Source of the DNA: Gordonia lacunae
GTDB taxonomy: Bacteria; Actinomycetota; Actinomycetes; Mycobacteriales; Mycobacteriaceae
Assembly (NCBI RefSeq): GCF_002149015.1
Contig: NZ_NGFO01000014.1
Coordinates: forward strand, 62,001 to 126,000
Length of the DNA: 64,000 bases
Direction of reading: 5' to 3'
Under the pieces are notes generated by a model, which was given only the letters and a program-made list of their open reading frames with translations, had not been told where the DNA came from and did not search any database. Both the position numbers and the translations under genes were made by a program. Shown in pieces: positions 1 to 64,000 of this stretch; the first letter of the stretch is position 1, and each line of letters begins with the position of its first letter.

Positions 1-620
1 CCGACGACGTTCATCGACGTCGTCGACGGCCCGATGGGCAGATCCGACGGCCGTTCGCCGTAGGGATGGACATGCCCGTGGATCAGCAGTGCCGGCTGCA
101 GCGAGCGCACCAGCGGATGGAAACAGTCGAAACCCCGGTGGGGGAGATCGTCACGGTCGCCGACGCCGCGGGCCGGGCTGTGGGTCAGGAGGATGTCGGC
201 GCCGCGCGGCGGTGACAGGGCGGCGGTGCACCGCAGGCGGAGCGAGCGGAGCCGCTGCTGGGTGTCGGTGTACTGGTTGGTGCCACCGTTGTAGCGCCGG
301 CTGCCGCCGAGGCCGCTGATGCGGAGCCCGGCGACCGAGACGGTGCGACCGTCGGCGTTGACGGCACCGCAGGGTCCCGGATCCTCGGCCGGAAGGCCCG
401 CGCGTGTCCAACCGGTCCGGCCGCGCCGATAACCGCGCAGGTCGCGGTCGTGGTTGCCGGGTACGAACACGCACGGCGCGTCGCACAGCGACGACAGGAT
501 CTCGAGGTACTCGAACGGGAGGTCGCCGGCGCCGAGAATGAGGTCGGGACGGGACTCGATCCCCACGCCGAAGGTGAGGGAATCCACCACCTCGTCGGCG
601 ACAGCCAGAACCCGGACCAT
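1..620 (-). CDS. Metallophosphoesterase family protein (3' end beyond the window)
   Basis: The minus-strand frame opens with ATG at 618-620 and stays open to the left edge, so the C-terminus is missing. About 206 residues are visible. They include a GAGDL motif near residue 37, GNHDRD near residue 53, and HGHVHPYG near the left edge. These are the metal-binding blocks of the calcineurin-like phosphoesterase fold, which binds two metal ions and hydrolyses phosphoesters. The first block reads VADEV, so the usual Asp-x-His has no histidine; this is seen directly. The substrate cannot be told. The gene is divergent from the SUFU-domain gene, with 58 bp between the two starts. Confidence is high for the fold and low for the physiological role. 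Confidence 0.85.
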   Translation of the reverse strand, partial: MVRVLAVADEVVDSLTFGVGIESRPDLILGAGDLPFEYLEILSSLCDAPCVFVPGNHDRDLRGYRRGRTGWTRAGLPAEDPGPCGAVNADGRTVSVAGLRISGLGGSRRYNGGTNQYTDTQQRLRSLRLRCTAALSPPRGADILLTHSPARGVGDRDDLPHRGFDCFHPLVRSLQPALLIHGHVHPYGERPSDLPIGPSTTSMNVV

Positions 621-678
621 TGCTCCAGGCTAGAGGAGCACCCCGGACCCTCGCGCCGGAGTCGGTAGCCTGTCGGGT

Positions 679-1263
679 GTGAGCGAAGCCGTGACAGAGG
701 TCGTCGGACGATTCCTGGAAGACCGGCTGGGGACGACGCCGCAGCGAGCGTCGGTGACGTTCCTGGGCGTCGAGCCGATCGACGTCCTGCGGTTCGCGGC
801 CGGCGATCGCCCCACGGTGGTCTACGTGACGTCGGGGTGTGCGCGGCATCCCATGTCGGATCCCACCGACCTGCACGCGGATCCGGTCCGTGGCCCCCGC
901 GCCGAGCTGGTCGTGCGCATGTCGTCGGGGACACCGCTGCCGGGTCTGCACAAGCGGATGGCGACGCTGGCGGCCGCCCCCGCCGTCGAGGGACTGATCA
1001 TCGCCGCCGACGCACTGGTCGATCTCGGCGAACCCCTGTGGGACGGTTCCCCGTTCACCGCCGTGCTGCTCGAGGCCGACGAACTCGGCATCGTCGAACT
1101 GCCCGAGCCGATGGACCCGGTCACCATGCTCCGCGCCATACCGATCACCGCCAACGAAGCCGCCTGGGTGCGGCTCAAAGGGGCCGACGCGTTGCGGGAG
1201 GCGTGGCGCGAGGCGGAGATCGACGTGACCAGGCCCGACCGGGCATCGGCGACCCCGGCCTGA
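679..1263 (+). CDS. Suppressor-of-fused (SUFU) domain protein
   Basis: A 194-residue cytosolic protein that starts with GTG. The sequence from FLGVEPIDVLRF through RPTVVYVTSGCARHPM to the PFTAVLLEAD and IPITANEAAWVRLKG segments resembles bacterial SUFU-like proteins, which are often immunity or adaptor-type proteins of unknown biochemical role. There is no signal peptide or membrane segment. It faces away from the metallophosphoesterase and lies about 180 bp before a methyltransferase gene, so it is probably monocistronic. The family assignment is from recognition of the pattern; no function beyond that is claimed. Confidence 0.7.
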   Translation: MSEAVTEVVGRFLEDRLGTTPQRASVTFLGVEPIDVLRFAAGDRPTVVYVTSGCARHPMSDPTDLHADPVRGPRAELVVRMSSGTPLPGLHKRMATLAAAPAVEGLIIAADALVDLGEPLWDGSPFTAVLLEADELGIVELPEPMDPVTMLRAIPITANEAAWVRLKGADALREAWREAEIDVTRPDRASATPA

Positions 1264-1312
1264 GTCGTCTCGCGGATTCCTGGCCTCCTCGCGTGGCAGC
1301 GGCGAACACATC

Positions 1313-1332
1313 CGTTCCGAGGTTTCGGAACG
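1313..1332. promoter_or_regulatory. Inverted repeat upstream of the methyltransferase-CDGSH pair
   Basis: CGTTCCGA and TCGGAACG form perfect 8-bp arms around a GGTT loop in the 181-bp gap between the SUFU gene and the methyltransferase. It could be the terminator of the SUFU gene, although no T-run follows, or an operator for the downstream pair. The sequence does not decide between these. Confidence 0.4.
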
Positions 1333-1444
1333 TATGACAGAGGGAACGTCTGAGCATCGAGAGCACGATCGGTCTGAGAAGGTGAGGGTGCATGGAGTCA
1401 CGGGGAGCAGGGACCATCGGCACGACGGACGGGCGGTGCCCCGC

Positions 1445-2161
1445 GTGACACTCACATCATCGTCGCTGCCCACGGCGACGGCCCCACGCTCCGATCTCGA
1501 TGTCTATCTGCCGCAGCAGGACACCCAGTTGCTGATCGACACCCTCCGGTCCCGCGGCGTCGCGGGAGCCCGTGTCCTGGATCTGTGCACCGGCAGCGGC
1601 GCCATCGCGATCGCGGCGGCGCGGGCGGGCGCGGCCGAGGTGACAGCGGTGGACGCATCAGCCGATGCGGTCGCCTACGCGCGTCGTGCGGCGGCCGAGG
1701 CCGGGGTGCGCATCGAGGTGGCCCACGGCGACCTCCGCCGTCACCGGGGCCGGTACGACGTCGTCACCTGCAATCCTCCGTACGTGCCGACCCCGCCCGA
1801 ATCCGAAGCGGCCCTGCATCCGGCCGGTCCGTCGCACGCCTGGGACGCCGGCCTCGACGGCCGCGCCGTCCTCGACCCGCTGTGCGCGCACGTTCCGGAT
1901 CTGCTGGTGCCCGGCGGCATGTTCGTACTCGTGCACTCGGAGTTCGCGGACGAGGACGCCTCGCTGCATGCGCTGCGCGCCGGGGGACTGACCGCCGAGG
2001 TGGTGGCCGAGCGGGTCATCCCGTTCGGTCCGGTCCTCTCGGCTCGCGCGGGCTGGATGGAGCAGTGCGGAATGCTCGAACGCAACCGCCGCATCGAGCG
2101 ACTCGTCGCGATCGTCGCGGTGGCGCCGGGGGAGTCCGGCCCGGCCGGAGGTTCGGTGTGA
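1445..2161 (+). CDS. HemK2/MTQ2-like class I SAM-dependent methyltransferase
   Basis: A 238-residue Rossmann-fold methyltransferase. Visible motifs are the SAM-binding loop VLDLCTGSGAIAIAAA and the NPPY motif (CNPPYVPTP) that in PrmC/MTQ2 enzymes positions a glutamine or similar planar amide for N-methylation. It lacks the N-terminal helical domain of true PrmC; that gene is at 58750, so this is a separate paralogue. The GTG at 1445 is preferred because the residues encoded upstream are low-complexity and charged. GTG at 1436 is also possible. Its stop overlaps the CDGSH gene start (GTGA), so the two are almost certainly translationally coupled. The substrate is unknown. Confidence 0.75.
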   Translation: MTLTSSSLPTATAPRSDLDVYLPQQDTQLLIDTLRSRGVAGARVLDLCTGSGAIAIAAARAGAAEVTAVDASADAVAYARRAAAEAGVRIEVAHGDLRRHRGRYDVVTCNPPYVPTPPESEAALHPAGPSHAWDAGLDGRAVLDPLCAHVPDLLVPGGMFVLVHSEFADEDASLHALRAGGLTAEVVAERVIPFGPVLSARAGWMEQCGMLERNRRIERLVAIVAVAPGESGPAGGSV

Positions 2162-2361
2162 GCGCAGACGGCAAGCGCAACGCGGTACGGGTGGTCCGCG
2201 GGGGTCCGGTGCTCGTCTCCGGACCCGTCGAAATCGAGCTCCCCGACGGCGCCAAGGTCGAATCGGATCGGTTCATGGTCGCGGTGTGCGCGTGTGGCCG
2301 CAGCAAGACCTATCCGCTGTGCGACACCAGCCACCGCAAGAAACGCCGCCGGTCGAGCTGA
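2158..2361 (+). CDS. CDGSH-type iron-sulfur domain protein
   Basis: A 67-residue protein ending in a basic tail. The cluster-binding motif is C-A-C-G-R-S-K-x4-C-D-T-S-H (residues about 44-59), giving the three cysteines and one histidine that hold a redox-active, pH-labile 2Fe-2S cluster in the CDGSH family. The GTG start overlaps the TGA of the preceding methyltransferase by 4 bp. It converges on an iron-containing redox enzyme gene 39 bp away. The role is probably electron transfer or iron-sulfur handling; the partner is inferred from position only. Confidence 0.85.
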   Translation: MSADGKRNAVRVVRGGPVLVSGPVEIELPDGAKVESDRFMVAVCACGRSKTYPLCDTSHRKKRRRSS

Positions 2362-2400
2362 CGTCGCACCCGCCGGCGGCTGAGCGTGCCGGCCGGGGTG

Positions 2401-3423
2401 TCAGATGCCCGGGAAGGCGCTCTCGCCGCTCTCCCATGCGGACAGGACATGCCGATCGAGGGCGTCCTCCACGAACAGGAAGGCGCGGATCCCGAAGATC
2501 ACGTCGGCCTCGGTGTCCGGCTCGCTCCGGATGAGATCACCGACGACGTCGGTGCGCAGGATCTGCTCGTGGACCGCGTCGGCCTCGACGTGTTCGCGAT
2601 AGAAACGCCGGCAGGCCTCCGGCGCATCGAGCTGCTCCAGACCCCCGAGCAGGCGCTGGGACCCCGGCGGCGAGGTGATCTCGGTGGCCGCGAGATGGCC
2701 CACCGCGGCACCCCGGTACCGGCGATGGAGTCCGAACAGCGACATCAAATTGACCGGTGTGAGGGCGACGCCGGGCACGGTGTCGAGGTAACCGAGATAG
2801 TCGGCCCGGAGGTCGGAGGCGCGGAGCAGGTCGGCGAAGAGTTCCTGGTGGACGGCGTCGCCGCGACCACCGCCGAACTCATCGAACTCGACGGCGACGT
2901 AGGCGGCCTTGGCGTGGCCCCGCAGACGCGGGATCGCCCACGCGTGCGGGTCGGCCTCTTTCAGGTGATACAGCGAGCGCAGTGCGAAGATCTGCCGATA
3001 CTGCTCCCACGTCCCGGCGTCGCGGAGTCGGTACGAGGCACCGTCGCCGTCGGGGTTCTCGATGCAGAGCTCGTCCATCTCGTGGTCCGCGGAGTCCCCG
3101 GCGGCCGCGGCCGGGACGTCGCGATGCAGGGCCGCGAGGAACGACCGTTCGAGTCCGGCCCGGATCGTGAGCAGGGCGGGATTCCACTCCCATTCGGTGT
3201 CGGCGTCGGCGAACCCCACGTAATGCATCTCGTAGCAGAGGTAGAGCGCGAGCTGGAGGTCGTCGCCGTACGGGTCGGCATCCTCGACCGGCAACTCGGG
3301 GACCGTCGCCGAGGCGGGATCACCCCGGAGGAGCTCGACGACGATGGCCGACAGGGGGCCGCGCGCACTCGGCAACAGCGGGCGCCGGAAGGTCGTGTCG
3401 TGCTCCGTCGAAACGTCGACCAT
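2401..3423 (-). CDS. Iron-containing redox enzyme, heme-oxygenase-like (HDO) fold
   Basis: A 340-residue, largely helical acidic protein. Candidate metal-binding clusters are CYEMHYVGF (about residue 66), AVEFDEFGGG (about 183) and REHVEADAVHE (about 281). This Glu/His spacing on three helices is typical of heme-oxygenase-like diiron oxidases and oxygenases. ATG at 3421-3423 is chosen over the longer frame because upstream residues are basic and unlike the domain. The neighbouring CDGSH protein could be an electron donor; that is inference. Substrate and product cannot be predicted from sequence. Confidence 0.72.
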   Translation of the reverse strand: MVDVSTEHDTTFRRPLLPSARGPLSAIVVELLRGDPASATVPELPVEDADPYGDDLQLALYLCYEMHYVGFADADTEWEWNPALLTIRAGLERSFLAALHRDVPAAAAGDSADHEMDELCIENPDGDGASYRLRDAGTWEQYRQIFALRSLYHLKEADPHAWAIPRLRGHAKAAYVAVEFDEFGGGRGDAVHQELFADLLRASDLRADYLGYLDTVPGVALTPVNLMSLFGLHRRYRGAAVGHLAATEITSPPGSQRLLGGLEQLDAPEACRRFYREHVEADAVHEQILRTDVVGDLIRSEPDTEADVIFGIRAFLFVEDALDRHVLSAWESGESAFPGI

Positions 3424-3579
3424 CGGGTCAGCTGACACCTGTGAGTCCTCCTGTCGTCTCCGGACGTCCGGCACGGCCGAGCGCGGACTCTTCCGGATAA
3501 CCGAATCGGGCACGGTACAAACCTCGAGCGCCGACCGGACGACCGTGATCGTGGTCCCAGCATAGGCCCGGTGCGGAGA

Positions 3580-4221
3580 TCAGCTGATCTCCGCGCGTAG
3601 CGACTTGTCCAGTGCGACCCGGACGAGCGCGGCCGCCAGGACCTCCGGACGCCCGTCGGCGAGGTCGGCGAGCCGCGCGGGATCCGCCGGCAGACCGAGG
3701 TCGCGGGCGGCGGCCAGCGCGCGTTTGTCGAAATACGGTGTTGCCCAGGTCCACACGGACTGGACCTCGCGCAGGAAGATTTCGGCCCCGACCGGACCGA
3801 TGCCGGTGAACCCCTGGAGCAGTTCCGCCGCGCGGGACGGGTCGGACCCGGCCTCGTCGGCCAGATGACGCAGATCGCCGTGATACTCGTCGAGGACTTT
3901 CTGCGCCGCCTCGCCGAGACGGGTGGCGGTGCTCTCGTCGTAGCGAACATAGTGGCCCCGGCCCAGCGCGTCGACCAGGCTCTGCCACGACGCCCGGGCC
4001 ATCTTCTCCGGTGTGCGGTAGCCGGCCGCGAACAGTTCGCGAGCGGCCGCCACCGCGATGTCCGCGGAGATCCGGGTGCTCAGGAGCAGGGCGAGCACCA
4101 ACAGCTCGAACAGCGGCGACGGCGTGTTCTTGAGCGTGATCCCGGCGTCCTCCGCATAGGTGCGGCCGGCGCGGTCGAGCAGGGATCGGACCGTGTCGCG
4201 GGCGTGATCGGTGCGGGTCAT
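3580..4221 (-). CDS. Endonuclease III-like HhH-GPD protein lacking the catalytic lysine and Fe-S cluster
   Basis: A 213-residue protein with the HhH-GPD helical architecture of base-excision glycosylases: PLFELLVLALLLSTRISADIA resembles the EndoIII N-terminal region, and GFTGIGPVGAEIF is the helix-hairpin-helix. The residue equivalent to the EndoIII catalytic lysine (in L-P-G-V-G-R-K) reads valine. A downstream Asp in YFDKRA could be the conserved aspartate. No C-terminal four-cysteine cluster is present. It is therefore at most a monofunctional glycosylase, or a non-catalytic DNA-binding relative. The start ATG 4221 (MTRTDHARD) is preferred over an upstream ATG at 4254. Confidence 0.75.
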   Translation of the reverse strand: MTRTDHARDTVRSLLDRAGRTYAEDAGITLKNTPSPLFELLVLALLLSTRISADIAVAAARELFAAGYRTPEKMARASWQSLVDALGRGHYVRYDESTATRLGEAAQKVLDEYHGDLRHLADEAGSDPSRAAELLQGFTGIGPVGAEIFLREVQSVWTWATPYFDKRALAAARDLGLPADPARLADLADGRPEVLAAALVRVALDKSLRAEIS

Positions 4222-4285
4222 CGCCCGGGAGTACCCGCCGCGGTGCCTCGGCAATCCTCCGGGTGGACGACGCGTGACGCGACGG

Positions 4286-5371
4286 TCACAACCAGTGACT
4301 ACGACGGAAGACCACGAAGAGCGCAGCGCAGAGCGCGACCAGGCAGGCGAGGACCACGGGATAACCCCACTCCTGGTGGAGCTCGGGCATGTGATCGAAG
4401 TTCATGCCGTAGATGCCGGCCACCATGGTCGGCACCGCGGCGATCGCGACCCAGGCCGAGATCTTGCGCATGTCGGTGGACTGCTGGATGCCGACCTTGG
4501 CGGCCGCGGCCTGCAGGAGCGAGGTGAGTAGTTCGTCGTACTCGAGGACGCGATCGATGACGGTGGTGAGGTGGTCGGCGACATCCCGGAACTGACGCCG
4601 GATCTCCTTGGGCACCAGCGGGTTACCGCTCGCCGTCAGGCTCTGCAGCGGCGTCGCGAGCGGCGTCACCGCGCGACGGAGTTCGAGTACCTCCCGGCGT
4701 AGGAGGTAGACCGGGTCGATGTCGAGCGAGTGGCCCTGCCGGCCGAAGACGACCTCCTCGATGGCGGCGACGTCGGCGTCCATCCGGTCGGTGACCGCCA
4801 GGTAGCTGTCGACGACCTTGTCGGCGACGGCGTGCAAGACCGCCGTCGGGCCGAGGGCGAGGCGGTCGGGATGGGTTTCCAGGTGCCGCCGCAGCTCCGA
4901 CAGTTCGGTGTGCTCGCCGTGCCGCACGGTGAGGACGAAGTCCGGTCCGGCGAAGACCATGATCTCGCCGGTCTCGACGACCTCACTCGCCTTGGCCATC
5001 GTCTCGTGCTCGACGTATTGGACTGTCCGCAGCACCAGGAACTGGGTGTCGTCGTACACCTCGAGTTTCGGTCGTTGGTGCGCGTGGACCGCGTCCTCGA
5101 CCACGAGCTCGTGCAGCCCGAAGGTGGCACCCACGTCGGCCATCTGCGCGTCGTCGGGGGCATGGAGCCCGACCCACACGAAACCCTTGCCCGCCGCCCG
5201 CACCCGGGCGAGACCCTCGGTGTAGCTGACGCGGCCCGGCTGCCGTCGGCCGTCGATGTAGACGGCGCAGTCCACGATCGCCCGCGCGACCGGGACACGG
5301 ATTTGCGGGAGCGGTCGGCGGTTGCGGCGCGGTGACAACCCGCGCGGACCGGGCCGGGGGAGCGAGGGCAC
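4286..5371 (-). CDS. corA: CorA family magnesium/cobalt transporter
   Basis: About 361 residues. A large cytoplasmic alpha/beta funnel domain is followed by two C-terminal membrane helices. The first of these ends in YGMNF, the CorA selectivity-filter signature, and the second (VVLACLVALCAALFVVF) is followed by a short basic tail (FRRSHWL). The protein is a homopentameric channel for Mg2+ or other divalent cations in the inner membrane. The start is set at GTG 5371 because the extra N-terminal residues of the longer frame are unlike the family. It is divergent from marC with about 40 bp between starts, so the promoters must overlap. Confidence 0.92.
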   Translation of the reverse strand: MPSLPRPGPRGLSPRRNRRPLPQIRVPVARAIVDCAVYIDGRRQPGRVSYTEGLARVRAAGKGFVWVGLHAPDDAQMADVGATFGLHELVVEDAVHAHQRPKLEVYDDTQFLVLRTVQYVEHETMAKASEVVETGEIMVFAGPDFVLTVRHGEHTELSELRRHLETHPDRLALGPTAVLHAVADKVVDSYLAVTDRMDADVAAIEEVVFGRQGHSLDIDPVYLLRREVLELRRAVTPLATPLQSLTASGNPLVPKEIRRQFRDVADHLTTVIDRVLEYDELLTSLLQAAAAKVGIQQSTDMRKISAWVAIAAVPTMVAGIYGMNFDHMPELHQEWGYPVVLACLVALCAALFVVFRRSHWL

Positions 5372-5411
5372 GTGTGCCGATGCTACTCGGGGTCCTCGTA
5401 CACTCTGGGAC

Positions 5412-6032
5412 GTGTCCTTCGACGTCACGGTGTACACGACGACGTTGATCACGCTGCTCGTCATCATGGACCCGCCTGGTCAGATCCCGCTGTTCCTCAG
5501 CCTGGTCGGTCAGCGCTCACCGGAGTACCGCAGGCGTGCAGCCTGGCAGGCGCCGCTCGTCAGTCTCCTGGTGATCAGCGTGTTCGCCGTCGGCGGCAAA
5601 GCCATCCTGACCTACCTCCACATCGGGATCCCGGCACTGCAGGGCGCCGGCGGGCTGCTGTTGCTGCTCGTGGCGCTCCAACTGCTCACCGGACTCGGCA
5701 ATGCCGGCACACCCACGGCGGCCGACGACGTCAACGTCGCGCTCGTCCCGCTCGGCACCCCGCTGCTCGCCGGACCGGGTGCCATCGCCGCGGTCATCGT
5801 CGGTGTCAGCAGCGTCGACGCGGGGTCGGGTGGTTACGTGGCGATCGCGGCCGCCATCGTCAGCGTGCACCTGGTGGTGATGCTCGTCCTCCGGTACTCG
5901 ACGGCGCTGATCCGTGTCCTGGGCATCGGCGGCATCACGCTCCTGGCCAAGATCGCGGGTCTGCTCCTCGCCGCGATCGCCGTCCAGCTGATCGCCGACT
6001 CGGTCATGGGATTCGTCGCCGAGGGATCCTGA
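5412..6032 (+). CDS. MarC family integral membrane protein
   Basis: A 206-residue protein with six predicted hydrophobic helices. The first, TLITLLVIMDPPGQIPLFL, contains the D-P-P-G-Q-I-P motif typical of MarC/UPF0056. The GTPLLAGPGAI loop in the middle is the second family hallmark. MarC proteins were once linked to multiple antibiotic resistance, but their transport role is unproven. GTG at 5412 is chosen as the start: the upstream in-frame residues are basic and overlap the corA start region. The next gene begins 69 bp later on the same strand. Confidence 0.88.
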   Translation: MSFDVTVYTTTLITLLVIMDPPGQIPLFLSLVGQRSPEYRRRAAWQAPLVSLLVISVFAVGGKAILTYLHIGIPALQGAGGLLLLLVALQLLTGLGNAGTPTAADDVNVALVPLGTPLLAGPGAIAAVIVGVSSVDAGSGGYVAIAAAIVSVHLVVMLVLRYSTALIRVLGIGGITLLAKIAGLLLAAIAVQLIADSVMGFVAEGS

Positions 6033-6101
6033 CCGCGGTCCCCGGGGACCCGACTCGGGTCGGCCGCACGCCGTCCGGCGGCGCGGGGATACGGTGGCGG
6101 G

Positions 6102-7079
6102 GTGCCTGAACGTCTTGTCCGCAAACGTCTCGTCACGGTGGCCGGCCTCATCGTCGTCCTCGCGGTGGTGCTCGCCGGCTGCGCCGACGACCCGTCGACC
6201 CCGCCACGCGGGCTGGTGATCGGCTCGTCGGACGAACCGGCGATGCGGGTGATGGCCGAGGTGTATGCGGGGGCGCTGCGCAACGCCGGTTCGGTCGTGT
6301 CCGCCGACCAGCTCCGTGGCGACATGCCGACCCTGCTGGACGAGATGGACCGCGCCGAACTCGATCTCTTCCCGGGCTTCACCGGGGAATTGTTGACGTT
6401 GCTCTCGCCGTCGTCGTCCGCGATCGGTGCCGAAGACGTCTACCGTGACCTCAACCGTTCACTGCCGCAAGGAGTTTCGGTCGGCGATGAGACGCCGGTG
6501 TCGGCTGCCCCACAGATCTTCGTGTCGACGACCCTGGCCGGGGACGTCGGCGCCACCGGTCTCGACGACTGTGCGCGGCTGCCGTCGGGTCTGCAGGTCG
6601 CGGCCCTCGGGGAACCAGACGAGGCCACCATGCGGGCCTTCGCCGATGCGGGGTGCGCGTTCGGTCCGGTCGAGCTCGCCGCGTCCTCCGAGGACGTACT
6701 CCGCCGTGCCGCCGGCGGCACGGCGGTCGGCCTGCTGACGCCGCTCGAGATCGCCGGGGAGGACGCCGACGGCGCGTCCTCCGAGGTGCAGGCGCTGCGG
6801 AACTCGCACGGCGGCGGCGACACCGCGGACAGCCCCGCCACCCAGGCCACAGACGCCCGACCAGCGGGCGACGAGCAGGCCGATCAGACCGGTCCGCGTG
6901 CGGAGGTACTCGTGCCGGTGTTCCGGTCCGCGGCGCTGAACCGCGACCAGGTCAAGACGATGAACAAGGTGGCGGGCGAGATCACCACCGCCGATCTCGC
7001 CACCATGTCCGCCGACGTCCACGGCGGGGCGGACCCCCGCGAGGTGGCCCTCGCCTGGTTGGGCGAACACGGACTGTAG
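6102..7079 (+). CDS. OpuAC-type ABC transporter substrate-binding lipoprotein
   Basis: A 325-residue protein with an N-terminal basic stretch, a hydrophobic core and the lipobox LAGC, cysteine near residue 26, so it is predicted to be lipidated and exported. The mature part follows the glycine-betaine/osmoprotectant-binding pattern: GLVIGSSDEPAMRVMAEVYA at the start, ELDLFPGFTGELL in the middle, and a long Ser/Asp/Gly-rich insertion (about residues 228-265). No cognate permease or ATPase gene is nearby, so it is an orphan binding protein. The ligand is uncertain. The gene ends at a strong terminator. Confidence 0.75.
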   Translation: MPERLVRKRLVTVAGLIVVLAVVLAGCADDPSTPPRGLVIGSSDEPAMRVMAEVYAGALRNAGSVVSADQLRGDMPTLLDEMDRAELDLFPGFTGELLTLLSPSSSAIGAEDVYRDLNRSLPQGVSVGDETPVSAAPQIFVSTTLAGDVGATGLDDCARLPSGLQVAALGEPDEATMRAFADAGCAFGPVELAASSEDVLRRAAGGTAVGLLTPLEIAGEDADGASSEVQALRNSHGGGDTADSPATQATDARPAGDEQADQTGPRAEVLVPVFRSAALNRDQVKTMNKVAGEITTADLATMSADVHGGADPREVALAWLGEHGL

Positions 7080-7090
7080 GTCGAGGCGAA

Positions 7091-7137
7091 ACGCCGTGGC
7101 GCCAACACGCCCCGACCGCGTGTTGGTGCCACGGCGT
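7091..7137. terminator. Strong bidirectional hairpin terminator between convergent genes
   Basis: Two 20-nt arms (7091-7110 and 7118-7137) pair with one G-T position and a 7-nt loop. It lies between the convergent lipoprotein gene and the SDR gene. The length and GC richness fit an actinobacterial terminator that lacks a long T-run. Confidence 0.8.
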
Positions 7138-7155
7138 CGCCGCGTTCGACTGGTG

Positions 7156-7986
7156 TCAGCCGGCCTTGGACATCGCCCAACCGGTCAGCTTCGCCGACAC
7201 CCACTGGTACTTCGACGCGACCAGGCGAACCGCGATATCGAGGATCTTGGCATCGGTGCCGACCAGGATGCGTGCCTTGTTCTTGCGCACACCGTCGATG
7301 ATCACGTCCGCCGCGTCCTCGCTCGTCATGCGGGCGAGATACCGATCGAACAGTGCGGCCGTGGCCTTCTGGTCATGGTCGCCGGACACCGTCGCGTTGC
7401 GGGCGATCGCGGTCTTGATGCCACCGGGGTGCACACAGGACACCTGCACCGGATGCTTGGCGACGATCATCTCCTGGCGCAGCGCCTCGGTGAACCCGCG
7501 CACCGCGAACTTCGCTGAGTTGTAGGCGGCCTGTCCCGGCTCGGCGAGCAATCCGAACAGCGACGACGTGTTCACGATGTGCCCGTCGCCGGAGGCGATC
7601 ACGTGCGGCAGAAAAGCCTTGGTGCCGTTGACGACTCCCCAGTAGTCGACGTCCATCACCCGTTCGATGTCCTTGAACTCGGTGCGCTCGATCTCGCCGT
7701 GGTGGGCGATACCCGCGTTGTTGAAGACGACGTTGACCACGCCGAAGTGCTCGGCGACGGTGTCGGCGTAGGTGAGCACGGCTTCGCGCTCGGCGACATT
7801 GAGCAGCTGCGAGTGGACCTCTGCGCCCGCCTCTCTCACCAGCTTCTCGGTGACGGCCAGGCCGTCGGGGGTGACGTCGGAGATGGCCAGTCGCGCACCG
7901 CGGTGCGCCAGTTTGACCGCGATGTCACGGCCCATTCCCGAACCGGCTCCGGTGATCACGACGACCTTGCCGCGAAAGTCCTTCAT
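7156..7986 (-). CDS. Short-chain dehydrogenase/reductase (SDR)
   Basis: A 276-residue classical SDR. It has the NAD(P)-binding GAGSGMG motif at residues about 12-18, the NNAG motif, the catalytic serine in NTSS, and YNSAK (Tyr-x3-Lys). A long C-terminal region (KILDIAVRLVASKYQWVSAKLTGW) could support membrane association. The ATG at 7984-7986 has a good ribosome-binding site (GGAGA, 6-7 nt upstream). It lies 29 bp downstream of the monooxygenase on the same strand and is likely co-transcribed. Together they suggest alcohol-to-ketone-to-ester or hydroxylated-product chemistry; the substrate is unknown. Confidence 0.88.
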   Translation of the reverse strand: MKDFRGKVVVITGAGSGMGRDIAVKLAHRGARLAISDVTPDGLAVTEKLVREAGAEVHSQLLNVAEREAVLTYADTVAEHFGVVNVVFNNAGIAHHGEIERTEFKDIERVMDVDYWGVVNGTKAFLPHVIASGDGHIVNTSSLFGLLAEPGQAAYNSAKFAVRGFTEALRQEMIVAKHPVQVSCVHPGGIKTAIARNATVSGDHDQKATAALFDRYLARMTSEDAADVIIDGVRKNKARILVGTDAKILDIAVRLVASKYQWVSAKLTGWAMSKAG

Positions 7987-8015
7987 TTCTTGTCTCCTGT
8001 GATGGGTTCGGTCGG

Positions 8016-9578
8016 TCAGGCGTTGGCGGTGGCGGGCGACGCGACGTCCTCGCCCGTGGCGGAACCGGCCGGTGCCGCGGGCGCAACGGGTCGCCGGGCA
8101 CCGCGGGTCACATCGTAGGCGGCGACGTCGAAGGAACGGGTCGTCTGCCGGTAGGCGAAGGTGAACCCGGGCCACAGTGTCGTGATGTTGCCGTTGGCGT
8201 CCTTGTACCAGGAGGCGCACCCGCCGTTCACCCACACGCTGTTGCGCAGTTTGTGCTGGATTCCGGCGTTGAACTCCTGCTGGGCGGAGAGCTTCACCTC
8301 GGTCCGGGTGATCCCCAGCGCGCGAGAGGTTTTCAGGTAGTCGACCAGGTAGTTGAGCTGCGACTCGATCATGTACACCATCGAGGTGTGGCCCAGCCCG
8401 GTCGACGGGCCGACCATCAGCATCATGTTCGGGAAGCCGTGGACGAACGAACCCTTGTATCCCTGCATGCCGATCTCGTTCCACACCTGCGCGAGGCTAC
8501 GGCCGTCCTTGCCGATGATCTTCTCGAACACGGGGGAGTCGGTGACGTGGAATCCGGTGGCGACGACGATCACGTCCACCTCGCGGACGGTGCCGTCCCG
8601 GGAGACGATCCCGCTCGGGGTGATCCGCTCGATCCCGTCGGTGACGAGGTCGACGTTGGGCCGTGCGAGCGCCGGATACCAGTCGTTGGAGCGCAGGATT
8701 CGCTTGCATCCCACCTGGAACGTCGGGGTGGCCTTGCGGCGCAGTTCGGCGTCGCGCCCGATCCCGCGCAGGATGTTGGCGCGGCAGAGCAGTTCGACCG
8801 GCTTGAGGGCCTTGGGTGAGTAGGTGAGGCCGAACGCGACGACCTCGTTGGCGGCGTAGATCCCGCCGCGGACCGCGGACTGGTATCCCGGGACGTTCTT
8901 GTAGGCCCAGTGTTCGACCGAGCTGTAGGCCCGTTCGGTGCGCGGGACGATCCACGGTGCGGTGCGCTGGTAGACGTCCAGCCGGCCGGCGACCTTGGCG
9001 ACCTCGGGGACCAGCTGGATGGCCGAGGCGCCGGTCCCGATCACCGCGACACGCTGGCCGCCGAAGTCGTGGTCGTTGTCCCAGCGGGCGGAGTGCACGA
9101 TCTTGCCCTCGAAGGACTCGATGCCCTCGATGTCGGGGAGATTGGGCTCACAGAGGGGGCCGACGCCGCCCACGAGGACCCGCGCACGCACCTGGTCGGT
9201 CTTCCCGTCCTGCAGCGTGTCGATGACCCACCGGCCCTCGTCCTCGTTCCACTCGGTCCGGGTCACCTCGGTGCCGAAGCGGGCCTTCGCGGCGATGCCG
9301 AACTTGTCGGCGACCCCGTTGATGTAGTCGTGGATCTCGGGCTGATGCGAGTACGACCGCGACCACGTGGGGTTCTTCGCGAACGAGAAGGAGTAGAGCT
9401 GCGAGGGCACGTCGCAGGCCGCGCCGGGGTAGGTGTTGTCACGCCAGGTCCCGCCGAAGTCGCGGCCGCGATCGAGGAGGACGAAGTCGTCGAAGCCGTT
9501 CTGCTTGAGGCGGACCGCGGCGCCCAGACCCGAGAAGCCGGCACCGATGATGGCGATCTCTACATCGTTCGTTGTCAT
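8016..9578 (-). CDS. Flavin-containing Baeyer-Villiger-type monooxygenase
   Basis: A 520-residue class B flavoprotein monooxygenase. It has the FAD-binding motif GAGFSGLG near the N-terminus, the NADPH-binding motif GTGASA in the middle, and the type-I Baeyer-Villiger fingerprint F-x-G-x3-H-x3-W-D (FEGKIVHSARWD) between them. DVIVVATGF is the second ATG motif. The last 25 residues are Ala/Pro-rich and dispensable-looking. The ATG at 9576-9578 is the start. It is divergent from a TetR regulator across an operator, so repression by that regulator is likely. The substrate (cyclic ketone, steroid, fatty ketone) cannot be told. Confidence 0.9.
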   Translation of the reverse strand: MTTNDVEIAIIGAGFSGLGAAVRLKQNGFDDFVLLDRGRDFGGTWRDNTYPGAACDVPSQLYSFSFAKNPTWSRSYSHQPEIHDYINGVADKFGIAAKARFGTEVTRTEWNEDEGRWVIDTLQDGKTDQVRARVLVGGVGPLCEPNLPDIEGIESFEGKIVHSARWDNDHDFGGQRVAVIGTGASAIQLVPEVAKVAGRLDVYQRTAPWIVPRTERAYSSVEHWAYKNVPGYQSAVRGGIYAANEVVAFGLTYSPKALKPVELLCRANILRGIGRDAELRRKATPTFQVGCKRILRSNDWYPALARPNVDLVTDGIERITPSGIVSRDGTVREVDVIVVATGFHVTDSPVFEKIIGKDGRSLAQVWNEIGMQGYKGSFVHGFPNMMLMVGPSTGLGHTSMVYMIESQLNYLVDYLKTSRALGITRTEVKLSAQQEFNAGIQHKLRNSVWVNGGCASWYKDANGNITTLWPGFTFAYRQTTRSFDVAAYDVTRGARRPVAPAAPAGSATGEDVASPATANA

Positions 9579-9602
9579 GGTGTCACCATAGGGTGGTACT
9601 GA

Positions 9603-9637
9603 ACACGTGTCAATAGCTATTGAACAAGAATCAATAG
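9603..9637. promoter_or_regulatory. Probable TetR operator in the divergent monooxygenase/TetR promoter
   Basis: CAATAGCTATTG at 9611-9622 is a perfect 12-bp palindrome, made of half-sites CAATAG and CTATTG. A third half-site, CAATAG, lies at 9632-9637, giving a second inverted pair with 9617-9622. ACACGTGT (9603-9610) adds another 8-bp palindrome directly upstream. The position, about midway between divergent starts, fits an operator for the adjacent TetR protein. Confidence 0.65.
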
Positions 9638-9678
9638 GAGTAGGCTGGCCCGGTGGCCAGAGGACGAGGGAGTGCACA

Positions 9679-10350
9679 GTGTCGGTGATCAACGACAAGT
9701 CGATCGACGCCGAGGGCGGTGACCGGCGCACCCCGCACAAGCGGACGCGGATGAGTCCAGAGGCGCGACGCGACCAGCTGATCGAGTACGGCCTCGCCAT
9801 GGTCGGGGACCGGCCGCTCGAGGAGATCACCATCGACGCGATCGCCGACGCCGCCGGGGTGTCCCGGGCGCTGCTGTTCCACTACTTCGCCTCCAAGCAG
9901 GAGTTCCACGTCGCGATCGCGCAGGCCCAGGCCGACCGGATGCTCGCCCGCACCGAGCCGGATGCATCCCTGGGCGATCCGATAGCGATTCTCACGGCCT
10001 CGATGGCTGCGTTCGTCGACTATGTGAGCGAGAACCGCACCGCCTACACCGCGCTGATCCGTGGTGCCTCCAGCTCCGACGCGGCGATGCGGGAGGTCTT
10101 CGACCGGACCCGAGAGGTGATGGTCGCCCGGGTTCTCGACCACGCGCCGGTGTTCGGGGTCGAGGTGACCCCGGTCGTCGTGATGAGCGTGCACGGCTGG
10201 ATCGCCTTCGTCGAGGAGACGACGATCCGCTGGCTCACCGCCGAGACCCCCGACGCGGGGACGAGCACCGGCGGGACGCTGACCCGGGACGAACTGCTCG
10301 CCCTCATCACGGCAGCGCTTCCCGCCCTCGCGGCGGCGACCATCGGGTAG
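9679..10350 (+). CDS. TetR/AcrR family transcriptional regulator
   Basis: A 223-residue protein. The N-terminal helix-turn-helix is ARRDQLIEYGLAMVGDRPLEEITIDAIADAAGVSRALLFHYFASKQEF, which ends with the usual TetR HYF-x-SK pattern (described here as residues about 28-75). The rest is a helical ligand-binding domain. GTG at 9679 is preferred over GTG 9685 and the upstream ATG at 9607, because the latter would put the operator inside the coding region. It probably represses the divergent monooxygenase-SDR operon and itself. The effector is unknown. Confidence 0.85.
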   Translation: MSVINDKSIDAEGGDRRTPHKRTRMSPEARRDQLIEYGLAMVGDRPLEEITIDAIADAAGVSRALLFHYFASKQEFHVAIAQAQADRMLARTEPDASLGDPIAILTASMAAFVDYVSENRTAYTALIRGASSSDAAMREVFDRTREVMVARVLDHAPVFGVEVTPVVVMSVHGWIAFVEETTIRWLTAETPDAGTSTGGTLTRDELLALITAALPALAAATIG

Positions 10351-10365
10351 ACGCCGCGCCGCGGA

Positions 10366-10845
10366 TCAGATCCGCTCACCTCCCGCCGGGCCCGCGTGGC
10401 GGGTGCCGACCGGCTCCGAGCGGCGTCGCAGGAGCAGGCCGAGACCGATCATCCCGACGCCGAGCACGAAGTGCAGCCAGTTGTCGGCCGTGTTGACCGG
10501 GACGAAATTGGCGGCACTGTGGTGGTCGATCAGCAGTCCGTACACCCAGAGGACCAGGTACACGGCACCGCCGGCCACGAGGTACAGGAACGACGAGGAC
10601 GCTGTGCGGGACATGGCGATGCCCGCGACGCCGAACAACAGGTGGACGATGTTGTGCAGGACCGACACCTGGAAGATGCCCAGCAGTGCCGCCTCGGAAT
10701 GATGACCGGCGAAGGTGAGGGTGTCGTAGTCGGTGGTGATGCCGGGGATGAATCCCAGGATGCCGACGAGAAGGAACACCACACCGACGGCCAGTGCCGC
10801 TGTCCGGATCAGTGACCGGGCGGGTCGCGCGTTCGCAGATGTCAT
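10366..10845 (-). CDS. DUF4383 family membrane protein
   Basis: A 159-residue protein with four hydrophobic helices (about residues 12-34, 52-78, 83-105, 122-140). VGVVFLLVGILGFIPG and LHNIVHLLFGVAGI are the signature segments of DUF4383. No function is established for the family. It converges on the TetR gene with a 15-bp gap, and lies between that regulator and the acyltransferase cluster. ATG 10845 is the natural start, with a purine-rich stretch (GGAGGTCGATCCTC on the coding strand) upstream. Confidence 0.8.
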   Translation of the reverse strand: MTSANARPARSLIRTAALAVGVVFLLVGILGFIPGITTDYDTLTFAGHHSEAALLGIFQVSVLHNIVHLLFGVAGIAMSRTASSSFLYLVAGGAVYLVLWVYGLLIDHHSAANFVPVNTADNWLHFVLGVGMIGLGLLLRRRSEPVGTRHAGPAGGERI

Positions 10846-10970
10846 GAGGATCGACCTCCGTGAGATACCTGGTTCGTCGCGGCACGGTCTTCACCACGGC
10901 GGGTGGACCACAGGGGAGTATCCACCCGGAGGCGTCCCAAACCCGCGGGAGGTCCCGACACCCGCCCGGG

Positions 10971-12380
10971 TCAGAGTCCGACGACCCGCGCGGTGTCGCG
11001 CCCGCCGGTGGCTTCGACGCCATCGTCGTCTTCGTGGTCGACGCCGTTGCGCATGGTGCGGATCAGTTCGTCGGTGAACGCGCGGATGGTGCGGTGGGCG
11101 GTCAGCGTGTCGGGGTGCCGTGCGCGCAGCGCCAGTCCGTCGCCGGTACGCGAGATCCAGAATTGCACATCGTCGGCGGTGGTCGCGTTCGAGATGTGGT
11201 GGGCGTCGATCGCCTGATGGCGGTCCGCGCCGGGGAGCAGCCGGTAGTCGACGTAGGACACCATGAAGATGTCCGCCCGGGTGCGGCGTAGTCCGCCCAT
11301 CGCCTCGATGACCTGCGGAACGGGTACCTCGCCGAGGGTCACGGCCCGGCGCAGCTCGGGTCCGGTGCGCCGGATCGTGTCGATCAGGTCACCGGTGCTC
11401 ACGACGCGCAGTGGCGCATTGGTGGTGAACCAGCCGACCGCGTTGCGCCACTTCTCTTCCCGACGTGTGTGCATCGGGAACAGCAGCGGTAGTTCGGGTC
11501 CGCCGCCGCAGCGGCGGACCGCGTCGGCCATCGCGGCCAGGGTCCCGCCGAACACGCTGGCACCGTTGCGTCGGCACAGCTCGTCGAACCTCTCCGTCGC
11601 GGCCGGCCCGAGCAGCGTGCGCACCTCCGTGGCCTGTGCCGCGACGGCGCCGGGTTCGACCCCGAGGTCCAGGGGAAAGGTGGGCAGGACGCCGTCCCGG
11701 TCGTCGAAGAAGCGGAGCCAGCCGCGCATTCGGGGATCGGACTGTGCGACCGGGGGTGCATGCGACTCGGCGGCGCAGAAGTCGACGAAGTTCCCGCTCA
11801 TGACGGTCTCCGACGAATCGAAAGACGTTCCGTGGCAACGGTATCCTTCGTACAGCCGATGCAGGTCGTCGATCACTATGGAGATCGAGTAGGCGTCCAC
11901 GTGGCAGTGGTCGAAGCCGCAGATGATCGTCGACGCGTCGGCGCGGTCGATCGCGGCGAAGAGGTAGGCGGGGTGGCCGAAGGGGTGACATGCACGATCG
12001 AGTGTGTCGCGGAGCCGGTCGCGCAGAACGGTGTCGGAGGATGTGTCGATCACGGTGTCTACGCGGAGCACGAGGTCGTCCGGCTCGTAGGAATGCCGCC
12101 GGATCCCCTCGGGACCCGCCGAGAACGACGACCGGAGGGTGCCGTGCCGGGCGACGAGAGCGTGGTAGGCCGACCCGAGCGCAGCGCGGTCCACCCGGCC
12201 GCGGACGGTGAACGCGGCGGCCAGCCAGGTGCTCGACTCACCGGCCGAGGCCAGGTGCACGGTCTGGTTGAACGACGGTGGGACATCGGAGATCTCGGAC
12301 CGGACGTTCGAGGTGTCCACGGACCAGGACAGCAACTCGCCCGCGGACGGGCAGTATCGATCGATGGTGGTGACGTGCAC
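10971..12380 (-). CDS. PapA-like acyltransferase (condensation-domain fold) 1
   Basis: A 469-residue member of the CoA-dependent acyltransferase superfamily. It has the N-terminal PapA pattern (PSAGELLSW, then VPPSFNQTVHL), the HxxxD catalytic motif as FDHCHVDAYS near residue 158, and the late segment VGWFTTNAPL. In mycobacteria PapA1/2/3 proteins move fatty acyl groups from CoA or a polyketide synthase onto trehalose. Here Ala replaces the Gly that usually follows the catalytic Asp. It is the last of three tandem paralogues on the minus strand, 6 bp behind the second. The acceptor is inferred to be a sugar made by neighbouring glycosyltransferases. Confidence 0.82.
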   Translation of the reverse strand: MHVTTIDRYCPSAGELLSWSVDTSNVRSEISDVPPSFNQTVHLASAGESSTWLAAAFTVRGRVDRAALGSAYHALVARHGTLRSSFSAGPEGIRRHSYEPDDLVLRVDTVIDTSSDTVLRDRLRDTLDRACHPFGHPAYLFAAIDRADASTIICGFDHCHVDAYSISIVIDDLHRLYEGYRCHGTSFDSSETVMSGNFVDFCAAESHAPPVAQSDPRMRGWLRFFDDRDGVLPTFPLDLGVEPGAVAAQATEVRTLLGPAATERFDELCRRNGASVFGGTLAAMADAVRRCGGGPELPLLFPMHTRREEKWRNAVGWFTTNAPLRVVSTGDLIDTIRRTGPELRRAVTLGEVPVPQVIEAMGGLRRTRADIFMVSYVDYRLLPGADRHQAIDAHHISNATTADDVQFWISRTGDGLALRARHPDTLTAHRTIRAFTDELIRTMRNGVDHEDDDGVEATGGRDTARVVGL

Positions 12381-12386
12381 TCGTCC

Positions 12387-13883
12387 TCACGCTCCTCTGC
12401 GTAGGGCCGCGGCCGCGACGGGGTCGGCGGGCCCAGGTGTCGCGGCCGGCCCACGGATCTGCCGGTCGCCGGTGCGCGCGATGTCCGCGACCACGGCGCG
12501 CAGATGGTCGTAGTAGTGGCGAGCCACGGACTCCGCGAACGGGGTGCCCGGGATCTGGCTGCCCAGGTAGAGCTCGTCGTGGTCGCGGTTGATCCACGCC
12601 GACGCGTTGGCCGTCCGGCCCTCCCCGGTGAACAGCGCGCCACGCCGGAAGGCCTCCCGTGACGTACCGGGGAACCATCGGAAATCGATGTAGGACAGCA
12701 GGTTCGGTGCGGTGATGATCGCGTCCGGGGTGGCGCCCGCGGCAGCGATGGCGGCGAGCGCGGCCGCCACCGGCACCGTCGCGAGGTCGCGCGCGCGCCG
12801 ACGGGCCGTGTGTGCCGCCGGGATCAGCTCGGCGAAGGTCGATGCTGTGGTCAGGGAGAACTCCACCGGTGCGAAGGTGCAGAACCATCCCTGTGACGTC
12901 GCGTACCCGTCGAGCGCGGCCCGGGTGTTGAACACCGTCATCCCGTAGTACTCGTCGGCGCCGGCCAGCTCTCGGTCGGTGATCGCGATGGCCGCGTAGA
13001 TGCCGTCGATGAAGCGACCTCCTGCCCCGCGGCACGCGGCGTCGAAGGCGGCGATCCCGGCGCCGTCGAGCAGTGAGACCTCGACACCGGTCACCTGTGC
13101 GGTGTCGCCCGCGGCCAGGCCGAGGTCGAGGGGGAACCGCGGCATCTGCAGGTCGTGCCTGCGGAAGATTTCCTGCCAGGCCCTGGTCTGGGGAGAGCCC
13201 GCCAGATGCTGGGCGGTCGACTCGGCCTCGGCCGCGGCGTAGGTGAAGTAGCCCCCGACGGCCGGAGCCGGCTCGGCGTCCGTCGCGTGATCGGGGTCGC
13301 CGGCTCCGATCAGTTCCAGGTAGATCTGCGCGATCTCGTCGAGGGCCAGAGCCTGTGACGCGCCGTCGGAGAGGGCGTGATCGCACGCCAGGAAGAGGGC
13401 GAACCCGCCGGGCCGGCTGATGGCTCCGAAGGCGAATCCGGGGAAGGCGTCGCTGGGGGTTTCGTGGTCGAAACGATCGATGAGGTACGGGTGCACGTCG
13501 TCGGCGGTCTCCAGCCGGCGGTCGACGCGCCCCTCGAAGTCGACGTCGGCGGAATCGACGAGGTGGGCGGTGACGTCCCCGTCTCGGCATTCGAACCAGG
13601 TGCGCAGCACCTCGTGACGGCGCACGAAGAGAGTCAGGGCAGCGCCGAGTGCCGCGGTGTCGAGGTCGCCGTCGATCTCGGTGCCCGATCCCAGGTATCC
13701 GCGATGGGTGCGCCCCGCGGCCCGGGCGACAGCTGCACCGCGGACGTGGTTCTGGGCCAGGAAGGTGACGGGCGCCGGGTGGTCGGGGGTGCTCGAGGCG
13801 GCCTCGCGACAGGCCTCGGTCGGGTCGAAGCGCACGGCCATCCCCGGTTGTGGACGCCAGTTGCCCATTGCCGTGATTCTCAT
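12387..13883 (-). CDS. PapA-like acyltransferase (condensation-domain fold) 2
   Basis: A 498-residue protein with the clearest PapA1-3 pattern of the three: GNWRPQPGMAVRFDPT at the N-terminus, catalytic ACDHALSDGAS (HxxxDG) near residue 175, RFPLDLGL, TSQGWFCTF and LSYIDFRWFPG towards the C-terminus. The ATG at 13881-13883 is preceded by GAGGAGAG at ideal spacing, which fixes the start well inside a longer open frame. Predicted role: transfer of a long-chain acyl group to a sugar hydroxyl, cytoplasmic or membrane-peripheral. It lies 16 bp behind the third paralogue. Confidence 0.86.
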   Translation of the reverse strand: MRITAMGNWRPQPGMAVRFDPTEACREAASSTPDHPAPVTFLAQNHVRGAAVARAAGRTHRGYLGSGTEIDGDLDTAALGAALTLFVRRHEVLRTWFECRDGDVTAHLVDSADVDFEGRVDRRLETADDVHPYLIDRFDHETPSDAFPGFAFGAISRPGGFALFLACDHALSDGASQALALDEIAQIYLELIGAGDPDHATDAEPAPAVGGYFTYAAAEAESTAQHLAGSPQTRAWQEIFRRHDLQMPRFPLDLGLAAGDTAQVTGVEVSLLDGAGIAAFDAACRGAGGRFIDGIYAAIAITDRELAGADEYYGMTVFNTRAALDGYATSQGWFCTFAPVEFSLTTASTFAELIPAAHTARRRARDLATVPVAAALAAIAAAGATPDAIITAPNLLSYIDFRWFPGTSREAFRRGALFTGEGRTANASAWINRDHDELYLGSQIPGTPFAESVARHYYDHLRAVVADIARTGDRQIRGPAATPGPADPVAAAALRRGA

Positions 13884-13899
13884 CGGGTTCTCTCCTCGA

Positions 13900-15357
13900 T
13901 CATGCGGGGCGGGCGTCGTCCATCGCGGCGGTGCCGGCGAAGGTCGCGCAGGTGTAGGAGGACAGGGGCAGGGCGGTGCCCTCGGTGGCGAGTGCCCCCA
14001 AGATGGACGCGTAGGTGGTGATGAGGTCGCGGATGCTCGCGTCGGCCGGATCGTGACCGGGGTGTCGCGTGGAGACGGTGATCCCTCCGGGCACCCGCGC
14101 GATCCAGAGGTAGACCTCGCGGTCCGATCGCGACCCGCCGCGCAGGATCTGTGCCCCGGCCGCATCCCACTCACCCGCTCCGGGGACGTGACGGATGTCC
14201 AGATACGACACGACGAACTCCGGTTCGCCTCCGGTGCCCAGCAATTCGACGACGCGCTGATAGGGGAACGACGGCAGGTGCCGAACCGCGTCGATCGCGG
14301 ACGCGGTCGCGGCCAGGGCGTCATCGAAGGTGTCCGCGCCGGCGAGGTCGACCTCGAGGGGGGCGAGCCCGACATACCAGCCCACCGATCCCGCGTACCG
14401 TGCCTCCGATCGGGTGTGCATCGGCATGGTCAGTCGTAGCGTGTCGCGGCCGGTGAGGGTGCGGAGGGCGACAGCGAGGGCCGCGAACACCGCTGTCTGG
14501 GTTCCGTGTCCGCCCGCTCGGGCCGCCGAGCTCACGAAGGTCGCCAGACTGTCGTCGGCCACGTACTCGGAGATGCCGCGCTGCCGCGGTGTGCGCGCCC
14601 GGTCCCGGGTCTCCAGGCGCGGGCGGACCAGAGGGAGACCGACCCCCGGGGCATCCGCGGAACCGTCCAGGAATGCGCGCCATCGCACGACCGCGGGGTG
14701 CTCGCCGGTCATGCCGAGGCCCACCGCGCGATCGTGCACGCTGAAGTCGAGATGACTTCCGACGTCTGCCATCTCGGTGGCGGTGCTCGTCCGGGCCGAG
14801 GTGTACAGGCGACGGATCTCGCTCATGCTCAACAGGATCGAATACGCATCCATGACCACGTGGTCGGCGGCGAAGGCGACGGTGACGCCGTGCGACGACT
14901 CGATGGTCGCCGCGAGGCAGTGTGGCCAGCGCGTCGGCGCGAGTCCGGCGTCGAAGACACCGATGAGGAGGTCGCGGACATCGTCGCCCGAGTCGAAGTC
15001 GCCCGCCACCTCGGCATCGACGCCGAGCTGGGCGCCGCGGTAGGTGCGACGCCCGTGATCGGGATCGGCGGTCGTCGGGTCGGATGTCGAGAGGAGCGCT
15101 TCGTGGCGCGTGAGCCACCGGCGCAGGCAGGTGTCGAAGTGCTCGGCATCCAGCTTGTCGTCGATCTCGAAAATCGCTCCGAGCCATGAGTGTTCGTCGG
15201 AATCGTCGATGGTCGATCGCCGAATCGACGCCGACTGGTCGTAGGTGAACGGTCGCGGATCCGGTTGCCAGCCCGAGGGATCCATACGTGTGGTCGGCGT
15301 CCAGATCGTGACCGTCCCGGCCGGTACGGGGTAGTCGGACAGCTCGGTGAACTTCAT
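13900..15357 (-). CDS. PapA-like acyltransferase (condensation-domain fold) 3
   Basis: A 485-residue protein that is first in the minus-strand operon. PVPAGTVTIWTPT at the N-terminus and the catalytic FAADHVVMDAYS (HxxxD followed by Ala, as in paralogue 1) place it in the PapA family. SVGWYVGLAPLEV and VVSYLDIRHVPGAGEWD are further family segments. The start ATG at 15355-15357 has no strong ribosome-binding site. The three paralogues are diverged from one another, so they probably act on different positions or with different acyl donors rather than being recent duplicates. Confidence 0.82.
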   Translation of the reverse strand: MKFTELSDYPVPAGTVTIWTPTTRMDPSGWQPDPRPFTYDQSASIRRSTIDDSDEHSWLGAIFEIDDKLDAEHFDTCLRRWLTRHEALLSTSDPTTADPDHGRRTYRGAQLGVDAEVAGDFDSGDDVRDLLIGVFDAGLAPTRWPHCLAATIESSHGVTVAFAADHVVMDAYSILLSMSEIRRLYTSARTSTATEMADVGSHLDFSVHDRAVGLGMTGEHPAVVRWRAFLDGSADAPGVGLPLVRPRLETRDRARTPRQRGISEYVADDSLATFVSSAARAGGHGTQTAVFAALAVALRTLTGRDTLRLTMPMHTRSEARYAGSVGWYVGLAPLEVDLAGADTFDDALAATASAIDAVRHLPSFPYQRVVELLGTGGEPEFVVSYLDIRHVPGAGEWDAAGAQILRGGSRSDREVYLWIARVPGGITVSTRHPGHDPADASIRDLITTYASILGALATEGTALPLSSYTCATFAGTAAMDDARPA

Positions 15358-15405
15358 GCGCGGTGGTCCATGCGTCGGTCATCCGTTCCCGGGCCGCGAC
15401 ACCAT

Positions 15406-15427
15406 GCCATGCCTTCCCCGGCATGGC
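15406..15427. promoter_or_regulatory. Perfect 8-bp inverted repeat in the divergent region
   Basis: GCCATGCC and GGCATGGC are separated by TTCCCC. It lies about 50-70 bp upstream of the first minus-strand acyltransferase. It may be an operator or an mRNA leader hairpin. No adjacent regulator gene belongs to the cluster. Confidence 0.45.
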
Positions 15428-15859
15428 CCCCCGGCCCATGAGTTCTGATCTGAGACAACAGGAATCGCCCGTACCACGATGCACGCGCGCGGCCCGGTAC
15501 GACGCACCGGGGGAGTTCCCCGGCCACGAACACGGCGTCGAGGCCGCCTGTGTCTGTAGCGAGCCTAAGTGCTTACGACGGGCACGTGCAGGGGCAGGGG
15601 CGCGTGACGTTCATCACCGAGTGGGGTGCACCGGCGCGGGCCGTCAGTCCGACGGAGCATGGAAGTCGGCTGTGTGGCTGAATGTTTCGCGATCCGCCCG
15701 GGGCTCGATGTGGTGGACATCCGAGTCCGGTTGCGTTCATGTAAAGAACTGATGACAAGCCGACGCCGCGGACGGGCCGCCGCCCACCGGATTGCGTAGT
15801 CAGACGGCATGTCGACGAAATCCGTTGCCGGGCAGCGTCGAATATCGCAATCGGTCACG

Positions 15860-15888
15860 TTGCGGCTGCCGGGACGCTCACCTACCGT
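15860..15888 (+). promoter_or_regulatory. Candidate sigma-70-type promoter of the exporter/glycosyltransferase operon
   Basis: TTGCGG (15860-15865), a 17-bp spacer, then TACCGT (15883-15888). The -10 element ends 34 bp before the ATG of the ABC ATPase, a suitable distance. It is a motif match only. Confidence 0.45.
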
Positions 15889-15922
15889 GGGGCCGAAGTC
15901 GACCACACGCATCGGGGGTGCC

Positions 15923-16924
15923 ATGTCCACGACCGTCCCGGCCATCGAGGCCCGCGGTCTGACCAAGGAATTCGGCGGCAGACGGGCCGTCGACGCGGTC
16001 GATCTCGTCGTTCCGGCCGGCGGCGTCTTCGCCCTCCTGGGGACCAATGGCGCGGGTAAGACCACCACCGTGCGCATGCTGGCGACGCTGCTGCGCCCGG
16101 ACTCCGGTGACGCCCGCATCTTCGGGCACGACGTCGTCGCGGAGGCCACCGCGGTCCGGTCGCTCATCGGGGTCACCGGCCAATATGCCTCCGTCGACGA
16201 GGATCTCACCGCTCGCGAGAACCTGATGATCTTCGGCCGGCTGATCGGCTCGTCGCGCCGCCGGGCACGCATCCGTGCCGACGAACTGCTCGACGAGTTC
16301 GGTCTCGGCGCGGTCGCGACCCGGCGCGTGGGTCACTTCTCCGGCGGCATGCGTCGACGACTCGACCTCGCGGCGTCGCTGATCACGCGTCCGCGTCTGC
16401 TGTTCCTCGACGAGCCGACCACGGGGCTCGACCCCCGCACGCGGGCACAGATGTGGCAGACGGTGCGCGACATGGTGACCAGTGGGTCGACCGTCCTGCT
16501 CACCACGCAGTATCTCGACGAGGCCGATGAACTCGCCGATCACATCGCGGTCATGGACCGGGGCTGCGTGGTCGCCGACGGGACGGCTGACGAACTGAAG
16601 GCCGGCGTCGGCGACATGAGTGTGCGACTCGAGCTCGCCGACGCCGACGAATTGGCGGCCGCCGCCGAGGTGTGTGCGCCGTTCACCTCGAGTGGCGAGC
16701 CGACGATCGCGCGCCGCGACGGGGTCCTCGTGCTGCCGATGGCCGACATCGACCCGCTCGCCGACATCCTCGGTGCTCTCCGCGCCCGCGGGCTCGCGCT
16801 CACGTCGGTCAACGTGGTGCGCCCCACCCTCGACGAGGTGTTCTTCGCGCTGACCGACGGAGGCGACCCCACCCGAACCGCATCGGCCACGGCGGAGATC
16901 GATTCGACAGGAGTGCGGGCATGA
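15923..16924 (+). CDS. DrrA-like ABC transporter ATP-binding protein
   Basis: A 333-residue nucleotide-binding subunit. It has Walker A GTNGAGKTTT (about residue 38), the Q-loop GVTGQYASVD, signature FSGGMRRR, Walker B LLFLDEPTTGLD and the H-loop region LLTTQYLDEAD. The C-terminal DrrA extension (about residues 225-310) is present, including VRPTLDEVFFALT. The DrrA family pairs with an ABC-2 permease to export glycolipids or hydrophobic drugs, for example DrrABC for PDIM. ATG 15923 is chosen over the upstream in-frame ATG because of the GGGGGTG ribosome-binding sequence and family length. The stop overlaps the permease ATG (ATGA). Confidence 0.92.
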   Translation: MSTTVPAIEARGLTKEFGGRRAVDAVDLVVPAGGVFALLGTNGAGKTTTVRMLATLLRPDSGDARIFGHDVVAEATAVRSLIGVTGQYASVDEDLTARENLMIFGRLIGSSRRRARIRADELLDEFGLGAVATRRVGHFSGGMRRRLDLAASLITRPRLLFLDEPTTGLDPRTRAQMWQTVRDMVTSGSTVLLTTQYLDEADELADHIAVMDRGCVVADGTADELKAGVGDMSVRLELADADELAAAAEVCAPFTSSGEPTIARRDGVLVLPMADIDPLADILGALRARGLALTSVNVVRPTLDEVFFALTDGGDPTRTASATAEIDSTGVRA

Positions 16925-17748
16925 GCACCGGAGCGCTGCAACCGAGTACACGCGCACCCCAGGCCGCGACCGAGGCCCGGGTCCGGATCCGGCCGACCGC
17001 CGCGGTGATGCAGTCCCTCACGATGACGCACCGGGGCCTGCTGAAGATCAAACACAATCCGCAGCAGCTGTTCGACGTCATCGTGCTGCCCATCGTGTTC
17101 ACGGTCATGTTCTCCTCGATCTTCGGCGGTGCGATCGCCGGGAACGTCGTGGGATATCTCCCGCTGCTGATCCCCGGGGTACTGGTCCAGGTGTGTGTCG
17201 CGGCGTCGGTGGTGACCGGCGTCCAGTTGCGCGAGGACCTCGACCGCGGGGTCTTCGACCGGTTCAAGTCGCTGCCGATCGCGCGCATCGCGCCACTGGC
17301 CGGTGCGCTGGTGGCCAACACCCTGCGCTACGTCGTGGCGTCGGCCATCACGGTGTGCGTCGGGGTGATCATGGGGTACCGGCCGGCGAGTCCCGTGGGG
17401 GTCGCGGTCGCGTGCGTCCTGATCGTGGTGGTGGCGTTCTCGTTGAGCTGGATCTTCGCGCTTCTCGGTGTGCTGCTCGACAAGGCGTCGACCGTCCAGG
17501 GCGTCTCGATGCTCGTGCTGATGCCGATCACCTTCGTCTCCAATGCGCTTGTCCCGATCGACACCATGCCCGGGTGGATGCAGGCCTGCGCGTCGGCGAA
17601 CCCGGTCTCCCATCTCGTGACGGCGGCACGTGGACTGGCCGCCGGCGAGAACGTGGGGACCGACATCGCCTACACGCTCCTGGGTGCGGCGGCGATCCTC
17701 GCCGTGGTGGTGCCGGTGACCCTGCGGACCTACATGCGGCGGACCTGA
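16921..17748 (+). CDS. DrrB-like ABC-2 type permease
   Basis: A 275-residue inner-membrane protein with an about 50-residue cytoplasmic N-terminus containing the NPQQLFDVIVLPIVFTVMF first helix, and six hydrophobic segments in total. LREDLDRGVFDRFKSLPI is the ABC-2 coupling-helix region and FVSNALVPIDTMPGWMQ the family signature late loop. The start overlaps the ATPase stop by 4 bp, so the two subunits are translationally coupled. With the adjacent glycosyl- and acyltransferases, export of a glycolipid is the best inference; self-resistance or drug efflux is the alternative. Confidence 0.9.
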   Translation: MSTGALQPSTRAPQAATEARVRIRPTAAVMQSLTMTHRGLLKIKHNPQQLFDVIVLPIVFTVMFSSIFGGAIAGNVVGYLPLLIPGVLVQVCVAASVVTGVQLREDLDRGVFDRFKSLPIARIAPLAGALVANTLRYVVASAITVCVGVIMGYRPASPVGVAVACVLIVVVAFSLSWIFALLGVLLDKASTVQGVSMLVLMPITFVSNALVPIDTMPGWMQACASANPVSHLVTAARGLAAGENVGTDIAYTLLGAAAILAVVVPVTLRTYMRRT

Positions 17749-17793
17749 GTGTCCGTGCCGATGACCGACCGATCAGCGCGAGGAGCAGACACC

Positions 17794-18672
17794 ATGAGCA
17801 CGCCGATCACCTTCTCGGTGGTGGTACCGGTCTACAACGAGGAGGACACGATCGGCGAGTGCCTCGCCCGGTTGTCGGCACAGTCCGACCGGATCACCGA
17901 AATCGTGGTGGTGGACAACAATTCGACCGACGGCAGCCGCGCGGTGATCGACGCCTGGCGTTCGGCCCACCCGCGGATCCGCGTGATCGACGAGGCCCGG
18001 CAGGGGCTGGTGTACGCGCGCAACGCCGGGCTCGACGCCGCGACGGGTGATCTCGTCGCCCGCATCGACGCCGACACCCGGGTGCCCCCGGACTGGGCGC
18101 GCACGATCGTGGAGTTCTTCGCGGCCGACGTGGGGGAGGACTGGGCGGCCCTGTGCGGGCGAGGGGAGGCCTATGACGTGCCCCTGGCCGGGAGGCTCGA
18201 CCGGTGGAAGACCCGCCTGCACCCGCTGAACGGGTTGCGGCGCGCGAAGCCCGTGACCGAGGTACCCGTGCTCTACGGCTCGAACATGGTGCTGCGGCGC
18301 ACGACCTGGGCGGCGATCCGGGACCGGGTCAGCATGCGCCGGAACATTTTCGAAGACGTGGACATGGGCCTCTGCGTGGGTGACGCGGGCGGGCGCAACG
18401 CCTTTCTCCGCTCGCTGACCGTCGGGGTCTCCCCGCGCCGGATGGAGACCGGCATGGTGCCGTTCGTCCGGTACATGAGTTTCCTCCCGCGAACCTTCCT
18501 GCTGCATCGGCGCTTCGGGCTGGCGGCCGGCGCGGCTGCGATCTATGTGCCCGCGATCTCGGTCACGCACGCGATGCGACTCGTCGTGCTGCGGTCCTAC
18601 GACTCCCGGACGGGTCGGATCGATCCGCGAAACCTGCTGCGGGGCGGTGGTTCCGATCGTGTCCTGCCGTGA
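17794..18672 (+). CDS. Family 2 (GT2) glycosyltransferase
   Basis: A 292-residue GT-A fold enzyme. It has SVVVPVYNEEDTIGECL at the N-terminus, VVVDNNSTDGS, the metal/nucleotide-binding DxD in ARIDADTRV, and FEDVDMGL, an ED-type catalytic base motif. A C-terminal hydrophobic stretch (LAAGAAAIYVPAISV) suggests membrane association. ATG 17794 is preferred over GTG 17749 because AGGAG lies 8 nt upstream. It follows the permease by 45 bp and is probably in the same operon. Sugar donor and acceptor are unknown; the enzyme works on the cytoplasmic face. Confidence 0.88.
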   Translation: MSTPITFSVVVPVYNEEDTIGECLARLSAQSDRITEIVVVDNNSTDGSRAVIDAWRSAHPRIRVIDEARQGLVYARNAGLDAATGDLVARIDADTRVPPDWARTIVEFFAADVGEDWAALCGRGEAYDVPLAGRLDRWKTRLHPLNGLRRAKPVTEVPVLYGSNMVLRRTTWAAIRDRVSMRRNIFEDVDMGLCVGDAGGRNAFLRSLTVGVSPRRMETGMVPFVRYMSFLPRTFLLHRRFGLAAGAAAIYVPAISVTHAMRLVVLRSYDSRTGRIDPRNLLRGGGSDRVLP

Positions 18673-18697
18673 CCGTCGGAGTCCGGCCGGCCCGGGA

Positions 18698-20041
18698 TCA
18701 GCCGGCGCGCCGACGCGTCGCCTGCGTCGCGACCGTCTCTTCGACGATGTCGGACGCCGACCGCACGGCCTCGGCGGGGGGGATGAGCCGGCGGCGGAGA
18801 TCGGCGGACCGCCGATGGGTGTCCGCGTCCAGGATTCGGTCGAAAGCCGCGGTCAGCGACTCCGCGGTCACCCGCGCCATCGGCAACGTGGCGCCCACCC
18901 GCGCGGTGCTCAGGGCCCGTCCCCAGATCGGCTGATCGGCGCCGACCCAGGTGACCAGGGTGGGCAGACCGGCGCGCAGGCCCGCCGCCACCGACCCGGC
19001 GCCGCCGTGGTGGACCGCGGCGCGGCACCGCGGCAGTACGGTGTCGTGATCGACGTGCCCGACCACACGTACGGCGTCCGCGGATGTCGATGCGCCCGAG
19101 TCGGATTCGCTCGACATGAAACCGCTCCAGCCGCCCGACACCAGCAACCTGATCCCGAGCCGCCGCGCCGCGGTACGGAACGCGTCGGCCAGAGCGTCGG
19201 GGTCGGCCGGCAACATGCTGCCGAAACCGACGTACACCGGGGCGTCGCCGGCGTCGAGCCAGTCGGCGAGGCTTCCCGGTCCCGGCTCGTCATCGAGTCC
19301 GGCATCACCCACCCCGGCTCGTTGCGGTGCGGCGAGAGTGAAGAATCCGACCAGCGGTCGACGCCGGCCCCACTGCGTGGTGAGACCCCCGAAGAGGGCC
19401 GGGTCGTAGGCCTGGATCTCGGGAACCCCGGTGCGGGAGATGAGTTCGGCGTAGGGGCGGGCCAGTGGCGACAATCCCAGGTCGGATCGCAGGGTGTTCT
19501 CGGCCGAGCGGGTCGCGAGCCAGAGGGCTCGCTCGGCGACGCGCCAGCTCAGGTCATTGACCGCCGCCGGCGCATCGACACCGAGGTGAGCGAGCAGCGA
19601 CACCGAGCTGTTGCGCCGAATGGGGCAGTAGTGCAGCGGGATGTGGGGGATCCCGAGAACGGCCGAGACGTTGTGGGCGCGTTCCTGACCGGCGCTGCTC
19701 GCGATGAGCGCGTCCGCCCCGTCGACGAGCTCGAGCAGGCGTTGCTGCATCGCGCGGCCGTCGCGCACCGACATCGCCGACACCGCGCGCAACCGGGTGC
19801 GCGGGTTCTTCGATCGCATGTCCTCGCGTACCAGATCGGAGCCAAGCAGGTCCCGCGTGCTCGCACCGTAGACCTCGGTGGGAATTCCGGCGCCGCTGCC
19901 GAATTCGACCAGATCGGGTGGCGTCGCGAGGGTCACCTCATGCCCCCGTCCCAGGAGTTCGGCGGCGAGGGCGACGGCCGGCTGGACGTCGCCGCGGCTG
20001 CCGTTGACCGCGATCACGAACCTCAACGTCGAACCCCTCAC
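18698..20041 (-). CDS. GT1 (UGT-fold) glycosyltransferase A
   Basis: A 447-residue GT-B enzyme. N-terminal VNGSRGDVQPAVALAAEL is the acceptor-domain opening of the rhamnosyl/UGT group found in mycobacterial glycopeptidolipid and phenolic glycolipid loci. C-terminal donor-site motifs are VYVGFGSM, AVHHGGAGSVAAGLRAGLP and GADQPIWG. The start codon is a GTG at 20039-20041; a TTG 12 nt inside is an alternative. It is the only glycosyltransferase in the cluster on the minus strand: it converges on the GT2 gene and diverges from GT1-B. Confidence 0.88.
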   Translation of the reverse strand: MRGSTLRFVIAVNGSRGDVQPAVALAAELLGRGHEVTLATPPDLVEFGSGAGIPTEVYGASTRDLLGSDLVREDMRSKNPRTRLRAVSAMSVRDGRAMQQRLLELVDGADALIASSAGQERAHNVSAVLGIPHIPLHYCPIRRNSSVSLLAHLGVDAPAAVNDLSWRVAERALWLATRSAENTLRSDLGLSPLARPYAELISRTGVPEIQAYDPALFGGLTTQWGRRRPLVGFFTLAAPQRAGVGDAGLDDEPGPGSLADWLDAGDAPVYVGFGSMLPADPDALADAFRTAARRLGIRLLVSGGWSGFMSSESDSGASTSADAVRVVGHVDHDTVLPRCRAAVHHGGAGSVAAGLRAGLPTLVTWVGADQPIWGRALSTARVGATLPMARVTAESLTAAFDRILDADTHRRSADLRRRLIPPAEAVRSASDIVEETVATQATRRRAG

Positions 20042-20130
20042 GTGTCGGTGTGGTCGGATGGGCGACCGATTCTAAACACGGCCCGCCACCGCGGCGCGCG
20101 GCCCGAGACGTGGATCACCGGAGCGGTGTC

Positions 20131-21516
20131 ATGAGGGTCTCGTTCGTCATCAACGGAACACGCGGGGACGTCCAGCCGGCAACGGTACTGGCGAGGGAGC
20201 TCGCGCGGCGCGGCCACGACGTGCGTCTCGGGGTCCCGCCCAACATGGTCCCGTCTGCCCGGGCCTGGGCGGACGGTGTCGTGCGGCTGGCGGTCGTGCC
20301 GCTCGGCCAGGACACCCGTGCCCACCTCGAGACGGTGGCACAGGTCCGAGCGCAGGCGGGACGTCACCCGCTCCGACGTCTGCGGGTCCTGCTCTCGCTG
20401 CGGAACGCCGGATGGGATGACCTCGTCGCCGACATGGCCGTGGTCGTCGACGGCGCCGACGTCATCGTGAGCGGCTTGATCACCGAACAGCCCGCACTCG
20501 CCTTCGCCGAATCCGCCGGAGTCCCCCTGGTGTCGATCCATCACGCTCCCGTACGCCGCAACCGCCGGGTCGGCCCGGTGCCCGGCCGGTTTCCGGGTGG
20601 CCCCCGCGCCGTCCGGGCGCAATGGGTCGCCTACGACGCCGCGTTCGGCCTGCTCACCAGGCGACGAGAGCGTCGCCTGCGCGCCGGACTGGGGTCGACC
20701 GGGGCGTCAGGGCCCTACGCCGCTCGGCTGCGGGCGGCGGCGGGTCTGGAGTTGCAGGCCTACGACCCGTTGTTCGGTGCGCCTCACGCTCGGTCCGGAC
20801 CGCACGATCGGCTGTGGAGCGACGACACGGCCGCTCGTCCCCGACCGACGGTGGGGTTCCTCGGGTGGCCCGAGGAGCACCCGGTTGCCGGCTCCGACGC
20901 ACTCGCGTCCTGGCTCGACGCCGGCGACGCCCCCATCTACGTGGGTTTCGGCAGCATGCCGTTGCGGGGCGGGGAGAGCACCCTGCGCGTCGTCACGGAA
21001 CTCGGCCGCCGGCTCGGCCGTCGTGTGCTGGTGTGTGCCGGCTGGACCGAACTGAGCGAGGAGGTGCGCAGCGGCGTCGAGTCCGACGCGGTGCGGGTCG
21101 AGACCCAGGTCGACCACCGCACGGTCGTCGGCCGGTGCGCGGTCGTGGTCCACCACGGCGGCGCCGGGACCACCGCGGCCGTGCTGCGCGCCGGCCGGCC
21201 ATCGGTGATCTGCTGGTATGGCGCGGATCAGCCGTTCTGGGGAGCCGAACTCGAACGGCTGGGTGTCGGCGTGTCGATGCCGATGGCCCGTGCGGGACGC
21301 GACCTGGACGTGGATCGGCTGTGCAAGGCGGTCGCGGCGATGCTCGACCCCGCGGTCGCCGATCGGGCCGCGCGACTGCCGACGGTCTTGGTGAGCGAGG
21401 ACGTGGCGCTGGCGGATGCCGCGCACGCGGTCGAGAGTTCGGTGACAAGCTCGTGCACGAGGGAACCGTGTTCGCGGGGACCGCAGATGCACAGCGGAAC
21501 GAAGGTGGACGTATGA
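20131..21516 (+). CDS. GT1 (UGT-fold) glycosyltransferase B
   Basis: A 461-residue GT-B enzyme with INGTRGDVQPATVLARELARR at the N-terminus, YVGFGSMP, VVHHGGAGTTAAVLRAGRP and GADQPFWG in the donor domain. ATG 20131 is taken as start, because residues upstream of it in the open frame do not match the family and lie in the divergent promoter. The stop overlaps the following acyltransferase ATG (ATGA), so the sugar transfer and acylation genes are translationally coupled. The donor may be dTDP-rhamnose or a related deoxysugar, by analogy with mycobacterial homologues only. Confidence 0.88.
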   Translation: MRVSFVINGTRGDVQPATVLARELARRGHDVRLGVPPNMVPSARAWADGVVRLAVVPLGQDTRAHLETVAQVRAQAGRHPLRRLRVLLSLRNAGWDDLVADMAVVVDGADVIVSGLITEQPALAFAESAGVPLVSIHHAPVRRNRRVGPVPGRFPGGPRAVRAQWVAYDAAFGLLTRRRERRLRAGLGSTGASGPYAARLRAAAGLELQAYDPLFGAPHARSGPHDRLWSDDTAARPRPTVGFLGWPEEHPVAGSDALASWLDAGDAPIYVGFGSMPLRGGESTLRVVTELGRRLGRRVLVCAGWTELSEEVRSGVESDAVRVETQVDHRTVVGRCAVVVHHGGAGTTAAVLRAGRPSVICWYGADQPFWGAELERLGVGVSMPMARAGRDLDVDRLCKAVAAMLDPAVADRAARLPTVLVSEDVALADAAHAVESSVTSSCTREPCSRGPQMHSGTKVDV

Positions 21517-22991
21517 CGACGATGCAGTCGCACGCGGCGGGACGACCCGAGGACGAGCGGGCGGCCGGGGGAGAGCGGGGCCTGCGTGGTCTCGCGGCAC
21601 GCGTACGCGCCGAGGGGTCGGCGATCCGGGGCGACCGGCTCACCTCCGAAGACGCCCCGTTCTGGTTCGTCACGCCGGCACTCGGCTGGTCGGTCGTGCT
21701 CCAGCTCGTGTGGGTGTTCGACGACGAGGTCTCGATCGAGGCACTCACCGCGATGAACGCGGCACTGGCGCGCGGGCGGTTGAACCGCATGCTCGTCGTG
21801 CCGGATGTCGTCGGGGCGCGTCCGCGCTGGGTCGAGGCGCCCGACGCACCCGGACTGGCAGCCGACAGCCGACCGGTGTCGGAGGCGGAGATCGACGAGT
21901 GGGCGACCGCGGAGATGTCCGGTGTTCCTCTCGATGCCGAGGGCGGGCGGTGCTGGCGGTTGCGGTCGGTCCCGACCGCCGCCGGCGGCACCGTGGTCTC
22001 GCTGTGCGCCCTGCACGTGGTCACCGACGGTCGGGGCATGCTCGCGGCCGCAACCGAGGCCGCCATGGCCTCGGCGGTACCGCTCGACCCCGGGGCCGGT
22101 CCCGCAACCGCGGCGGCCCGCGAGGCGCCCCACCCGCCGGTCTCGTGGCGTCGCCGGCGGATCGGCGATGTCGTGGACGCCGGGTCGCAGGCCGTGGCGG
22201 TCGTCACCGGACTCGCCCGGGCGGCACTCGAACAGCGCAAGGCCGGCGGGCCCGAACCCGACCCGCGCCCGGCTCGCACCCCGATCGCCGAACGTTCGCC
22301 CGCCGCCGAGTTCACGTGGGCCACCGCGACCGTGCCGGCAGCGGACTTCGACCGGGTCGCCGCCGAACACGACGGCACCGCCAACACTTTGTTCATCGCC
22401 GTGGTCAGCGGCCTGCTCCGCTCGAGTGGCCATGCGCCGCTGCCGAATCCGATCAAGGTCGGAGTTCCGGTCGACCGTCGCGAGAGCGAGGCGGACACCA
22501 GATCCAATCCGATCGCGGGCGTATCGGTGTATCTCACCGACGAGCCGGTCGCCGGCGGCGACCTCGGCGGCATCCGGTCCGCGTGCAAGGCGGCTTTCGT
22601 CCGCCTGTCCGAGGGCCGACGGGCCCCGCACATCCATCTGCGACCGCTGGCGTGGTTCCTGCCGCCGGCCGTGATCGTCAAGATCGTCAGCGCCGGCAAC
22701 GGGATCCCCGACGCGGTGATCTCCAACCTCGGTGACGTGCGACCCGCGGCGACGGTGCTGGGGGGTAGGCCGGCGCGCAAGATCGCCTTCCGCGGAATGG
22801 CGCAGGGCGTCGACGCCTCGGCGGGACAGCGGTTCGGCGACGGGGTCCAATCGTGGCTCGTCCGCACGCGGGACCAGGTCACGTTCACCGTGCTCGGCTG
22901 CGACGAGACGAGTTTCTCCTCCGACGCCGTCGTCGCGGACCTGCTCGACCGAGAACTGACGGCGTGGGGGCTGCCCCACGAGATCTGGTGA
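21513..22991 (+). CDS. CoA-dependent acyltransferase-fold protein (WS/DGAT or CAT-like), copy 1
   Basis: A 492-residue protein. SLCALHVVTDGRGML carries the HxxxDG acyltransfer motif near residue 170. VGVPVDRRESEADTRSNPIAG and PDAVISNLGDVRP are C-terminal-subdomain segments like those of the condensation/WS-DGAT superfamily. It is clearly different from the three PapA-like proteins. A Pro/Arg-rich linker (about residues 245-270) joins the two halves. No membrane helix is evident. It is coupled to GT1-B by a 4-bp overlap. The likely role is acylation of the sugar or glycolipid made by the neighbouring transferases; the donor is unknown. Confidence 0.75.
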   Translation: MTTMQSHAAGRPEDERAAGGERGLRGLAARVRAEGSAIRGDRLTSEDAPFWFVTPALGWSVVLQLVWVFDDEVSIEALTAMNAALARGRLNRMLVVPDVVGARPRWVEAPDAPGLAADSRPVSEAEIDEWATAEMSGVPLDAEGGRCWRLRSVPTAAGGTVVSLCALHVVTDGRGMLAAATEAAMASAVPLDPGAGPATAAAREAPHPPVSWRRRRIGDVVDAGSQAVAVVTGLARAALEQRKAGGPEPDPRPARTPIAERSPAAEFTWATATVPAADFDRVAAEHDGTANTLFIAVVSGLLRSSGHAPLPNPIKVGVPVDRRESEADTRSNPIAGVSVYLTDEPVAGGDLGGIRSACKAAFVRLSEGRRAPHIHLRPLAWFLPPAVIVKIVSAGNGIPDAVISNLGDVRPAATVLGGRPARKIAFRGMAQGVDASAGQRFGDGVQSWLVRTRDQVTFTVLGCDETSFSSDAVVADLLDRELTAWGLPHEIW

Positions 22992-23023
22992 CCCATCGAA
23001 CCCGTTGATGCTGAGGAGAACAC

Positions 23024-24400
23024 GTGACCGTGACGGCGACCGACAGCCCACCCGCCCAGGTGCTCCGTGTGACCGGCCCCGATGAGTCCTACCTGCTCGT
23101 CGCGGAGCTGTTCGGGATGGGTGCCCCCATCCAGATCACGTGGGTCTTCGACGACGACCCGGGGGATGAGGCGATCGACTCGCTGCGGACCGGACTCGCG
23201 GCCGGACCGCTGCACCGTGCCGTGTCCCGCCGTCGGGTCCCGTTCGCCCGCCACCGTTGGGTTCGGTCGCCGCGAACGGTGCACGCCGGGCGGGTACAGG
23301 TCATCGATGCCGACGGCGTCGGCGAATGGGCCGATGCGGTGCTCCGCGCGAGTCGTCTCGATCCCGTGCGTGGGTCCGGCTGGCAGCTCGACTCGGCGCG
23401 GATCGCCGGCGGTGGCCGTGCGGTGTCATTGCTCGCCTCCCACATGATCACCGACGGCCACGGACTGTATCGACTGGTGGCCGACGCGGCAGCGGGCCGG
23501 ACCGCGAGCCTCCCCGCGCCCGGCAGCGGACGCTCGTGGGGGGCCGTACGCGCCGATGCGGCCGACGCGGCCGCGTCGGTACGGGCGGCCGCGCGATCCG
23601 TGCGGATCCTGGTCCGCGAGGCGCTCACGGCGCGGGCCGCCGGCACCGGCGACTCCCGAACAGCTGTGCGTTCGTCGCGTGCGACGCCCCCGAGGGCGGC
23701 CGGGTCCGTGTCCGACCCGGACACGACGCTGGCGACGGTCGACGTCTCGGCAAGCGAGTGGGCCGCTCGTGCCGCCGAGCACGGCGGCACCCAGAACTCG
23801 CTGTTCACCGCGCTCCTCGCCGGGATCGTGCACCGTTCGGGTCGTCCGCTCGACGGTCCGATGAAGGTGTGCATCGCGGTCAGCACGAGAGACGGCGACG
23901 ACGACCACCGCGCCAACGCATCGGGCGGGGTGTGGATTCGGATCGCCGATCCCGTCGAACCGGGCGCCGACCTCACCACCATCCGGTCGTCGAGCAAGCG
24001 TGCCTTCGTCGACTACGCCGAGTCCGGTGGCGATCAGACCGCCGACAACCTCCAGCCGATCGTCCGGATGCTCCCGAAACGACTCATCGGGCGGCTGATG
24101 CGCGGCATCCCCGGACCCGACACGACCGTGTCGAACCTCGGCTCGACGCCGGAGTCGGCGTTGCGCATCGGCGACCGCACCGCGTCCCGGTTCGCCATCC
24201 GCGCGGTCATGCAGGGGATGCCCGCGGAGGAGCGGCGGGTACGCGGTCCGGCGATCGCTGCCTGGGCGGTCACCTACGGCGACACGATCACGCTCACGTT
24301 CTTCGGCATCGACCCCGACGACTTCGGCGACCCCGGGCGGTTGCGCACACTGATCGCCGACGAACTGACCGCCTGGCGGATCGGACACCGGTTCTGGTGA
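23024..24400 (+). CDS. CoA-dependent acyltransferase-fold protein (WS/DGAT or CAT-like), copy 2
   Basis: A 458-residue paralogue of the preceding gene. LLASHMITDGHGLY contains the HxxxDG motif near residue 140. IQITWVFDDDPGDEAID near the N-terminus parallels VLQLVWVFDDE in copy 1, and DELTAWRIGHRFW parallels the C-terminal RELTAWGLPHEIW. GTG 23024 follows a GGAGAA ribosome-binding sequence. The gap to copy 1 is 32 bp, and the stop overlaps the GTG of GT1-C (GTGA). Sequence divergence between copies indicates separate roles. Confidence 0.75.
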   Translation: MTVTATDSPPAQVLRVTGPDESYLLVAELFGMGAPIQITWVFDDDPGDEAIDSLRTGLAAGPLHRAVSRRRVPFARHRWVRSPRTVHAGRVQVIDADGVGEWADAVLRASRLDPVRGSGWQLDSARIAGGGRAVSLLASHMITDGHGLYRLVADAAAGRTASLPAPGSGRSWGAVRADAADAAASVRAAARSVRILVREALTARAAGTGDSRTAVRSSRATPPRAAGSVSDPDTTLATVDVSASEWAARAAEHGGTQNSLFTALLAGIVHRSGRPLDGPMKVCIAVSTRDGDDDHRANASGGVWIRIADPVEPGADLTTIRSSSKRAFVDYAESGGDQTADNLQPIVRMLPKRLIGRLMRGIPGPDTTVSNLGSTPESALRIGDRTASRFAIRAVMQGMPAEERRVRGPAIAAWAVTYGDTITLTFFGIDPDDFGDPGRLRTLIADELTAWRIGHRFW

Positions 24401-25695
24401 CGGCGCACCACATCTCGATCGTCCTGTACGGCAGTCGGGGCGACATCCAGCCGGGTGTCTGTCTGGCTCTCGAACTGCAGGCGCGCGGCCATCGCGTCAG
24501 CGTCCTCGCCCCGCCGAACCTCTCGGGCCTCGCGCGGGCCGTCGGGGTGCGGGAGGTCCACGAGATCGGCCTCGACTCCGATGCGGCGTGGTCGTCGGAC
24601 GGCGCGCGGTCGGCGCGCGGCAGTCGTAACCCGTTGGCGCGGATCGCATTCGCCCTCCGCACCGTCCGAGGCGGCTTCGACGCGCTCGACGCCGACCTCG
24701 AGCGTCTCTTCGTCCCGGAGTCGGCGCCGCTGCACGACACCGGCCTCCTCGTCGCCGCACCGCTGTGCCAAGACCGCATCGTCGCCCTGGCCGAGCGTCT
24801 GGGCGTCCCGCTGACCGTGCTGCGGTACGGTCCGATGTCGGAGAACGGACTCATCGGCGCCGTGCCCGGACTCACCGAGCGATGGTCACCGGCAGCCAAG
24901 CGCCGATCCTGGCGCGTCGCCGACCGGCTGACCTGGGTCGCGACCGGGTGGAACGAGAATCGCTTCCGGCGCCGGATCGGACTCGCCCCGAGTCGCGGGC
25001 CGCTGCCGCGGCGCCTGGTCGCCGACGGGATCCCGCAGATCCAGGCCTACGACGCGGAGATGGTGCCGGGTCTCGCCGCGGAGTGGGACGACCGCAAACC
25101 CCTCGTCGGCTTCTTCGACCTCCCGGCCGCGAGCCGACCGGGCATCGCCGAGATCGGCGCGGACACCACCGAACTCGCCGGCTGGTTGGACGCAGGCGAG
25201 CCGCCGCTGTTCCTCACCTTCGGCAGCATGCCCATCCTCGACACGCCGACGCTGATCACACGCTGGCGGTCCGCCGCGCGTGCCCACGGGGTGCGCTGCC
25301 TCATCGCGATGGGAGACGCGACCGGAATCGACCCCGACGACCCGGATGTCTTCCACACCGCAGGCGTGGACCACGCGTCGGTGCTGCCGCGGTGTGTCGC
25401 GACGGTCCATCACGGCGGCGCCGGGACCACTGCGGCCGGCCTACGGGCCGGACTCCCGAGCCTTGTCTGTGCGGTCACCGCCGATCAGCCCTTCTGGGGC
25501 GAGCGGGTCCGGGCGCTCGGGGTGGGGGAGGCCCTCCGGCTGTCGACGTTCACCGACGAGGATGCACTCGCCGGCCTGAAAACGGTGCTCGCCGACGAGA
25601 CCCGTTCGGCGGCCGCCGCATTCGCGCGCCGGATGACATCCCCGGACAAGGCCGTCGCCGCGGCGGCAGACATCTGCGAAGCCCGGCTGAGATAG
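24397..25695 (+). CDS. GT1 (UGT-fold) glycosyltransferase C
   Basis: A 432-residue GT-B enzyme. YGSRGDIQPGVCLALELQAR opens the acceptor domain; LTFGSMPI, TVHHGGAGTTAAGLRAGLP and TADQPFWG form the donor site. The acceptor-side half (about residues 60-190) differs from GT1-A and GT1-B, so a different acceptor is likely. The GTG start at 24397 overlaps the stop of the acyltransferase by 4 bp. It is the last gene of the cluster, followed by a terminator and then kgd on the other strand. Confidence 0.88.
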   Translation: MTAHHISIVLYGSRGDIQPGVCLALELQARGHRVSVLAPPNLSGLARAVGVREVHEIGLDSDAAWSSDGARSARGSRNPLARIAFALRTVRGGFDALDADLERLFVPESAPLHDTGLLVAAPLCQDRIVALAERLGVPLTVLRYGPMSENGLIGAVPGLTERWSPAAKRRSWRVADRLTWVATGWNENRFRRRIGLAPSRGPLPRRLVADGIPQIQAYDAEMVPGLAAEWDDRKPLVGFFDLPAASRPGIAEIGADTTELAGWLDAGEPPLFLTFGSMPILDTPTLITRWRSAARAHGVRCLIAMGDATGIDPDDPDVFHTAGVDHASVLPRCVATVHHGGAGTTAAGLRAGLPSLVCAVTADQPFWGERVRALGVGEALRLSTFTDEDALAGLKTVLADETRSAAAAFARRMTSPDKAVAAAADICEARLR

Positions 25696-25707
25696 CGGCA
25701 CCGACGA

Positions 25708-25743
25708 CCGCGGCCACCAACCCCGAGGGGCTGGTGGCCGCGG
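25708..25743. terminator. Bidirectional hairpin terminator between GT1-C and kgd
   Basis: CCGCGGCCACCA (25708-25719) and TGGTGGCCGCGG (25732-25743) are perfect 12-bp arms, and the 12-nt loop can pair further (CCCC with GGGG). It is placed between two convergent genes and serves both. Confidence 0.8.
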
Positions 25744-25756
25744 TGCGACGGGCGTC

Positions 25757-28700
25757 TTACTCGCCGAAGGCCTCGTCGAGGATCTCCTGCTGCTCGACCG
25801 CGTGGACCTTGCTCGATCCCGAGGACGGTGCGGACATCGCACGGCGCGACACCCGGCGTAGTCCGCCGAGCACGTCCGGCAGCACCTCGGGCAGCCAGAG
25901 ACCGAGGAACGGCCACGGGCCCTGGTTGGCGGGTTCTTCCTGAACCCAACGGAATTCGCTCGCGTTGCCGTACTGCTCGAGCGTCTTGCGGAGCCGGCGG
26001 TGCGGAACCGGGTAGAGCTGCTCGATGCGCACGACGGCGATGTCCTCGCGCTTCTCCTTGTCGCGGCGGGCGGCCAGCTCGTAGTAGAGCTTGCCGCTCA
26101 CCAGCAGGACGCGGTTGACCTTGCTGCGGTCGGCGCCGTCCTTCTCGAAGTGCGGATCGTCGATCACCGAGCGGAACTTGTCCTCGGTGAAGTCCTCGAC
26201 CGGGCTCACCGCGGCCTTGTTGCGCAGCATCGACTTCGGAGTGAAGACGATCAGCGGGCGGCTGATGCCGTCGAGCACGTGGCGGCGCAACAGATGGAAG
26301 TAGCTCGCCGGCGTCGACGGCAGGGCCACCGTCATCGAACCCTCGGCACACAGCTGCAGGAACCGCTCGATGCGGCCCGAGGTGTGGTCGGGTCCCTGGC
26401 CCTCGTGTCCGTGCGGCAGCAGCAGCACGACGTCGGAGAGCTGGCCCCACTTGGCCTCACCCGACGAGATGAACTCGTCGATGATGGACTGCGCGCCGTT
26501 GACGAAGTCGCCGAACTGCGCTTCCCAGACCACGAGAGCGTCCGGGTTGCCGACCGAGTAGCCGTATTCGAACCCGACGACCGCGAACTCCGAGAGCGGG
26601 GAGTCGTAGACCATGAACCGGCCGCCGTTGCTCTCCTCGTCCGCGGGCTGCAGATGGTTGAGCGGGGTGTACTCCGAGCCGGAGCTGCGGTCGATGAGCA
26701 CCGAGTGACGCTGGGTGAACGTACCGCGACGCGAATCCTGGCCGGACAGACGCACGGTGCGTCCCTCCATGACCAGTGATCCGAACGCCAGCAACTCGGC
26801 GAACGCCCAGTCGATGTTGCCCTTGCGTGCAGCCTCGGCCCGACGCTCCAGGACCGGCTTCACGCGCGGGTGCGGGGTGAAGCCGTCGGGGACGTTGACG
26901 AAGGCATCGCCGATGAGCTCGAGCGTCTTGCTGTCGACCGCGGTCACCAGCTTCGTCGGCAGCGTCTGGTCGGACTCGACGGACGGCGACGGCTCGACAC
27001 TGAACTTCTCGAGTTCCTTGACCTCGTTGAAGACGCGCTCGAGCTGACCCTGATAGTCGCGCAGTGCGTCCTCGGCCTCCTTGGTCGAGATGTCACCGCG
27101 GCCGATCAGGGCTTCGGTGTAGCTCTTGCGGACGCCGCGCTTGGTGTCGATCACCTCGTACATCGCCGGCTGCGTCATCGAGGGGTCGTCGCCCTCGTTG
27201 TGACCGCGGCGGCGGAAGCACACGAGGTCGATGACGACGTCCTTGCTGTACGCCTGGCGGTAGTCCACGGCGAGCTTGGCGGCCCAGACACAGGCCTCGG
27301 GGTCGTCGCTGTTGACGTGGAAGATCGGCGCACCGATCATCTTCGCCACGTCGGTGCAGTATTCGGTCGACCGCGAGTGCTCGGGTGCGGTGGTGAAGCC
27401 GACCTGGTTGTTCACCACGATGTGCACGGTGCCGCCGGTGCGGTAGCCGGGCAGCATCGCCATGTTGAGCGTCTCGGCGACCACTCCCTGGCCGGCGAAT
27501 GCGGCATCGCCGTGCAGCATCAGCGGCAGGATCGGGAACCGATCGTCGTCGTCCATGAGGTCCTGCTTGGCGCGCACCAGACCCTCGAGCACGGGGTCGA
27601 CGGCCTCGAGGTGACTCGGGTTGGCCGTGAGCGACACGTTGATCTCGTTGTCGCCGAACATCTGGTAGTACTTGCCCTCGGCGCCGAGGTGGTACTTCAC
27701 GTCGCCCGACCCGTGCGCCTGCGACGGGTTCAGGTTGCCCTCGAACTCGGTGAAGATCTTCGAGTACGGCTTGCCGACGATGTTGGCGAGCACGTTCAGG
27801 CGGCCGCGGTGCGGCATGCCGATGACGACCTCCGAGAGGTTGTGCTCGGCGCTCTGGTCGATCACCGCGTCCATCATCGGGATGACCGACTCGGCGCCCT
27901 CGAGCGAGAAACGCTTCTGCCCGACGTACTTGGTCTGCAGGAACGTCTCGAACGCCTCGGCGGCGTTGAGCTTGCTCAGGATGTACTTCTGCTCGCCGAC
28001 CGGCGGCTTGACGTGCTTGATCTCGACACGTTCCTGCAGCCACTTCTGCTGCTCGGGCTCGAGGATGTGGGTGTACTCGACACCGACGTGCCGGCAGTAC
28101 GCGTCGCGCAGGATGGACAGCACGTCCCGCAGCTTCATCTTCTCCTGGCCGTGGAACCCACCGACCTTGAAGCTGCGGTCGAGGTCCCAGAGGGTCAGAC
28201 CGTAGTTCTGGATGTCGAGATCGGGATGGCTGCTGCGCGCATCGCTGTCCATCATGAGCGGATCGATGTCGGCCATCAGGTGTCCGCGGCTGCGGTAGGC
28301 CGCGATCAGCTCGAGGACCCGGGTGCTCTTGTCGACGAGGCCTGCGGGCAGGTCGCGACGCCAGCGGATCGGCTCGTACGGCACATGGAACGCGGTGAAG
28401 ATCTCGTCGTAGAACGCGTCGTTGATCAGGAGTTCGTGGATCGTGCGCAGGAAGTCTCCCGACTCCGCGCCCTGGATGATCCGGTGATCGTAGGTCGACG
28501 TGAGGGTCATGAGCTTGCCGACGCCGAGCTCGGCGATCTGCTCCTCGCTCGCGCCCTGGAACTCGGCCGGGTACTCCATCGCGCCGGCGCCGATGATCGC
28601 GCCCTGGCCCTTCATCAGTCGCGGGACCGAGTGCACGGTGCCGATGGTGCCCGGGTTGGTCAGCGAGATGGTGACGCCGGAGAAGTCGTCGGCGCCGAGC

Positions 28701-29623
28701 TTGCCGTCACGGGCGCGGCGGACGATGTCCTGGTAAGCCGTGTAGAACTCGGCGAAACCCATCGTCTCGCACTGCTTGATCGCGGCGACGACGAGCGTGC
28801 GGTTGCCGTCCTTGCCGACGAGGTCGATGGCCAGACCGAGGTTGGTGTGCGCGGGCGTGACGACGTTGGGCTTCCCGTCGATCTCGGCGAAGTGCCGGTT
28901 CATGTTCGGGAACGCCTTGATGGCCTGCACGATCGCGTAACCCAGGATGTGGGTGAAGCTGATCTTGCCGCCGCGGGTGCGCGCGAGGTGGTTGTTGACG
29001 ACGATCCGGTTGTCGATCATCGCCTTGGCGGGCACGGCCCGGACACTGGTGGCCGTCGGGATCTCCAACGACAGCGCCATGTTCTTCGCGATGGCCGCGG
29101 CGGGACCGCGCAGCACCTTGTTGCCATCGGCGTTCTCGGACTTCTGGCCCTCGGACTTCCCGGCGTCGGCCGCGCTCGCCTTACCCGCCTCCGGCTTGGT
29201 GGGCTTGGGCTGCGATCGCGCCGAACCGTCGCGACTGGCGACGCTGTGGCCGGATGCGGCCTTCGTCGCGGTGGACTCCTTGGCGGGGGCGGGCTTGCGC
29301 GGCGCGGTCCGGGCGGGCGTCTGATCCAGGGTGACCTGCTTGCGAGGTGCGGCCTCGGTGGACGCGCTGCGCGCGGACCCGTTGGTCGACGAACTCGACG
29401 TCGAGGACGAGGTGGTGGTGGAAGTCGTTGTGGCGGAGGACTTTGCGGAATTCGAGGGCGGTGAGGCGGCCGCGGCGGAGCCGCCGTTGTCGCCGGGCTC
29501 GTAGTTCTTCAGTAGTTCGTGCCAACTCGGGTCGACCGAGTTCGGGTCTTCTTTGTACTGCTGGTACATTTCCTCGACCAGCCACGTGTTCTGTCCGAAG
29601 TCTGAAATCGAACTGCTGCTCAC
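25757..29623 (-). CDS. kgd: Multifunctional 2-oxoglutarate dehydrogenase E1/E2-like (Kgd/OdhA type)
   Basis: A 1288-residue actinobacterial fusion enzyme of the TCA cycle. An N-terminal helix ([19 protein letters not shown]) is followed by a Ser/Thr/Ala-rich linker (about residues 45-165), an E2-type acyltransferase domain (about 170-420, ending in [15 protein letters not shown]), then a thiamine-diphosphate E1 domain with [25 protein letters not shown] and HNEGDDPS. It decarboxylates 2-oxoglutarate and passes succinyl groups to lipoamide or performs carboligation. No N-terminal lipoyl domain is present, as in OdhA. GTG 29623 is preferred over TTG 29641 because the encoded N-terminus then matches M. 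tuberculosis Kgd. Confidence 0.96.
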
Positions 29624-29752
29624 AGCGGTATCTCGCCTCAATTCCCTGAAGGTGCCGGGTTCTCTGCCACGCGTCGTCTCTTGTGGAGACTATCGGTGAA
29701 CCACCTGACGATGCTACGCGTCGTCGACTCGCTCGCGCTGACCGACCTGTTA

Positions 29753-32700
29753 CTACCGAGTCAGTTCCGAGGCGGCCCTCGTGACCGTCGTGGCGGCGGT
29801 CCGTGCGCTGGTCGGAGCGGGTGGATCGTTGTCGGGCACCGCCGGCTCGTCGGGATCGACACCGGCATCCCAGAAGCCGCGGTACCTCTCTCCCAACGCG
29901 AGCAACTCCTCGTGTGTTCCGAGCTCGACGATCCGCCCGCCGTCGACCACCGCGATGGCATCGGCGCGGGCGGCGGTCGCCAGCCGGTGCGCGACGATCA
30001 CCGACGTGCGGTGCCGGGTGACCGCGCGACCGGCGGCGAGCACCTGCGCCTCGGTCGCCTGATCGAGGGTCGCGGTCGCCTCGTCGAGCAGGAGCAGGTC
30101 GGGTTCGACGAGTTCGGCTCGCGCCAGCGCGATGAGCTGGCGCTGTCCCGAACTCAGTCCCTGTCCGCGCTCGCCGATCGGGTGATTCATCCGACCGGGG
30201 AGCGCGGCGATCATGCGCAGCGCGCCGACCGCGGCCGCGGCGTCGACGATCGCGGCGCGATCGGCACCGGGCCGGCCGTAGGCGATGTTCTCGGCGACCG
30301 TGCCGGTGAACAGGTGCGGCTCCTGCGGGACGAGACCGAGTCGCCGCCGGTATCCGGCGAGGTCGTAGTCGCCGATGTCGGTGCCGTCGACGACGACGCG
30401 GCCGGTGGTCGGATCGTAGAAGCGGGCCAGGAGTTTGACGATGGTGGACTTGCCGGCGCCCGTCCGGCCGACGAGTGCCAGCGACGATCCGGCCGGGATG
30501 TGCAGGTCGACCCCGGTCAGCGCGTCCGTCGAGGAGCCCTGATAGCGGAACCCCACCCGCTCGAAGTCGACGACGCCGTCGAATCCGCCGTCCGGTGGGG
30601 ACAGGGCCCGCGCCGAGGTGCGCAACGAGCTCGGTGTGCGCAGCAGGTCGCCGATGCGCTTGAGACCCACCGCCGCCTGCTGGTAGCCGTCGAAGACCTG
30701 CGACAGCTGCTGGACCGGACCGAACAGCATCGTCAGGTAGAGGACGAAGGCGACCAGGGTGCCCGCCGAGAGCGACCCCGAGGCCACCTGACCGGCGCCG
30801 ACTCCGAGCGCGATCGCGGTGGCGATGTCGGACATGAGCTGGATCAGCGGGAAGTAGGCGGCGATCGCCCGCTGCGACACCATCCGCGCCTCGACCCACT
30901 CCGCCGAGCGCTGCGCGAACCGCGCCTGGGCACTGTCGGTGCGGAGGTAGGTCTGGGTGGTCTTGATGCCGGCGATGTTCTCCTGGAAGTCGGCGTTGAC
31001 GACACTGATCAGTTCGCGCGAGCGGGTGTACGCGCGACTCGCGACGCGCCGGAAGACGATCGTGGCGCCGATGAGCAACGGGAAGACGGGCAGCACCAGC
31101 AGCCCGAGCGCAGGACCGGTGACCAGCAACGCGACCCCGACGCCGACGAGGGTCAGGACCGCCACGATCGCCGAGGTGAGCCCCGTCTGCAGGAACGTCG
31201 ACAACGCATCGATGTCGGTCGTCATGCGGGTCATGATCCGACCCGAGAGCTCGCGCTCGTAGTAGTCGAGTCCGAGTCGCTGGATGTGGGCGTAGCTACG
31301 GATGCGCAGGCCGAACAGCACGCGTTCGCCGGCCCGGGTCGAGGTGATGGTCATCGACTTCGCGGCGATCCAGCCGATGGCGACCAGCGTGACGCCGCCG
31401 AGCGCTGCCCACAGCAGTGTCGACCGTTCGGTGTGGCCCGTCGCATCGATGACCGCCCGCGCGATGCTCGGGAAGGCCAGACCGACGAGTGTGTCGACCG
31501 CGATGGCGAGCAGCGCGGCGGCGAGCAGCCATCGAACCGGTGCGAGGAGGCCGCGCAGGGTGAAGACCGGGTTTTCGCGTCGAGCGGCGTCGACGTCGAC
31601 CTCGGGACGCTCCGCCGCAGGCGGGAGGGCGTCCACGGACGCCTGGAGTTCGGGGGTGGCCGGCATGGAACCGAGTGCGCTGGCGACGCCACCGCCGCGA
31701 CCGGTTCGCGAGCCCGCCCCGGCCGCGGGCGACGTTCGTGCCGAGGCGTCGACGGAATCGGATTCGATTGTCGGCCAGAGGTTCTCGATATCGGACTCGG
31801 TCGGGCCGCGCAGCGGCGGCGCGGTGTCGACGACCGCGGCCCCACCGGGTGTTCCGGCGGGGCTCGCAGTGCTCGACATCAGTTCACGGAAGCGCGGCGA
31901 GGTCGCCTCGAGTTCGGCGAGCGTGCCCAGTGCCGTGATCCGGCCGTCGTCGAGCACGGCGACGCGGTCGGCGAGGACGAGCGTCGACCGACGATGGGCG
32001 AGGACCAGCATCGTGGCCCGTCGGGTCCGCAGTCCGCCCAGGATGCGGGACTCGGTGGTCGCGTCGACCGCGGACGTCGCGTCGTCGAGCACGAGGATGC
32101 GGGGATCGGCGAAGAGCGCGCGCGCCAGTGCGATGCGCTGGCGCTGACCGCCCGACAGGGTGAGCCCGCGCTCACCGATGACGGTGTCGTACCCGTCGGG
32201 CAGCGCGTCGATGAACTCGGCGGCGTCGGCGGCCGCGGCCGCCGCCCGCACCCGGTCGGCGGCATTCGGTGCGGTCGCGGCCGGGCCCATCGCGATGTTG
32301 GCGGTGATGGTGTCCGAGAACAGGAACGGCTCGTCGAAGACCACGGCGACGGCGCGGTGCAGGGCCTCGGGCGCCAGGTCGTCGATCCGGTGGCGGGGGC
32401 GGTCCGCGTCGGCTCCGGTGCTCTGGCCGAGCAGCGAGATCGTCCCGGTGTCGGGTCGTTCGAACCTGCTGACCAGATCGGCGATGGTCGACTTCCCGGA
32501 GCCGGGGGGACCCACGATCGCCACGCATTCGCCCGGTTCGATCCGGAGGTCGATCCCGGACAGCACTGCGGGCGGGTCGTCGGCGTCGTGCGTGTGGTGG
32601 GCGAACCCCACTCCCGCCAGTTCGACGCCGAGGGGGCCGTCGGGGAGTGAGCCGGTCGCCGTGTCGCCCGGATCGTGGGGGTGGTCGATGACGTCGTAGA

Positions 32701-33667
32701 CGCGCTCGACCGCGGCACGTGCGAGTTGTGCGTTGACGATGAGGTTCGTCAGCAGCCGCGCGATACCCGTCATCGTGGCGACGTAGGTGCTGAACGCGAG
32801 GAAGGCGCCCGCGGTGATCGCGCCGGTCATCGTGAGATAGCCACCCACCACGATCACCCCGACCATGCCCAGCTGCGGGATCGCGGCGAGCGTCGGGGCG
32901 AACCGCGAGTTGATCCGCGCGGCCCGCAGTCGGCGCGCGAACACCGTCCGGCAGCGGGTGACGAGGTCGTCGACGGCGCGCTCCTCCTGCCCGAAGCCCT
33001 TCACGACCCGGACGCCGGTGACGGTCTCCTCCACGTGCTGGGCGACGTCGGCGGCCGACTGCTGGGCCGACCATGTCGCGGCGAACAGGCGACGCCGCGT
33101 CCGCCACACCTCGACGGCGATCAACGGGACGATCAGCAGCGCCACACCGGTCAGGAGCGGTGACAGATAGGCCATGATCGCCAGGGCCACGACCATCTGC
33201 ACGGCGGCGCCCAGGGACAACGGTGCCATGGCGAGCAGGCTCTGCACGACCTGGATGTCGGTGATGGACCGGGACACGATCTGCCCGGTGCGGATCTGGT
33301 GCTGGCTGCGACCGTCGAGGTGCAGCAGGGTGTCGAGCAGCCGCAGTCGCAGTGAGTTCTGCACGCTCACCGCCAGTCGCCCGGCGAACACCCGCCGGCC
33401 CAGATGGCAGGCGTAGCGCACCACGGCGAAGGCGACCAGCGCGACGATGACGGTGCGCAGGGACAGGCCGTCGTCGACGACGCCGGTGGCATGGTCGACC
33501 GCCGCCTTGGTCAGCAACGGCATGAGCACGTCGACCCCGACCGCGATCAGGGTGACGGTCATCGTGATCACCACGACGCGCCGGTATCGCCACGATTCGC
33601 CGACGAGCCGGCGAATCCAACCGGGCGCGGGCGCGGGCGGAGTGGGCAGTGGAGGTGCCGTGATCAC
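29753..33667 (-). CDS. Single-chain double ABC exporter (Rv0194-like multidrug efflux)
   Basis: A 1304-residue protein with two complete TM-NBD halves. The N-half has six TM helices, then Walker A GPPGSGKST, signature LSGGQRQR and Walker B ILVLDDATSAVD, where Asp replaces the catalytic Glu. The C-half has its own TM domain, Walker A GRTGAGKST, a variant signature LSSGQRQ and canonical LLLLDEATATLD. The halves therefore form one degenerate and one canonical ATP site, as in heterodimeric exporters. An acidic Ser/Pro-rich linker (about residues 590-690) joins them. M. tuberculosis Rv0194 has this layout and effluxes several drugs. The GTG start overlaps the upstream gene stop (GTGA). Confidence 0.9.
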   Translation of the reverse strand: MITAPPLPTPPAPAPGWIRRLVGESWRYRRVVVITMTVTLIAVGVDVLMPLLTKAAVDHATGVVDDGLSLRTVIVALVAFAVVRYACHLGRRVFAGRLAVSVQNSLRLRLLDTLLHLDGRSQHQIRTGQIVSRSITDIQVVQSLLAMAPLSLGAAVQMVVALAIMAYLSPLLTGVALLIVPLIAVEVWRTRRRLFAATWSAQQSAADVAQHVEETVTGVRVVKGFGQEERAVDDLVTRCRTVFARRLRAARINSRFAPTLAAIPQLGMVGVIVVGGYLTMTGAITAGAFLAFSTYVATMTGIARLLTNLIVNAQLARAAVERVYDVIDHPHDPGDTATGSLPDGPLGVELAGVGFAHHTHDADDPPAVLSGIDLRIEPGECVAIVGPPGSGKSTIADLVSRFERPDTGTISLLGQSTGADADRPRHRIDDLAPEALHRAVAVVFDEPFLFSDTITANIAMGPAATAPNAADRVRAAAAAADAAEFIDALPDGYDTVIGERGLTLSGGQRQRIALARALFADPRILVLDDATSAVDATTESRILGGLRTRRATMLVLAHRRSTLVLADRVAVLDDGRITALGTLAELEATSPRFRELMSSTASPAGTPGGAAVVDTAPPLRGPTESDIENLWPTIESDSVDASARTSPAAGAGSRTGRGGGVASALGSMPATPELQASVDALPPAAERPEVDVDAARRENPVFTLRGLLAPVRWLLAAALLAIAVDTLVGLAFPSIARAVIDATGHTERSTLLWAALGGVTLVAIGWIAAKSMTITSTRAGERVLFGLRIRSYAHIQRLGLDYYERELSGRIMTRMTTDIDALSTFLQTGLTSAIVAVLTLVGVGVALLVTGPALGLLVLPVFPLLIGATIVFRRVASRAYTRSRELISVVNADFQENIAGIKTTQTYLRTDSAQARFAQRSAEWVEARMVSQRAIAAYFPLIQLMSDIATAIALGVGAGQVASGSLSAGTLVAFVLYLTMLFGPVQQLSQVFDGYQQAAVGLKRIGDLLRTPSSLRTSARALSPPDGGFDGVVDFERVGFRYQGSSTDALTGVDLHIPAGSSLALVGRTGAGKSTIVKLLARFYDPTTGRVVVDGTDIGDYDLAGYRRRLGLVPQEPHLFTGTVAENIAYGRPGADRAAIVDAAAAVGALRMIAALPGRMNHPIGERGQGLSSGQRQLIALARAELVEPDLLLLDEATATLDQATEAQVLAAGRAVTRHRTSVIVAHRLATAARADAIAVVDGGRIVELGTHEELLALGERYRGFWDAGVDPDEPAVPDNDPPAPTSARTAATTVTRAASELTR

Positions 33668-34422
33668 CAGGAACCGGGCGGGAGCGGATCCGGGGTGGGT
33701 GACTCGGTGAAGTCGACATCGATGACCCACGCCCGCGGAGCCGGTCCGAAGGCCGCTCGGGCGTTGTGCACCACCTTGCGGCCGAGGGCGCGACTGCCCG
33801 CCCCGCCGATGACCGCGCCGATCCCCGCGGGCATCAGCTTGCCGAAGATCAGCGGCGCCCGGCGGATCGCGTACTTGCGGACGAGTTTGTTCACCAGGGT
33901 CTTGTTCAGCTTGGTGATCGCCCCGGACGGCAGAGCGGCGCCGCCGAGCCTGCGCAGGGCACCGCCGCCGGTGCCGACCACCCGCCCGAGCGCCAGCACA
34001 CCCTCTTCGCCCAGTGCGACGGTCATGACGAGTGCCTTGCGACGTTCGGACTCGTGCACCGGGATGCCGTGCACCTCGGCGATCGACAGCGCGAGCAACG
34101 CCGAGGCCTCGAGGAAGAAGGCCGTGTCCCCGGTCATCACGCCGAAGGCGGTCATCGTGCCGACTCCGGGCACCGCGGCGGCCGCGCCGACCGCTCCGCC
34201 GGAACCGGTGACCGCGTTCAGATAGCGCTTCTCGAGCCGCTCGATGATCTGCGCGGGGGAGTCGTCGGGGTACTTCCGCCGCAGCGAGTCCACGTACTTC
34301 TTCACCGCGGGCGCCTGCAGGCGCTGCGCCCGATCGAGGAGACCGCCGGTCACCTCGACGGCCTTGCCCGGCGGCGTGCGGCCCTTGTCCGTCGACAGCG
34401 GCTGTGTCGTCTTGTCCTTCAT
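33664..34422 (-). CDS. Hypothetical glycine-rich hydrophobic protein
   Basis: A 252-residue protein not assigned with confidence. Residues about 70-115 form two hydrophobic Gly/Ala-rich stretches (GGAVGAAAAVPGVGTMTAFG and FFLEASALLALSIAEVHGI), and residues about 195-220 a Gly-rich stretch (GIGAVIGGAGSRALGRK). The pattern resembles EcsC-type proteins, which are linked to ABC exporters, but the resemblance is weak. It is coupled by overlapping codons on both sides: ATGA with the reductase upstream and GTGA with the ABC exporter downstream. A role with the exporter or the membrane is therefore plausible. Confidence 0.6.
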   Translation of the reverse strand: MKDKTTQPLSTDKGRTPPGKAVEVTGGLLDRAQRLQAPAVKKYVDSLRRKYPDDSPAQIIERLEKRYLNAVTGSGGAVGAAAAVPGVGTMTAFGVMTGDTAFFLEASALLALSIAEVHGIPVHESERRKALVMTVALGEEGVLALGRVVGTGGGALRRLGGAALPSGAITKLNKTLVNKLVRKYAIRRAPLIFGKLMPAGIGAVIGGAGSRALGRKVVHNARAAFGPAPRAWVIDVDFTESPTPDPLPPGSW

Positions 34423-35474
34423 GACGCGGGTACCCAATCCTGTTCGGGCACGACCTCGGCGGGTCGTGGGGGGCCGGGGGGCGTGCCGTCGCCGAACGGC
34501 CGGCCGCCGAGGTCGGCACGATGGTGTTCGGTGAGCCAGCCACGCAGATCCGGACCCTTGGGCACGATCTGGGTGGGGTTCACATCGGTGTGGACGATGT
34601 AGTAGTGCTGCTTGATCTGCGTGAAATCGGTGGTGTCGCCGAAGCCGGGCGTCTGGAACAGGTCGCGGGCATAGGCCCACAGGACCGGCATCTCGCTCAG
34701 CTTGCTGCGATTGCATTTGAAGTGACCGTGGTAGACCGCGTCGAACCGCGCCAGGGTGGTGAACAGACGCACATCGGCCTCGGTGATGGTGTCGCCGACG
34801 AGGTAGCGCTGCGTCGACAGTCGGTCCGACAGCTCGTCGAGCTTGGCGAACAGGCGGTCGTAGGCCGCGTCGTAGGCCTCCTGGCTGCCGGCGAACCCGC
34901 AGCGGTACACGCCGTTGTTGACCTCGGTGTAGATGCCGTGACTCACCTCGTCGATCTCGTCGCGGAGGCGTTCCGGATAGAGCTCCGGTGCGCCGTCGCG
35001 GTGGAAGGCGGTCCATTCCAGGGAGAAGTCGATGGTGATCTGCGGGAAGTCGTTGGTGACGACCTCACCGGTCGGCACGTCGACGATCGCCGGCACGGTG
35101 ATCCCCTTCGGATAACCGGGAATCCGCTTCTCGTAGGCGTCCTTGAGCCGGGGGATCTGCAGGACCGGGTCCACTCCGCCGGGGTCGAGATCGAACGTCC
35201 AGGAGTTCTTGTCGTGCGTGGGGCCGCACAGTCCGAGCGAGATGGCGTCCTCGAGCCCGAGGAGCCGCCGGACGATCAGGGTCCGGTTGGCCCACGGGCA
35301 CGCGCGAGCGGCCACGAGCCGGTAGCGGCCCGCCTCGACCGGGTAGCCGTCCCGGCCGTCGGCGGTGATGCGGGTCTCGATGTACTTCGTGTCCCGGACG
35401 AACTCCTCGCCGGTCATCACGTACGAACCCTGTTCGTCCTCGGATGCGGTGCTCTGGTCGGACTCGGTGGTCAT
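34419..35474 (-). CDS. Xi-class glutathione S-transferase / S-thiolyl-hydroquinone reductase family
   Basis: A 351-residue protein of the ECM4/YqjG type. The N-terminal thioredoxin-fold domain carries the active-site RACPWANR motif (Cys-Pro-Trp, about residue 58), followed by LGLCGPTHDKNSWTFD and the SNF-like pocket residues VVTNDFPQIT. The C-terminal helical domain has LVGDTITEADVRLFTTLARFDAVY, matching the family. These enzymes remove glutathione from quinols; actinobacteria mostly use mycothiol, so the native thiol here is uncertain. The ATG at 35472-35474 is the start. It is first in a three-gene coupled operon that ends with the multidrug exporter. Confidence 0.88.
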   Translation of the reverse strand: MTTESDQSTASEDEQGSYVMTGEEFVRDTKYIETRITADGRDGYPVEAGRYRLVAARACPWANRTLIVRRLLGLEDAISLGLCGPTHDKNSWTFDLDPGGVDPVLQIPRLKDAYEKRIPGYPKGITVPAIVDVPTGEVVTNDFPQITIDFSLEWTAFHRDGAPELYPERLRDEIDEVSHGIYTEVNNGVYRCGFAGSQEAYDAAYDRLFAKLDELSDRLSTQRYLVGDTITEADVRLFTTLARFDAVYHGHFKCNRSKLSEMPVLWAYARDLFQTPGFGDTTDFTQIKQHYYIVHTDVNPTQIVPKGPDLRGWLTEHHRADLGGRPFGDGTPPGPPRPAEVVPEQDWVPAS

Positions 35475-35593
35475 GGGTTCCACAGTAATGATGTCCGGCG
35501 ACAATGACGTCCGGCGACTGACGAGCCCGGCCACGATCGAACCCCGCGATCGCGCGGGTCGGCGGCGAATCGGACAGGTCTAGCATCGGGGAA

Positions 35594-37120
35594 ATGCGAT
35601 CGAGCGACGCCACCCGCGGCGAGAACGCGGGTACCGACGAGATGGTCACCACCCGGCCGTGGGCCGCGATGCTGGCGCTCTGTGTGGGCTTCTTCATGAT
35701 CCTCGTCGACATGACGATCGTGGCCGTGGCGCAACCGCGCATCCAGGCCGATCTCGACACGAACGTCAATGGCGTCGTCTGGGTCACGAGCGCGTACCTG
35801 CTCACCTACGCGGTGCCGCTGTTGATCACCGGCCGGCTGGGCGACAAGTTCGGTCCCAAGACGATGTACCAGATCGGTCTCGCGGTCTTCACCCTGGCGA
35901 GTCTCTGGTGCGGGTTGTCGTCGTCGATCGGCGAGCTGATCGGCGCACGCGCACTGCAGGGTGTCGGCGCGGCCCTCATCACACCCCAGACGATGGCGCT
36001 GATCACGCGCATCTTCCCGGCCGAGAAGCGCGGCGCGGCAATGGGTGTGTGGGGCACCGTCGCCGGCGTGGCGACTCTCGTCGGACCGCTGCTCGGCGGT
36101 GTGCTGACCGACGCGTTCGGCTGGGAATGGATCTTCTTCGTCAACCTGCCGGTCGGCATCGTCGGTCTCGTCCTCGCCGCGATCCTCGTCCCCCGCGTCG
36201 GGACCAACGACCACCAGTTCGACTGGATAGGCGTGGCGCTGTCCGCCGTCGGTCTGACCGCGCTGGTCTTCGGCATCCAGGAGGGGGAGACCTTCGACTG
36301 GGACGCCTGGATCTGGCTGCTCATCGTCGGCGGCCTGGCGGTTCTCGTGGTCTTCATCTACTGGCAGTCCCGGATCCGCACGGAGCCCTTGGTCCCGTTG
36401 TCGCTGTTCCGCGACCGCAACTTCTCGCTGTCGACCATCGGCATCGCCTCGATGGGTTTCGCGGTGTCCGGGATGATGATCCCGCTGACCTTCTTCCTCC
36501 AGCTCGTCGGCGGGATGTCGCCGACCCAGTCGGCGGTCGTCCTGGTGCCGATGGCCGTGCTGACCGGGGTCCTGGCCCCGATCGTCGGGCGGATGGTCGA
36601 CCGCGTCCACCCGCGCACGATCGTCTCCTCGGCCTTGCTGCTGAACGCGATCGCGATCGCCTGGCTGGGCTTCGTGGCGCGTCCGGAGACCCCGGTCTGG
36701 CTGATCGTCGTCCCGCTGTGCCTGATGGGTGTGGCCTCGGCCGGCATCTGGGCTCCGCTGGCGGCGACGGCCACACGCAACCTGCCGTGGCACCAGGCCG
36801 GTGCCGGTGCGGGCGTGTACAACACCCTGCGGGTCATCGGCTCGGTGTTGGGTTCGGCGATGATCGGTGCGCTCCTGCAGACCCGGCTCGCGGCCGAGCT
36901 GCCCGGGGTCGACGCCGAGAACGCGCAGGACGGCGCGGCAGGTCAGCTACCGGAATTCCTCCGCGAGGGTTTCGCCGCCGCGATGGGACAGTCGCTGTAC
37001 CTACCCGCTGCCGCGCTGCTGATCGGCGTCGTCGCGACGTTCTTCTTCGTCCGCCCCGCGCACCAGACCGTCCCACCCCAGGTCGTCGACCCGCACGCGG
37101 TGGCCACCGACGCCCGGTAG
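35594..37120 (+). CDS. MFS multidrug exporter, DHA2 (14-TM, EmrB/QacA) type
   Basis: A 508-residue inner-membrane protein with about 14 hydrophobic helices. The first, FFMILVDMTIVAVAQPRIQADL, has the DHA2 D1-type motif. Motif A appears as GRLGDKFGPK, and GVGAALITPQTMALITRIFP with RGAAMGVWGTVAGVATLVGPLLGG is motif C. It exports drugs or hydrophobic cations in exchange for protons. The gene is divergent from the reductase-exporter operon (about 120 bp between starts), and a MFS gene also lies near kgd in M. tuberculosis (Rv1250). The substrate is unknown. A gap of 81 bp separates it from sbcD. Confidence 0.92.
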   Translation: MRSSDATRGENAGTDEMVTTRPWAAMLALCVGFFMILVDMTIVAVAQPRIQADLDTNVNGVVWVTSAYLLTYAVPLLITGRLGDKFGPKTMYQIGLAVFTLASLWCGLSSSIGELIGARALQGVGAALITPQTMALITRIFPAEKRGAAMGVWGTVAGVATLVGPLLGGVLTDAFGWEWIFFVNLPVGIVGLVLAAILVPRVGTNDHQFDWIGVALSAVGLTALVFGIQEGETFDWDAWIWLLIVGGLAVLVVFIYWQSRIRTEPLVPLSLFRDRNFSLSTIGIASMGFAVSGMMIPLTFFLQLVGGMSPTQSAVVLVPMAVLTGVLAPIVGRMVDRVHPRTIVSSALLLNAIAIAWLGFVARPETPVWLIVVPLCLMGVASAGIWAPLAATATRNLPWHQAGAGAGVYNTLRVIGSVLGSAMIGALLQTRLAAELPGVDAENAQDGAAGQLPEFLREGFAAAMGQSLYLPAAALLIGVVATFFFVRPAHQTVPPQVVDPHAVATDAR

Positions 37121-37201
37121 CCGAACCGCCGTCCCGGGGTCCCGGGCGCGGGAGAGCGCGCGTCCCACGATCTGTCGGGACCCGACCGTAAGGTTGCGCC
37201 C

Positions 37202-38392
37202 ATGCGGATCGTGCACACCTCCGACTGGCACCTGGGCCGGACGTTCCACGGGGTCGAGCTGCTCGCCGACCAGCGCCGCGCGCTGACCCACCTGGCCGAG
37301 CTTGTCGCGGCGGAGTCGGCCGACGCCGTGATCGTCGCCGGGGATGTCTACGACCGGTCGGTTCCGTCCGCGGACGCGGTCCGGGTGTACGACGAGGGCC
37401 TGGCCGAGATCGCCGCTGCGGGAGCGCAGATCGTCGTCACCTCGGGCAATCACGATTCGCCCACCCGGCTCGGCGCCGGGTCCGGGTTCGCGGCCGCCGG
37501 CGGCCTGCACCTGCGGACGTCGATCGCCGACATCGACCGTCCGGTCGTGCTCTCCGACGCCCACGGCGACGTCGCGATCTACGGCATCCCGTATCTCGAA
37601 CCCGACACCGCGCGCCGCCACCTGGGGGTCGAGTCGGTCGGCGGCCACACCGCCGTGCTCGGCGCCGCCATGACGCGGGTCCGCACCGACCTCGCCGCGC
37701 GCCGGACCCGATCCGTGGTGGTGGCGCACGCCTTCGTCAGCGGGGCCGCCGCCTCCGGATCGGAGCGCTCGATCAGCGTCGGCGGTGTCGAAACCGTTCC
37801 CGCCGAGACGTTCTCGGGGGCAGACTACGTCGCACTCGGTCATCTGCACTCGCCGCAGCGCGTCACCGACACCGTCCGCTACAGCGGGTCGTTGCTGCCG
37901 TACTCGTTCGGCGAGCGAACCCATCGCAAGGCGGCCCTGGTGATCGACCTCGACGCCGACGGCGTCAGCGCGGTCCGTGCGCACGAGCTGCCCGTCGTTC
38001 GCGAATTGAGCTCGCTCACCGGCGTTCTCGGCGATCTGCTGACCGATGAGCAGTATGATGCGGCGCAGGACCACTACGTCGAGGTGACGCTGACCGACCC
38101 GGTCCGCCCCACCGATGCCATGCGACGCCTGCGTGAGCGCTTCCCGTTCGCCGTCCACGTGCAGTGGGAGCGTCCGCATTCCGGCTCCGGGGTCGACTAT
38201 CGGTCCCGTGTGCGCGGACGGACCGATGCCGAGATCGTCGCCTCGTTCATCGCCGACGTGCGCGATGAACCGACGAAGGGAGAGCGGGTGCTCCTCGAGC
38301 GCGCGCTCCGCGCCGTGGTCGGCGAGCCCGAATCCGACGCCGCCGAACTGACCCTGTTCGACATCGAGGCGATCGTCGCGGAGTCCGCATGA
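37202..38392 (+). CDS. sbcD: Exonuclease SbcD (Mre11-like subunit)
   Basis: A 396-residue metal-dependent nuclease. Phosphoesterase motifs are HTSDWHLGR (residues about 5-13), VIVAGDVYDRS, TSGNHDSPTRL, VVAHAFVSG and LGHLHSPQR. With SbcC it opens DNA hairpins and degrades double-stranded ends, and it protects against palindromes and DNA-protein blocks. ATG 37202 begins the canonical MRIVHTSDWH. The stop overlaps the sbcC ATG (ATGA), giving a coupled two-gene operon as in most bacteria. Confidence 0.95.
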   Translation: MRIVHTSDWHLGRTFHGVELLADQRRALTHLAELVAAESADAVIVAGDVYDRSVPSADAVRVYDEGLAEIAAAGAQIVVTSGNHDSPTRLGAGSGFAAAGGLHLRTSIADIDRPVVLSDAHGDVAIYGIPYLEPDTARRHLGVESVGGHTAVLGAAMTRVRTDLAARRTRSVVVAHAFVSGAAASGSERSISVGGVETVPAETFSGADYVALGHLHSPQRVTDTVRYSGSLLPYSFGERTHRKAALVIDLDADGVSAVRAHELPVVRELSSLTGVLGDLLTDEQYDAAQDHYVEVTLTDPVRPTDAMRRLRERFPFAVHVQWERPHSGSGVDYRSRVRGRTDAEIVASFIADVRDEPTKGERVLLERALRAVVGEPESDAAELTLFDIEAIVAESA

Positions 38393-41373
38393 GGTTGCAC
38401 CGATTGCGCATCCGCGCGTTCGGTCCGTTCGCCGAGGAGATGACCGTCGACTTCGACGACCTCGGCGGCGACGGACTGTTCCTCTTGCACGGGCAGACCG
38501 GCGCGGGTAAGACGACGGTGCTCGATGCCGTCGCCTTCGCGTTGTTCGGGCGGGTTCCCGGCGTTCGCGACGTCAACCGGCGGCTGCATTCGGACCACGC
38601 GGCGGCCGAGGAGATCCCGGAGGTCGAGCTCGAGGCGACCATCGCATCCCGCCGTCTGCGGATCACGCGGTCGCCCGAGCACGAGCGACCCAAGAAGCGC
38701 GGGGACGGTACGCGCAAGGTCAACGCCAGGGCGACGCTGATGTGGATGGACGGGTCAGGTCCCGACCTCACCCGTATCCCTGAGATCGGTGACGCGGTGG
38801 TCCGGTTGCTCGGGATGAGTGCCGACCAGTTCTTCCAGGTGGTGCTGCTGCCCCAGGGCGACTTTGCACGGTTCCTGCGCGCGCACTCCGATGAGCGGGA
38901 AGCGTTGCTGGAGCGGTTGTTCGACACCGAGCGTTTCGGTGACCTCGAGGAGTGGCTGCGCGAGCGAGCACGAGAGAGTGCGGCGAGGCTGACCGAGCAG
39001 ACCGCGGTGCTCGACCGGATCGCGGGCCAGATCGTGGCGGTCGGCGGTGCCGAACCGGCCGCCGAGCCCGACTTCGAGTGGGCGCACGAATGTCTGGAGC
39101 GTTCGCGGGCGGCCGCAGAGCGCACCCTCGCAGAATCCGGTGCGGCGCAGGCTGCGGCGGACCAGGCGCAGGCCGCATACGAGGGCGGGAGCCGGGTCGC
39201 CGAGCTGCGACGCCGGGGGCGTGCGGCCACCGAGCGTCTCGCCCGGCTCGCCGAGGGGGAGCAGTCCCTGGCGGCTGCGGCGCACGCTCGCCGGCTCGCG
39301 CTGCGGGCGGCGCCGATCGTGCCGCTCGCCGACGACTCCGACCGGGTGGCGCGCGAACTCTCGGCCGCCGAACAGGCCGTGACCGCTGCGCGTGCCGAAC
39401 TGTGCCGGCTGCCCGAGGGCGAGATCCTGTGTGCCGTCGAGCCGGACGAGGACCTCGACACGCGCCTGGACGCGGCGATCGACCGCTGGACCGAGGAATC
39501 GGGTCGATGGGAACCACTCGCCCAGCGGGTCGCGCAGCGGCCGGCGCTGGTCGCCGAGATCGACGCGCTCGACACGGCCCTCGCCGAGGCCGACCGCCGG
39601 GTCGCCAAGACGCGGGAGTCGCTCGAGAGCGCACCGGGTCGGCGTGCCGAGGCTGCCGACGCGCTCCAGACGGCCGGCGACCTACGCGTGCAGGCCCCGA
39701 AGCTGCGGGCCGAGCGTGACGGACTCCGGCGGGTCCGCGACGCGCTGACCGACCGGGCCGAGGTCCTCGTGCGGTTCGCCGCCGCGGAAAAGGACCTTCT
39801 CGACGCACGCGATGCACATGCCGCCGCCCGGGAGCGGGTGCTCGACGCCCGGGAGCGTCGCCTCGCCGGGATGGCGGTGGAACTGGCTGGCGAGCTCGTC
39901 GACGGAGAGCCGTGCGTCGTGTGCGGTTCGGTTGCGCACCCGAAGCCGGCCACGGACGTCGCCGACTCGGTCGAGACGGTCACCGACGAAGAGGAGGCGG
40001 CCGCGGCCGAGGAGCGGGCGAGTGCGATCAAGGCCATCGCACAATCCGCAGTGGCCGCGCTCGGCGAACGCCGCGCGCATCTCGACGCCGTCATCGACGG
40101 TGCCGACGCCGCGACCGTCGATGCCGACCTCACCCGCGTGAGTGCCGAACTCGCGGCGGCGGAGCGTGCCGCTTCTCGTGTGCCCGCACTGCAGAAGGCC
40201 GTCGACCGGATCGACGCCGAGGTCGACGCGTGGCGCACCGTCATCGCCGACACCGAGGCGGGCCAGTCGGCGCGTCGCGAGCGCGTGAACTCGTTGCGCG
40301 AGAACCTCACCGAGCTCGATGCGGCAGTCCGCGAAGCGACCGGTGGGCGCGGCGGGGTCGCCGAGCGGCGCCGTGAACTCGCCGACCTGGTCCGCCGTGC
40401 ACGTCGGTTGCGCGACGCCCGCCAGGAGGTCGCGCGGACACGGGATCGGGTCGCCGAGGCGACCGACCGGCTGTCCGCGGCCTGCGCCGACGCCGGATTC
40501 GACGATCTCGCCGCGGTCCGGGCGGCGTTCGCCCCGGACACCCGCATCGCCGCGTGGGACACGATGCTGCAGGAGGCGGCGAGTCTACGCGCCGCCGCGG
40601 AGGAGACCCTCGCCGACGAGGACGTGCGGGCTGCGATGTCGGCTCCCGAGCCGGACCTGGAACGGCTCGTCGTCGATCGTGACGCCGCTCGAGGCCGCCT
40701 CGACACCGCGTCGAAGGAACATGCCGTGGCCGGTCGGCAGGCGGCGGGCCTCGAGGAGTACGTCACCCAGTTCTGGGCCGCGCTCGACGCCCTGGCGCCG
40801 ATGCAGGACCGGCACGCCGAACTGCAGGGACTGGCCGAACTCGTCAGTGGCCGAGGTCAGAATGCGCGCCGGATGTCGTTGCGGTCGTACGTGCTGGCCG
40901 CGCGCCTCGACGAAGTGCTCGTTGCGGCGTCCGGTCGTCTCCGCGAGATGTCCTCGGGTCGTTACGAGTTCGTGCACACCGACGCGGCGGGTGTCCGGGG
41001 CCGGCGCGGTGGCCTGGGTATCGAGGTCCGCGACGAGTACACCGGGGCGCTCCGTCCGACGACGACGCTCTCCGGTGGGGAGACCTTCTTCGCATCGCTC
41101 GCTCTCGCACTCGGACTCGCCGACGTCGTCTCCGCGGAGTCGGGCGGACGCGTCCTCGACACCATCTTCATCGACGAGGGATTCGGCACCCTCGACCCCG
41201 AGGCACTCGACCTGGTGATGGGTGTCCTCGACGACCTCCGGACCGGTGGGCGTGTCGTCGGCGTGGTCAGTCACGTCGACGAACTCCGGGCACGAATCCC
41301 CGCCCAGCTGCACGTCCTGCGCGGTGAGCACGGGTCGTCGGTGCGGGTGCAGAGCCCGCTCGGCGTGTCGTGA
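38389..41373 (+). CDS. sbcC: Exonuclease SbcC (Rad50-like SMC ATPase)
   Basis: A 994-residue SMC-type ATPase. Walker A is GQTGAGKTTVLDAVAFALFG (residues 32-51). Two long coiled-coil arms rich in Ala, Glu and Arg meet at the zinc hook CVVCGS (about residue 509). The C-terminal signature is TLSGGETFFASLALALGLAD and Walker B is DTIFIDEGFGTLD. It drives the SbcD nuclease and tethers DNA ends through the hook. The length and domain order are normal for actinobacteria. It ends 56 bp before tRNA-Arg. Confidence 0.95.
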   Translation: MRLHRLRIRAFGPFAEEMTVDFDDLGGDGLFLLHGQTGAGKTTVLDAVAFALFGRVPGVRDVNRRLHSDHAAAEEIPEVELEATIASRRLRITRSPEHERPKKRGDGTRKVNARATLMWMDGSGPDLTRIPEIGDAVVRLLGMSADQFFQVVLLPQGDFARFLRAHSDEREALLERLFDTERFGDLEEWLRERARESAARLTEQTAVLDRIAGQIVAVGGAEPAAEPDFEWAHECLERSRAAAERTLAESGAAQAAADQAQAAYEGGSRVAELRRRGRAATERLARLAEGEQSLAAAAHARRLALRAAPIVPLADDSDRVARELSAAEQAVTAARAELCRLPEGEILCAVEPDEDLDTRLDAAIDRWTEESGRWEPLAQRVAQRPALVAEIDALDTALAEADRRVAKTRESLESAPGRRAEAADALQTAGDLRVQAPKLRAERDGLRRVRDALTDRAEVLVRFAAAEKDLLDARDAHAAARERVLDARERRLAGMAVELAGELVDGEPCVVCGSVAHPKPATDVADSVETVTDEEEAAAAEERASAIKAIAQSAVAALGERRAHLDAVIDGADAATVDADLTRVSAELAAAERAASRVPALQKAVDRIDAEVDAWRTVIADTEAGQSARRERVNSLRENLTELDAAVREATGGRGGVAERRRELADLVRRARRLRDARQEVARTRDRVAEATDRLSAACADAGFDDLAAVRAAFAPDTRIAAWDTMLQEAASLRAAAEETLADEDVRAAMSAPEPDLERLVVDRDAARGRLDTASKEHAVAGRQAAGLEEYVTQFWAALDALAPMQDRHAELQGLAELVSGRGQNARRMSLRSYVLAARLDEVLVAASGRLREMSSGRYEFVHTDAAGVRGRRGGLGIEVRDEYTGALRPTTTLSGGETFFASLALALGLADVVSAESGGRVLDTIFIDEGFGTLDPEALDLVMGVLDDLRTGGRVVGVVSHVDELRARIPAQLHVLRGEHGSSVRVQSPLGVS

Positions 41374-41429
41374 GCTGCCCGATTGGGTCGCCGGTGGAAC
41401 AGTGCGCTAGGCTGAGTCCCGCCCGATGA

Positions 41430-41505
41430 GCCCCCGTAGCTCAGGGGATAGAGCGTCTGCCTCCGGAGCAGAAGGCCGCAGGTTCGAATCCTGCCGGGGG
41501 CACCA
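41430..41505 (+). tRNA. tRNA-Arg (anticodon CCG)
   Basis: The full cloverleaf can be drawn: acceptor arms GCCCCCG and CGGGGGC, D-stem GCTC/GAGC, anticodon stem TCTGC/GCAGA around loop CTCCGGA with anticodon CCG, and T-arm GCAGG-TTCGAAT-CCTGC. CCA is encoded at 41503-41505. It reads the codon CGG, which is common in this GC-rich genome. Confidence 0.97.
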
Positions 41506-41510
41506 TTGCC

Positions 41511-41581
41511 GCAGAAGCGCCACTTAAGATCAGAAAGCGCCGGTGAGAACCGGAGCAACTGGCCGCAAGTGGCGCTTCTGC
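41511..41581. repeat. Long perfect inverted repeat with internal GNRA hairpin directly after tRNA-Arg
   Basis: GCAGAAGCGCCACTT (41511-41525) is repeated as its exact reverse complement at 41567-41581, a 15-bp stem. Inside the 41-nt loop CCGGT-GAGA-ACCGG (41540-41553) forms a second hairpin with a GNRA-type tetraloop. It starts 5 bp after the tRNA CCA. No T-run follows. It may be a tRNA processing or termination element, a small structured RNA, or the remnant of an element at the tRNA 3' end. Confidence 0.75.
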
Positions 41582-41625
41582 TTTCGCCGGGGTGGTCGAC
41601 TATTGCTGAACACCCGACGAGCAAC

Positions 41626-41994
41626 TCACAGATACGGCTCGGTGAGCATCTCCAGCATCTGCCCGGACGGGTCCTTGAAGTACACCCGCCGGCCCTCCTC
41701 GGTCGAGATCTCGCCGGGGCGTCGCATCTGCGGATCGGCCCAGTGGTCGACGCCCCGACGACACAGGGCGTCGTACCCGCGATCGAAGTCGGCGTCGTCC
41801 ATGAGGAAGGCCATGTGCACCGGCTCGGCGACCGGTGCCGGTGCGAACTGCAACAGCGTGTCGTCGTCGAGGAGGATGTTGACGAACGGGCCCCAACCGG
41901 GAGCCGGCCGAGCACCGAGTACGTCGAGGTAGAAGTCGGCGGATCGCCGCGGATCGTGTGCGCCGATGATGATGTGATTGAAACTGACTGACAT
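41626..41994 (-). CDS. VOC (glyoxalase/bleomycin-resistance/dioxygenase) superfamily protein
   Basis: A 122-residue protein with two beta-alpha-beta-beta-beta modules. FNHIIIGAHDPRRSADFYLDVLG at the N-terminus gives a metal-ligand His in the first strand. HMAFLMDDADFDRGYDAL opens the second module and RVYFKDPSGQMLEMLTEPY closes it with a conserved Glu. The fold is certain; the reaction is not. ATG 41994 is preferred because it starts at the domain boundary. It is divergent from an esterase gene. Confidence 0.85.
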   Translation of the reverse strand: MSVSFNHIIIGAHDPRRSADFYLDVLGARPAPGWGPFVNILLDDDTLLQFAPAPVAEPVHMAFLMDDADFDRGYDALCRRGVDHWADPQMRRPGEISTEEGRRVYFKDPSGQMLEMLTEPYL

Positions 41995-42126
41995 GACGAA
42001 GCTTTCGTCCCGGCGCCTCCATGCCTGACGCGGTCCGCCACCGGCACGCGACGCTGGGGCAGAGCTTGCCACAGTCTCATCGAATCGCCACGATCTCCGC
42101 ACACAGGTGGGCGTCGTCCGAATAGT

Positions 42127-43026
42127 GTGCAACGTGTGCTGAACCGCTGGAGACAACGTGACGACTTCGCACCGGATCTGCGCACGATCGCACTGATCGC
42201 GCCGGGGCAACTCGTGTCACGTCGGACGCTCCCCGTCGTCCGACGGCTCTACCGCGTGCGCAATGGACGCGCGCCGGTCACCACCGCGACCACACCGAGC
42301 GGTGTCGAGGTGCGTGTGTTCCGGCCGGCGCACTCTTCGGGACACTTGCCCGCGCTCTTGTGGATTCACGGCGGTGGTTACGTCATCGGCAGTGCGGCCC
42401 AGGACGACAGATGGGCGCGGGCCATGGCGGAACGCGTCGGCATCGAGGTGGTGACCGTGGATTACCGCTTGGCCCCGGAACATCCGTATCCGGCGGCGAT
42501 CGAGGACTGCCTCGACGCGCTGCGCTGGATGACCGACCAGGCGGACATCGACCCGACCCGGATCGCGATAGGCGGCAACAGTGCCGGCGGGGGACTCGCA
42601 GCGGCGCTGGCCTTTCGGGCACGCGACGAAGGGGTGGGGCTCCGGCTGCAGCTGTTGACCTACCCCATGCTCGACGACCGCACGCGCGAGCCCGATCCGC
42701 ACCATCGCCTCTGGAACGCCTCGGCCAACGTCTTCGGATGGTCCAGTTATCTGGGCGGCGCCGACGCCCAGGAGGCGGTCCCGGCGCGCCGTGCCGACCT
42801 CGCCGGGTTGCCGCCCGCGTGGATCGGGGTCGGCACCCTCGACCTGTTCGCCACCGAGGACCGCGGCTACGCCGACCGCCTTCGCGCGGCGGGGGTCGAG
42901 TGCCAGGTCGACGAGGTGCCCGGCGCATTTCACGGATTCGACATCGTCGCGCCCCGAACATCGATCGCACAGGACTTCTTCGCCAGGCAGTGCGACGCCG
43001 TCCGACGCGCGCTCGCGCACGACTGA
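42127..43026 (+). CDS. Alpha/beta hydrolase, HSL-type esterase/lipase
   Basis: A 299-residue esterase. The oxyanion-hole motif HGGGYVIGS (about residue 80), YRLAPEHPYPAAIEDC, the nucleophile motif GGNSAGGGLA (serine near residue 151), an acidic residue in GTLDLF and HGFD with the catalytic histidine make up the hormone-sensitive-lipase family pattern. It probably hydrolyses short or medium acyl esters in the cytoplasm. The start is a GTG at 42127; GTG 42136 is a close alternative. It converges with the small methyltransferase, 12 bp away. Confidence 0.88.
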   Translation: MQRVLNRWRQRDDFAPDLRTIALIAPGQLVSRRTLPVVRRLYRVRNGRAPVTTATTPSGVEVRVFRPAHSSGHLPALLWIHGGGYVIGSAAQDDRWARAMAERVGIEVVTVDYRLAPEHPYPAAIEDCLDALRWMTDQADIDPTRIAIGGNSAGGGLAAALAFRARDEGVGLRLQLLTYPMLDDRTREPDPHHRLWNASANVFGWSSYLGGADAQEAVPARRADLAGLPPAWIGVGTLDLFATEDRGYADRLRAAGVECQVDEVPGAFHGFDIVAPRTSIAQDFFARQCDAVRRALAHD

Positions 43027-43038
43027 CCGCACGCGATA

Positions 43039-43470
43039 TCAGTGATCTGTCGGTAATTCGATACGTCGCAACGGATCACCGCCGTCGACCAACAACACTC
43101 CGCCCGGACGCAGCGCCCGCGTGACGGCGCGCACGGCCGCGTCGTAGAGACCGGGGTGTCGCCCGTCGAGGGCACCGACCCGCAGCGCGAACGCCACGTC
43201 GAACGGCACACGCTCGCCGAGTTCGAACTCCTCGACCGCGCTGCAGTCGAAGTCGAGCCGGTGCGAGCCGATCCCGTCGGCGTCAGCCGCCCGACGGGCG
43301 GCGCTCACCGCCCGTGACGAGCGGTCGACGCCCAGCACGAAGCCGTCGGGTCCCACGCGTCGAGCCACCTCGCGCGCGGCCGCGCCCGGCCCGCAGCCGA
43401 TCTCGAGCACGCGCAGACCGGGCCGAAGCCCGAGTGCGTCGACCGCGGCGGCCAGACGTCGCGAGAGCAT
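43039..43470 (-). CDS. Small class I SAM-dependent methyltransferase
   Basis: A 143-residue protein that is essentially one Rossmann domain. VLEIGCGPGAAAREVARR is the SAM-binding loop, VLGVDRSSRAVSAARR motif II, and LRPGGVLLVDGG motif IV/V. It is shorter than most methyltransferases. A TGA lies in frame just upstream of the ATG, so the N-terminus cannot extend. It is 12 bp behind the DUF305 gene on the same strand, suggesting co-transcription. The substrate is unknown. Confidence 0.78.
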   Translation of the reverse strand: MLSRRLAAAVDALGLRPGLRVLEIGCGPGAAAREVARRVGPDGFVLGVDRSSRAVSAARRAADADGIGSHRLDFDCSAVEEFELGERVPFDVAFALRVGALDGRHPGLYDAAVRAVTRALRPGGVLLVDGGDPLRRIELPTDH

Positions 43471-43482
43471 GTGTTCGAGCGG

Positions 43483-44352
43483 TCAGTTCATCGGAAGCGG
43501 TTGGGCGCCACGCAGTGCCAGCATCTGGGTGATGATCGCGATTTCCTTGTCCTGGGTTCGCTTCATGCTCGACGCCAGGTCGCGGACATAGTCCTGGTCG
43601 ACGTTGGCCGGGTCGGCGGCGTACTCCATCATGTGCAGACCGCCCTCGTGGTGGCGCAGCATCAGCTGTAGGAACCTGACGTCGACCTCGGGACCCCGCA
43701 TCGCGCGGAACTGTTCCATCTCCGTCGACGTCGCCATACCCGGCATCGCGGGCTGTTCTGCAGCAGAGTCCGCGCCACCTGCTGCGGGCGCTTCGGACGC
43801 CGGCATCGACATGTCACCGTGGTCCATGCTGCTGTGGTCGCCGTCCCCGTGGTCCATGTCCCCGTGATCATGACCGCCGTCGGTGTGATCCGCGGGATCC
43901 GAATGGTCATGTCCGGTGTCCGAACCCGGGTGGCCCATCCACGCCATGGTCGCGCCGGGATTGGTGACGGGCTGCCCCCAGCGCGACAGCCACGACTGCA
44001 TCTGGCCGATCTCGTTGCTCTGGGCGGTGAGGATGTCGAACGCCATGCTCCGCACCTCGGGGTCGGTGCCGTGTTCGAGTTCGATCGCCGCCAGTTCCAC
44101 ACCCTGCTCGTGATGACGGGTCATGTCCTGGGCGAAACCGACGGCCGCCGAGTTCGCCGCGGGCGCGTCCTCACTCGTGGAGTCGTCGGCGAGGCTGGCC
44201 TGGATGAGAAGGCCGAGACCGACGCCGAAGAGCAGAAGTGCGGCACCACCCAGAGCCAGCAGGATCCGTGGGCGCGACGACGTCTCGTGCTCGGGAGCCT
44301 CGGGAGTCGTTGTCTCGTCCGGGGTGTGGGGGCGATCGCTGCTGTCGGTCAT
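43483..44352 (-). CDS. DUF305 family His-rich exported protein
   Basis: A 289-residue protein with one N-terminal membrane anchor (ILLALGGAALLLFGVGLGLLI, about residues 29-49) preceded by a polar cytoplasmic tail. The outer part carries two DUF305 helical modules with paired histidines, DMTRHHEQGVELA and LMLRHHEGGLHMM. Between them is a His/Asp-rich stretch (about residues 148-185, for example HDHGDMDHGDGDH) that should bind metal. DUF305 proteins are often linked to copper resistance or metal stress; the metal here is inference. It is next to a DUF3105 gene and likely in one operon with it and the methyltransferase. Confidence 0.85.
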   Translation of the reverse strand: MTDSSDRPHTPDETTTPEAPEHETSSRPRILLALGGAALLLFGVGLGLLIQASLADDSTSEDAPAANSAAVGFAQDMTRHHEQGVELAAIELEHGTDPEVRSMAFDILTAQSNEIGQMQSWLSRWGQPVTNPGATMAWMGHPGSDTGHDHSDPADHTDGGHDHGDMDHGDGDHSSMDHGDMSMPASEAPAAGGADSAAEQPAMPGMATSTEMEQFRAMRGPEVDVRFLQLMLRHHEGGLHMMEYAADPANVDQDYVRDLASSMKRTQDKEIAIITQMLALRGAQPLPMN

Positions 44353-44428
44353 CGCTGGGTCCTCGTCGTCTCATCGGGCCATCGGACCCGGGAAAGTTGC
44401 CTGGACTGCCGTTCGGGTGTGAACCGCG

Positions 44429-45253
44429 TCAGCCCGCGGGCATCGGGTTGGCGCTGCCGCCGTTCATCGGAACCGCGTCGGGGCCGGGCTCACCCTGGTC
44501 TGCCGGCGGGGGATTCGACGGGTCGAACCCCGGGATGGCCGTACAGGTGGCCTGGGTCTCCGGGTAGGCGGCGGTCTGCGGGTTCTCCGGGTAGACACCG
44601 GGCATCATGTTGCGGCGCAACGCGGTGATGAACTGGTTCACGCGCGGATCGCGGGCGGAGTCCAGCTTGAGCTGGTGTCCCCAGCTCTGCAGCGACAGCG
44701 GCTTGTCGAGCCCGGGATAGGGCGACAGGAACAGGTACTGCTCACCGCGGACGAGTTGCTTGAGGTAGTCGAGGTCTTCCGGCGAGATGGTGTCCGGGTT
44801 GTAGGTGATCCACACCGCGCCGTGTTCGAGAGCGTGGACGGCATTCTCCGAACGCAGCGGGTTCGGGTACACCACGCCGGTGCAGGTCGCCCAGATCTCG
44901 TCGTGGGGACCGCCGAACGGTGGCGACTGGTCGTAGGCGACGCGCTGCGTGGCGGTGACGTGGCGGGCGGCCTCGTAGTACCGCTTCGTCACACCCGGGA
45001 TGTTGGCCGCCGGGTCCGGGTTCTGCGGCGTGGGCACGAACTCCGACACCGATTCGACGGCGACGTCGTCCTTCTGCTCGGCGCGCTGCTCGTTGAACTT
45101 GGGGACGAGATAGATCGCGAGACCCGCGATGAGACCGATGACCACCACGACGGCGCCGATCAGCATCCAGTCGACCTGCCGTCCCGTCGCCGAGGGAACG
45201 GATCCTGCTCGTTTGCGGGACTTGGGGACGTTCGCCCCTGGTTTGCGCGCCAT
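44429..45253 (-). CDS. DUF3105 family single-pass membrane protein
   Basis: A 274-residue protein with a basic N-terminus, one membrane helix (WMLIGAVVVVIGLIAGLAIYLV, residues about 29-50) and an extracytoplasmic domain. HVTATQRVAYDQSPPFGGPHD, WATCTGVVY and HALEHGAVWITYNP are the DUF3105 hallmarks, with conserved His, Cys and Tyr that may bind metal. In many actinobacteria a DUF3105 and a DUF305 gene sit together next to argS, as here. No biochemical function is known. It is divergent from argS. Confidence 0.85.
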   Translation of the reverse strand: MARKPGANVPKSRKRAGSVPSATGRQVDWMLIGAVVVVIGLIAGLAIYLVPKFNEQRAEQKDDVAVESVSEFVPTPQNPDPAANIPGVTKRYYEAARHVTATQRVAYDQSPPFGGPHDEIWATCTGVVYPNPLRSENAVHALEHGAVWITYNPDTISPEDLDYLKQLVRGEQYLFLSPYPGLDKPLSLQSWGHQLKLDSARDPRVNQFITALRRNMMPGVYPENPQTAAYPETQATCTAIPGFDPSNPPPADQGEPGPDAVPMNGGSANPMPAG

Positions 45254-45364
45254 TGACTTCTTTCCTCATCCGACTGCGGGCGCCGGCGGGCGGGCGGAAT
45301 GGCCCGGCGCGCGCTCGGCGCCCACGAGTGTACTGGTGGGCCCGGTGGGTCGAGCGGGGTGCGA

Positions 45365-45395
45365 TTGTCGGTGATCAGGCCACGGCCAATAGGAT
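45365..45395 (+). promoter_or_regulatory. Candidate argS promoter (near-leaderless)
   Basis: TTGTCG (45365-45370) and TAGGAT (45390-45395) are 19 bp apart. The -10 element ends 8 bp before the argS GTG, which would give an almost leaderless mRNA. The long spacer lowers confidence. Confidence 0.3.
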
Positions 45396-45403
45396 GGTGT
45401 CCT

Positions 45404-47056
45404 GTGACTCCCGCCGACCTGGCCGCGCTGCTGCGCGCCGTGACCCTGACCGTGGTCCGCGACCGCGGACTGGACGAGAACCTGGTGCCCGACTCCATCG
45501 TCGTCGAGCGCCCCCGTCACGCTGACCACGGCGACTACTCCACCAACGTCGCCCTGCAGATGGGCAAGCGACTCGGCGTGAACCCGCGGGAGCTCGCAGG
45601 CTGGCTGGCCGACGCCTTCGCCGCCGCCGAGGGGATCTCGAAGACCGAGGTCGCGGGTCCGGGGTTCGTCAACATCTGGCTCGGCGCCGCCGCACAGAAC
45701 ACCGTCGTCGCCGCCGTGCTCGCGCGGGGTGCGGACTACGGGCGCGGGAACGAACTCGCCGGGTCGGTCATCAACCTCGAATTCGTCTCGGCGAACCCGA
45801 CCGGACCCATCCATCTCGGCGGTACGCGTTGGGCGGCCGTCGGGGATGCGCTCGGACGCGTCCTCGCCGCCCGCGGCGGGGCGGTCACGCGGGAGTACTA
45901 CTTCAACGACCACGGCGCCCAGATCGACCGGTTCGCCCGGTCGCTGGAGGCCGCCGCACTGGGCAACCCGACCCCGGAGGACGGCTACGCGGGGGATTAC
46001 ATCGCCGACATCGCAGCGCAGGTCGTCCAGACGGCCCCCGACGTCCTGTCGCAGCCCGAGGCCGACCGGCTCGAGACCTTCCGCTCGGTCGGCGTGGACC
46101 TGATGTTCAGCCACATCAAGCAGAGCCTGCACGATTTCGGTACCGACTTCGACGTGTTCACCCACGAGGACAAGATGTTCGCGACCGGCCTGGTCGACGA
46201 GTGCATCGCCGAGCTGAAGGCCAACGGCAACCTCTACGAGAAGGACGGCGCGTGGTGGCTGCGGTCCACCGAGTTCGGAGACGACAAGGATCGCGTCGTC
46301 CTCAAGAGCGACGGCAACGCGGCCTACATCGCGGGCGACATCGCCTACTACCGGGACAAGCGCAACCGCGGGTTCAACCTGTGCATCTACATGCTCGGCG
46401 CCGACCACCACGGTTACATCAGCCGGCTCAAGGCGGCCGCGGCGGCGCTCGGAGACGACCCGGCCACCGTCGAGGTGCTGATCGGCCAGATGGTCAACCT
46501 CGTCCGCGACGGCAAGCCGGTGCGCATGAGCAAGCGCGCGGGCACCGTCATCACCCTCGACGATCTGGTCGACGCGGTGGGAGTGGACGGCGCGCGCTAC
46601 TCCCTCATCCGCTCGTCCGTGGACGTCAACATCGACATCGACCTGGACCTGCTGACCAAACAGTCCAACGACAACCCGGTGTACTACGTGCAGTACGCCC
46701 ACGCACGGATGTCGGCGCTGGCCCGCAACGCCGCCGACCTCGGCGTCGTGTCCTCGCTCGACCATCTGGACCTCCTCGACGACCCCGCCGAGGGTGAACT
46801 GATCCGCACCATCGGTGATTTCGACGATGTCGTCGCCACGGCGGCCACCCTGCGCGAGCCACACCGGGTGTGTCGCTACCTCGAGGTGCTCGCCGGTACC
46901 TACCACCGCTTCTACGCGAAGTGCCGCGTCCTGCCCCAGGGTGACGAGAAGCCGGCCGACATCCACCGCGCCCGGCTGGCCCTGTGCGAGGCCACCCGTC
47001 AGGTCCTGGCCAACGGGCTCGGCCTGGTCGGCGTCACCGCGCCGGAGCAGATGTGA
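45404..47056 (+). CDS. argS: Arginyl-tRNA synthetase
   Basis: A 550-residue class I aminoacyl-tRNA synthetase that charges tRNA-Arg. The HIGH-type motif appears in [13 protein letters not shown] and the KMSKS equivalent is RMSKRAG. The N-terminal Add-1 domain ([12 protein letters not shown]) and the C-terminal helical anticodon domain ([14 protein letters not shown]) are complete. GTG 45404 is the start that matches the family N-terminus. The stop overlaps the lysA GTG by 4 bp. It is first in the argS-lysA-hom-thrC-thrB amino-acid operon. Confidence 0.96.
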
Positions 47057-48474
47057 ACGCCCACCCGGCCGGACCCCGGCACGCCGAACTGCTGGGCGCA
47101 CCGCATCTCGCCGAGCGTCCGAACGATCCGGCAGTGCTCGCCGAGATACCGGCGCAGGTGTGGCCGCGCAACGCGTCCCGCGACGACACGGGTGAACTGC
47201 GGCTCGCCGGCGTGCCGGTGAGTGAACTCGCCGAGGAGTTCGGCACGCCCGCGTTCTTCGTCGACGAGGCCGACTTCCGGTCGCGGTGCCGCGACATGAT
47301 GGCCGCGTTCGGCCCGTACGGACGAGTGCACTACGCGTCGAAGGCGTTCCTGTGCACCGAGATCGCCCGCTGGGTCGACGACGAGGGTCTGTCCCTCGAC
47401 GTCTGCAGCGGCGGCGAGCTCGCGATCGCGTTGCGCGCCGGGTTCCCGCCGGAGCGCATCGCGTTGCACGGCAACAACAAGAGCGTCGACGAGCTGCGCG
47501 CGGCGGTCGACGCCGGGATCGGGCACGTCGTCCTCGACTCGATGGTCGAGATCGAGCGACTCGACGCGGTCGCCCGCGAGCGAGGTGTCGTCGCCGATGT
47601 GCTGGTGCGCGTGACCGTCGGTGTCGAGGCGCACACCCACGAGTTCATTTCCACCGCACACGAAGACCAGAAGTTCGGGTTCTCCCTCGCCGGCGGCGTC
47701 GCGATGGAGGCGATCCGGCGCGTGTTCGCCACCGACCACCTGAGGCTCGTCGGCCTGCACAGCCACATCGGTTCCCAGATCTTCGACATGGACGGCTTCG
47801 AACTGGCCGCCCACCGTGTGCTCGGACTGCTCCGCGACGTCGTGGGCGAGTTCGGCGTCGAGAAGACCTCCCAGATGTCGATCGTCGATCTCGGTGGGGG
47901 ACTGGGGATCTCGTACCTCCCCGAGGAGCGTCCGCTGCCGGTCCAGCAGGTGGCGGAGAGTCTGGCCGCGATCGTCGAACGCGAGTCGGCGGCCGTCGGC
48001 CTGCCGATGCCGATCATCGCGGTCGAACCCGGCCGCGCGATCGCCGGTCCGGGTACGGTCACCCTGTACCGCGTCGGCACCGTCAAGGACGTTGCCCTCG
48101 GCGGCGGGGCCGTCCGGCGCTACGTCTCGGTCGACGGCGGCATGAGTGACAACATCCGCACCGTCCTCTACGACGCCGAATACGACGTTCGGCTCGTGTC
48201 CCGGGTGTCGCAGGCGCGCGCGGTCGTCTGTCGCGTCGTCGGAAAGCATTGCGAGAGCGGCGACATCGTGATCAAGGACTGCTGGCTCCCCGAGGACCTC
48301 GGACCGGGCGACCTGATCGCGGTGGCGGCCACCGGCGCGTACTGCTACTCGATGTCGAGCCGCTACAACATGACCATGAGACCGCCCGTGGTGGCGGTGG
48401 CCGACGGGAACGCTCGGCTGCTGCTGCGCCGGGAGACCATCGACGACTTCCTCAGCCTGGAGGTGGGCCTGTGA
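47053..48474 (+). CDS. lysA: Diaminopimelate decarboxylase
   Basis: A 473-residue fold-III PLP enzyme for the last step of lysine synthesis. The PLP lysine is in [19 protein letters not shown] and [11 protein letters not shown] are substrate and phosphate-binding segments. [13 protein letters not shown] carries the cysteine of the second active-site half, and [12 protein letters not shown] is at the C-terminus. It acts as a dimer. The GTG start overlaps the argS stop, and its own stop overlaps the hom GTG, so the operon is tightly coupled. Mycobacteriales carry the same argS-lysA pair. Confidence 0.96.
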
Positions 48475-49811
48475 CCCGATCAATGGAGAACACCAGCGGC
48501 GCAACCGAGGTCGACCCGCGCACCATCGGTGTCGCGGTGCTCGGCATGGGCAACGTCGGCGCCGAGGTGGTGCGCATCATCACCGACAACGCCGACGATC
48601 TGCGTGCGCGCGTCGGGGCGCCGGTGGAGATCCGCGGGGTCGCGGTGCGCGATCTGGGACGCCCGCGCAAGATCGCGCAGGAACTGCTGACCGACGATCC
48701 GGCGTCGCTCGTCGCCCGCGACGACGTCGACATCGTCGTCGAGCTGATGGGTGGCATCGACCCGGCCCGCGGTCTGATCCGGTCCGCGCTCGAGAGCGGC
48801 AAGTCCGTGGTCACCGCCAACAAGGCGCTGCTCGCCGAGTACACCGGCGAACTCGCGACCGCCGCGGCCGAGGCCAAGGTGGACCTCTACTTCGAGGCCG
48901 CCGTCGCCGGCGCCATCCCGGTGATCCGGCCGCTGATGCAGTCGCTGGCCGGTGACACCGTCGAGCGGGTCAACGGAATCGTCAACGGCACCACCAACTT
49001 CATCCTCTCGGCGATGGACGAGACCGGTGCCGACTACGCCGACACCCTCGCCGAGGCCGGTCGGCTCGGGTACGCCGAAGCCGACCCCACGGCCGATGTC
49101 GAGGGATACGACGCCGCGGCCAAGGCGGCCATCCTCGCCTCGATCGCGTTCCACACCCGGGTGACGGCGGCCGACGTCCACCGTGAGGGCATCTCGTCGG
49201 TCACCGCCGCCGACCTGGTCGCGGCCAAGAAGTTCGACTGCACGATCAAACTGCTCTCGATCTGCGAGCGGGTCCGCGATGCCAGTGGCGCGCAGCGGAT
49301 CTCGGCGCGCGTGTATCCCGCGCTCATCCCGCTGACCCATCCGCTGGCAACGGTCAACGGCGCGTTCAACGCCGTCGTCGTCGAGGCCGAGAACGCCGGC
49401 CGGTTGATGTTCTACGGCCAGGGTGCCGGTGGTTCGCCGACGGCGTCGGCCGTTCTCGGCGACATGGTCATGGCCGCCCGCAACCGCGTCCACGGTGGCC
49501 GGGGACCGCTCGAGTCGACGTACGCCTCGCTGCCCGTCGCCCCGATCGACGACGTCTTCACCCGCTACTACATCTCGATGCGGGTGGCGGACCGGCCGGG
49601 GGTACTCGCCCAGGTCGCCGGTGAATTCACGAAGCGGTCGGTGAGCATCGCCGCGGTGCGTCAGGAGGGTGCGGGCGACGACGCCCGGCTGATCGTGGTG
49701 ACCCACCGCGCGCCCGACCGTGCGCAATCGGATTGTGTTGCGGCGCTTGAAGACATGGACGCCGTCATCAAGGTGTCGAGTGTGTTGCGATTGGAAGGTA
49801 CCGATGACTGA
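48471..49811 (+). CDS. hom: Homoserine dehydrogenase
   Basis: A 446-residue NAD(P)-dependent enzyme that reduces aspartate semialdehyde to homoserine. It has GMGNVGAEV at the N-terminus, [47 protein letters not shown] and [16 protein letters not shown], in family order. A C-terminal ACT domain (about residues 365-440, [16 protein letters not shown]) should give feedback control by threonine. GTG 48471 overlaps the lysA stop; ATG 48483 is a possible alternative. The 3' end overlaps thrC by 8 bp. Confidence 0.96.
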
Positions 49812-50889
49812 AGCGACTTCTACGCCCGTGCACCGCGCGTGGCCGGGCCTGATCGAGGCATACCGGTCGCGGCTGCCGGTCCGTGACGACTGGAAGGTCG
49901 TCACCCTGCTCGAGGGCGGCACCCCGCTGATCAGCGCGCCCCACCTGTCGTCGTTGACCGGGTGTGAGGTGTACCTGAAGGTCGAGGGCCTCAACCCGAC
50001 CGGGTCGTTCAAGGACCGCGGCATGACGATGGCCGTCAGCAATGCGGTCAACAACGGCAAGACCGCCGTCCTGTGCGCCTCGACGGGCAACACCTCGGCG
50101 TCGGCCGCCGCGTACGCCACCCGGGCCGGCATCACCTGCGCCGTGCTGATCCCGCAGGGCAAGATCGCGATGGGCAAGCTCGCGCAGGCGGTCATGCACG
50201 GCGCCAAGATCATCCAGGTAGAGGGCAACTTCGACGACTGTCTCGAGCTCGCGCGCAAGGCGACCGCGGAGTTCACCGAGATCGAGCTCGTGAACTCGGT
50301 GAACCCGGCGCGGATCGAGGGGCAGAAGACCGCCGCATTCGAGATCGTCGACGTCCTCGGGCGCGCGCCCGACGTCCACGCGCTGCCGGTCGGGAACGCG
50401 GGCAACATCACCGCGTACTGGAAGGGCTACACCGAGTATCACGCGGACGGCGTCTCGTCGTCGGTGCCGCGCATGCTCGGTGTGCAGGCCGCGGGCGCCG
50501 CGCCACTGGTGAACGGTGCGCCGGTGAAGGAGCCGGAGACCATCGCCACCGCCATCCGCATCGGATCACCGGCGAGCTGGAACCAGGCGGTCGCGGCGAA
50601 GGACGAGTCGAACGGCCAGTTCCGGGCGGCGACCGACGAGAAGTTGCTCGAGGCCTACCGTCTCGTCGCAGGCAAGGAAGGCGTCTTCGTCGAGCCGGCC
50701 TCGGCAGCCAGCGTCGCGGGTCTGCTCGCGGCCAGTGCCGACGGCTGGATCGAGCCGGGATCGACCGTGGTGTGCACGGTGACCGGCAACGGGTTGAAGG
50801 ATCCCGACACCGCGCTGGCGGGCATCCCGGCGGTCGAGGCCATTCCGGTGGATCCGGTGGCGGTCGCGAATGCTCTCGGTGTCGGCTGA
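49804..50889 (+). CDS. thrC: Threonine synthase
   Basis: A 361-residue fold-II PLP enzyme that converts O-phosphohomoserine to threonine. The PLP lysine is in [11 protein letters not shown], with the phosphate loop [10 protein letters not shown] and the serine/threonine of [18 protein letters not shown] 49804 lies inside the last codons of hom (8-bp overlap), the arrangement expected for translational coupling. The length is normal for the short actinobacterial form. Confidence 0.96.
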
Positions 50890-51880
50890 CGGGGCCGGGC
50901 GTCCGGTTGTCGGGTCGGACGCCGACGGTGACGTGAGCGGAGCGTCGCCGTCCGCACGTATTCTGCCGGTCGGGCTGTCGACGAGGGTCCGGGTGCCGGC
51001 CTCGAGTGCCAACCTGGGGCCCGGATTCGATTGTCTCGGTATGGCTCTGGGGATCTACGACGAGGTGATCGTCGAGACCGTGCCGGCGGGTGTCGCCCTC
51101 GAGGTCGAGGGTGAGGGCGCCGAGGACGTGCCGCGTGACGACTCGCATCTGGTCGTGCGCGCCCTGCGTCGGGGACTGGCACACGCAGGTCTCCGGGCGC
51201 CCGGCCTGACGCTGCGCTGCGTCAACCGGATCCCGCATTCGCGAGGACTGGGCTCGTCGGCCGCCGCCGCGGTGTCGGGGTTGGCCGCAGCGTCGGGTCT
51301 GATCTCGGCCGCCGGTCTCGGGTCCGGCCTGTCGCACGACGAACTGGTGCAGCTGTCCAGCGAGTTCGAGGGACATCCCGACAACGCCGCCGCGAGCGTG
51401 CTCGGCTCGGCCGTCGTCACCTGGACCGAATCGGCCGACGGGGTCGCGTCGTATCACGCACACCGGCTCACTGTGCATCCGGACATCTGCGCGACGGTCT
51501 TCGTCCCGGACACCGAGTCGTCGACTTCCTTCACCCGCGGACTGCTGCCGGATGCGGTTCCGCGCGCCGATGCGGTGTTCAACCTGAGCCGTTCGGCACT
51601 CGCCGTGGTCGCGCTGACGGCCGACCCGCGCGCCCTCATGGCCGCATCGCAGGATCGGCTCCACCAGCCCTACCGCGCCACGGCGATGGCGCCGACCAGT
51701 GGCCTCGTCACCGCGCTGCGGGCGCGGGGACACGCCGCGACGGTGTCCGGGGCCGGACCGACCGTCCTCGTCCTCGGAACCTCGCCGGTGCCGGCGGACG
51801 TCCGTCAGCTGGCGCAGGGCCTCGGATTCGATGCCCGGTCGGTGGCCGTCGCCGGCGGAGTCGAGATCTCCGTCGGCTGA
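50870..51880 (+). CDS. thrB: Homoserine kinase
   Basis: A GHMP-family kinase that phosphorylates homoserine. [16 protein letters not shown] is motif 1, [16 protein letters not shown] is the phosphate-binding motif 2, [13 protein letters not shown] is the substrate region and [13 protein letters not shown] is motif 3. The start is uncertain: ATG 50870 gives 336 residues and overlaps thrC by 20 bp, GTG 50879 overlaps by 11 bp, and GTG 50933 gives the N-terminal length closest to M. tuberculosis ThrB. It ends the amino-acid operon. A 339-bp gap to rho follows. Confidence 0.93.
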
Positions 51881-52219
51881 CCGGCCTCCCCAGCCGGTGA
51901 ATCTGCCGGTCGTCGTGCACTCGTTTGGCGGTTCCGGCGTGTTGCCCCTATCATGCGAACGGGGTTACCATATTCTGGTCTAGCCGCGCAGGCTTGTCCT
52001 GCCGCTTCTCATCCTTCACCGATCGGAGATGACCGGCTGTGTATCCGGGCCGGGGTCATGGATCTCTGTCGACGGTGCCGAAGCGCAGGTGTTTCCGAGC
52101 ACGCTCGCAGCGGACCGCACATTCTCACCGTCCACCGCGGACGGACTCCCTAGCGCACAGAAGCAGGGAAACGTAGACCTCACGCAGTTCTCGTCTGTGG
52201 GAGGAACGAAAGGACTTCC
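51881..52219 (+). other. rho leader region
   Basis: There are 339 bp between thrB and rho. They hold a promoter candidate at 51925-51954 and about 250 nt of untranslated leader if that promoter is used. Two short open frames (51953-52153 and 52029-52223) show no family features and are not called. A long leader upstream of rho would fit autogenous Rho-dependent attenuation known for other bacteria, but no direct sequence signal was identified. Confidence 0.5.
51925..51954 (+). promoter_or_regulatory. Candidate rho promoter
   Basis: TTGGCG (51925-51930), an 18-bp spacer and TATCAT (51949-51954) form a good sigma-70-type match. A second overlapping candidate, TTGCCC (51942-51947) with TACCAT (51966-51971), is possible. 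Confidence 0.45.
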
Positions 52220-54277
52220 GTGACCGATACGGACCTGATCACCGCACCTGCCGAGCAGGAATCCGCGGGTTCGGCCGGCCCCGACTCGGGACGACCGGCC
52301 ACCAAGACACGTGCACGCACCGGCCTGTCCGGCATGGTGCTCAGCGAACTGCGGACGGTCGCCGGTGAACTCGGCATCAAGGGCACTTCCGGGATGCGCA
52401 AGGGCGACCTGATCGCGGCCATCAAGGAACGCCAGGCGGGCGGCGACGCACCCGTCGCCAAGAGTGCCCCGGCCCGGTCGAAGGCCGGCGCGTCGAAGCC
52501 GCCTGCCGCGGCCGAGGAGCAGCTGACCATCGGCGAGTCCCCGGCGTCGGCCGGTGGTGACACGACCGAGAAGACCGACGCGCCCCGGGGTGCGACGCGT
52601 GCCGCACGCGGCGCCGGACGCAAGGCCGCCGGGGCAGAGGCATCCGCAGCCGACAGCGCGACAGCGGACGGCCCCCGGAACGGTGCCGCGACCGACGCGG
52701 CCAAGACCGAGGACTCCCAGGGCGGCGAGGCCCGCACGGGCGGCACCGCTTCCGAGTCCGAGTCGTCGGAGGCCGGCGGGGATCGTGCACGACGCCGTGG
52801 GCGGGACGGCTCAGCCGACGCCGCGGGCGATGCCGACGGCGGTGAGCAGCGGAATCGCCGCAACCGTAACCAGAATCGCGACAACCAGAACCGCGAGGGC
52901 GGGCAGAACCGCGACGGCGGGCAGAACCGCGACAAGCAGAACCGCGACGGCGGTCAGGGTCAGAATCGTGACGGCGGCCAGAATCGTGACGGCGGCCAGA
53001 ATCGTGACGGTGGCCAGGATCGTGATGACGACGGCGAGGGCGGCGGTCGCCGGCGCGGCCGGCGGTTCCGTGAGCGTCGCCGTGGGCAGAACCGCGACAC
53101 CCCGAACGAGCCGCAGGTCTCCGACGACGACGTCTTGCAGCCCGTCGCCGGCATCCTCGACGTGCTCGACAACTATGCCTTCGTGCGCACCTCGGGCTAT
53201 CTCGCCGGACCCAACGACGTCTACGTCTCGATGAACCTGGTTCGCAAGAACGGGCTTCGACGCGGCGACGCGATCACCGGTGCGGTGAAGGTGCCGCGAG
53301 AGGGCGATCAGCAGAACCAGCGGCAGAAGTTCAACCCGCTGGTGCGCCTGGACACCATCAACGGCGGCGACGTCGAGACGGCCAAGCGACGCCCCGAGTT
53401 CAACAAGCTCACGCCGTTGTACCCGAACCAGCGTCTGCGGCTTGAGACCACCCCCGAACGGCTCGACACCCGCGTGATCGATCTGATCATGCCGATCGGC
53501 AAGGGGCAGCGTGCCCTGATCGTGTCGCCGCCCAAGGCCGGCAAGACGACGATCCTGCAGGACATCGCCAACGCGATCGCGACCAACAATCCCGAATGCC
53601 ACCTCATGGTCGTCCTCGTCGACGAGCGTCCCGAGGAGGTCACCGACATGCAGCGTTCGGTGCGGGGCGAGGTCATCGCCTCGACCTTCGACCGGCCGCC
53701 GTCAGACCACACCTCGGTGTCCGAGCTGGCGATCGAGCGCGCCAAGCGACTCGTCGAGAGCGGGAAAGACGTTGTGGTGCTGCTTGACTCGATCACCCGT
53801 CTGGGTCGTGCGTACAACAACGCGTCGCCCGCGTCGGGCCGCATCCTCTCCGGTGGTGTCGATTCGACCGCGCTCTACCCGCCGAAGCGGTTCCTCGGCG
53901 CGGCGCGCAACATCGAGAACGGCGGATCGCTGACGATCATCGCGTCGGCGCTCGTCGAGACCGGCTCCACCGGCGACACGGTGATCTTCGAGGAGTTCAA
54001 GGGCACCGGCAACGCCGAGCTCAAGCTCGACCGCAAGATCTCCGAGCGTCGGGTGTTCCCGGCGGTGGACGTGAACCTGTCGAGCACCCGCAAGGACGAG
54101 CTGCTGCTGTCGCCGGAGGAGTTCTCCATCGTGCACAAGCTGCGTCGCGTGCTCTCGGGTCTCGACTCGCAGCAGGCCATCGACCTGCTGATCAGCCAGC
54201 TCAAGAAGACCAAGACGAACATCGAGTTCCTGATGACGGTGCAGAAGACCGCGCCGGGCGGGAACAACGACGACTGA
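52220..54277 (+). CDS. rho: Transcription termination factor Rho with Arg/Asn/Asp-rich insertion
   Basis: A 685-residue RNA-dependent helicase. An N-terminal Rho-N helical domain (MVLSELRTVAGELGIKG) is followed by an about 200-residue low-complexity insertion that becomes strongly Arg/Asn/Asp/Gly-rich (about residues 210-290, QNRDGG repeats). The RNA-binding cold-shock domain then starts at VAGILDVLDNYAFVRTSGYL. The ATPase has Walker A PPKAGKTTIL, DERPEEVTDM, Walker B VVLLDSITRLGRAYN and the R-loop SGRILSGGVDSTALYPPKRF. The insertion is a feature of actinobacterial Rho and binds RNA. GTG 52220 is the start, with AAAGGAC upstream. Confidence 0.96.
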   Translation: MTDTDLITAPAEQESAGSAGPDSGRPATKTRARTGLSGMVLSELRTVAGELGIKGTSGMRKGDLIAAIKERQAGGDAPVAKSAPARSKAGASKPPAAAEEQLTIGESPASAGGDTTEKTDAPRGATRAARGAGRKAAGAEASAADSATADGPRNGAATDAAKTEDSQGGEARTGGTASESESSEAGGDRARRRGRDGSADAAGDADGGEQRNRRNRNQNRDNQNREGGQNRDGGQNRDKQNRDGGQGQNRDGGQNRDGGQNRDGGQDRDDDGEGGGRRRGRRFRERRRGQNRDTPNEPQVSDDDVLQPVAGILDVLDNYAFVRTSGYLAGPNDVYVSMNLVRKNGLRRGDAITGAVKVPREGDQQNQRQKFNPLVRLDTINGGDVETAKRRPEFNKLTPLYPNQRLRLETTPERLDTRVIDLIMPIGKGQRALIVSPPKAGKTTILQDIANAIATNNPECHLMVVLVDERPEEVTDMQRSVRGEVIASTFDRPPSDHTSVSELAIERAKRLVESGKDVVVLLDSITRLGRAYNNASPASGRILSGGVDSTALYPPKRFLGAARNIENGGSLTIIASALVETGSTGDTVIFEEFKGTGNAELKLDRKISERRVFPAVDVNLSSTRKDELLLSPEEFSIVHKLRRVLSGLDSQQAIDLLISQLKKTKTNIEFLMTVQKTAPGGNNDD
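52871..53032 (+). repeat. rho: In-frame tandem 18-bp repeats inside rho (QNRDGG)
   Basis: Units of 18 bp encode Gln-Asn-Arg-Asp-Gly-Gly. The clearest run is 52961-53032: two identical units after an earlier cluster of GC-richer copies, then two with single changes. Codon use switches from AAC-CGC to AAT-CGT between the two clusters, suggesting recent expansion of the later one. Confidence 0.85.
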
Positions 54278-54304
54278 GTTCGTCCGGGCCACGCCTCGCC
54301 GGCC

Positions 54305-54548
54305 CTTCGTGGCTCGTCGCTATCGCTCCTCGCACCTCAGGGAGCAGTGGGTGGCCGGTCGCTATCGCTCCTCACACCTCAGGGAGCAGTGGGTGGCCGG
54401 CCGCTAGCGCGCCTCGCTCCTCAGGGAGCAGTGGGTGGCCGGCCGCTAGCGCTCCTCACACCTCAGGGAGCAGTGGGTGGCCGGCCGCTATCGCTCCTCA
54501 CACCTCCGGGAGCAGGGGCGGCCGTCGCTTGCGCTCCTCGCACCTCAG
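54305..54548. repeat. 42-bp tandem repeat array downstream of rho
   Basis: Four consecutive units of exactly 42 bp start at 54340, 54382, 54424 and 54466, each opening with GGGAGCAGTGGGTGGCCGG. A partial unit precedes (54305-54339) and a degenerate one follows (54508-54548). Differences are scattered single bases. Units abut with no spacers, so this is not a CRISPR. The array lies in the convergent gap between rho and the heme-degradation gene. Confidence 0.9.
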
Positions 54549-54618
54549 TTTCTGCGGCCTGGCGGCCGTCGTGGACTACGAAACAACCGTCGCGCTCGGG
54601 GTGCGCGACCACATTCAC

Positions 54619-54728
54619 TGCTCCCTGAGGAGCGAGCGTGCGAGCGTCACGAAGGGTCTCGCAAGCGCGTCTCGCCAAGGCCCTTCGTGACGCGCCCTCC
54701 GCAAGCTCCGGGCGCTCCTCAGGGAGCA
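54619..54728. repeat. Large imperfect hairpin sharing the repeat sequence
   Basis: TGCTCCCTGAGGAGCG (54619-54634) is the exact complement of 54713-54728, and CGTCACGAAGGG (54645-54656) pairs exactly with 54681-54692. The whole forms a roughly 110-nt stem with unpaired internal segments. The outer arm contains the same CTCAGGGAGCA junction as the 42-bp units. It could terminate transcription from both sides. Confidence 0.8.
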
Positions 54729-54753
54729 GGGGCTATACGGTTCTTTCGGATTA

Positions 54754-54794
54754 GGGAGCAGTGGGTGGCCGGCCGCTCGCGCGTCTCGCACCTA
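54754..54794. repeat. Isolated additional copy of the 42-bp repeat unit
   Basis: GGGAGCAGTGGGTGGCCGG recurs at 54754 with a diverged 3' half, about 250 bp after the array. It shows that the unit spreads through this gap as separate copies as well as in tandem. Confidence 0.7.
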
Positions 54795-54858
54795 GGGAGC
54801 GATGGGGGCCGCGGTCGTCGCCGACACCTCACTGGAGGAGGCAGGCCGGTGTCGTCGC

Positions 54859-55806
54859 TCAGCCGGCGAGATCGGTGGCCAGGTGCTCCCACGCCTGCGC
54901 AACGGCCGGGGCCGGCAAACCGGTCTGGGTGACCACCAGCGCGCACTCGCCCCGGCGGTTGTAGATCTCCAGTGACCCGGTGCGCCCCCACACCCCGTGG
55001 GGCCACGTGACCCAGCACTCGCCGACCAGGTCGAAGTTGACCATCACGCGGGTGGTGCCCGACGCGAGCACCATCTGGCCGCGATGCTCGCGGGCGCCGT
55101 CGAGGCGGTCACGGCGCATCTGCATGCATCCCGGGGCCGCCGTCGCGAACGTCACGGTCAGCCCCAGTCGGGCCGCGTGTTCGAGCGCCGCGATCACCGC
55201 ACGGGTCTCGAGGCGGACGGTGCGCCGGCAGTCGAGGCCGGGCAGGCTCGCCAGGCGGGCGGCGCCGCCGTCGGTGAGTATCGCATCGAACTGGGCCACC
55301 TGGTCGTCACCGTGCGATGCGGTCGTGCGCACTCGTTGCGGCCCACCGGGCTTCGGCCCAGACCGATCAGTGAGTGGTCCGTCGCGGCCCGGGCCGGCGC
55401 CGTCGAGCGCCAGGGCTTCGAACGCCAATCGGTCGGAGTTCTCGGTGAGATAGGTGGCGTGTGCGGTGTTGCCGCGGTGGTCGAACAACCGCAGAGTCGG
55501 CGGAACATGGGCGGCGGGATCGCTGAGCAACGTCGACGACAGTCGAGAGGGATTGAGCCGCAGGGCTATCCGTTGCGAGTCGGCCCGGATGGGGCCGCCG
55601 ACCGATACCGGGTCGTCGTGGACGCCGACGGCGTTCATGATCACCGGACCGGCAACCGTGACGCCGACGACCTGGGCCAGTTCCGGTAGCCGGGCAGCGA
55701 CCGTGGGGACATCGTGGTTCACCGAGGAGTCTCCGAATCCCGCTGTCCGCAGCAGGATCTCGAGATCATTGCGGGCGGGCGGATCGTTCCCGGCGGAATC
55801 GGTCAT
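54859..55806 (-). CDS. HmuS/HemS-like hemin-degrading protein
   Basis: A 315-residue cytosolic protein with two related halves, as in HemS/ChuS. The first has LRLFDHRGNTAHATYLTE; the second has APGCMQMRRDRLDG followed by VMVNFDLVGECWVTWP, close to the PGC-x-Q and heme-pocket pattern of the family. It probably binds heme and helps release its iron. ATG 55806 is the start; only 1 bp separates it from the FNR-type reductase gene, so the two form an operon. The reductase could supply electrons for heme breakdown, which is inference. Confidence 0.72.
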   Translation of the reverse strand: MTDSAGNDPPARNDLEILLRTAGFGDSSVNHDVPTVAARLPELAQVVGVTVAGPVIMNAVGVHDDPVSVGGPIRADSQRIALRLNPSRLSSTLLSDPAAHVPPTLRLFDHRGNTAHATYLTENSDRLAFEALALDGAGPGRDGPLTDRSGPKPGGPQRVRTTASHGDDQVAQFDAILTDGGAARLASLPGLDCRRTVRLETRAVIAALEHAARLGLTVTFATAAPGCMQMRRDRLDGAREHRGQMVLASGTTRVMVNFDLVGECWVTWPHGVWGRTGSLEIYNRRGECALVVTQTGLPAPAVAQAWEHLATDLAG

Positions 55807-55807
55807 G

Positions 55808-57016
55808 TCAGTAGACGTCGCGGAGGTAACGATTCTCGGAGCGTAGGCGGTCGATGTACCCGACGGCCTGCTCGGCGTCGAGACCGCCGTGTTCGGCGAC
55901 GATCTCGTGCAACGCCGCATCGACGTCGTCGGCCATCGTCGCGGCGTCGCCGCAGACATACAGGTGGGCGCCGGACTCCAGCCAGGCGAACAGCTCGGCG
56001 CCGTGCTCGCGCATCCGGTCCTGGACGTAGACCTTGTGATCCTGATCGCGCGAGAACGCGAGGTCGAGGCGGTCGAGCACGCCTCCGGCGGCGAGTCGGT
56101 CGAGTTCCGCTGCGTACAGGTGGTCGTGCGCACGGTGCTGATCACCGAAGAAGAGCCAGTTGCTCCCGGAGGCGCCGGTCGCGGCCCGCTCGTGCAGGAA
56201 GGCCCGGAACGGCGCGATGCCGGTGCCCGGGCCGATCATGATGGCCGGCACGTCGTCGGCGGGCAGGCGGAACTTCTTGTTGGGGGAGATGAAGACGGGG
56301 ACGGTGTCGCCGGGGGCGCACCGGTCGGCGAGGTGCGTCGAGCAGACACCGCCGCGATCCCGATCGGCAACGGTGTAGCGCACCGTGGCCATCGTGATGT
56401 GCACGGTGTCGCCATGGACCCGGGGGCTCGACGAGATCGAATACTCCCGATGGGCGAGCGGACTCAGCTCTTCGAGCAGTTCCTCGGGGGTCGGGGTGAA
56501 CGTCGGGTCGAGGTCCAGGAGATCGAGGACGTCGAGGCCGTGCAGCCATGCATCGAGTGCCTGCGGATCGCCGGCGTCGAGCAACCGGGACAAATCGGGG
56601 TGTCCGGTGCGATCGGCGACCGCCCGGACCAGGTACTTCGACGGCGCGGAGATCTCGTACCGCGTGGTCAGCGCCTCCCGCAGGGTGTAGGTGGCCTTGC
56701 GGTCGGCGATGAGCTCGTCGCCGGCCGCGCCGAGCCGGTCGAGGAGGAGGTCGACGAGCTCCGGATCGTTCGCGGGGGCGATGCCGATGCCGTCGCCGGG
56801 CTCGTAGCTGATGCCGCTGTCGCCGAGGTCGAGTTCGAGATGGCGGACCTCCTTGGCCGACCCGGGGCCGGAGAGCAGCTCATTCGTCAGGACGGTCGCC
56901 GGGTACGGATTGCGCCTGTTCCACGGCGAGCGTCCCGCCTTGGCGGTGCGTCGCACCCGGGGTGCCGGTGCGGTGTCGACTGCGAGGCTGCTGCCGGTGG
57001 AGGCGGCGTCGTACAT
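55808..57016 (-). CDS. FNR-type flavoprotein reductase (CysJ-like FAD/NADPH module)
   Basis: A 402-residue diflavin-reductase-like protein without the FMN flavodoxin domain. ELDLGDSGISYEPGDGIGI opens the FAD domain and REYSISSSP binds FAD. GGVCSTHLAD, the nucleotide motif MIGPGTGIAPFRAFLHER, LFFGDQ and YVCGDAATMADDVD make the NADPH domain. It probably carries electrons from NADPH to an external acceptor. ATG 57014-57016 is chosen, with AAGGATC upstream. A putative IdeR/DtxR box lies about 75 bp upstream, linking it to iron control together with the HmuS-like gene. Confidence 0.88.
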   Translation of the reverse strand: MYDAASTGSSLAVDTAPAPRVRRTAKAGRSPWNRRNPYPATVLTNELLSGPGSAKEVRHLELDLGDSGISYEPGDGIGIAPANDPELVDLLLDRLGAAGDELIADRKATYTLREALTTRYEISAPSKYLVRAVADRTGHPDLSRLLDAGDPQALDAWLHGLDVLDLLDLDPTFTPTPEELLEELSPLAHREYSISSSPRVHGDTVHITMATVRYTVADRDRGGVCSTHLADRCAPGDTVPVFISPNKKFRLPADDVPAIMIGPGTGIAPFRAFLHERAATGASGSNWLFFGDQHRAHDHLYAAELDRLAAGGVLDRLDLAFSRDQDHKVYVQDRMREHGAELFAWLESGAHLYVCGDAATMADDVDAALHEIVAEHGGLDAEQAVGYIDRLRSENRYLRDVY

Positions 57017-57319
57017 CGATGATCCTTCGGAGACGGTGTGCGTGGGAGCATGTGCCGCGGGACAAACCGGCGGGCGACGCCACGGTACTACACTTAGGCA
57101 ACCCTTACGAGGATCGCGATCTGCGTCACGTGTACGCCGCGCGGGGAACGCTGGCGGGAATGGATCCGAGCGACCCGCCGTTGAGGCACCTGCGACCGTG
57201 GTGATCGGGATTTTTCCCGGTGATGCCGTACGTGGCATACTGATCGGTCGAGTCCGGTTCCGGTTCACACCGTCGACAGGCGACGGTGACCCGGCGACCA
57301 TAGAAAGGGACATCCAGAC
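57017..57319. other. Divergent control region between FNR gene and rpmE
   Basis: There are 303 bp without a gene. The region contains the IdeR-type box (57089-57107), a small inverted repeat CGGGA-TTTT-TCCCG (57206-57219) and ATGCC/GGCAT arms at 57223-57238 just before a possible rpmE -10 element, CATACT (57236-57241). No zinc-uptake-regulator-like long AT-rich palindrome was seen for rpmE. Confidence 0.5.
57089..57107 (-). promoter_or_regulatory. Putative IdeR/DtxR iron box
   Basis: The minus strand reads TAAGGGTTGCCTAAGTGTA. Against the DtxR/IdeR consensus TWAGGTTAGSCTAACCTWA it matches at 14 of 19 positions, counted by eye. It lies about 75 bp upstream of the FNR-type reductase start, which fits iron-dependent repression of the heme-degradation pair. 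Confidence 0.55.
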
Positions 57320-57532
57320 ATGAAGCAGGGAATCCACCCCGAGTACGCGACGACCACCGTCGTCTGCGGCTGCGGCAACACCTTCGAGACCCGCAGCACC
57401 GCTGCCAACGGTCGGATCAACGTCGAGGTCTGCTCGCAGTGCCACCCGTTCTACACGGGCAAGCAGAAGATCCTCGACACCGGCGGTCGCGTTGCCCGGT
57501 TCGAGAAGCGCTACGGCAAGCGCGCCAAGTAG
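57320..57532 (+). CDS. rpmE: 50S ribosomal protein L31 (zinc-binding form)
   Basis: A 70-residue ribosomal protein starting MKQGIHPEY. Cysteines in VVCGCGNTF and [13 protein letters not shown] provide the four ligands of the C-plus, zinc-binding type of L31. The ATG at 57320 has AAAGGGAC at suitable spacing. It belongs to the conserved rho-rpmE-prfA-prmC order and is followed by a terminator. Confidence 0.97.
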
Positions 57533-57540
57533 ACCACGCT

Positions 57541-57577
57541 GCGACGCCCGCCCGACGATTGTCGGGACGGGCGTCGC
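57541..57577 (+). terminator. Intrinsic-type terminator after rpmE
   Basis: GCGACGCCCG (57541-57550) pairs with CGGGCGTCGC (57568-57577), with an inner CCGAC-GATT-GTCGG stem. A T-containing stretch (TGTGTTTCC) follows. It lies 8 bp after the rpmE stop. Confidence 0.8.
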
Positions 57578-57667
57578 TGTGTTTCCGGTCAGTGTCTCTC
57601 CCGGCGCCGTTCTCCCCGGCGCCACTGCCCACCGGTGTGCCGCCGGACGACAAGTGAGGTCGCCTTC

Positions 57668-58744
57668 ATGAGTACGCAGAGTCCCTCGGCCATCGACGAC
57701 ATCCTCGCCGAGCACTCGGGCCTCGAACGTCAGCTGGCCGACCCCGCCCTGCACGACGACCCGGCCGCGGCGCGGAGGGTGGGCAAGCGGTTCGCCGAGC
57801 TCGCTCCGGTCATGGCGACGTACAACCGTTTGAAGACAGCGCGCGAGGACCTCGAGGCCGCCCGCGAACTCGCTGCCGACGACGCATCGTTCGCCGCCGA
57901 GATCCCCGCCCTCGAGGAGGCGGTCGACGAGCTCGACGCCACCCTGACCGACCTGCTGGCCCCGCGCGATCCACACGACGCCGACGACGTGGTCCTCGAG
58001 ATCAAATCCGGTGCCGGCGGCGAGGAGTCGGCGCTGTTCGCAGCGGACCTGGCCCGCATGTACCTCAAATACTGTGAGCGGCACGGCTGGAAGGCGCAGG
58101 TGCTCGGCGTCACCGAGTCCGATCTCGGCGGATACAAAGAGGCCACGTTCTCCATCAAGTCGAAAGAGGCCGTCCGCGACGGGGTGTGGTCGCGACTGAA
58201 GTTCGAGGGCGGCGTACACCGCGTGCAACGTGTACCGGTCACCGAGTCGCAGGGACGCATCCACACCTCGGCGGCCGGGGTGCTGATCTATCCGGAGCCC
58301 GAAGAGGTCGCCGAGGTGACCATCGACGAAACCGAACTACGCATCGACGTCTATCGCTCGTCCGGCAAGGGCGGGCAGGGTGTGAACACCACCGACTCGG
58401 CGGTGCGGATCACCCACCTGCCCACCGGGATCGTCGTCACCTGCCAGAACGAGCGCTCCCAGTTGCAGAACAAGGCCCGGGCGATGCAGGTTCTCGCCGC
58501 CCGCCTCCAGTCCGCGGCCGAAGAGGAGGCCGAGGCCGCCGCCGCGCAGGGGCGTGCCGCGCAGATCCGCACCGTGGACCGATCCGAGCGGATCCGCACC
58601 TACAACTTCCCCGAGAACCGCATCACCGACCACCGCATCGGGTACAAGGCGAACAACCTCGACGCGGTGCTGGCCGGCGACATGGACAACCTCCTCGACG
58701 CCCTCGTCGCCGCGGACCGGCAGGCCCGCATGGAAGCGGAATAG
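57668..58744 (+). CDS. prfA: Peptide chain release factor 1
   Basis: A 358-residue class I release factor. The GGQ motif is in [20 protein letters not shown]; the stop-codon-reading tripeptide is Pro-Val-Thr in [13 protein letters not shown], the P-x-T form that marks RF1 (UAA/UAG), not RF2. ATG 57668 is preferred over an upstream ATG at 57635 because it matches the family length. The gene ends 5 bp before prmC, whose product methylates the GGQ glutamine. Confidence 0.96.
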
Positions 58745-58749
58745 ACCCC

Positions 58750-59625
58750 GTGACCGCCGCGCCGTCCCCGGTGTCGGGCGAACTGCGGGCGGGAACGACC
58801 CGTCTCGCCGCGGCCGGGATCGACTCCCCACGCCGTGACGCCGAGTGGCTGATGGCGCACGTGCTCGGGATCGACGCCGGCCGGCTGGTCCTGGTGGACA
58901 CGATCGAAGGCGCCGCGGCGCGCGCCTTCCGGTCGGCCATCGAGCGGCGTGCCCAGCGGATTCCGTTGCAGCACATCGTCGGGACCGCCGCGTTCGGTCC
59001 GGTCGAGCTCGCCGTCGGGCCGGGTGTGTTCATCCCGCGTCCGGAGACCGAGTATCTCCTCGAATGGGCTGTCGACCGGCTGCGCGAGAGGCCCGGGCCG
59101 GCGATCGCGGCCGACTTCTGCAGCGGCAGTGGTGCACTGGCGATCGGTGTCGCGGCGATGAGTCCCGAGACCCGAGTCGTCGCGGTCGAGGCCGACGAGG
59201 ACGCCCTGGTGTGGTTGCGCCGCAACGTCACCGGCGTGACGGCGGTGATCGGATCGCGGGTCGAGGTGATCGCCGCGGACGTCACCGATCCCGAACAGAT
59301 CGCCGACGCCGTCCCGGTCGGCAGTGTGTCGGTACTCGTCACCAACCCGCCCTACGTCCCGCTCGATGCGGCGATCGGACCAGAGGTCGTGCACGACCCG
59401 GCCCGCGCGGTCTTCGGCGGGGCCGACGGGATGTCGGTGATCGAGCCGATGGTGCCGGTCATCGCCCGCACACTGGCGCCCGGCGGCGTCGTCGGGATCG
59501 AACACGACGACACGACCGCGGACGCGGTGGCGGCGTGCCTGCGTGCGCACGGCGACTTCGTGGACGTGACCCGGCACGCGGATCTGACGGGTCGGCCGAG
59601 GTTCGTGACGGCGCGCCGACGCTAG
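58750..59625 (+). CDS. prmC: Release factor glutamine N5-methyltransferase
   Basis: A 291-residue methyltransferase. A helical N-terminal domain (RRDAEWLMAHVLG, RRAQRIPLQHIVG) that grips the release factor is followed by GPGVFIPRPETEYLLEW, the SAM loop ADFCSGSGALAIGVA and the catalytic TNPPYVPL. It modifies the GGQ glutamine of release factors. The GTG at 58750 follows prfA by 5 bp. It is the genuine PrmC, in contrast to the shorter NPPY-motif paralogue at 1445. Confidence 0.94.
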   Translation: MTAAPSPVSGELRAGTTRLAAAGIDSPRRDAEWLMAHVLGIDAGRLVLVDTIEGAAARAFRSAIERRAQRIPLQHIVGTAAFGPVELAVGPGVFIPRPETEYLLEWAVDRLRERPGPAIAADFCSGSGALAIGVAAMSPETRVVAVEADEDALVWLRRNVTGVTAVIGSRVEVIAADVTDPEQIADAVPVGSVSVLVTNPPYVPLDAAIGPEVVHDPARAVFGGADGMSVIEPMVPVIARTLAPGGVVGIEHDDTTADAVAACLRAHGDFVDVTRHADLTGRPRFVTARRR

Positions 59626-59662
59626 GCCGGGTCCGCCGGGCACGGCATGGCAGGATGTTCGC

Positions 59663-60322
59663 GTGAGCACTGTTTTCGACTGCAACGATCCACAGAACCG
59701 CTCGTCGGGGATTCGGGCGGCGGTCGGGGCGGCGAAGGCCGGGCGGCTGATCGTGATGCCCACCGACACGCTCTACGGAGTCGGTTGCGACGCCTTCGAT
59801 TCCGATGCCGTCGGCGCCCTCCTGGCTGCGAAGCACCGTGGCCGCGACATGCCGGTCCCGGTACTGGTGGGTTCCTGGCACTCGATCGACGGCCTGGTCC
59901 TGTCCGTCCCGCAGCCCGCGCGTGACCTGATCGAGGCGTTCTGGCCCGGCGGCCTGAGTCTGGTTGTCCGACAGGCGCCCTCGCTGGCGTGGGACCTCGG
60001 GGACACCGACGGGACCGTCATGCTGCGGATGCCCCTGCACCCGGTCGCGATCGACGTGCTGCGCGAGGTGGGCCCCATGGCGGTCTCGAGCGCCAACGTC
60101 TCGGGACGCCCGCCGGCGACGACCGCCGATGAGGCGCGCGAACAACTCGGAGACGAGGTCTCGGTCTATCTCGACGGCGGCCCGGCGCCGGCCGCGCAGG
60201 CGTCGACGATCGTCGATGTCTCCGGGCCGAGTCCGCGCATCCTGCGTGAGGGCGCCGTGTCGACCGACGCGGTCGCCGACGTGCTCGACACGGACCCCGC
60301 CTCGCTGCTCGCGGAGCCATGA
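59663..60322 (+). CDS. Threonylcarbamoyl-AMP synthase (Sua5/TsaC family)
   Basis: A 219-residue YrdC-fold enzyme that makes threonylcarbamoyl-adenylate for the t6A modification at position 37 of ANN-decoding tRNAs. VMPTDTLYGVGCDAFD carries the substrate-binding residues, AKHRGRDMPVPVLVG contains the K-x-R-x4-P block and AVSSANVSGRPP the Ser-Asn-x-Ser motif. The C-terminal Sua5 domain is absent. The start is GTG 59663. The stop overlaps the ATG of the next gene. Confidence 0.93.
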   Translation: MSTVFDCNDPQNRSSGIRAAVGAAKAGRLIVMPTDTLYGVGCDAFDSDAVGALLAAKHRGRDMPVPVLVGSWHSIDGLVLSVPQPARDLIEAFWPGGLSLVVRQAPSLAWDLGDTDGTVMLRMPLHPVAIDVLREVGPMAVSSANVSGRPPATTADEAREQLGDEVSVYLDGGPAPAAQASTIVDVSGPSPRILREGAVSTDAVADVLDTDPASLLAEP

Positions 60323-61578
60323 GCCCGGACGCGCCGGAGTTCGGACCACACGGCTTCCGGGCGGGCGACGCCCCGACCGGTGACGCAGCGGTCGACGCGC
60401 TGCTGGGTCGCGAGGTGGGTCGTCGCCGCAACACGCTGCAACTGCTCGCCAGTGAGACCGAGCCGACGCCGGGTGTGCGGGCCGCGATGGCGTCGGTTTT
60501 CGACGCGAAGTACGCGGAGGGCTACCCCGGGACGCGGTACCACGGCGGATGCGACGTGGTCGACGAACTCGAAGAGCTCGCGATCGCGCGTGCCCGAGCG
60601 CTGTTCGGCGCCGAGTACGTCAACGTCCAGCCGCTGTCGGGGAGCGCGGCCAATCTCGCTGTCTATGCCGGCTTCGCGCAGCCCGGAGATCCGGTGCTCG
60701 CGCTGCGCCTCGAGCACGGTGGCCACCAGACCCACGGTTCGCGGGCGAACTTCTCGGGACGGTGGTTCTCCCCGTTGCACTACGAGGTGCGCCCGGACGA
60801 CGAACTCGTCGACTACGACCAGGTCCGGGATCTGGCTCTGGTGCATCGGCCCCGGATCCTGGTCGCCGGTGCGGCCTCGTATTCGCGGACGTTCGACTTC
60901 GCGGCACTGCGCGAGATCGCCGACGACGCCGAGTGCATTCTCTGGGTCGACGCCGCACACCTCGCCGGGCACATCGCCGCCGGCCTGCTGTCGTCCCCGG
61001 TGCCGTACGCCGACATCGTCACCCTGTCGACCAACAAGGTGATCCGCGGCCCGCGCGGGGGAGTCATCCTTGCCCGCGCCGAGCACGGCGACGCGCTGCG
61101 CAAGGCCGTCTTCCCGTTCGTGCAGGGCGGACCGGCGATGCACACCGTCGCCGCGAAAGCGGTGGCCTGCGCGGAGTCGGGGACCGACGAGTTCGCCGGG
61201 TACGCGCGCCGCGCCGTGGACAACGCCCGGGGTCTCGCCGCGGAGCTCGCGGACCGGGGCGCCCGGGTGGTGTCCGGCGGCACCGACATCCACCTCGCGG
61301 TCATCGACGTGAGCGGCTTCGGGATCTCCGGGATGGAGGCGCAACACCGGCTCGGAGCGGCCGGCATCGTCGTCGACAAGGCCGTTCTGCCGTTCGAGAC
61401 CCGGCCCGTCTCCGAGGGGTCGGCGATCCGGATCGGTACGCCGGTCGTCACCGAGCGGGGCATGACCCCCGCCATGCATCCGCCGATCGCCGACGCGATG
61501 GTCGCCGCGATGTCGACGGACGATCGTGAGACGCACCGGCGGATCCGTCGCGAGATCGCCGAAGTGGCCTACGGGTAG
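60319..61578 (+). CDS. Serine hydroxymethyltransferase paralogue with variant active-site motif
   Basis: A 419-residue PLP enzyme of the SHMT family. QLLASETEPTPGV, AKYAEGYPGTRYHGG, HGGHQTHGSRANFSG, VDAAHLAGHIAAG and IRIGTPVVTERGM match family blocks. The PLP-lysine block reads LSTNKVIRGPRGG, where SHMT normally has T-T-T-H-K-T-L-R-G-P-R-G-G: the lysine is kept but His before it is Asn. It may still cleave beta-hydroxy amino acids or act as an aldolase. It sits between sua5 and wecA, where M. tuberculosis has no gene. The ATG overlaps the sua5 stop. Confidence 0.85.
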   Translation: MSPDAPEFGPHGFRAGDAPTGDAAVDALLGREVGRRRNTLQLLASETEPTPGVRAAMASVFDAKYAEGYPGTRYHGGCDVVDELEELAIARARALFGAEYVNVQPLSGSAANLAVYAGFAQPGDPVLALRLEHGGHQTHGSRANFSGRWFSPLHYEVRPDDELVDYDQVRDLALVHRPRILVAGAASYSRTFDFAALREIADDAECILWVDAAHLAGHIAAGLLSSPVPYADIVTLSTNKVIRGPRGGVILARAEHGDALRKAVFPFVQGGPAMHTVAAKAVACAESGTDEFAGYARRAVDNARGLAAELADRGARVVSGGTDIHLAVIDVSGFGISGMEAQHRLGAAGIVVDKAVLPFETRPVSEGSAIRIGTPVVTERGMTPAMHPPIADAMVAAMSTDDRETHRRIRREIAEVAYG

Positions 61579-61629
61579 CGTGGTCGCAATGTTCGAGACC
61601 CTGCCCCGCCGGACGCCGGTGGTGACGCG

Positions 61630-62826
61630 ATGACCGGTGCCGCACCGGTGTTGCTCGCCGCCGCGGATGGGGGAGGGACGGGCGTGCCCCTGCGCGAGCT
61701 CCTGCTCGTGGGCCTGACCGCTGCCGCGATGACGTACCTGCTGACCTCCGCGGTACGCGTCTTCGCCATCCGCGCCGGCGCGGTCGCCGTTCCGCGGGTC
61801 CGCGACGTACACGTGATCCCCACGCCCCGTCTCGGTGGGCTCGGGATGTTCGGGGGAGTGGTCGCGGGTATCGCCCTGGCCGCCAACCTCCCCGCGCTCA
61901 ACCGCGGGTTCGCCTACACCACCGACATGACCGCGGTGATCGCCGCAGGCACGGTCATCGTCCTCGTCGGCGTCGTCGACGACCGGTGGGGCCTGGACGC
62001 GCTGACCAAGTTCGTCGGACAGCTCACCGCGGCGGGGGTGCTAGTGCTGCTCGGCATCAGCTGGCTACAGCTCTACATCCCGTTCGCCAACATCGGCACG
62101 CTCGTGCTCGACCCGCTGCAGGCCGGTCTGCTGACGGTCGCGATCACGGTCGCGACGATCAACGCGATCAACTTCGTCGACGGTCTGGATGGTCTGGCCG
62201 CCGGGCTCGGTCTCATCGCGGCGGCCGCGATCTGCATGTTCTCCCTGGGGCTGTTGCGTGACCAGGGAGGCGATGTCAGCTACTACCCGCCGGCCCTCAT
62301 CTCGATGGCGCTGGCGGGTGCGTGCCTCGGCTTCTTGCCGCACAACTTCTCTCCCGCAAGGATTTTCATGGGTGACTCGGGTGCGATGCTGATCGGACTG
62401 CTGCTCGCCGCGGCCTCCACGAGCGCATCCGGCCGCATCGCCGTCAACGCCTATGGCCCGGCGGACATCTTCACCCTGCTGTCCCCACTGATCCTCGTCG
62501 CCGCCGTCGTCTTCATCCCGATGCTCGACATGCTCCTGGCAGTGATCCGGCGGACCCGGGCCGGCGTGGGCTTCTACACTCCGGACAAGATGCACCTGCA
62601 CCATCGGCTGCTCGAACTCGGACACTCCCAGCGCCGCGTCGCGCTGATCATCTACCTGTGGGTCGGGGTCCTGGCGTTCTCGGCGGCGGCGAGCACGCTG
62701 TTCCCGCTCTCGGTGGTCGCCCCGGCTTTCGGTGCGGGACTCATCGTCGCCATGCTGGTCACGATGGCGCCGCGGCTGCACCGACGCTTCGCCGAACTCC
62801 GCACGGCCACCAAGGCGTATCGCTGA
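61630..62826 (+). CDS. wecA: Undecaprenyl/decaprenyl-phosphate GlcNAc-1-phosphate transferase
   Basis: A 398-residue polytopic membrane protein of the MraY/WecA (Rfe) family with about 11 helices. HVIPTPRLGGLGMFGG, VGVVDDRWGLD (Mg-binding DD), NAINFVDGLDGLAAG, IFMGDSGAMLIGLLL and the cytoplasmic KMHLHHRLLELGHSQ (H-x-H-H-R, specific for WecA-like over MraY) are present in order. It starts arabinogalactan linker-unit synthesis in mycolic-acid bacteria. ATG 61630 is 51 bp after the SHMT gene. It has the expected place just before the atp operon. Confidence 0.94.
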   Translation: MTGAAPVLLAAADGGGTGVPLRELLLVGLTAAAMTYLLTSAVRVFAIRAGAVAVPRVRDVHVIPTPRLGGLGMFGGVVAGIALAANLPALNRGFAYTTDMTAVIAAGTVIVLVGVVDDRWGLDALTKFVGQLTAAGVLVLLGISWLQLYIPFANIGTLVLDPLQAGLLTVAITVATINAINFVDGLDGLAAGLGLIAAAAICMFSLGLLRDQGGDVSYYPPALISMALAGACLGFLPHNFSPARIFMGDSGAMLIGLLLAAASTSASGRIAVNAYGPADIFTLLSPLILVAAVVFIPMLDMLLAVIRRTRAGVGFYTPDKMHLHHRLLELGHSQRRVALIIYLWVGVLAFSAAASTLFPLSVVAPAFGAGLIVAMLVTMAPRLHRRFAELRTATKAYR

Positions 62827-63110
62827 CCTCGGGAGCGGGACCTGGCGTTTGACGAGAATGCGCCGCCTGGGCCTAAGGTAAGGAAACCGTAAATACTGGT
62901 GTACTATCGCCTGTAGTAGTCAGTGGGAGCCAGATCCGGACACAAAGCCCCGGTTCCGTCTCTTGCCACGTATACCCCCCGGTGAGACACCAGGAATGGT
63001 GTTGGTAGGGTCACACCAAACGCGAGCTGACGCCCAGCGGCCATGTGTTGCTGCACGTACGCGGGTGCCCCGTGCCATCGGTATGGAGTAGGAGAGCTGA
63101 GGAGAGGGAC
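62827..63110 (+). other. atp operon leader/promoter region
   Basis: A 284-bp gap before the F-ATP synthase operon. TACTAT at 62902-62907 is a good -10 candidate, but no clear -35 lies 16-18 bp upstream, suggesting an extended or alternative-sigma promoter. The rest is a probable 200-nt leader. Confidence 0.4.
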
Positions 63111-63524
63111 ATGACCGCATCTGCCCCTGATTCGGCCCCCGTCTATCCGCAGGCGCCGACCGGACTCCGCCGCCCCGCGCTCATCGCGGGCGGGTTCGTC
63201 GTGGTGGTCGCCGGTGTCTCGCTCGCCGTCGGACATCCGCTCTTCGCGGTGTTCTTCCTGCTCGGCGTTGCCGGGATCTTCGTCAACGCGATCCTCGTCC
63301 GACGTGCTGTCGACGTCGTCGTCGCCGACGACAACCCCCGCAAGACCGCACTTGCTCTCAACTCCGCCATGCGACTCGGTGCCATCACGGCGCTCGCGCT
63401 GCTGGCGGCTTTCCTGGTCCAACCCGACGGGTTGGGCGCGATGTTCGGACTCGCCATCGGCCAAGTGGTCTTGGTGCTGAACACGGTCATTCCGGTGATG
63501 AAAGGACTTCGTAGCCAACCATGA
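63111..63524 (+). CDS. atpI: ATP synthase-associated protein I-like (AtpI) membrane protein
   Basis: A 137-residue protein with four hydrophobic helices (about residues 25-40, 45-62, 87-103, 110-127). Its position immediately before atpB and its size correspond to M. tuberculosis Rv1303. AtpI-type proteins help assemble the c-ring or supply Mg2+; for this actinobacterial form that is inference. ATG 63111 follows GAGGAGAGGGAC, a strong ribosome-binding site. The stop overlaps the atpB ATG. Confidence 0.8.
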
Positions 63525-64000
63525 CGACCGCCTTCAACCTTGCCGCAGAGGATGGCGAACCGGCCATCCAGGTGGGTCATTACACCAAGTTCGAGCTGTT
63601 CGGGCTGACCTTCAACCTGGAGACCATCATCGCGACGGCGCTGGCCGCGGCGATCTTGCTCGCGCTGGCCTTCTACCTGAAGTCGAAGGTCACCTCGACC
63701 GGTGTGCCGTCGGGTGTGCAGCTGTTCTGGGAGGCCATCACCATCCAGATGCGTGGCCAGGTCGAGAGTGCCATCGGCATGAAGATCGCGCCGTACGTCC
63801 TCCCGCTCGCGGTCTCGCTCTTCACCTTCATCCTGATCTCCAACTGGCTGTCGATCCTGCCGGTCCAGGTCGGTCATCACGAGATCCTCAAGCCGCCGGC
63901 CGCGGACGTGAACTTCGCCTACGCCCTCGCGATCTTCGTCTTCGTCTGGTACCAGATCGCCGGCTTCCGGGCGCGCGGCCTGCTGGGTCACCCCAAGCGG
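63521..64000 (+). CDS. atpB: F1Fo ATP synthase subunit a (partial, 3' end beyond the window)
   Basis: The first 160 residues of subunit a. A short polar N-terminus is followed by helix 1 ([20 protein letters not shown]), then [26 protein letters not shown], a block typical of subunit a helix 2, and the start of the next helix ([14 protein letters not shown]). The proton-pathway arginine is downstream of the window edge. The ATG overlaps the stop of atpI by 4 bp, so the two are coupled. The remaining atp genes should follow. Confidence 0.95.

What the first reader, a model, noticed from the sequence alone, without database searches (positions are those of the whole stretch)
10971..25695. Compact sugar-acylation and export cluster: five acyltransferase-fold proteins, four glycosyltransferases and a DrrAB-type exporter
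Seen directly: three PapA-like proteins, two more HxxxDG acyltransferase-fold proteins, one GT2, three GT1 enzymes and an ABC ATPase-permease pair in 14.7 kb, with no unrelated gene between. Known: PapA proteins esterify trehalose or related glycolipids in mycobacteria, GT1 enzymes of this type decorate glycopeptidolipids and phenolic glycolipids, and DrrAB-type pairs export lipids. Inference: the locus builds and exports a polyacylated oligosaccharide or glycolipid with up to four sugars and five acyl groups. No PKS, FadD, MmpL or sulfotransferase is present, which differs from the known sulfolipid, DAT/PAT, LOS and PDIM loci.
Basis: partly seen in the sequence, partly recalled or inferred. 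Interest (0 to 1): 0.78.

Follow-up and report, generated by a model that had tools for sequence, protein, structure and literature searches.

The report
Gene cluster for acylated sugar-chain lipids
An eleven-gene cluster in a Gordonia bacterium very probably builds and exports a surfactant made of a short sugar chain decorated with fatty acids, and comparison with relatives suggests that the number of sugar-adding genes sets the length of the chain in compounds whose genes have remained unassigned.

Summary
Observation confirmed: 11 intact genes in 14.7 kb, namely three PapA-type and two WS/DGAT-like HxxxD acyltransferases, three GT1 and one GT2 glycosyltransferases, and DrrA-DrrB. The organism is a Gordonia. 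The set is a real unit: in 26 of 80 scanned loci (Gordonia, Williamsia, Millisia, Nocardia, Rhodococcus) a close GT2 relative lies with papA and GT1 genes; the other 54 show none. A sixth acyltransferase (pap4) lies elsewhere in the genome, between sseA and accA3, where several relatives keep the whole cluster. In one rhodococcal genus (37 genomes) 24 carry a short form with one GT1, 7 a long form with two GT1 plus the GT2, 6 neither. Reported chemistry of that group: Rhodococcus fascians, a trehalose-based trisaccharide lipid; Nocardia corynebacteroides, a pentasaccharide lipid. One GT fits trehalose+1, three fit trehalose+3. Best reading: a PKS-free pathway for trehalose-primed, multiply acylated oligosaccharide surfactants, up to a hexasaccharide here. 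No chemistry was tested; producers are matched only at species or clade level; Tsukamurella's tetrasaccharide and the eight esters of the pentasaccharide do not fit cleanly; DrrAB is absent from 7 of the 26 loci.

The parts
10971..12380 (-). pap1: PapA1-3-type sugar O-acyltransferase (HCHVDA at residue 158)
   Evidence: Pfam Condensation 2.1e-14; family profile best PDB match PapA2 6aef E 2.8e-59; orthologs in long and short clusters
12387..13883 (-). pap2: PapA-type acyltransferase (HALSDG)
   Evidence: Condensation 4.5e-13; PapA2 E 3.2e-31; own clade, support 1.0
13900..15357 (-). pap3: PapA-type acyltransferase (HVVMDA)
   Evidence: Condensation 9.2e-17; PapA2 E 1.5e-15
15358..15922 (.). 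intergenic region between the divergent pap and drr-gt2 units, probable promoter region (inferred)
   Evidence: 565 bp between the gene models; no Pfam match for the antisense ORF 15565-16272
15923..16924 (+). drrA: ABC-transporter ATPase
   Evidence: TIGR01188 drrA 343 bits over cut-off 312.45; Walker A and signature motifs
16921..17748 (+). drrB: ABC-2 permease, 4-bp overlap with drrA
   Evidence: PF01061 2.7e-26
17794..18672 (+). gt2: GT-A-fold family-2 glycosyltransferase (DAD motif, FEDVDMGLC conserved)
   Evidence: PF00535 1.6e-33; 11-row alignment A1, 62-95% identity to the window protein
18698..20041 (-). gt1a: GT1 glycosyltransferase, the only GT type seen in the short clusters
   Evidence: EryCIII-like_C 4.8e-17; PDB GtfB 1.2e-24; gt1a clade support 0.97
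20131..21516 (+). gt1b: GT1 glycosyltransferase, clade shared with Nocardia and Rhodococcus long clusters
   Evidence: Pfam; gt1b clade support 0.99
21513..22991 (+). at4: WS/DGAT-like HxxxDG acyltransferase, 4-bp overlap with gt1b
   Evidence: TIGR02946 E 1.6e-6, far below its cut-off; invariant HxxxDG in A2
23024..24400 (+). at5: WS/DGAT-like HxxxDG acyltransferase
   Evidence: AlphaFold pLDDT 88, C-domain/PapA/WSD fold
24397..25695 (+). gt1c: GT1 glycosyltransferase, among the 38 loci of the tree found only in Gordonia/Williamsia clusters, 4-bp overlap with at5
   Evidence: EryCIII-like_C 4.4e-15; gt1c clade support 1.0
25757..29641 (-). right boundary: kgd-type 2-oxoglutarate decarboxylase/dehydrogenase, not part of the cluster
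   Evidence: Pfam; also next to at4 in five Gordonia genomes whose fetched stretch lacks the rest of the cluster
10366..10845 (-). left boundary: DUF4383 protein, not part of the cluster
   Evidence: PF14325 1.3e-48

Best explanation
The cluster makes and exports a trehalose-primed, multiply acylated oligosaccharide lipid of the succinoyl/oligosaccharide-lipid biosurfactant class. Inferred route: cytosolic trehalose is esterified by the PapA enzymes with short and medium acyl groups taken as CoA thioesters (no dedicated PKS; beta-oxidation or FAS products); GT1a adds the first extra sugar, and GT2, GT1b and GT1c extend or branch the chain; the WS/DGAT-like at4 and at5, and pap4 encoded at the accA3 locus, complete the acylation; DrrAB moves the product across the membrane. 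The number of GT genes sets the number of sugars beyond trehalose, so this strain should make up to a hexasaccharide. Shown: gene identities, intact catalytic motifs, one modelled fold, co-conservation, GT-number polymorphism among relatives. Inferred: trehalose as acceptor, donors, order of steps, linkages, export.
For: The three PapAs have PapA2, a trehalose-2-sulfate acyltransferase, as best PDB relative. GT2 relatives of 57% identity or more co-occur with papA and GT1 in 26 of 26 loci; 0 of the 54 other kept loci do. In the 37 genomes of the corynebacterioides genus: 24 short clusters with one GT1 between two ATs (one split over contigs) and no close GT2 there; 7 long with two GT1 plus GT2; 6 neither. 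All 9 short loci read, and L077, L081-L084 and L220 of the long form, lie in the birA-accD5/maf/sseA-pap4-accA3 neighbourhood. Known products: R. fascians succinic trisaccharide, N. corynebacteroides succinic pentasaccharide (review Table 3); GT number + 2 = 3 and 5. R. corynebacterioides NBRC 14404 carries the 3-GT form. Rhodococcus I2R, near R. yunnanensis/R. fascians by 16S, makes succinic di- and trisaccharide esters and has four clustered papA genes whose spacing (stop-to-stop 1448, 1407, 2995) nearly equals short clusters L209 (1446, 1399, 2975) and L212 (1448, 1404, 2964). The third sugar of the trisaccharide lipid is a beta-glucose, as expected of an inverting GT1 (general knowledge).
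Against: No product, mutant or expression data. The pentasaccharide is an octaester but only six acyltransferases are linked. The Tsukamurella tetrasaccharide lipid is not explained: 6 of 8 fetched Tsukamurella loci have one GT1 match, 2 of 8 none (only matches to the window's GTs were sought, and only L223 was read by Pfam for further GTs). DrrAB is absent from 7 of 26 close loci. The insertion point of long and short forms differs by maf, and six other loci checked (three Nocardia, three Gordonia) show none of those flanking genes. Cluster content varies within Gordonia: pap1, gt1b or gt1c is missing in some. Three of the 14 GT1 rows of long clusters contain one in-frame TGA. The GT rule rests on two species- or clade-level data points plus I2R. 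No nucleotide-sugar or trehalose gene is in the cluster. pap3 and pap4 are only weakly separated in the tree (0.68 and 0.52).
Confidence: 0.7

Rival explanations
1. The cluster decorates an acceptor other than trehalose (a lipid, sterol-like, polyketide or peptide aglycone) with acylated sugars; the GT1s act like GtfB or sterol glucosyltransferases and DrrAB exports the glycoside.
For: gt1a's best solved relatives are glycopeptide GtfB and sterol 3-beta-glucosyltransferases; an NRPS-size open frame (5031 aa) lies on contig C5.
Against: No aglycone gene among the 11; PapA2 is the best PDB match of the three PapAs; related clusters occur in groups that make trehalose oligosaccharide lipids.
Confidence: 0.13
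2. It is a lipooligosaccharide-like cell-envelope locus whose PKS, FadD and MmpL partners lie elsewhere in the genome.
For: Same enzyme kinds (PapA, several GTs) and probably the same trehalose primer; 21 MMPL-domain matches exist elsewhere in the genome.
Against: Among 13 ketosynthase matches only two lie in large frames (1790 aa on C1, probably Pks13; 3258 aa on C7, FAS-size), so no dedicated Pks5-like enzyme is apparent; DrrAB rather than MmpL is linked.
Confidence: 0.08
3. A drug-inactivation or resistance locus: GT1s resemble rifamycin-inactivating Rgt and DrrAB resembles daunorubicin exporters.
For: Rgt is the best NCBIfam hit of the GT1s (about 96-104 bits) and DrrA passes its model.
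Against: Rgt scores are far below its 800-bit cut-off; five conserved acyltransferases have no role in this.
Confidence: 0.03

Closest known systems
Trehalose-based oligosaccharide lipids (R. fascians trisaccharide tetraester, N. corynebacteroides SM1 pentasaccharide octaester, Tsukamurella tri/tetrasaccharide esters; review PMC4365757, passages seen)
   Same: Predicted chemistry: trehalose core, extra sugars, several short/medium acyl esters; relatives of the cluster occur in the same species or clade
   Different: Compounds known without an assigned cluster in what I could search; the window carries one more GT than the 3-GT form of R. corynebacterioides, which predicts a longer chain
TlsA of Rhodococcus sp. 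SD-74 (succinoyl trehalose lipid) as cited in PMC8396431 (passages seen)
   Same: PapA-like acyltransferase for trehalose lipids; the four clustered papA genes of strain I2R share about 30% similarity with it according to that paper
Mycobacterial PapA1/PapA2 sulfolipid and LOS/DAT loci
   Same: PapA acyltransferases on a trehalose core (PapA2 is best PDB match)
   Different: No linked PKS or MmpL here, no FadD or sulfotransferase among the 11 genes; DrrAB instead of MmpL; WS/DGAT-like at4/at5 added (make-up of the mycobacterial loci recalled)
Fungal mannosylerythritol/cellobiose lipid clusters
   Same: Works alike: GT + acyltransferases + exporter without PKS (recalled; MEL papers seen only in the listing)
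   Different: Unrelated organisms and core sugar; analogy only

Membership tests
PapA-type acyltransferases (pap1-3) | HxxxD active-site motif in a C-domain-family protein | tested here: met
   Condensation matches; HxxxD in 125 of 125 labelled tree rows
PapA-type acyltransferases (pap1-3) | Closest to the trehalose-acylating PapA1-3 branch | tested here: met
   PapA2 6aef best PDB hit for all three; PDB only, no tree with mycobacterial PapAs
WS/DGAT-like acyltransferases (at4, at5) | Family model over its curated cut-off | tested here: not met
   TIGR02946 27 bits vs 310 for at4, none for at5; no credible Pfam match
WS/DGAT-like acyltransferases (at4, at5) | C-domain fold with HxxxDG | tested here: met
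   (the fold was modelled for at5 only)
DrrAB exporter | DrrA model over cut-off plus ABC-2 permease partner | tested here: met
Oligosaccharide-lipid biosurfactant pathway | Cluster present in a reported producer species | tested here: met
   R. corynebacterioides NBRC 14404; the producer strain SM1 itself was not available, and that N. corynebacteroides is this species is recalled
Oligosaccharide-lipid biosurfactant pathway | GT number equals sugars beyond trehalose | tested here: inconclusive
   Fits 2 species/clade-level cases and I2R; Tsukamurella tetrasaccharide does not fit
Oligosaccharide-lipid biosurfactant pathway | Makes the acylated oligosaccharide | not testable with these tools
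   needs chemistry
Mycobacterial LOS/SL/DAT-PAT loci | Linked PKS and MmpL | tested here: not met
   no MMPL or ketosynthase match on contig C6
Mycobacterial LOS/SL/DAT-PAT loci | Linked FadD and, for SL, a sulfotransferase | tested here: not met
   none among the 11 genes; not searched genome-wide

The most novel reading that the evidence does not exclude
Actinobacteria of this family carry a modular, PKS-free glycolipid locus in which gain and loss of individual glycosyltransferase genes sets the chain length of an acylated trehalose oligosaccharide (one GT, trisaccharide; three, pentasaccharide), with short and long forms replacing each other in one chromosomal neighbourhood between accD5 and accA3; the Gordonia version, moved next to kgd and with four GTs, makes an undescribed hexasaccharide lipid, a candidate surfactant also for the foam-former Gordonia amarae, which has the same four GTs (though the review lists its surfactant as high-molecular-weight, undetermined).
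Probability: 0.33. Interest if true: 0.78.

Novelty: new variant of a known kind. Interest (0 to 1): 0.62.

Why it matters
[quoted passage not shown] A conserved cluster with a countable set of GTs gives a direct, falsifiable gene-to-structure prediction and would make chain length and acylation accessible to engineering in surfactant producers. It also offers a candidate locus for surfactant made by Gordonia amarae, whose surfactant the 2015 review lists as not determined.

Tried and rejected
A Pfam run on the wrong frame made pap3 look family-less; corrected. The ORF 18545-20134(+) listed by the ORF listing is antisense to gt1a and was dropped. The first genome-contig scan with at5 alone found no relative; the GT2 alignment worked (best 80 of 85 kept). 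Tsukamurella GT2 hits (L088-L091) show no cluster around them and were set aside; Tsukamurella's own papA locus is related but, in L223, uses PapA5-type proteins. A functional link to kgd was considered and rejected: kgd flanks at4 even where the rest of the cluster is absent. Lone AT matches in five long-cluster rhodococci (L229-L233) lie in no cluster. The acyl-group count (six acyltransferases; six acyl transfers for the trisaccharide lipid by my reading of its structure; eight esters for the pentasaccharide) is noted but not used as evidence for. The first-pass gene labels assign each place to its best-scoring window query; paralogs were resolved by trees on 38 chosen loci, keeping only matches over 250 aligned residues and 70 bits and frames of at least 300 aa. 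A3 used 28 of 37 candidate pap1 rows plus the window; A2 used 28 of 36 at5 and 8 of 33 at4 candidate rows plus both window proteins.
Full report
What is there. Eleven complete genes fill 10971-25695. They form four units: pap3-pap2-pap1 (minus), drrA-drrB-gt2 (plus), gt1a (minus, convergent with gt2), and gt1b-at4-at5-gt1c (plus). drrA/drrB, gt1b/at4 and at5/gt1c overlap by 4 bp, which suggests translational coupling.

Enzyme identities. The three PapAs are Condensation-family proteins whose best solved relative is the trehalose-2-sulfate acyltransferase PapA2: E 2.8e-59 for the pap1 family profile, 3.2e-31 for pap2 and 1.5e-15 for pap3. at4 and at5 fall outside curated families. A profile of both reaches WSD and a PapA5-named chain weakly, and the at5 model (pLDDT 88) has the C-domain/PapA/WS-DGAT fold (TMq 0.61, rmsd 8.0; the PDB title of the top hit names a different protein, AzeD, than the molecule name). 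HxxxD is kept in 125 of 125 labelled PapA tree rows, and H, D and G are invariant in 38 of 38 at4/at5 rows. gt1a resembles GtfB and sterol glucosyltransferases; all three GT1s carry HHGGAG. The GT2 has DAD and an invariant FEDVDMGLC block. DrrA passes TIGR01188.

It is a conserved unit. Among 61 genomes (37 of the genus), 25, all of the genus, have an at5-family match. I fetched 20-kb stretches at 20 places. Eight genomes including the window's carry the cluster: the window's own, G031, G012 and G017 next to kgd, and G026, G034, G033 and G021 with no kgd in the stretch (pap1 was not found in G034 and G021, gt1b not in G026, G017 and G033, gt1c not in G033). Three (G029, G035, G001) have a rearranged form with gt2, gt1c, at5, papAs and drrAB. 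Five others (G019, G022, G014, G018, G002) keep only at4 between tetR (with or without a DUF4383 match) and kgd (G019 also gt1b; G002's at4 is broken), which reads as loss of the cluster there. Of the remaining five stretches, G006 and G009 hold papAs, drrAB, one AT and one gt1a-type GT1, G025 and G007 papAs with AT matches, and G012:C45 a lone at4-like gene. A scan with the GT2 alignment gave 85 relatives, of which 80 loci were kept: in the 26 with GT2 identity of 57% or more the GT2 lies with two to seven papA and one to three GT1 genes (matches over 150 bits); none of the other 54, some of them on short contigs, shows a papA, GT1 or AT match. GT totals in the 26: four in 3, three in 14, two in 6, and three in the 3 Williamsia loci L085-L087 that hold two papA triads; drrA and drrB are missing in 7 of 26 (L073 at a contig end, L077, L081-L084, L086). 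In a 397-genome sample of the order (85 genera) 5 genomes have a GT2 match better than 1e-120. In 201 family genomes 30, by my count of the listed rows at or above 285 bits, have a close at5, while the wider AT family reaches 97 of 201, so at-like genes as such are common.

A short relative, and one neighbourhood. I read neighbourhoods of 9 of the 24 short and, as G regions, 3 of the 7 long. All 9 short ones hold pap3-pap2-pap1 and pap4 beside it, and all 9 lie between accD5-maf and sseA. The long ones L077, L081-L084 and L220 lie between accD5 and maf-sseA, so the insertion point differs by maf; L218 and L219 end before sseA. Williamsia CHRR-6, G. soli and Tsukamurella L221-L222 use the short-type site. 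Three Nocardia (L074, L075, L078) and three Gordonia loci (L044, L046, L063) show none of these flanking genes. The window's genome keeps pap4 alone between sseA and accA3, at C6 about 26 kb, outside the window, and has its main cluster near kgd.

Trees (FastTree, midpoint-rooted): pap1 and pap2 form clades of support 1.0 that hold both long- and short-cluster members; pap3 plus pap4 is 1.0, but the split between them is weak (0.68 and 0.52). gt1a is 0.97, gt1b 0.99, gt1c 1.0; the short clusters have only gt1a. Long-cluster at4 and at5 separate from the short-cluster ATs. So the long form reads as the short papA-gt1a core plus gt2, gt1b and, in Gordonia/Williamsia, gt1c, with its own pair of ATs.

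Link to known compounds. The 2015 review PMC4365757 (passages read) describes oligosaccharide lipids as having a glycosylated trehalose backbone and lists a pentasaccharide succinic octaester (C2-C8) from Nocardia corynebacteroides SM1, a trisaccharide succinic tetraester from Rhodococcus fascians NBRC 12155 and Rhodococcus sp., and tri/tetrasaccharide esters from Tsukamurella tyrosinosolvens. PMC8396431 (passages read) reports succinic di- and trisaccharide esters from Rhodococcus sp. I2R, close to R. yunnanensis/R. fascians by 16S, with three papA3 and one papA1 genes clustered on contig 9; the authors describe glycosyltransferases and acyltransferases as spread over several contigs. Their coordinates give stop-to-stop distances 1448, 1407 and 2995; short clusters L209 and L212 give 1446, 1399, 2975 and 1448, 1404, 2964, while others differ more (L211: 1504, 1351). 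I infer that I2R has the short cluster. One GT1 then fits trehalose + 1 and three GTs fit trehalose + 3. That N. corynebacteroides is today's Rhodococcoides corynebacterioides, and that R. fascians belongs to this genus, is recalled taxonomy; strains SM1 and NBRC 12155 were not tested.

Misfits. Tsukamurella makes tetrasaccharide as well as trisaccharide lipid, but 6 of 8 fetched loci hold one GT1 match and 2 of 8 none (16 genomes searched; GTs unlike the window's would be missed outside L223). Eight esters exceed six acyltransferases. DrrAB is missing from 7 of 26 loci. Three of 14 long-cluster GT1 rows contain one TGA. The review lists the G. amarae surfactant as extracellular, of high molecular weight and not determined, which does not favour a small glycolipid.

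Not a known mycobacterial locus. No MMPL or ketosynthase match lies on C6; the genome's large ketosynthase frames are 1790 aa (probably Pks13, recalled) and 3258 aa (FAS-size). So LOS, sulfolipid and DAT/PAT membership fails on linked PKS and MmpL, although the logic (acylated, glycosylated trehalose) is shared.

Literature limits. Ten searches of the open-licence PMC library listed no paper that, from its title, abstract start or the passages I read, assigns such a GT-papA-AT cluster to a product; most subscription papers are not held, including the tlsA paper. MIBiG could not be searched.

Verdict. Observation confirmed, interpretation refined: a conserved PKS-free oligosaccharide-lipid cluster, confidence 0.7; a hexasaccharide product specifically is less certain (about one in three; I lowered the novel case from 0.35 to 0.33 on re-checking because of the high-molecular-weight entry for G. 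amarae and the differing insertion points).

Noticed in passing
L009 (G000:C5:92000-111900), 9721-18106: A second, shorter cluster in the same genome: three papA genes, an esterase (PF00756), an at-like gene and one gt1a-clade GT1; by the GT rule a trisaccharide-lipid locus.
   Followed up: partly
L011 (G000:C6:18000-36000), 7820-9415: A lone pap4 ortholog between sseA and accA3 in the window's genome, in the neighbourhood where several relatives hold the whole cluster.
   Followed up: yes
L052-L056 (Gordonia G019, G022, G014, G018, G002): at4 alone (with gt1b in G019; broken in G002) remains between tetR and kgd, apparent remnants of a lost cluster.
   Followed up: partly
L085-L087 (Williamsia): Two papA triads side by side, one of the short type and one of the long type, as if two glycolipid clusters were fused or duplicated.
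   Followed up: no
L223-L228 (Tsukamurella): A different cluster near sseA-pap4-accA3; in L223 PapA5-type acyltransferases, one GT1 and one WS/DGAT-like gene were read. L221 and L222 show no GT1 match.
   Followed up: partly
G143:C74:74716-81661, not fetched: Five at-like matches in tandem in one genome of genus g23, unexplained.
   Followed up: no
L092 (R. corynebacterioides NBRC 14404), 8535-11781: Three GT2-like stretches in a row and a shorter one on the other strand, distinct from the cluster's gt2.
   Followed up: no
window 29753-34543 (-): A 1596-aa frame with two ABC-exporter halves (ABC_membrane twice, ABC_tran twice), close to the cluster but beyond kgd.
   Followed up: no
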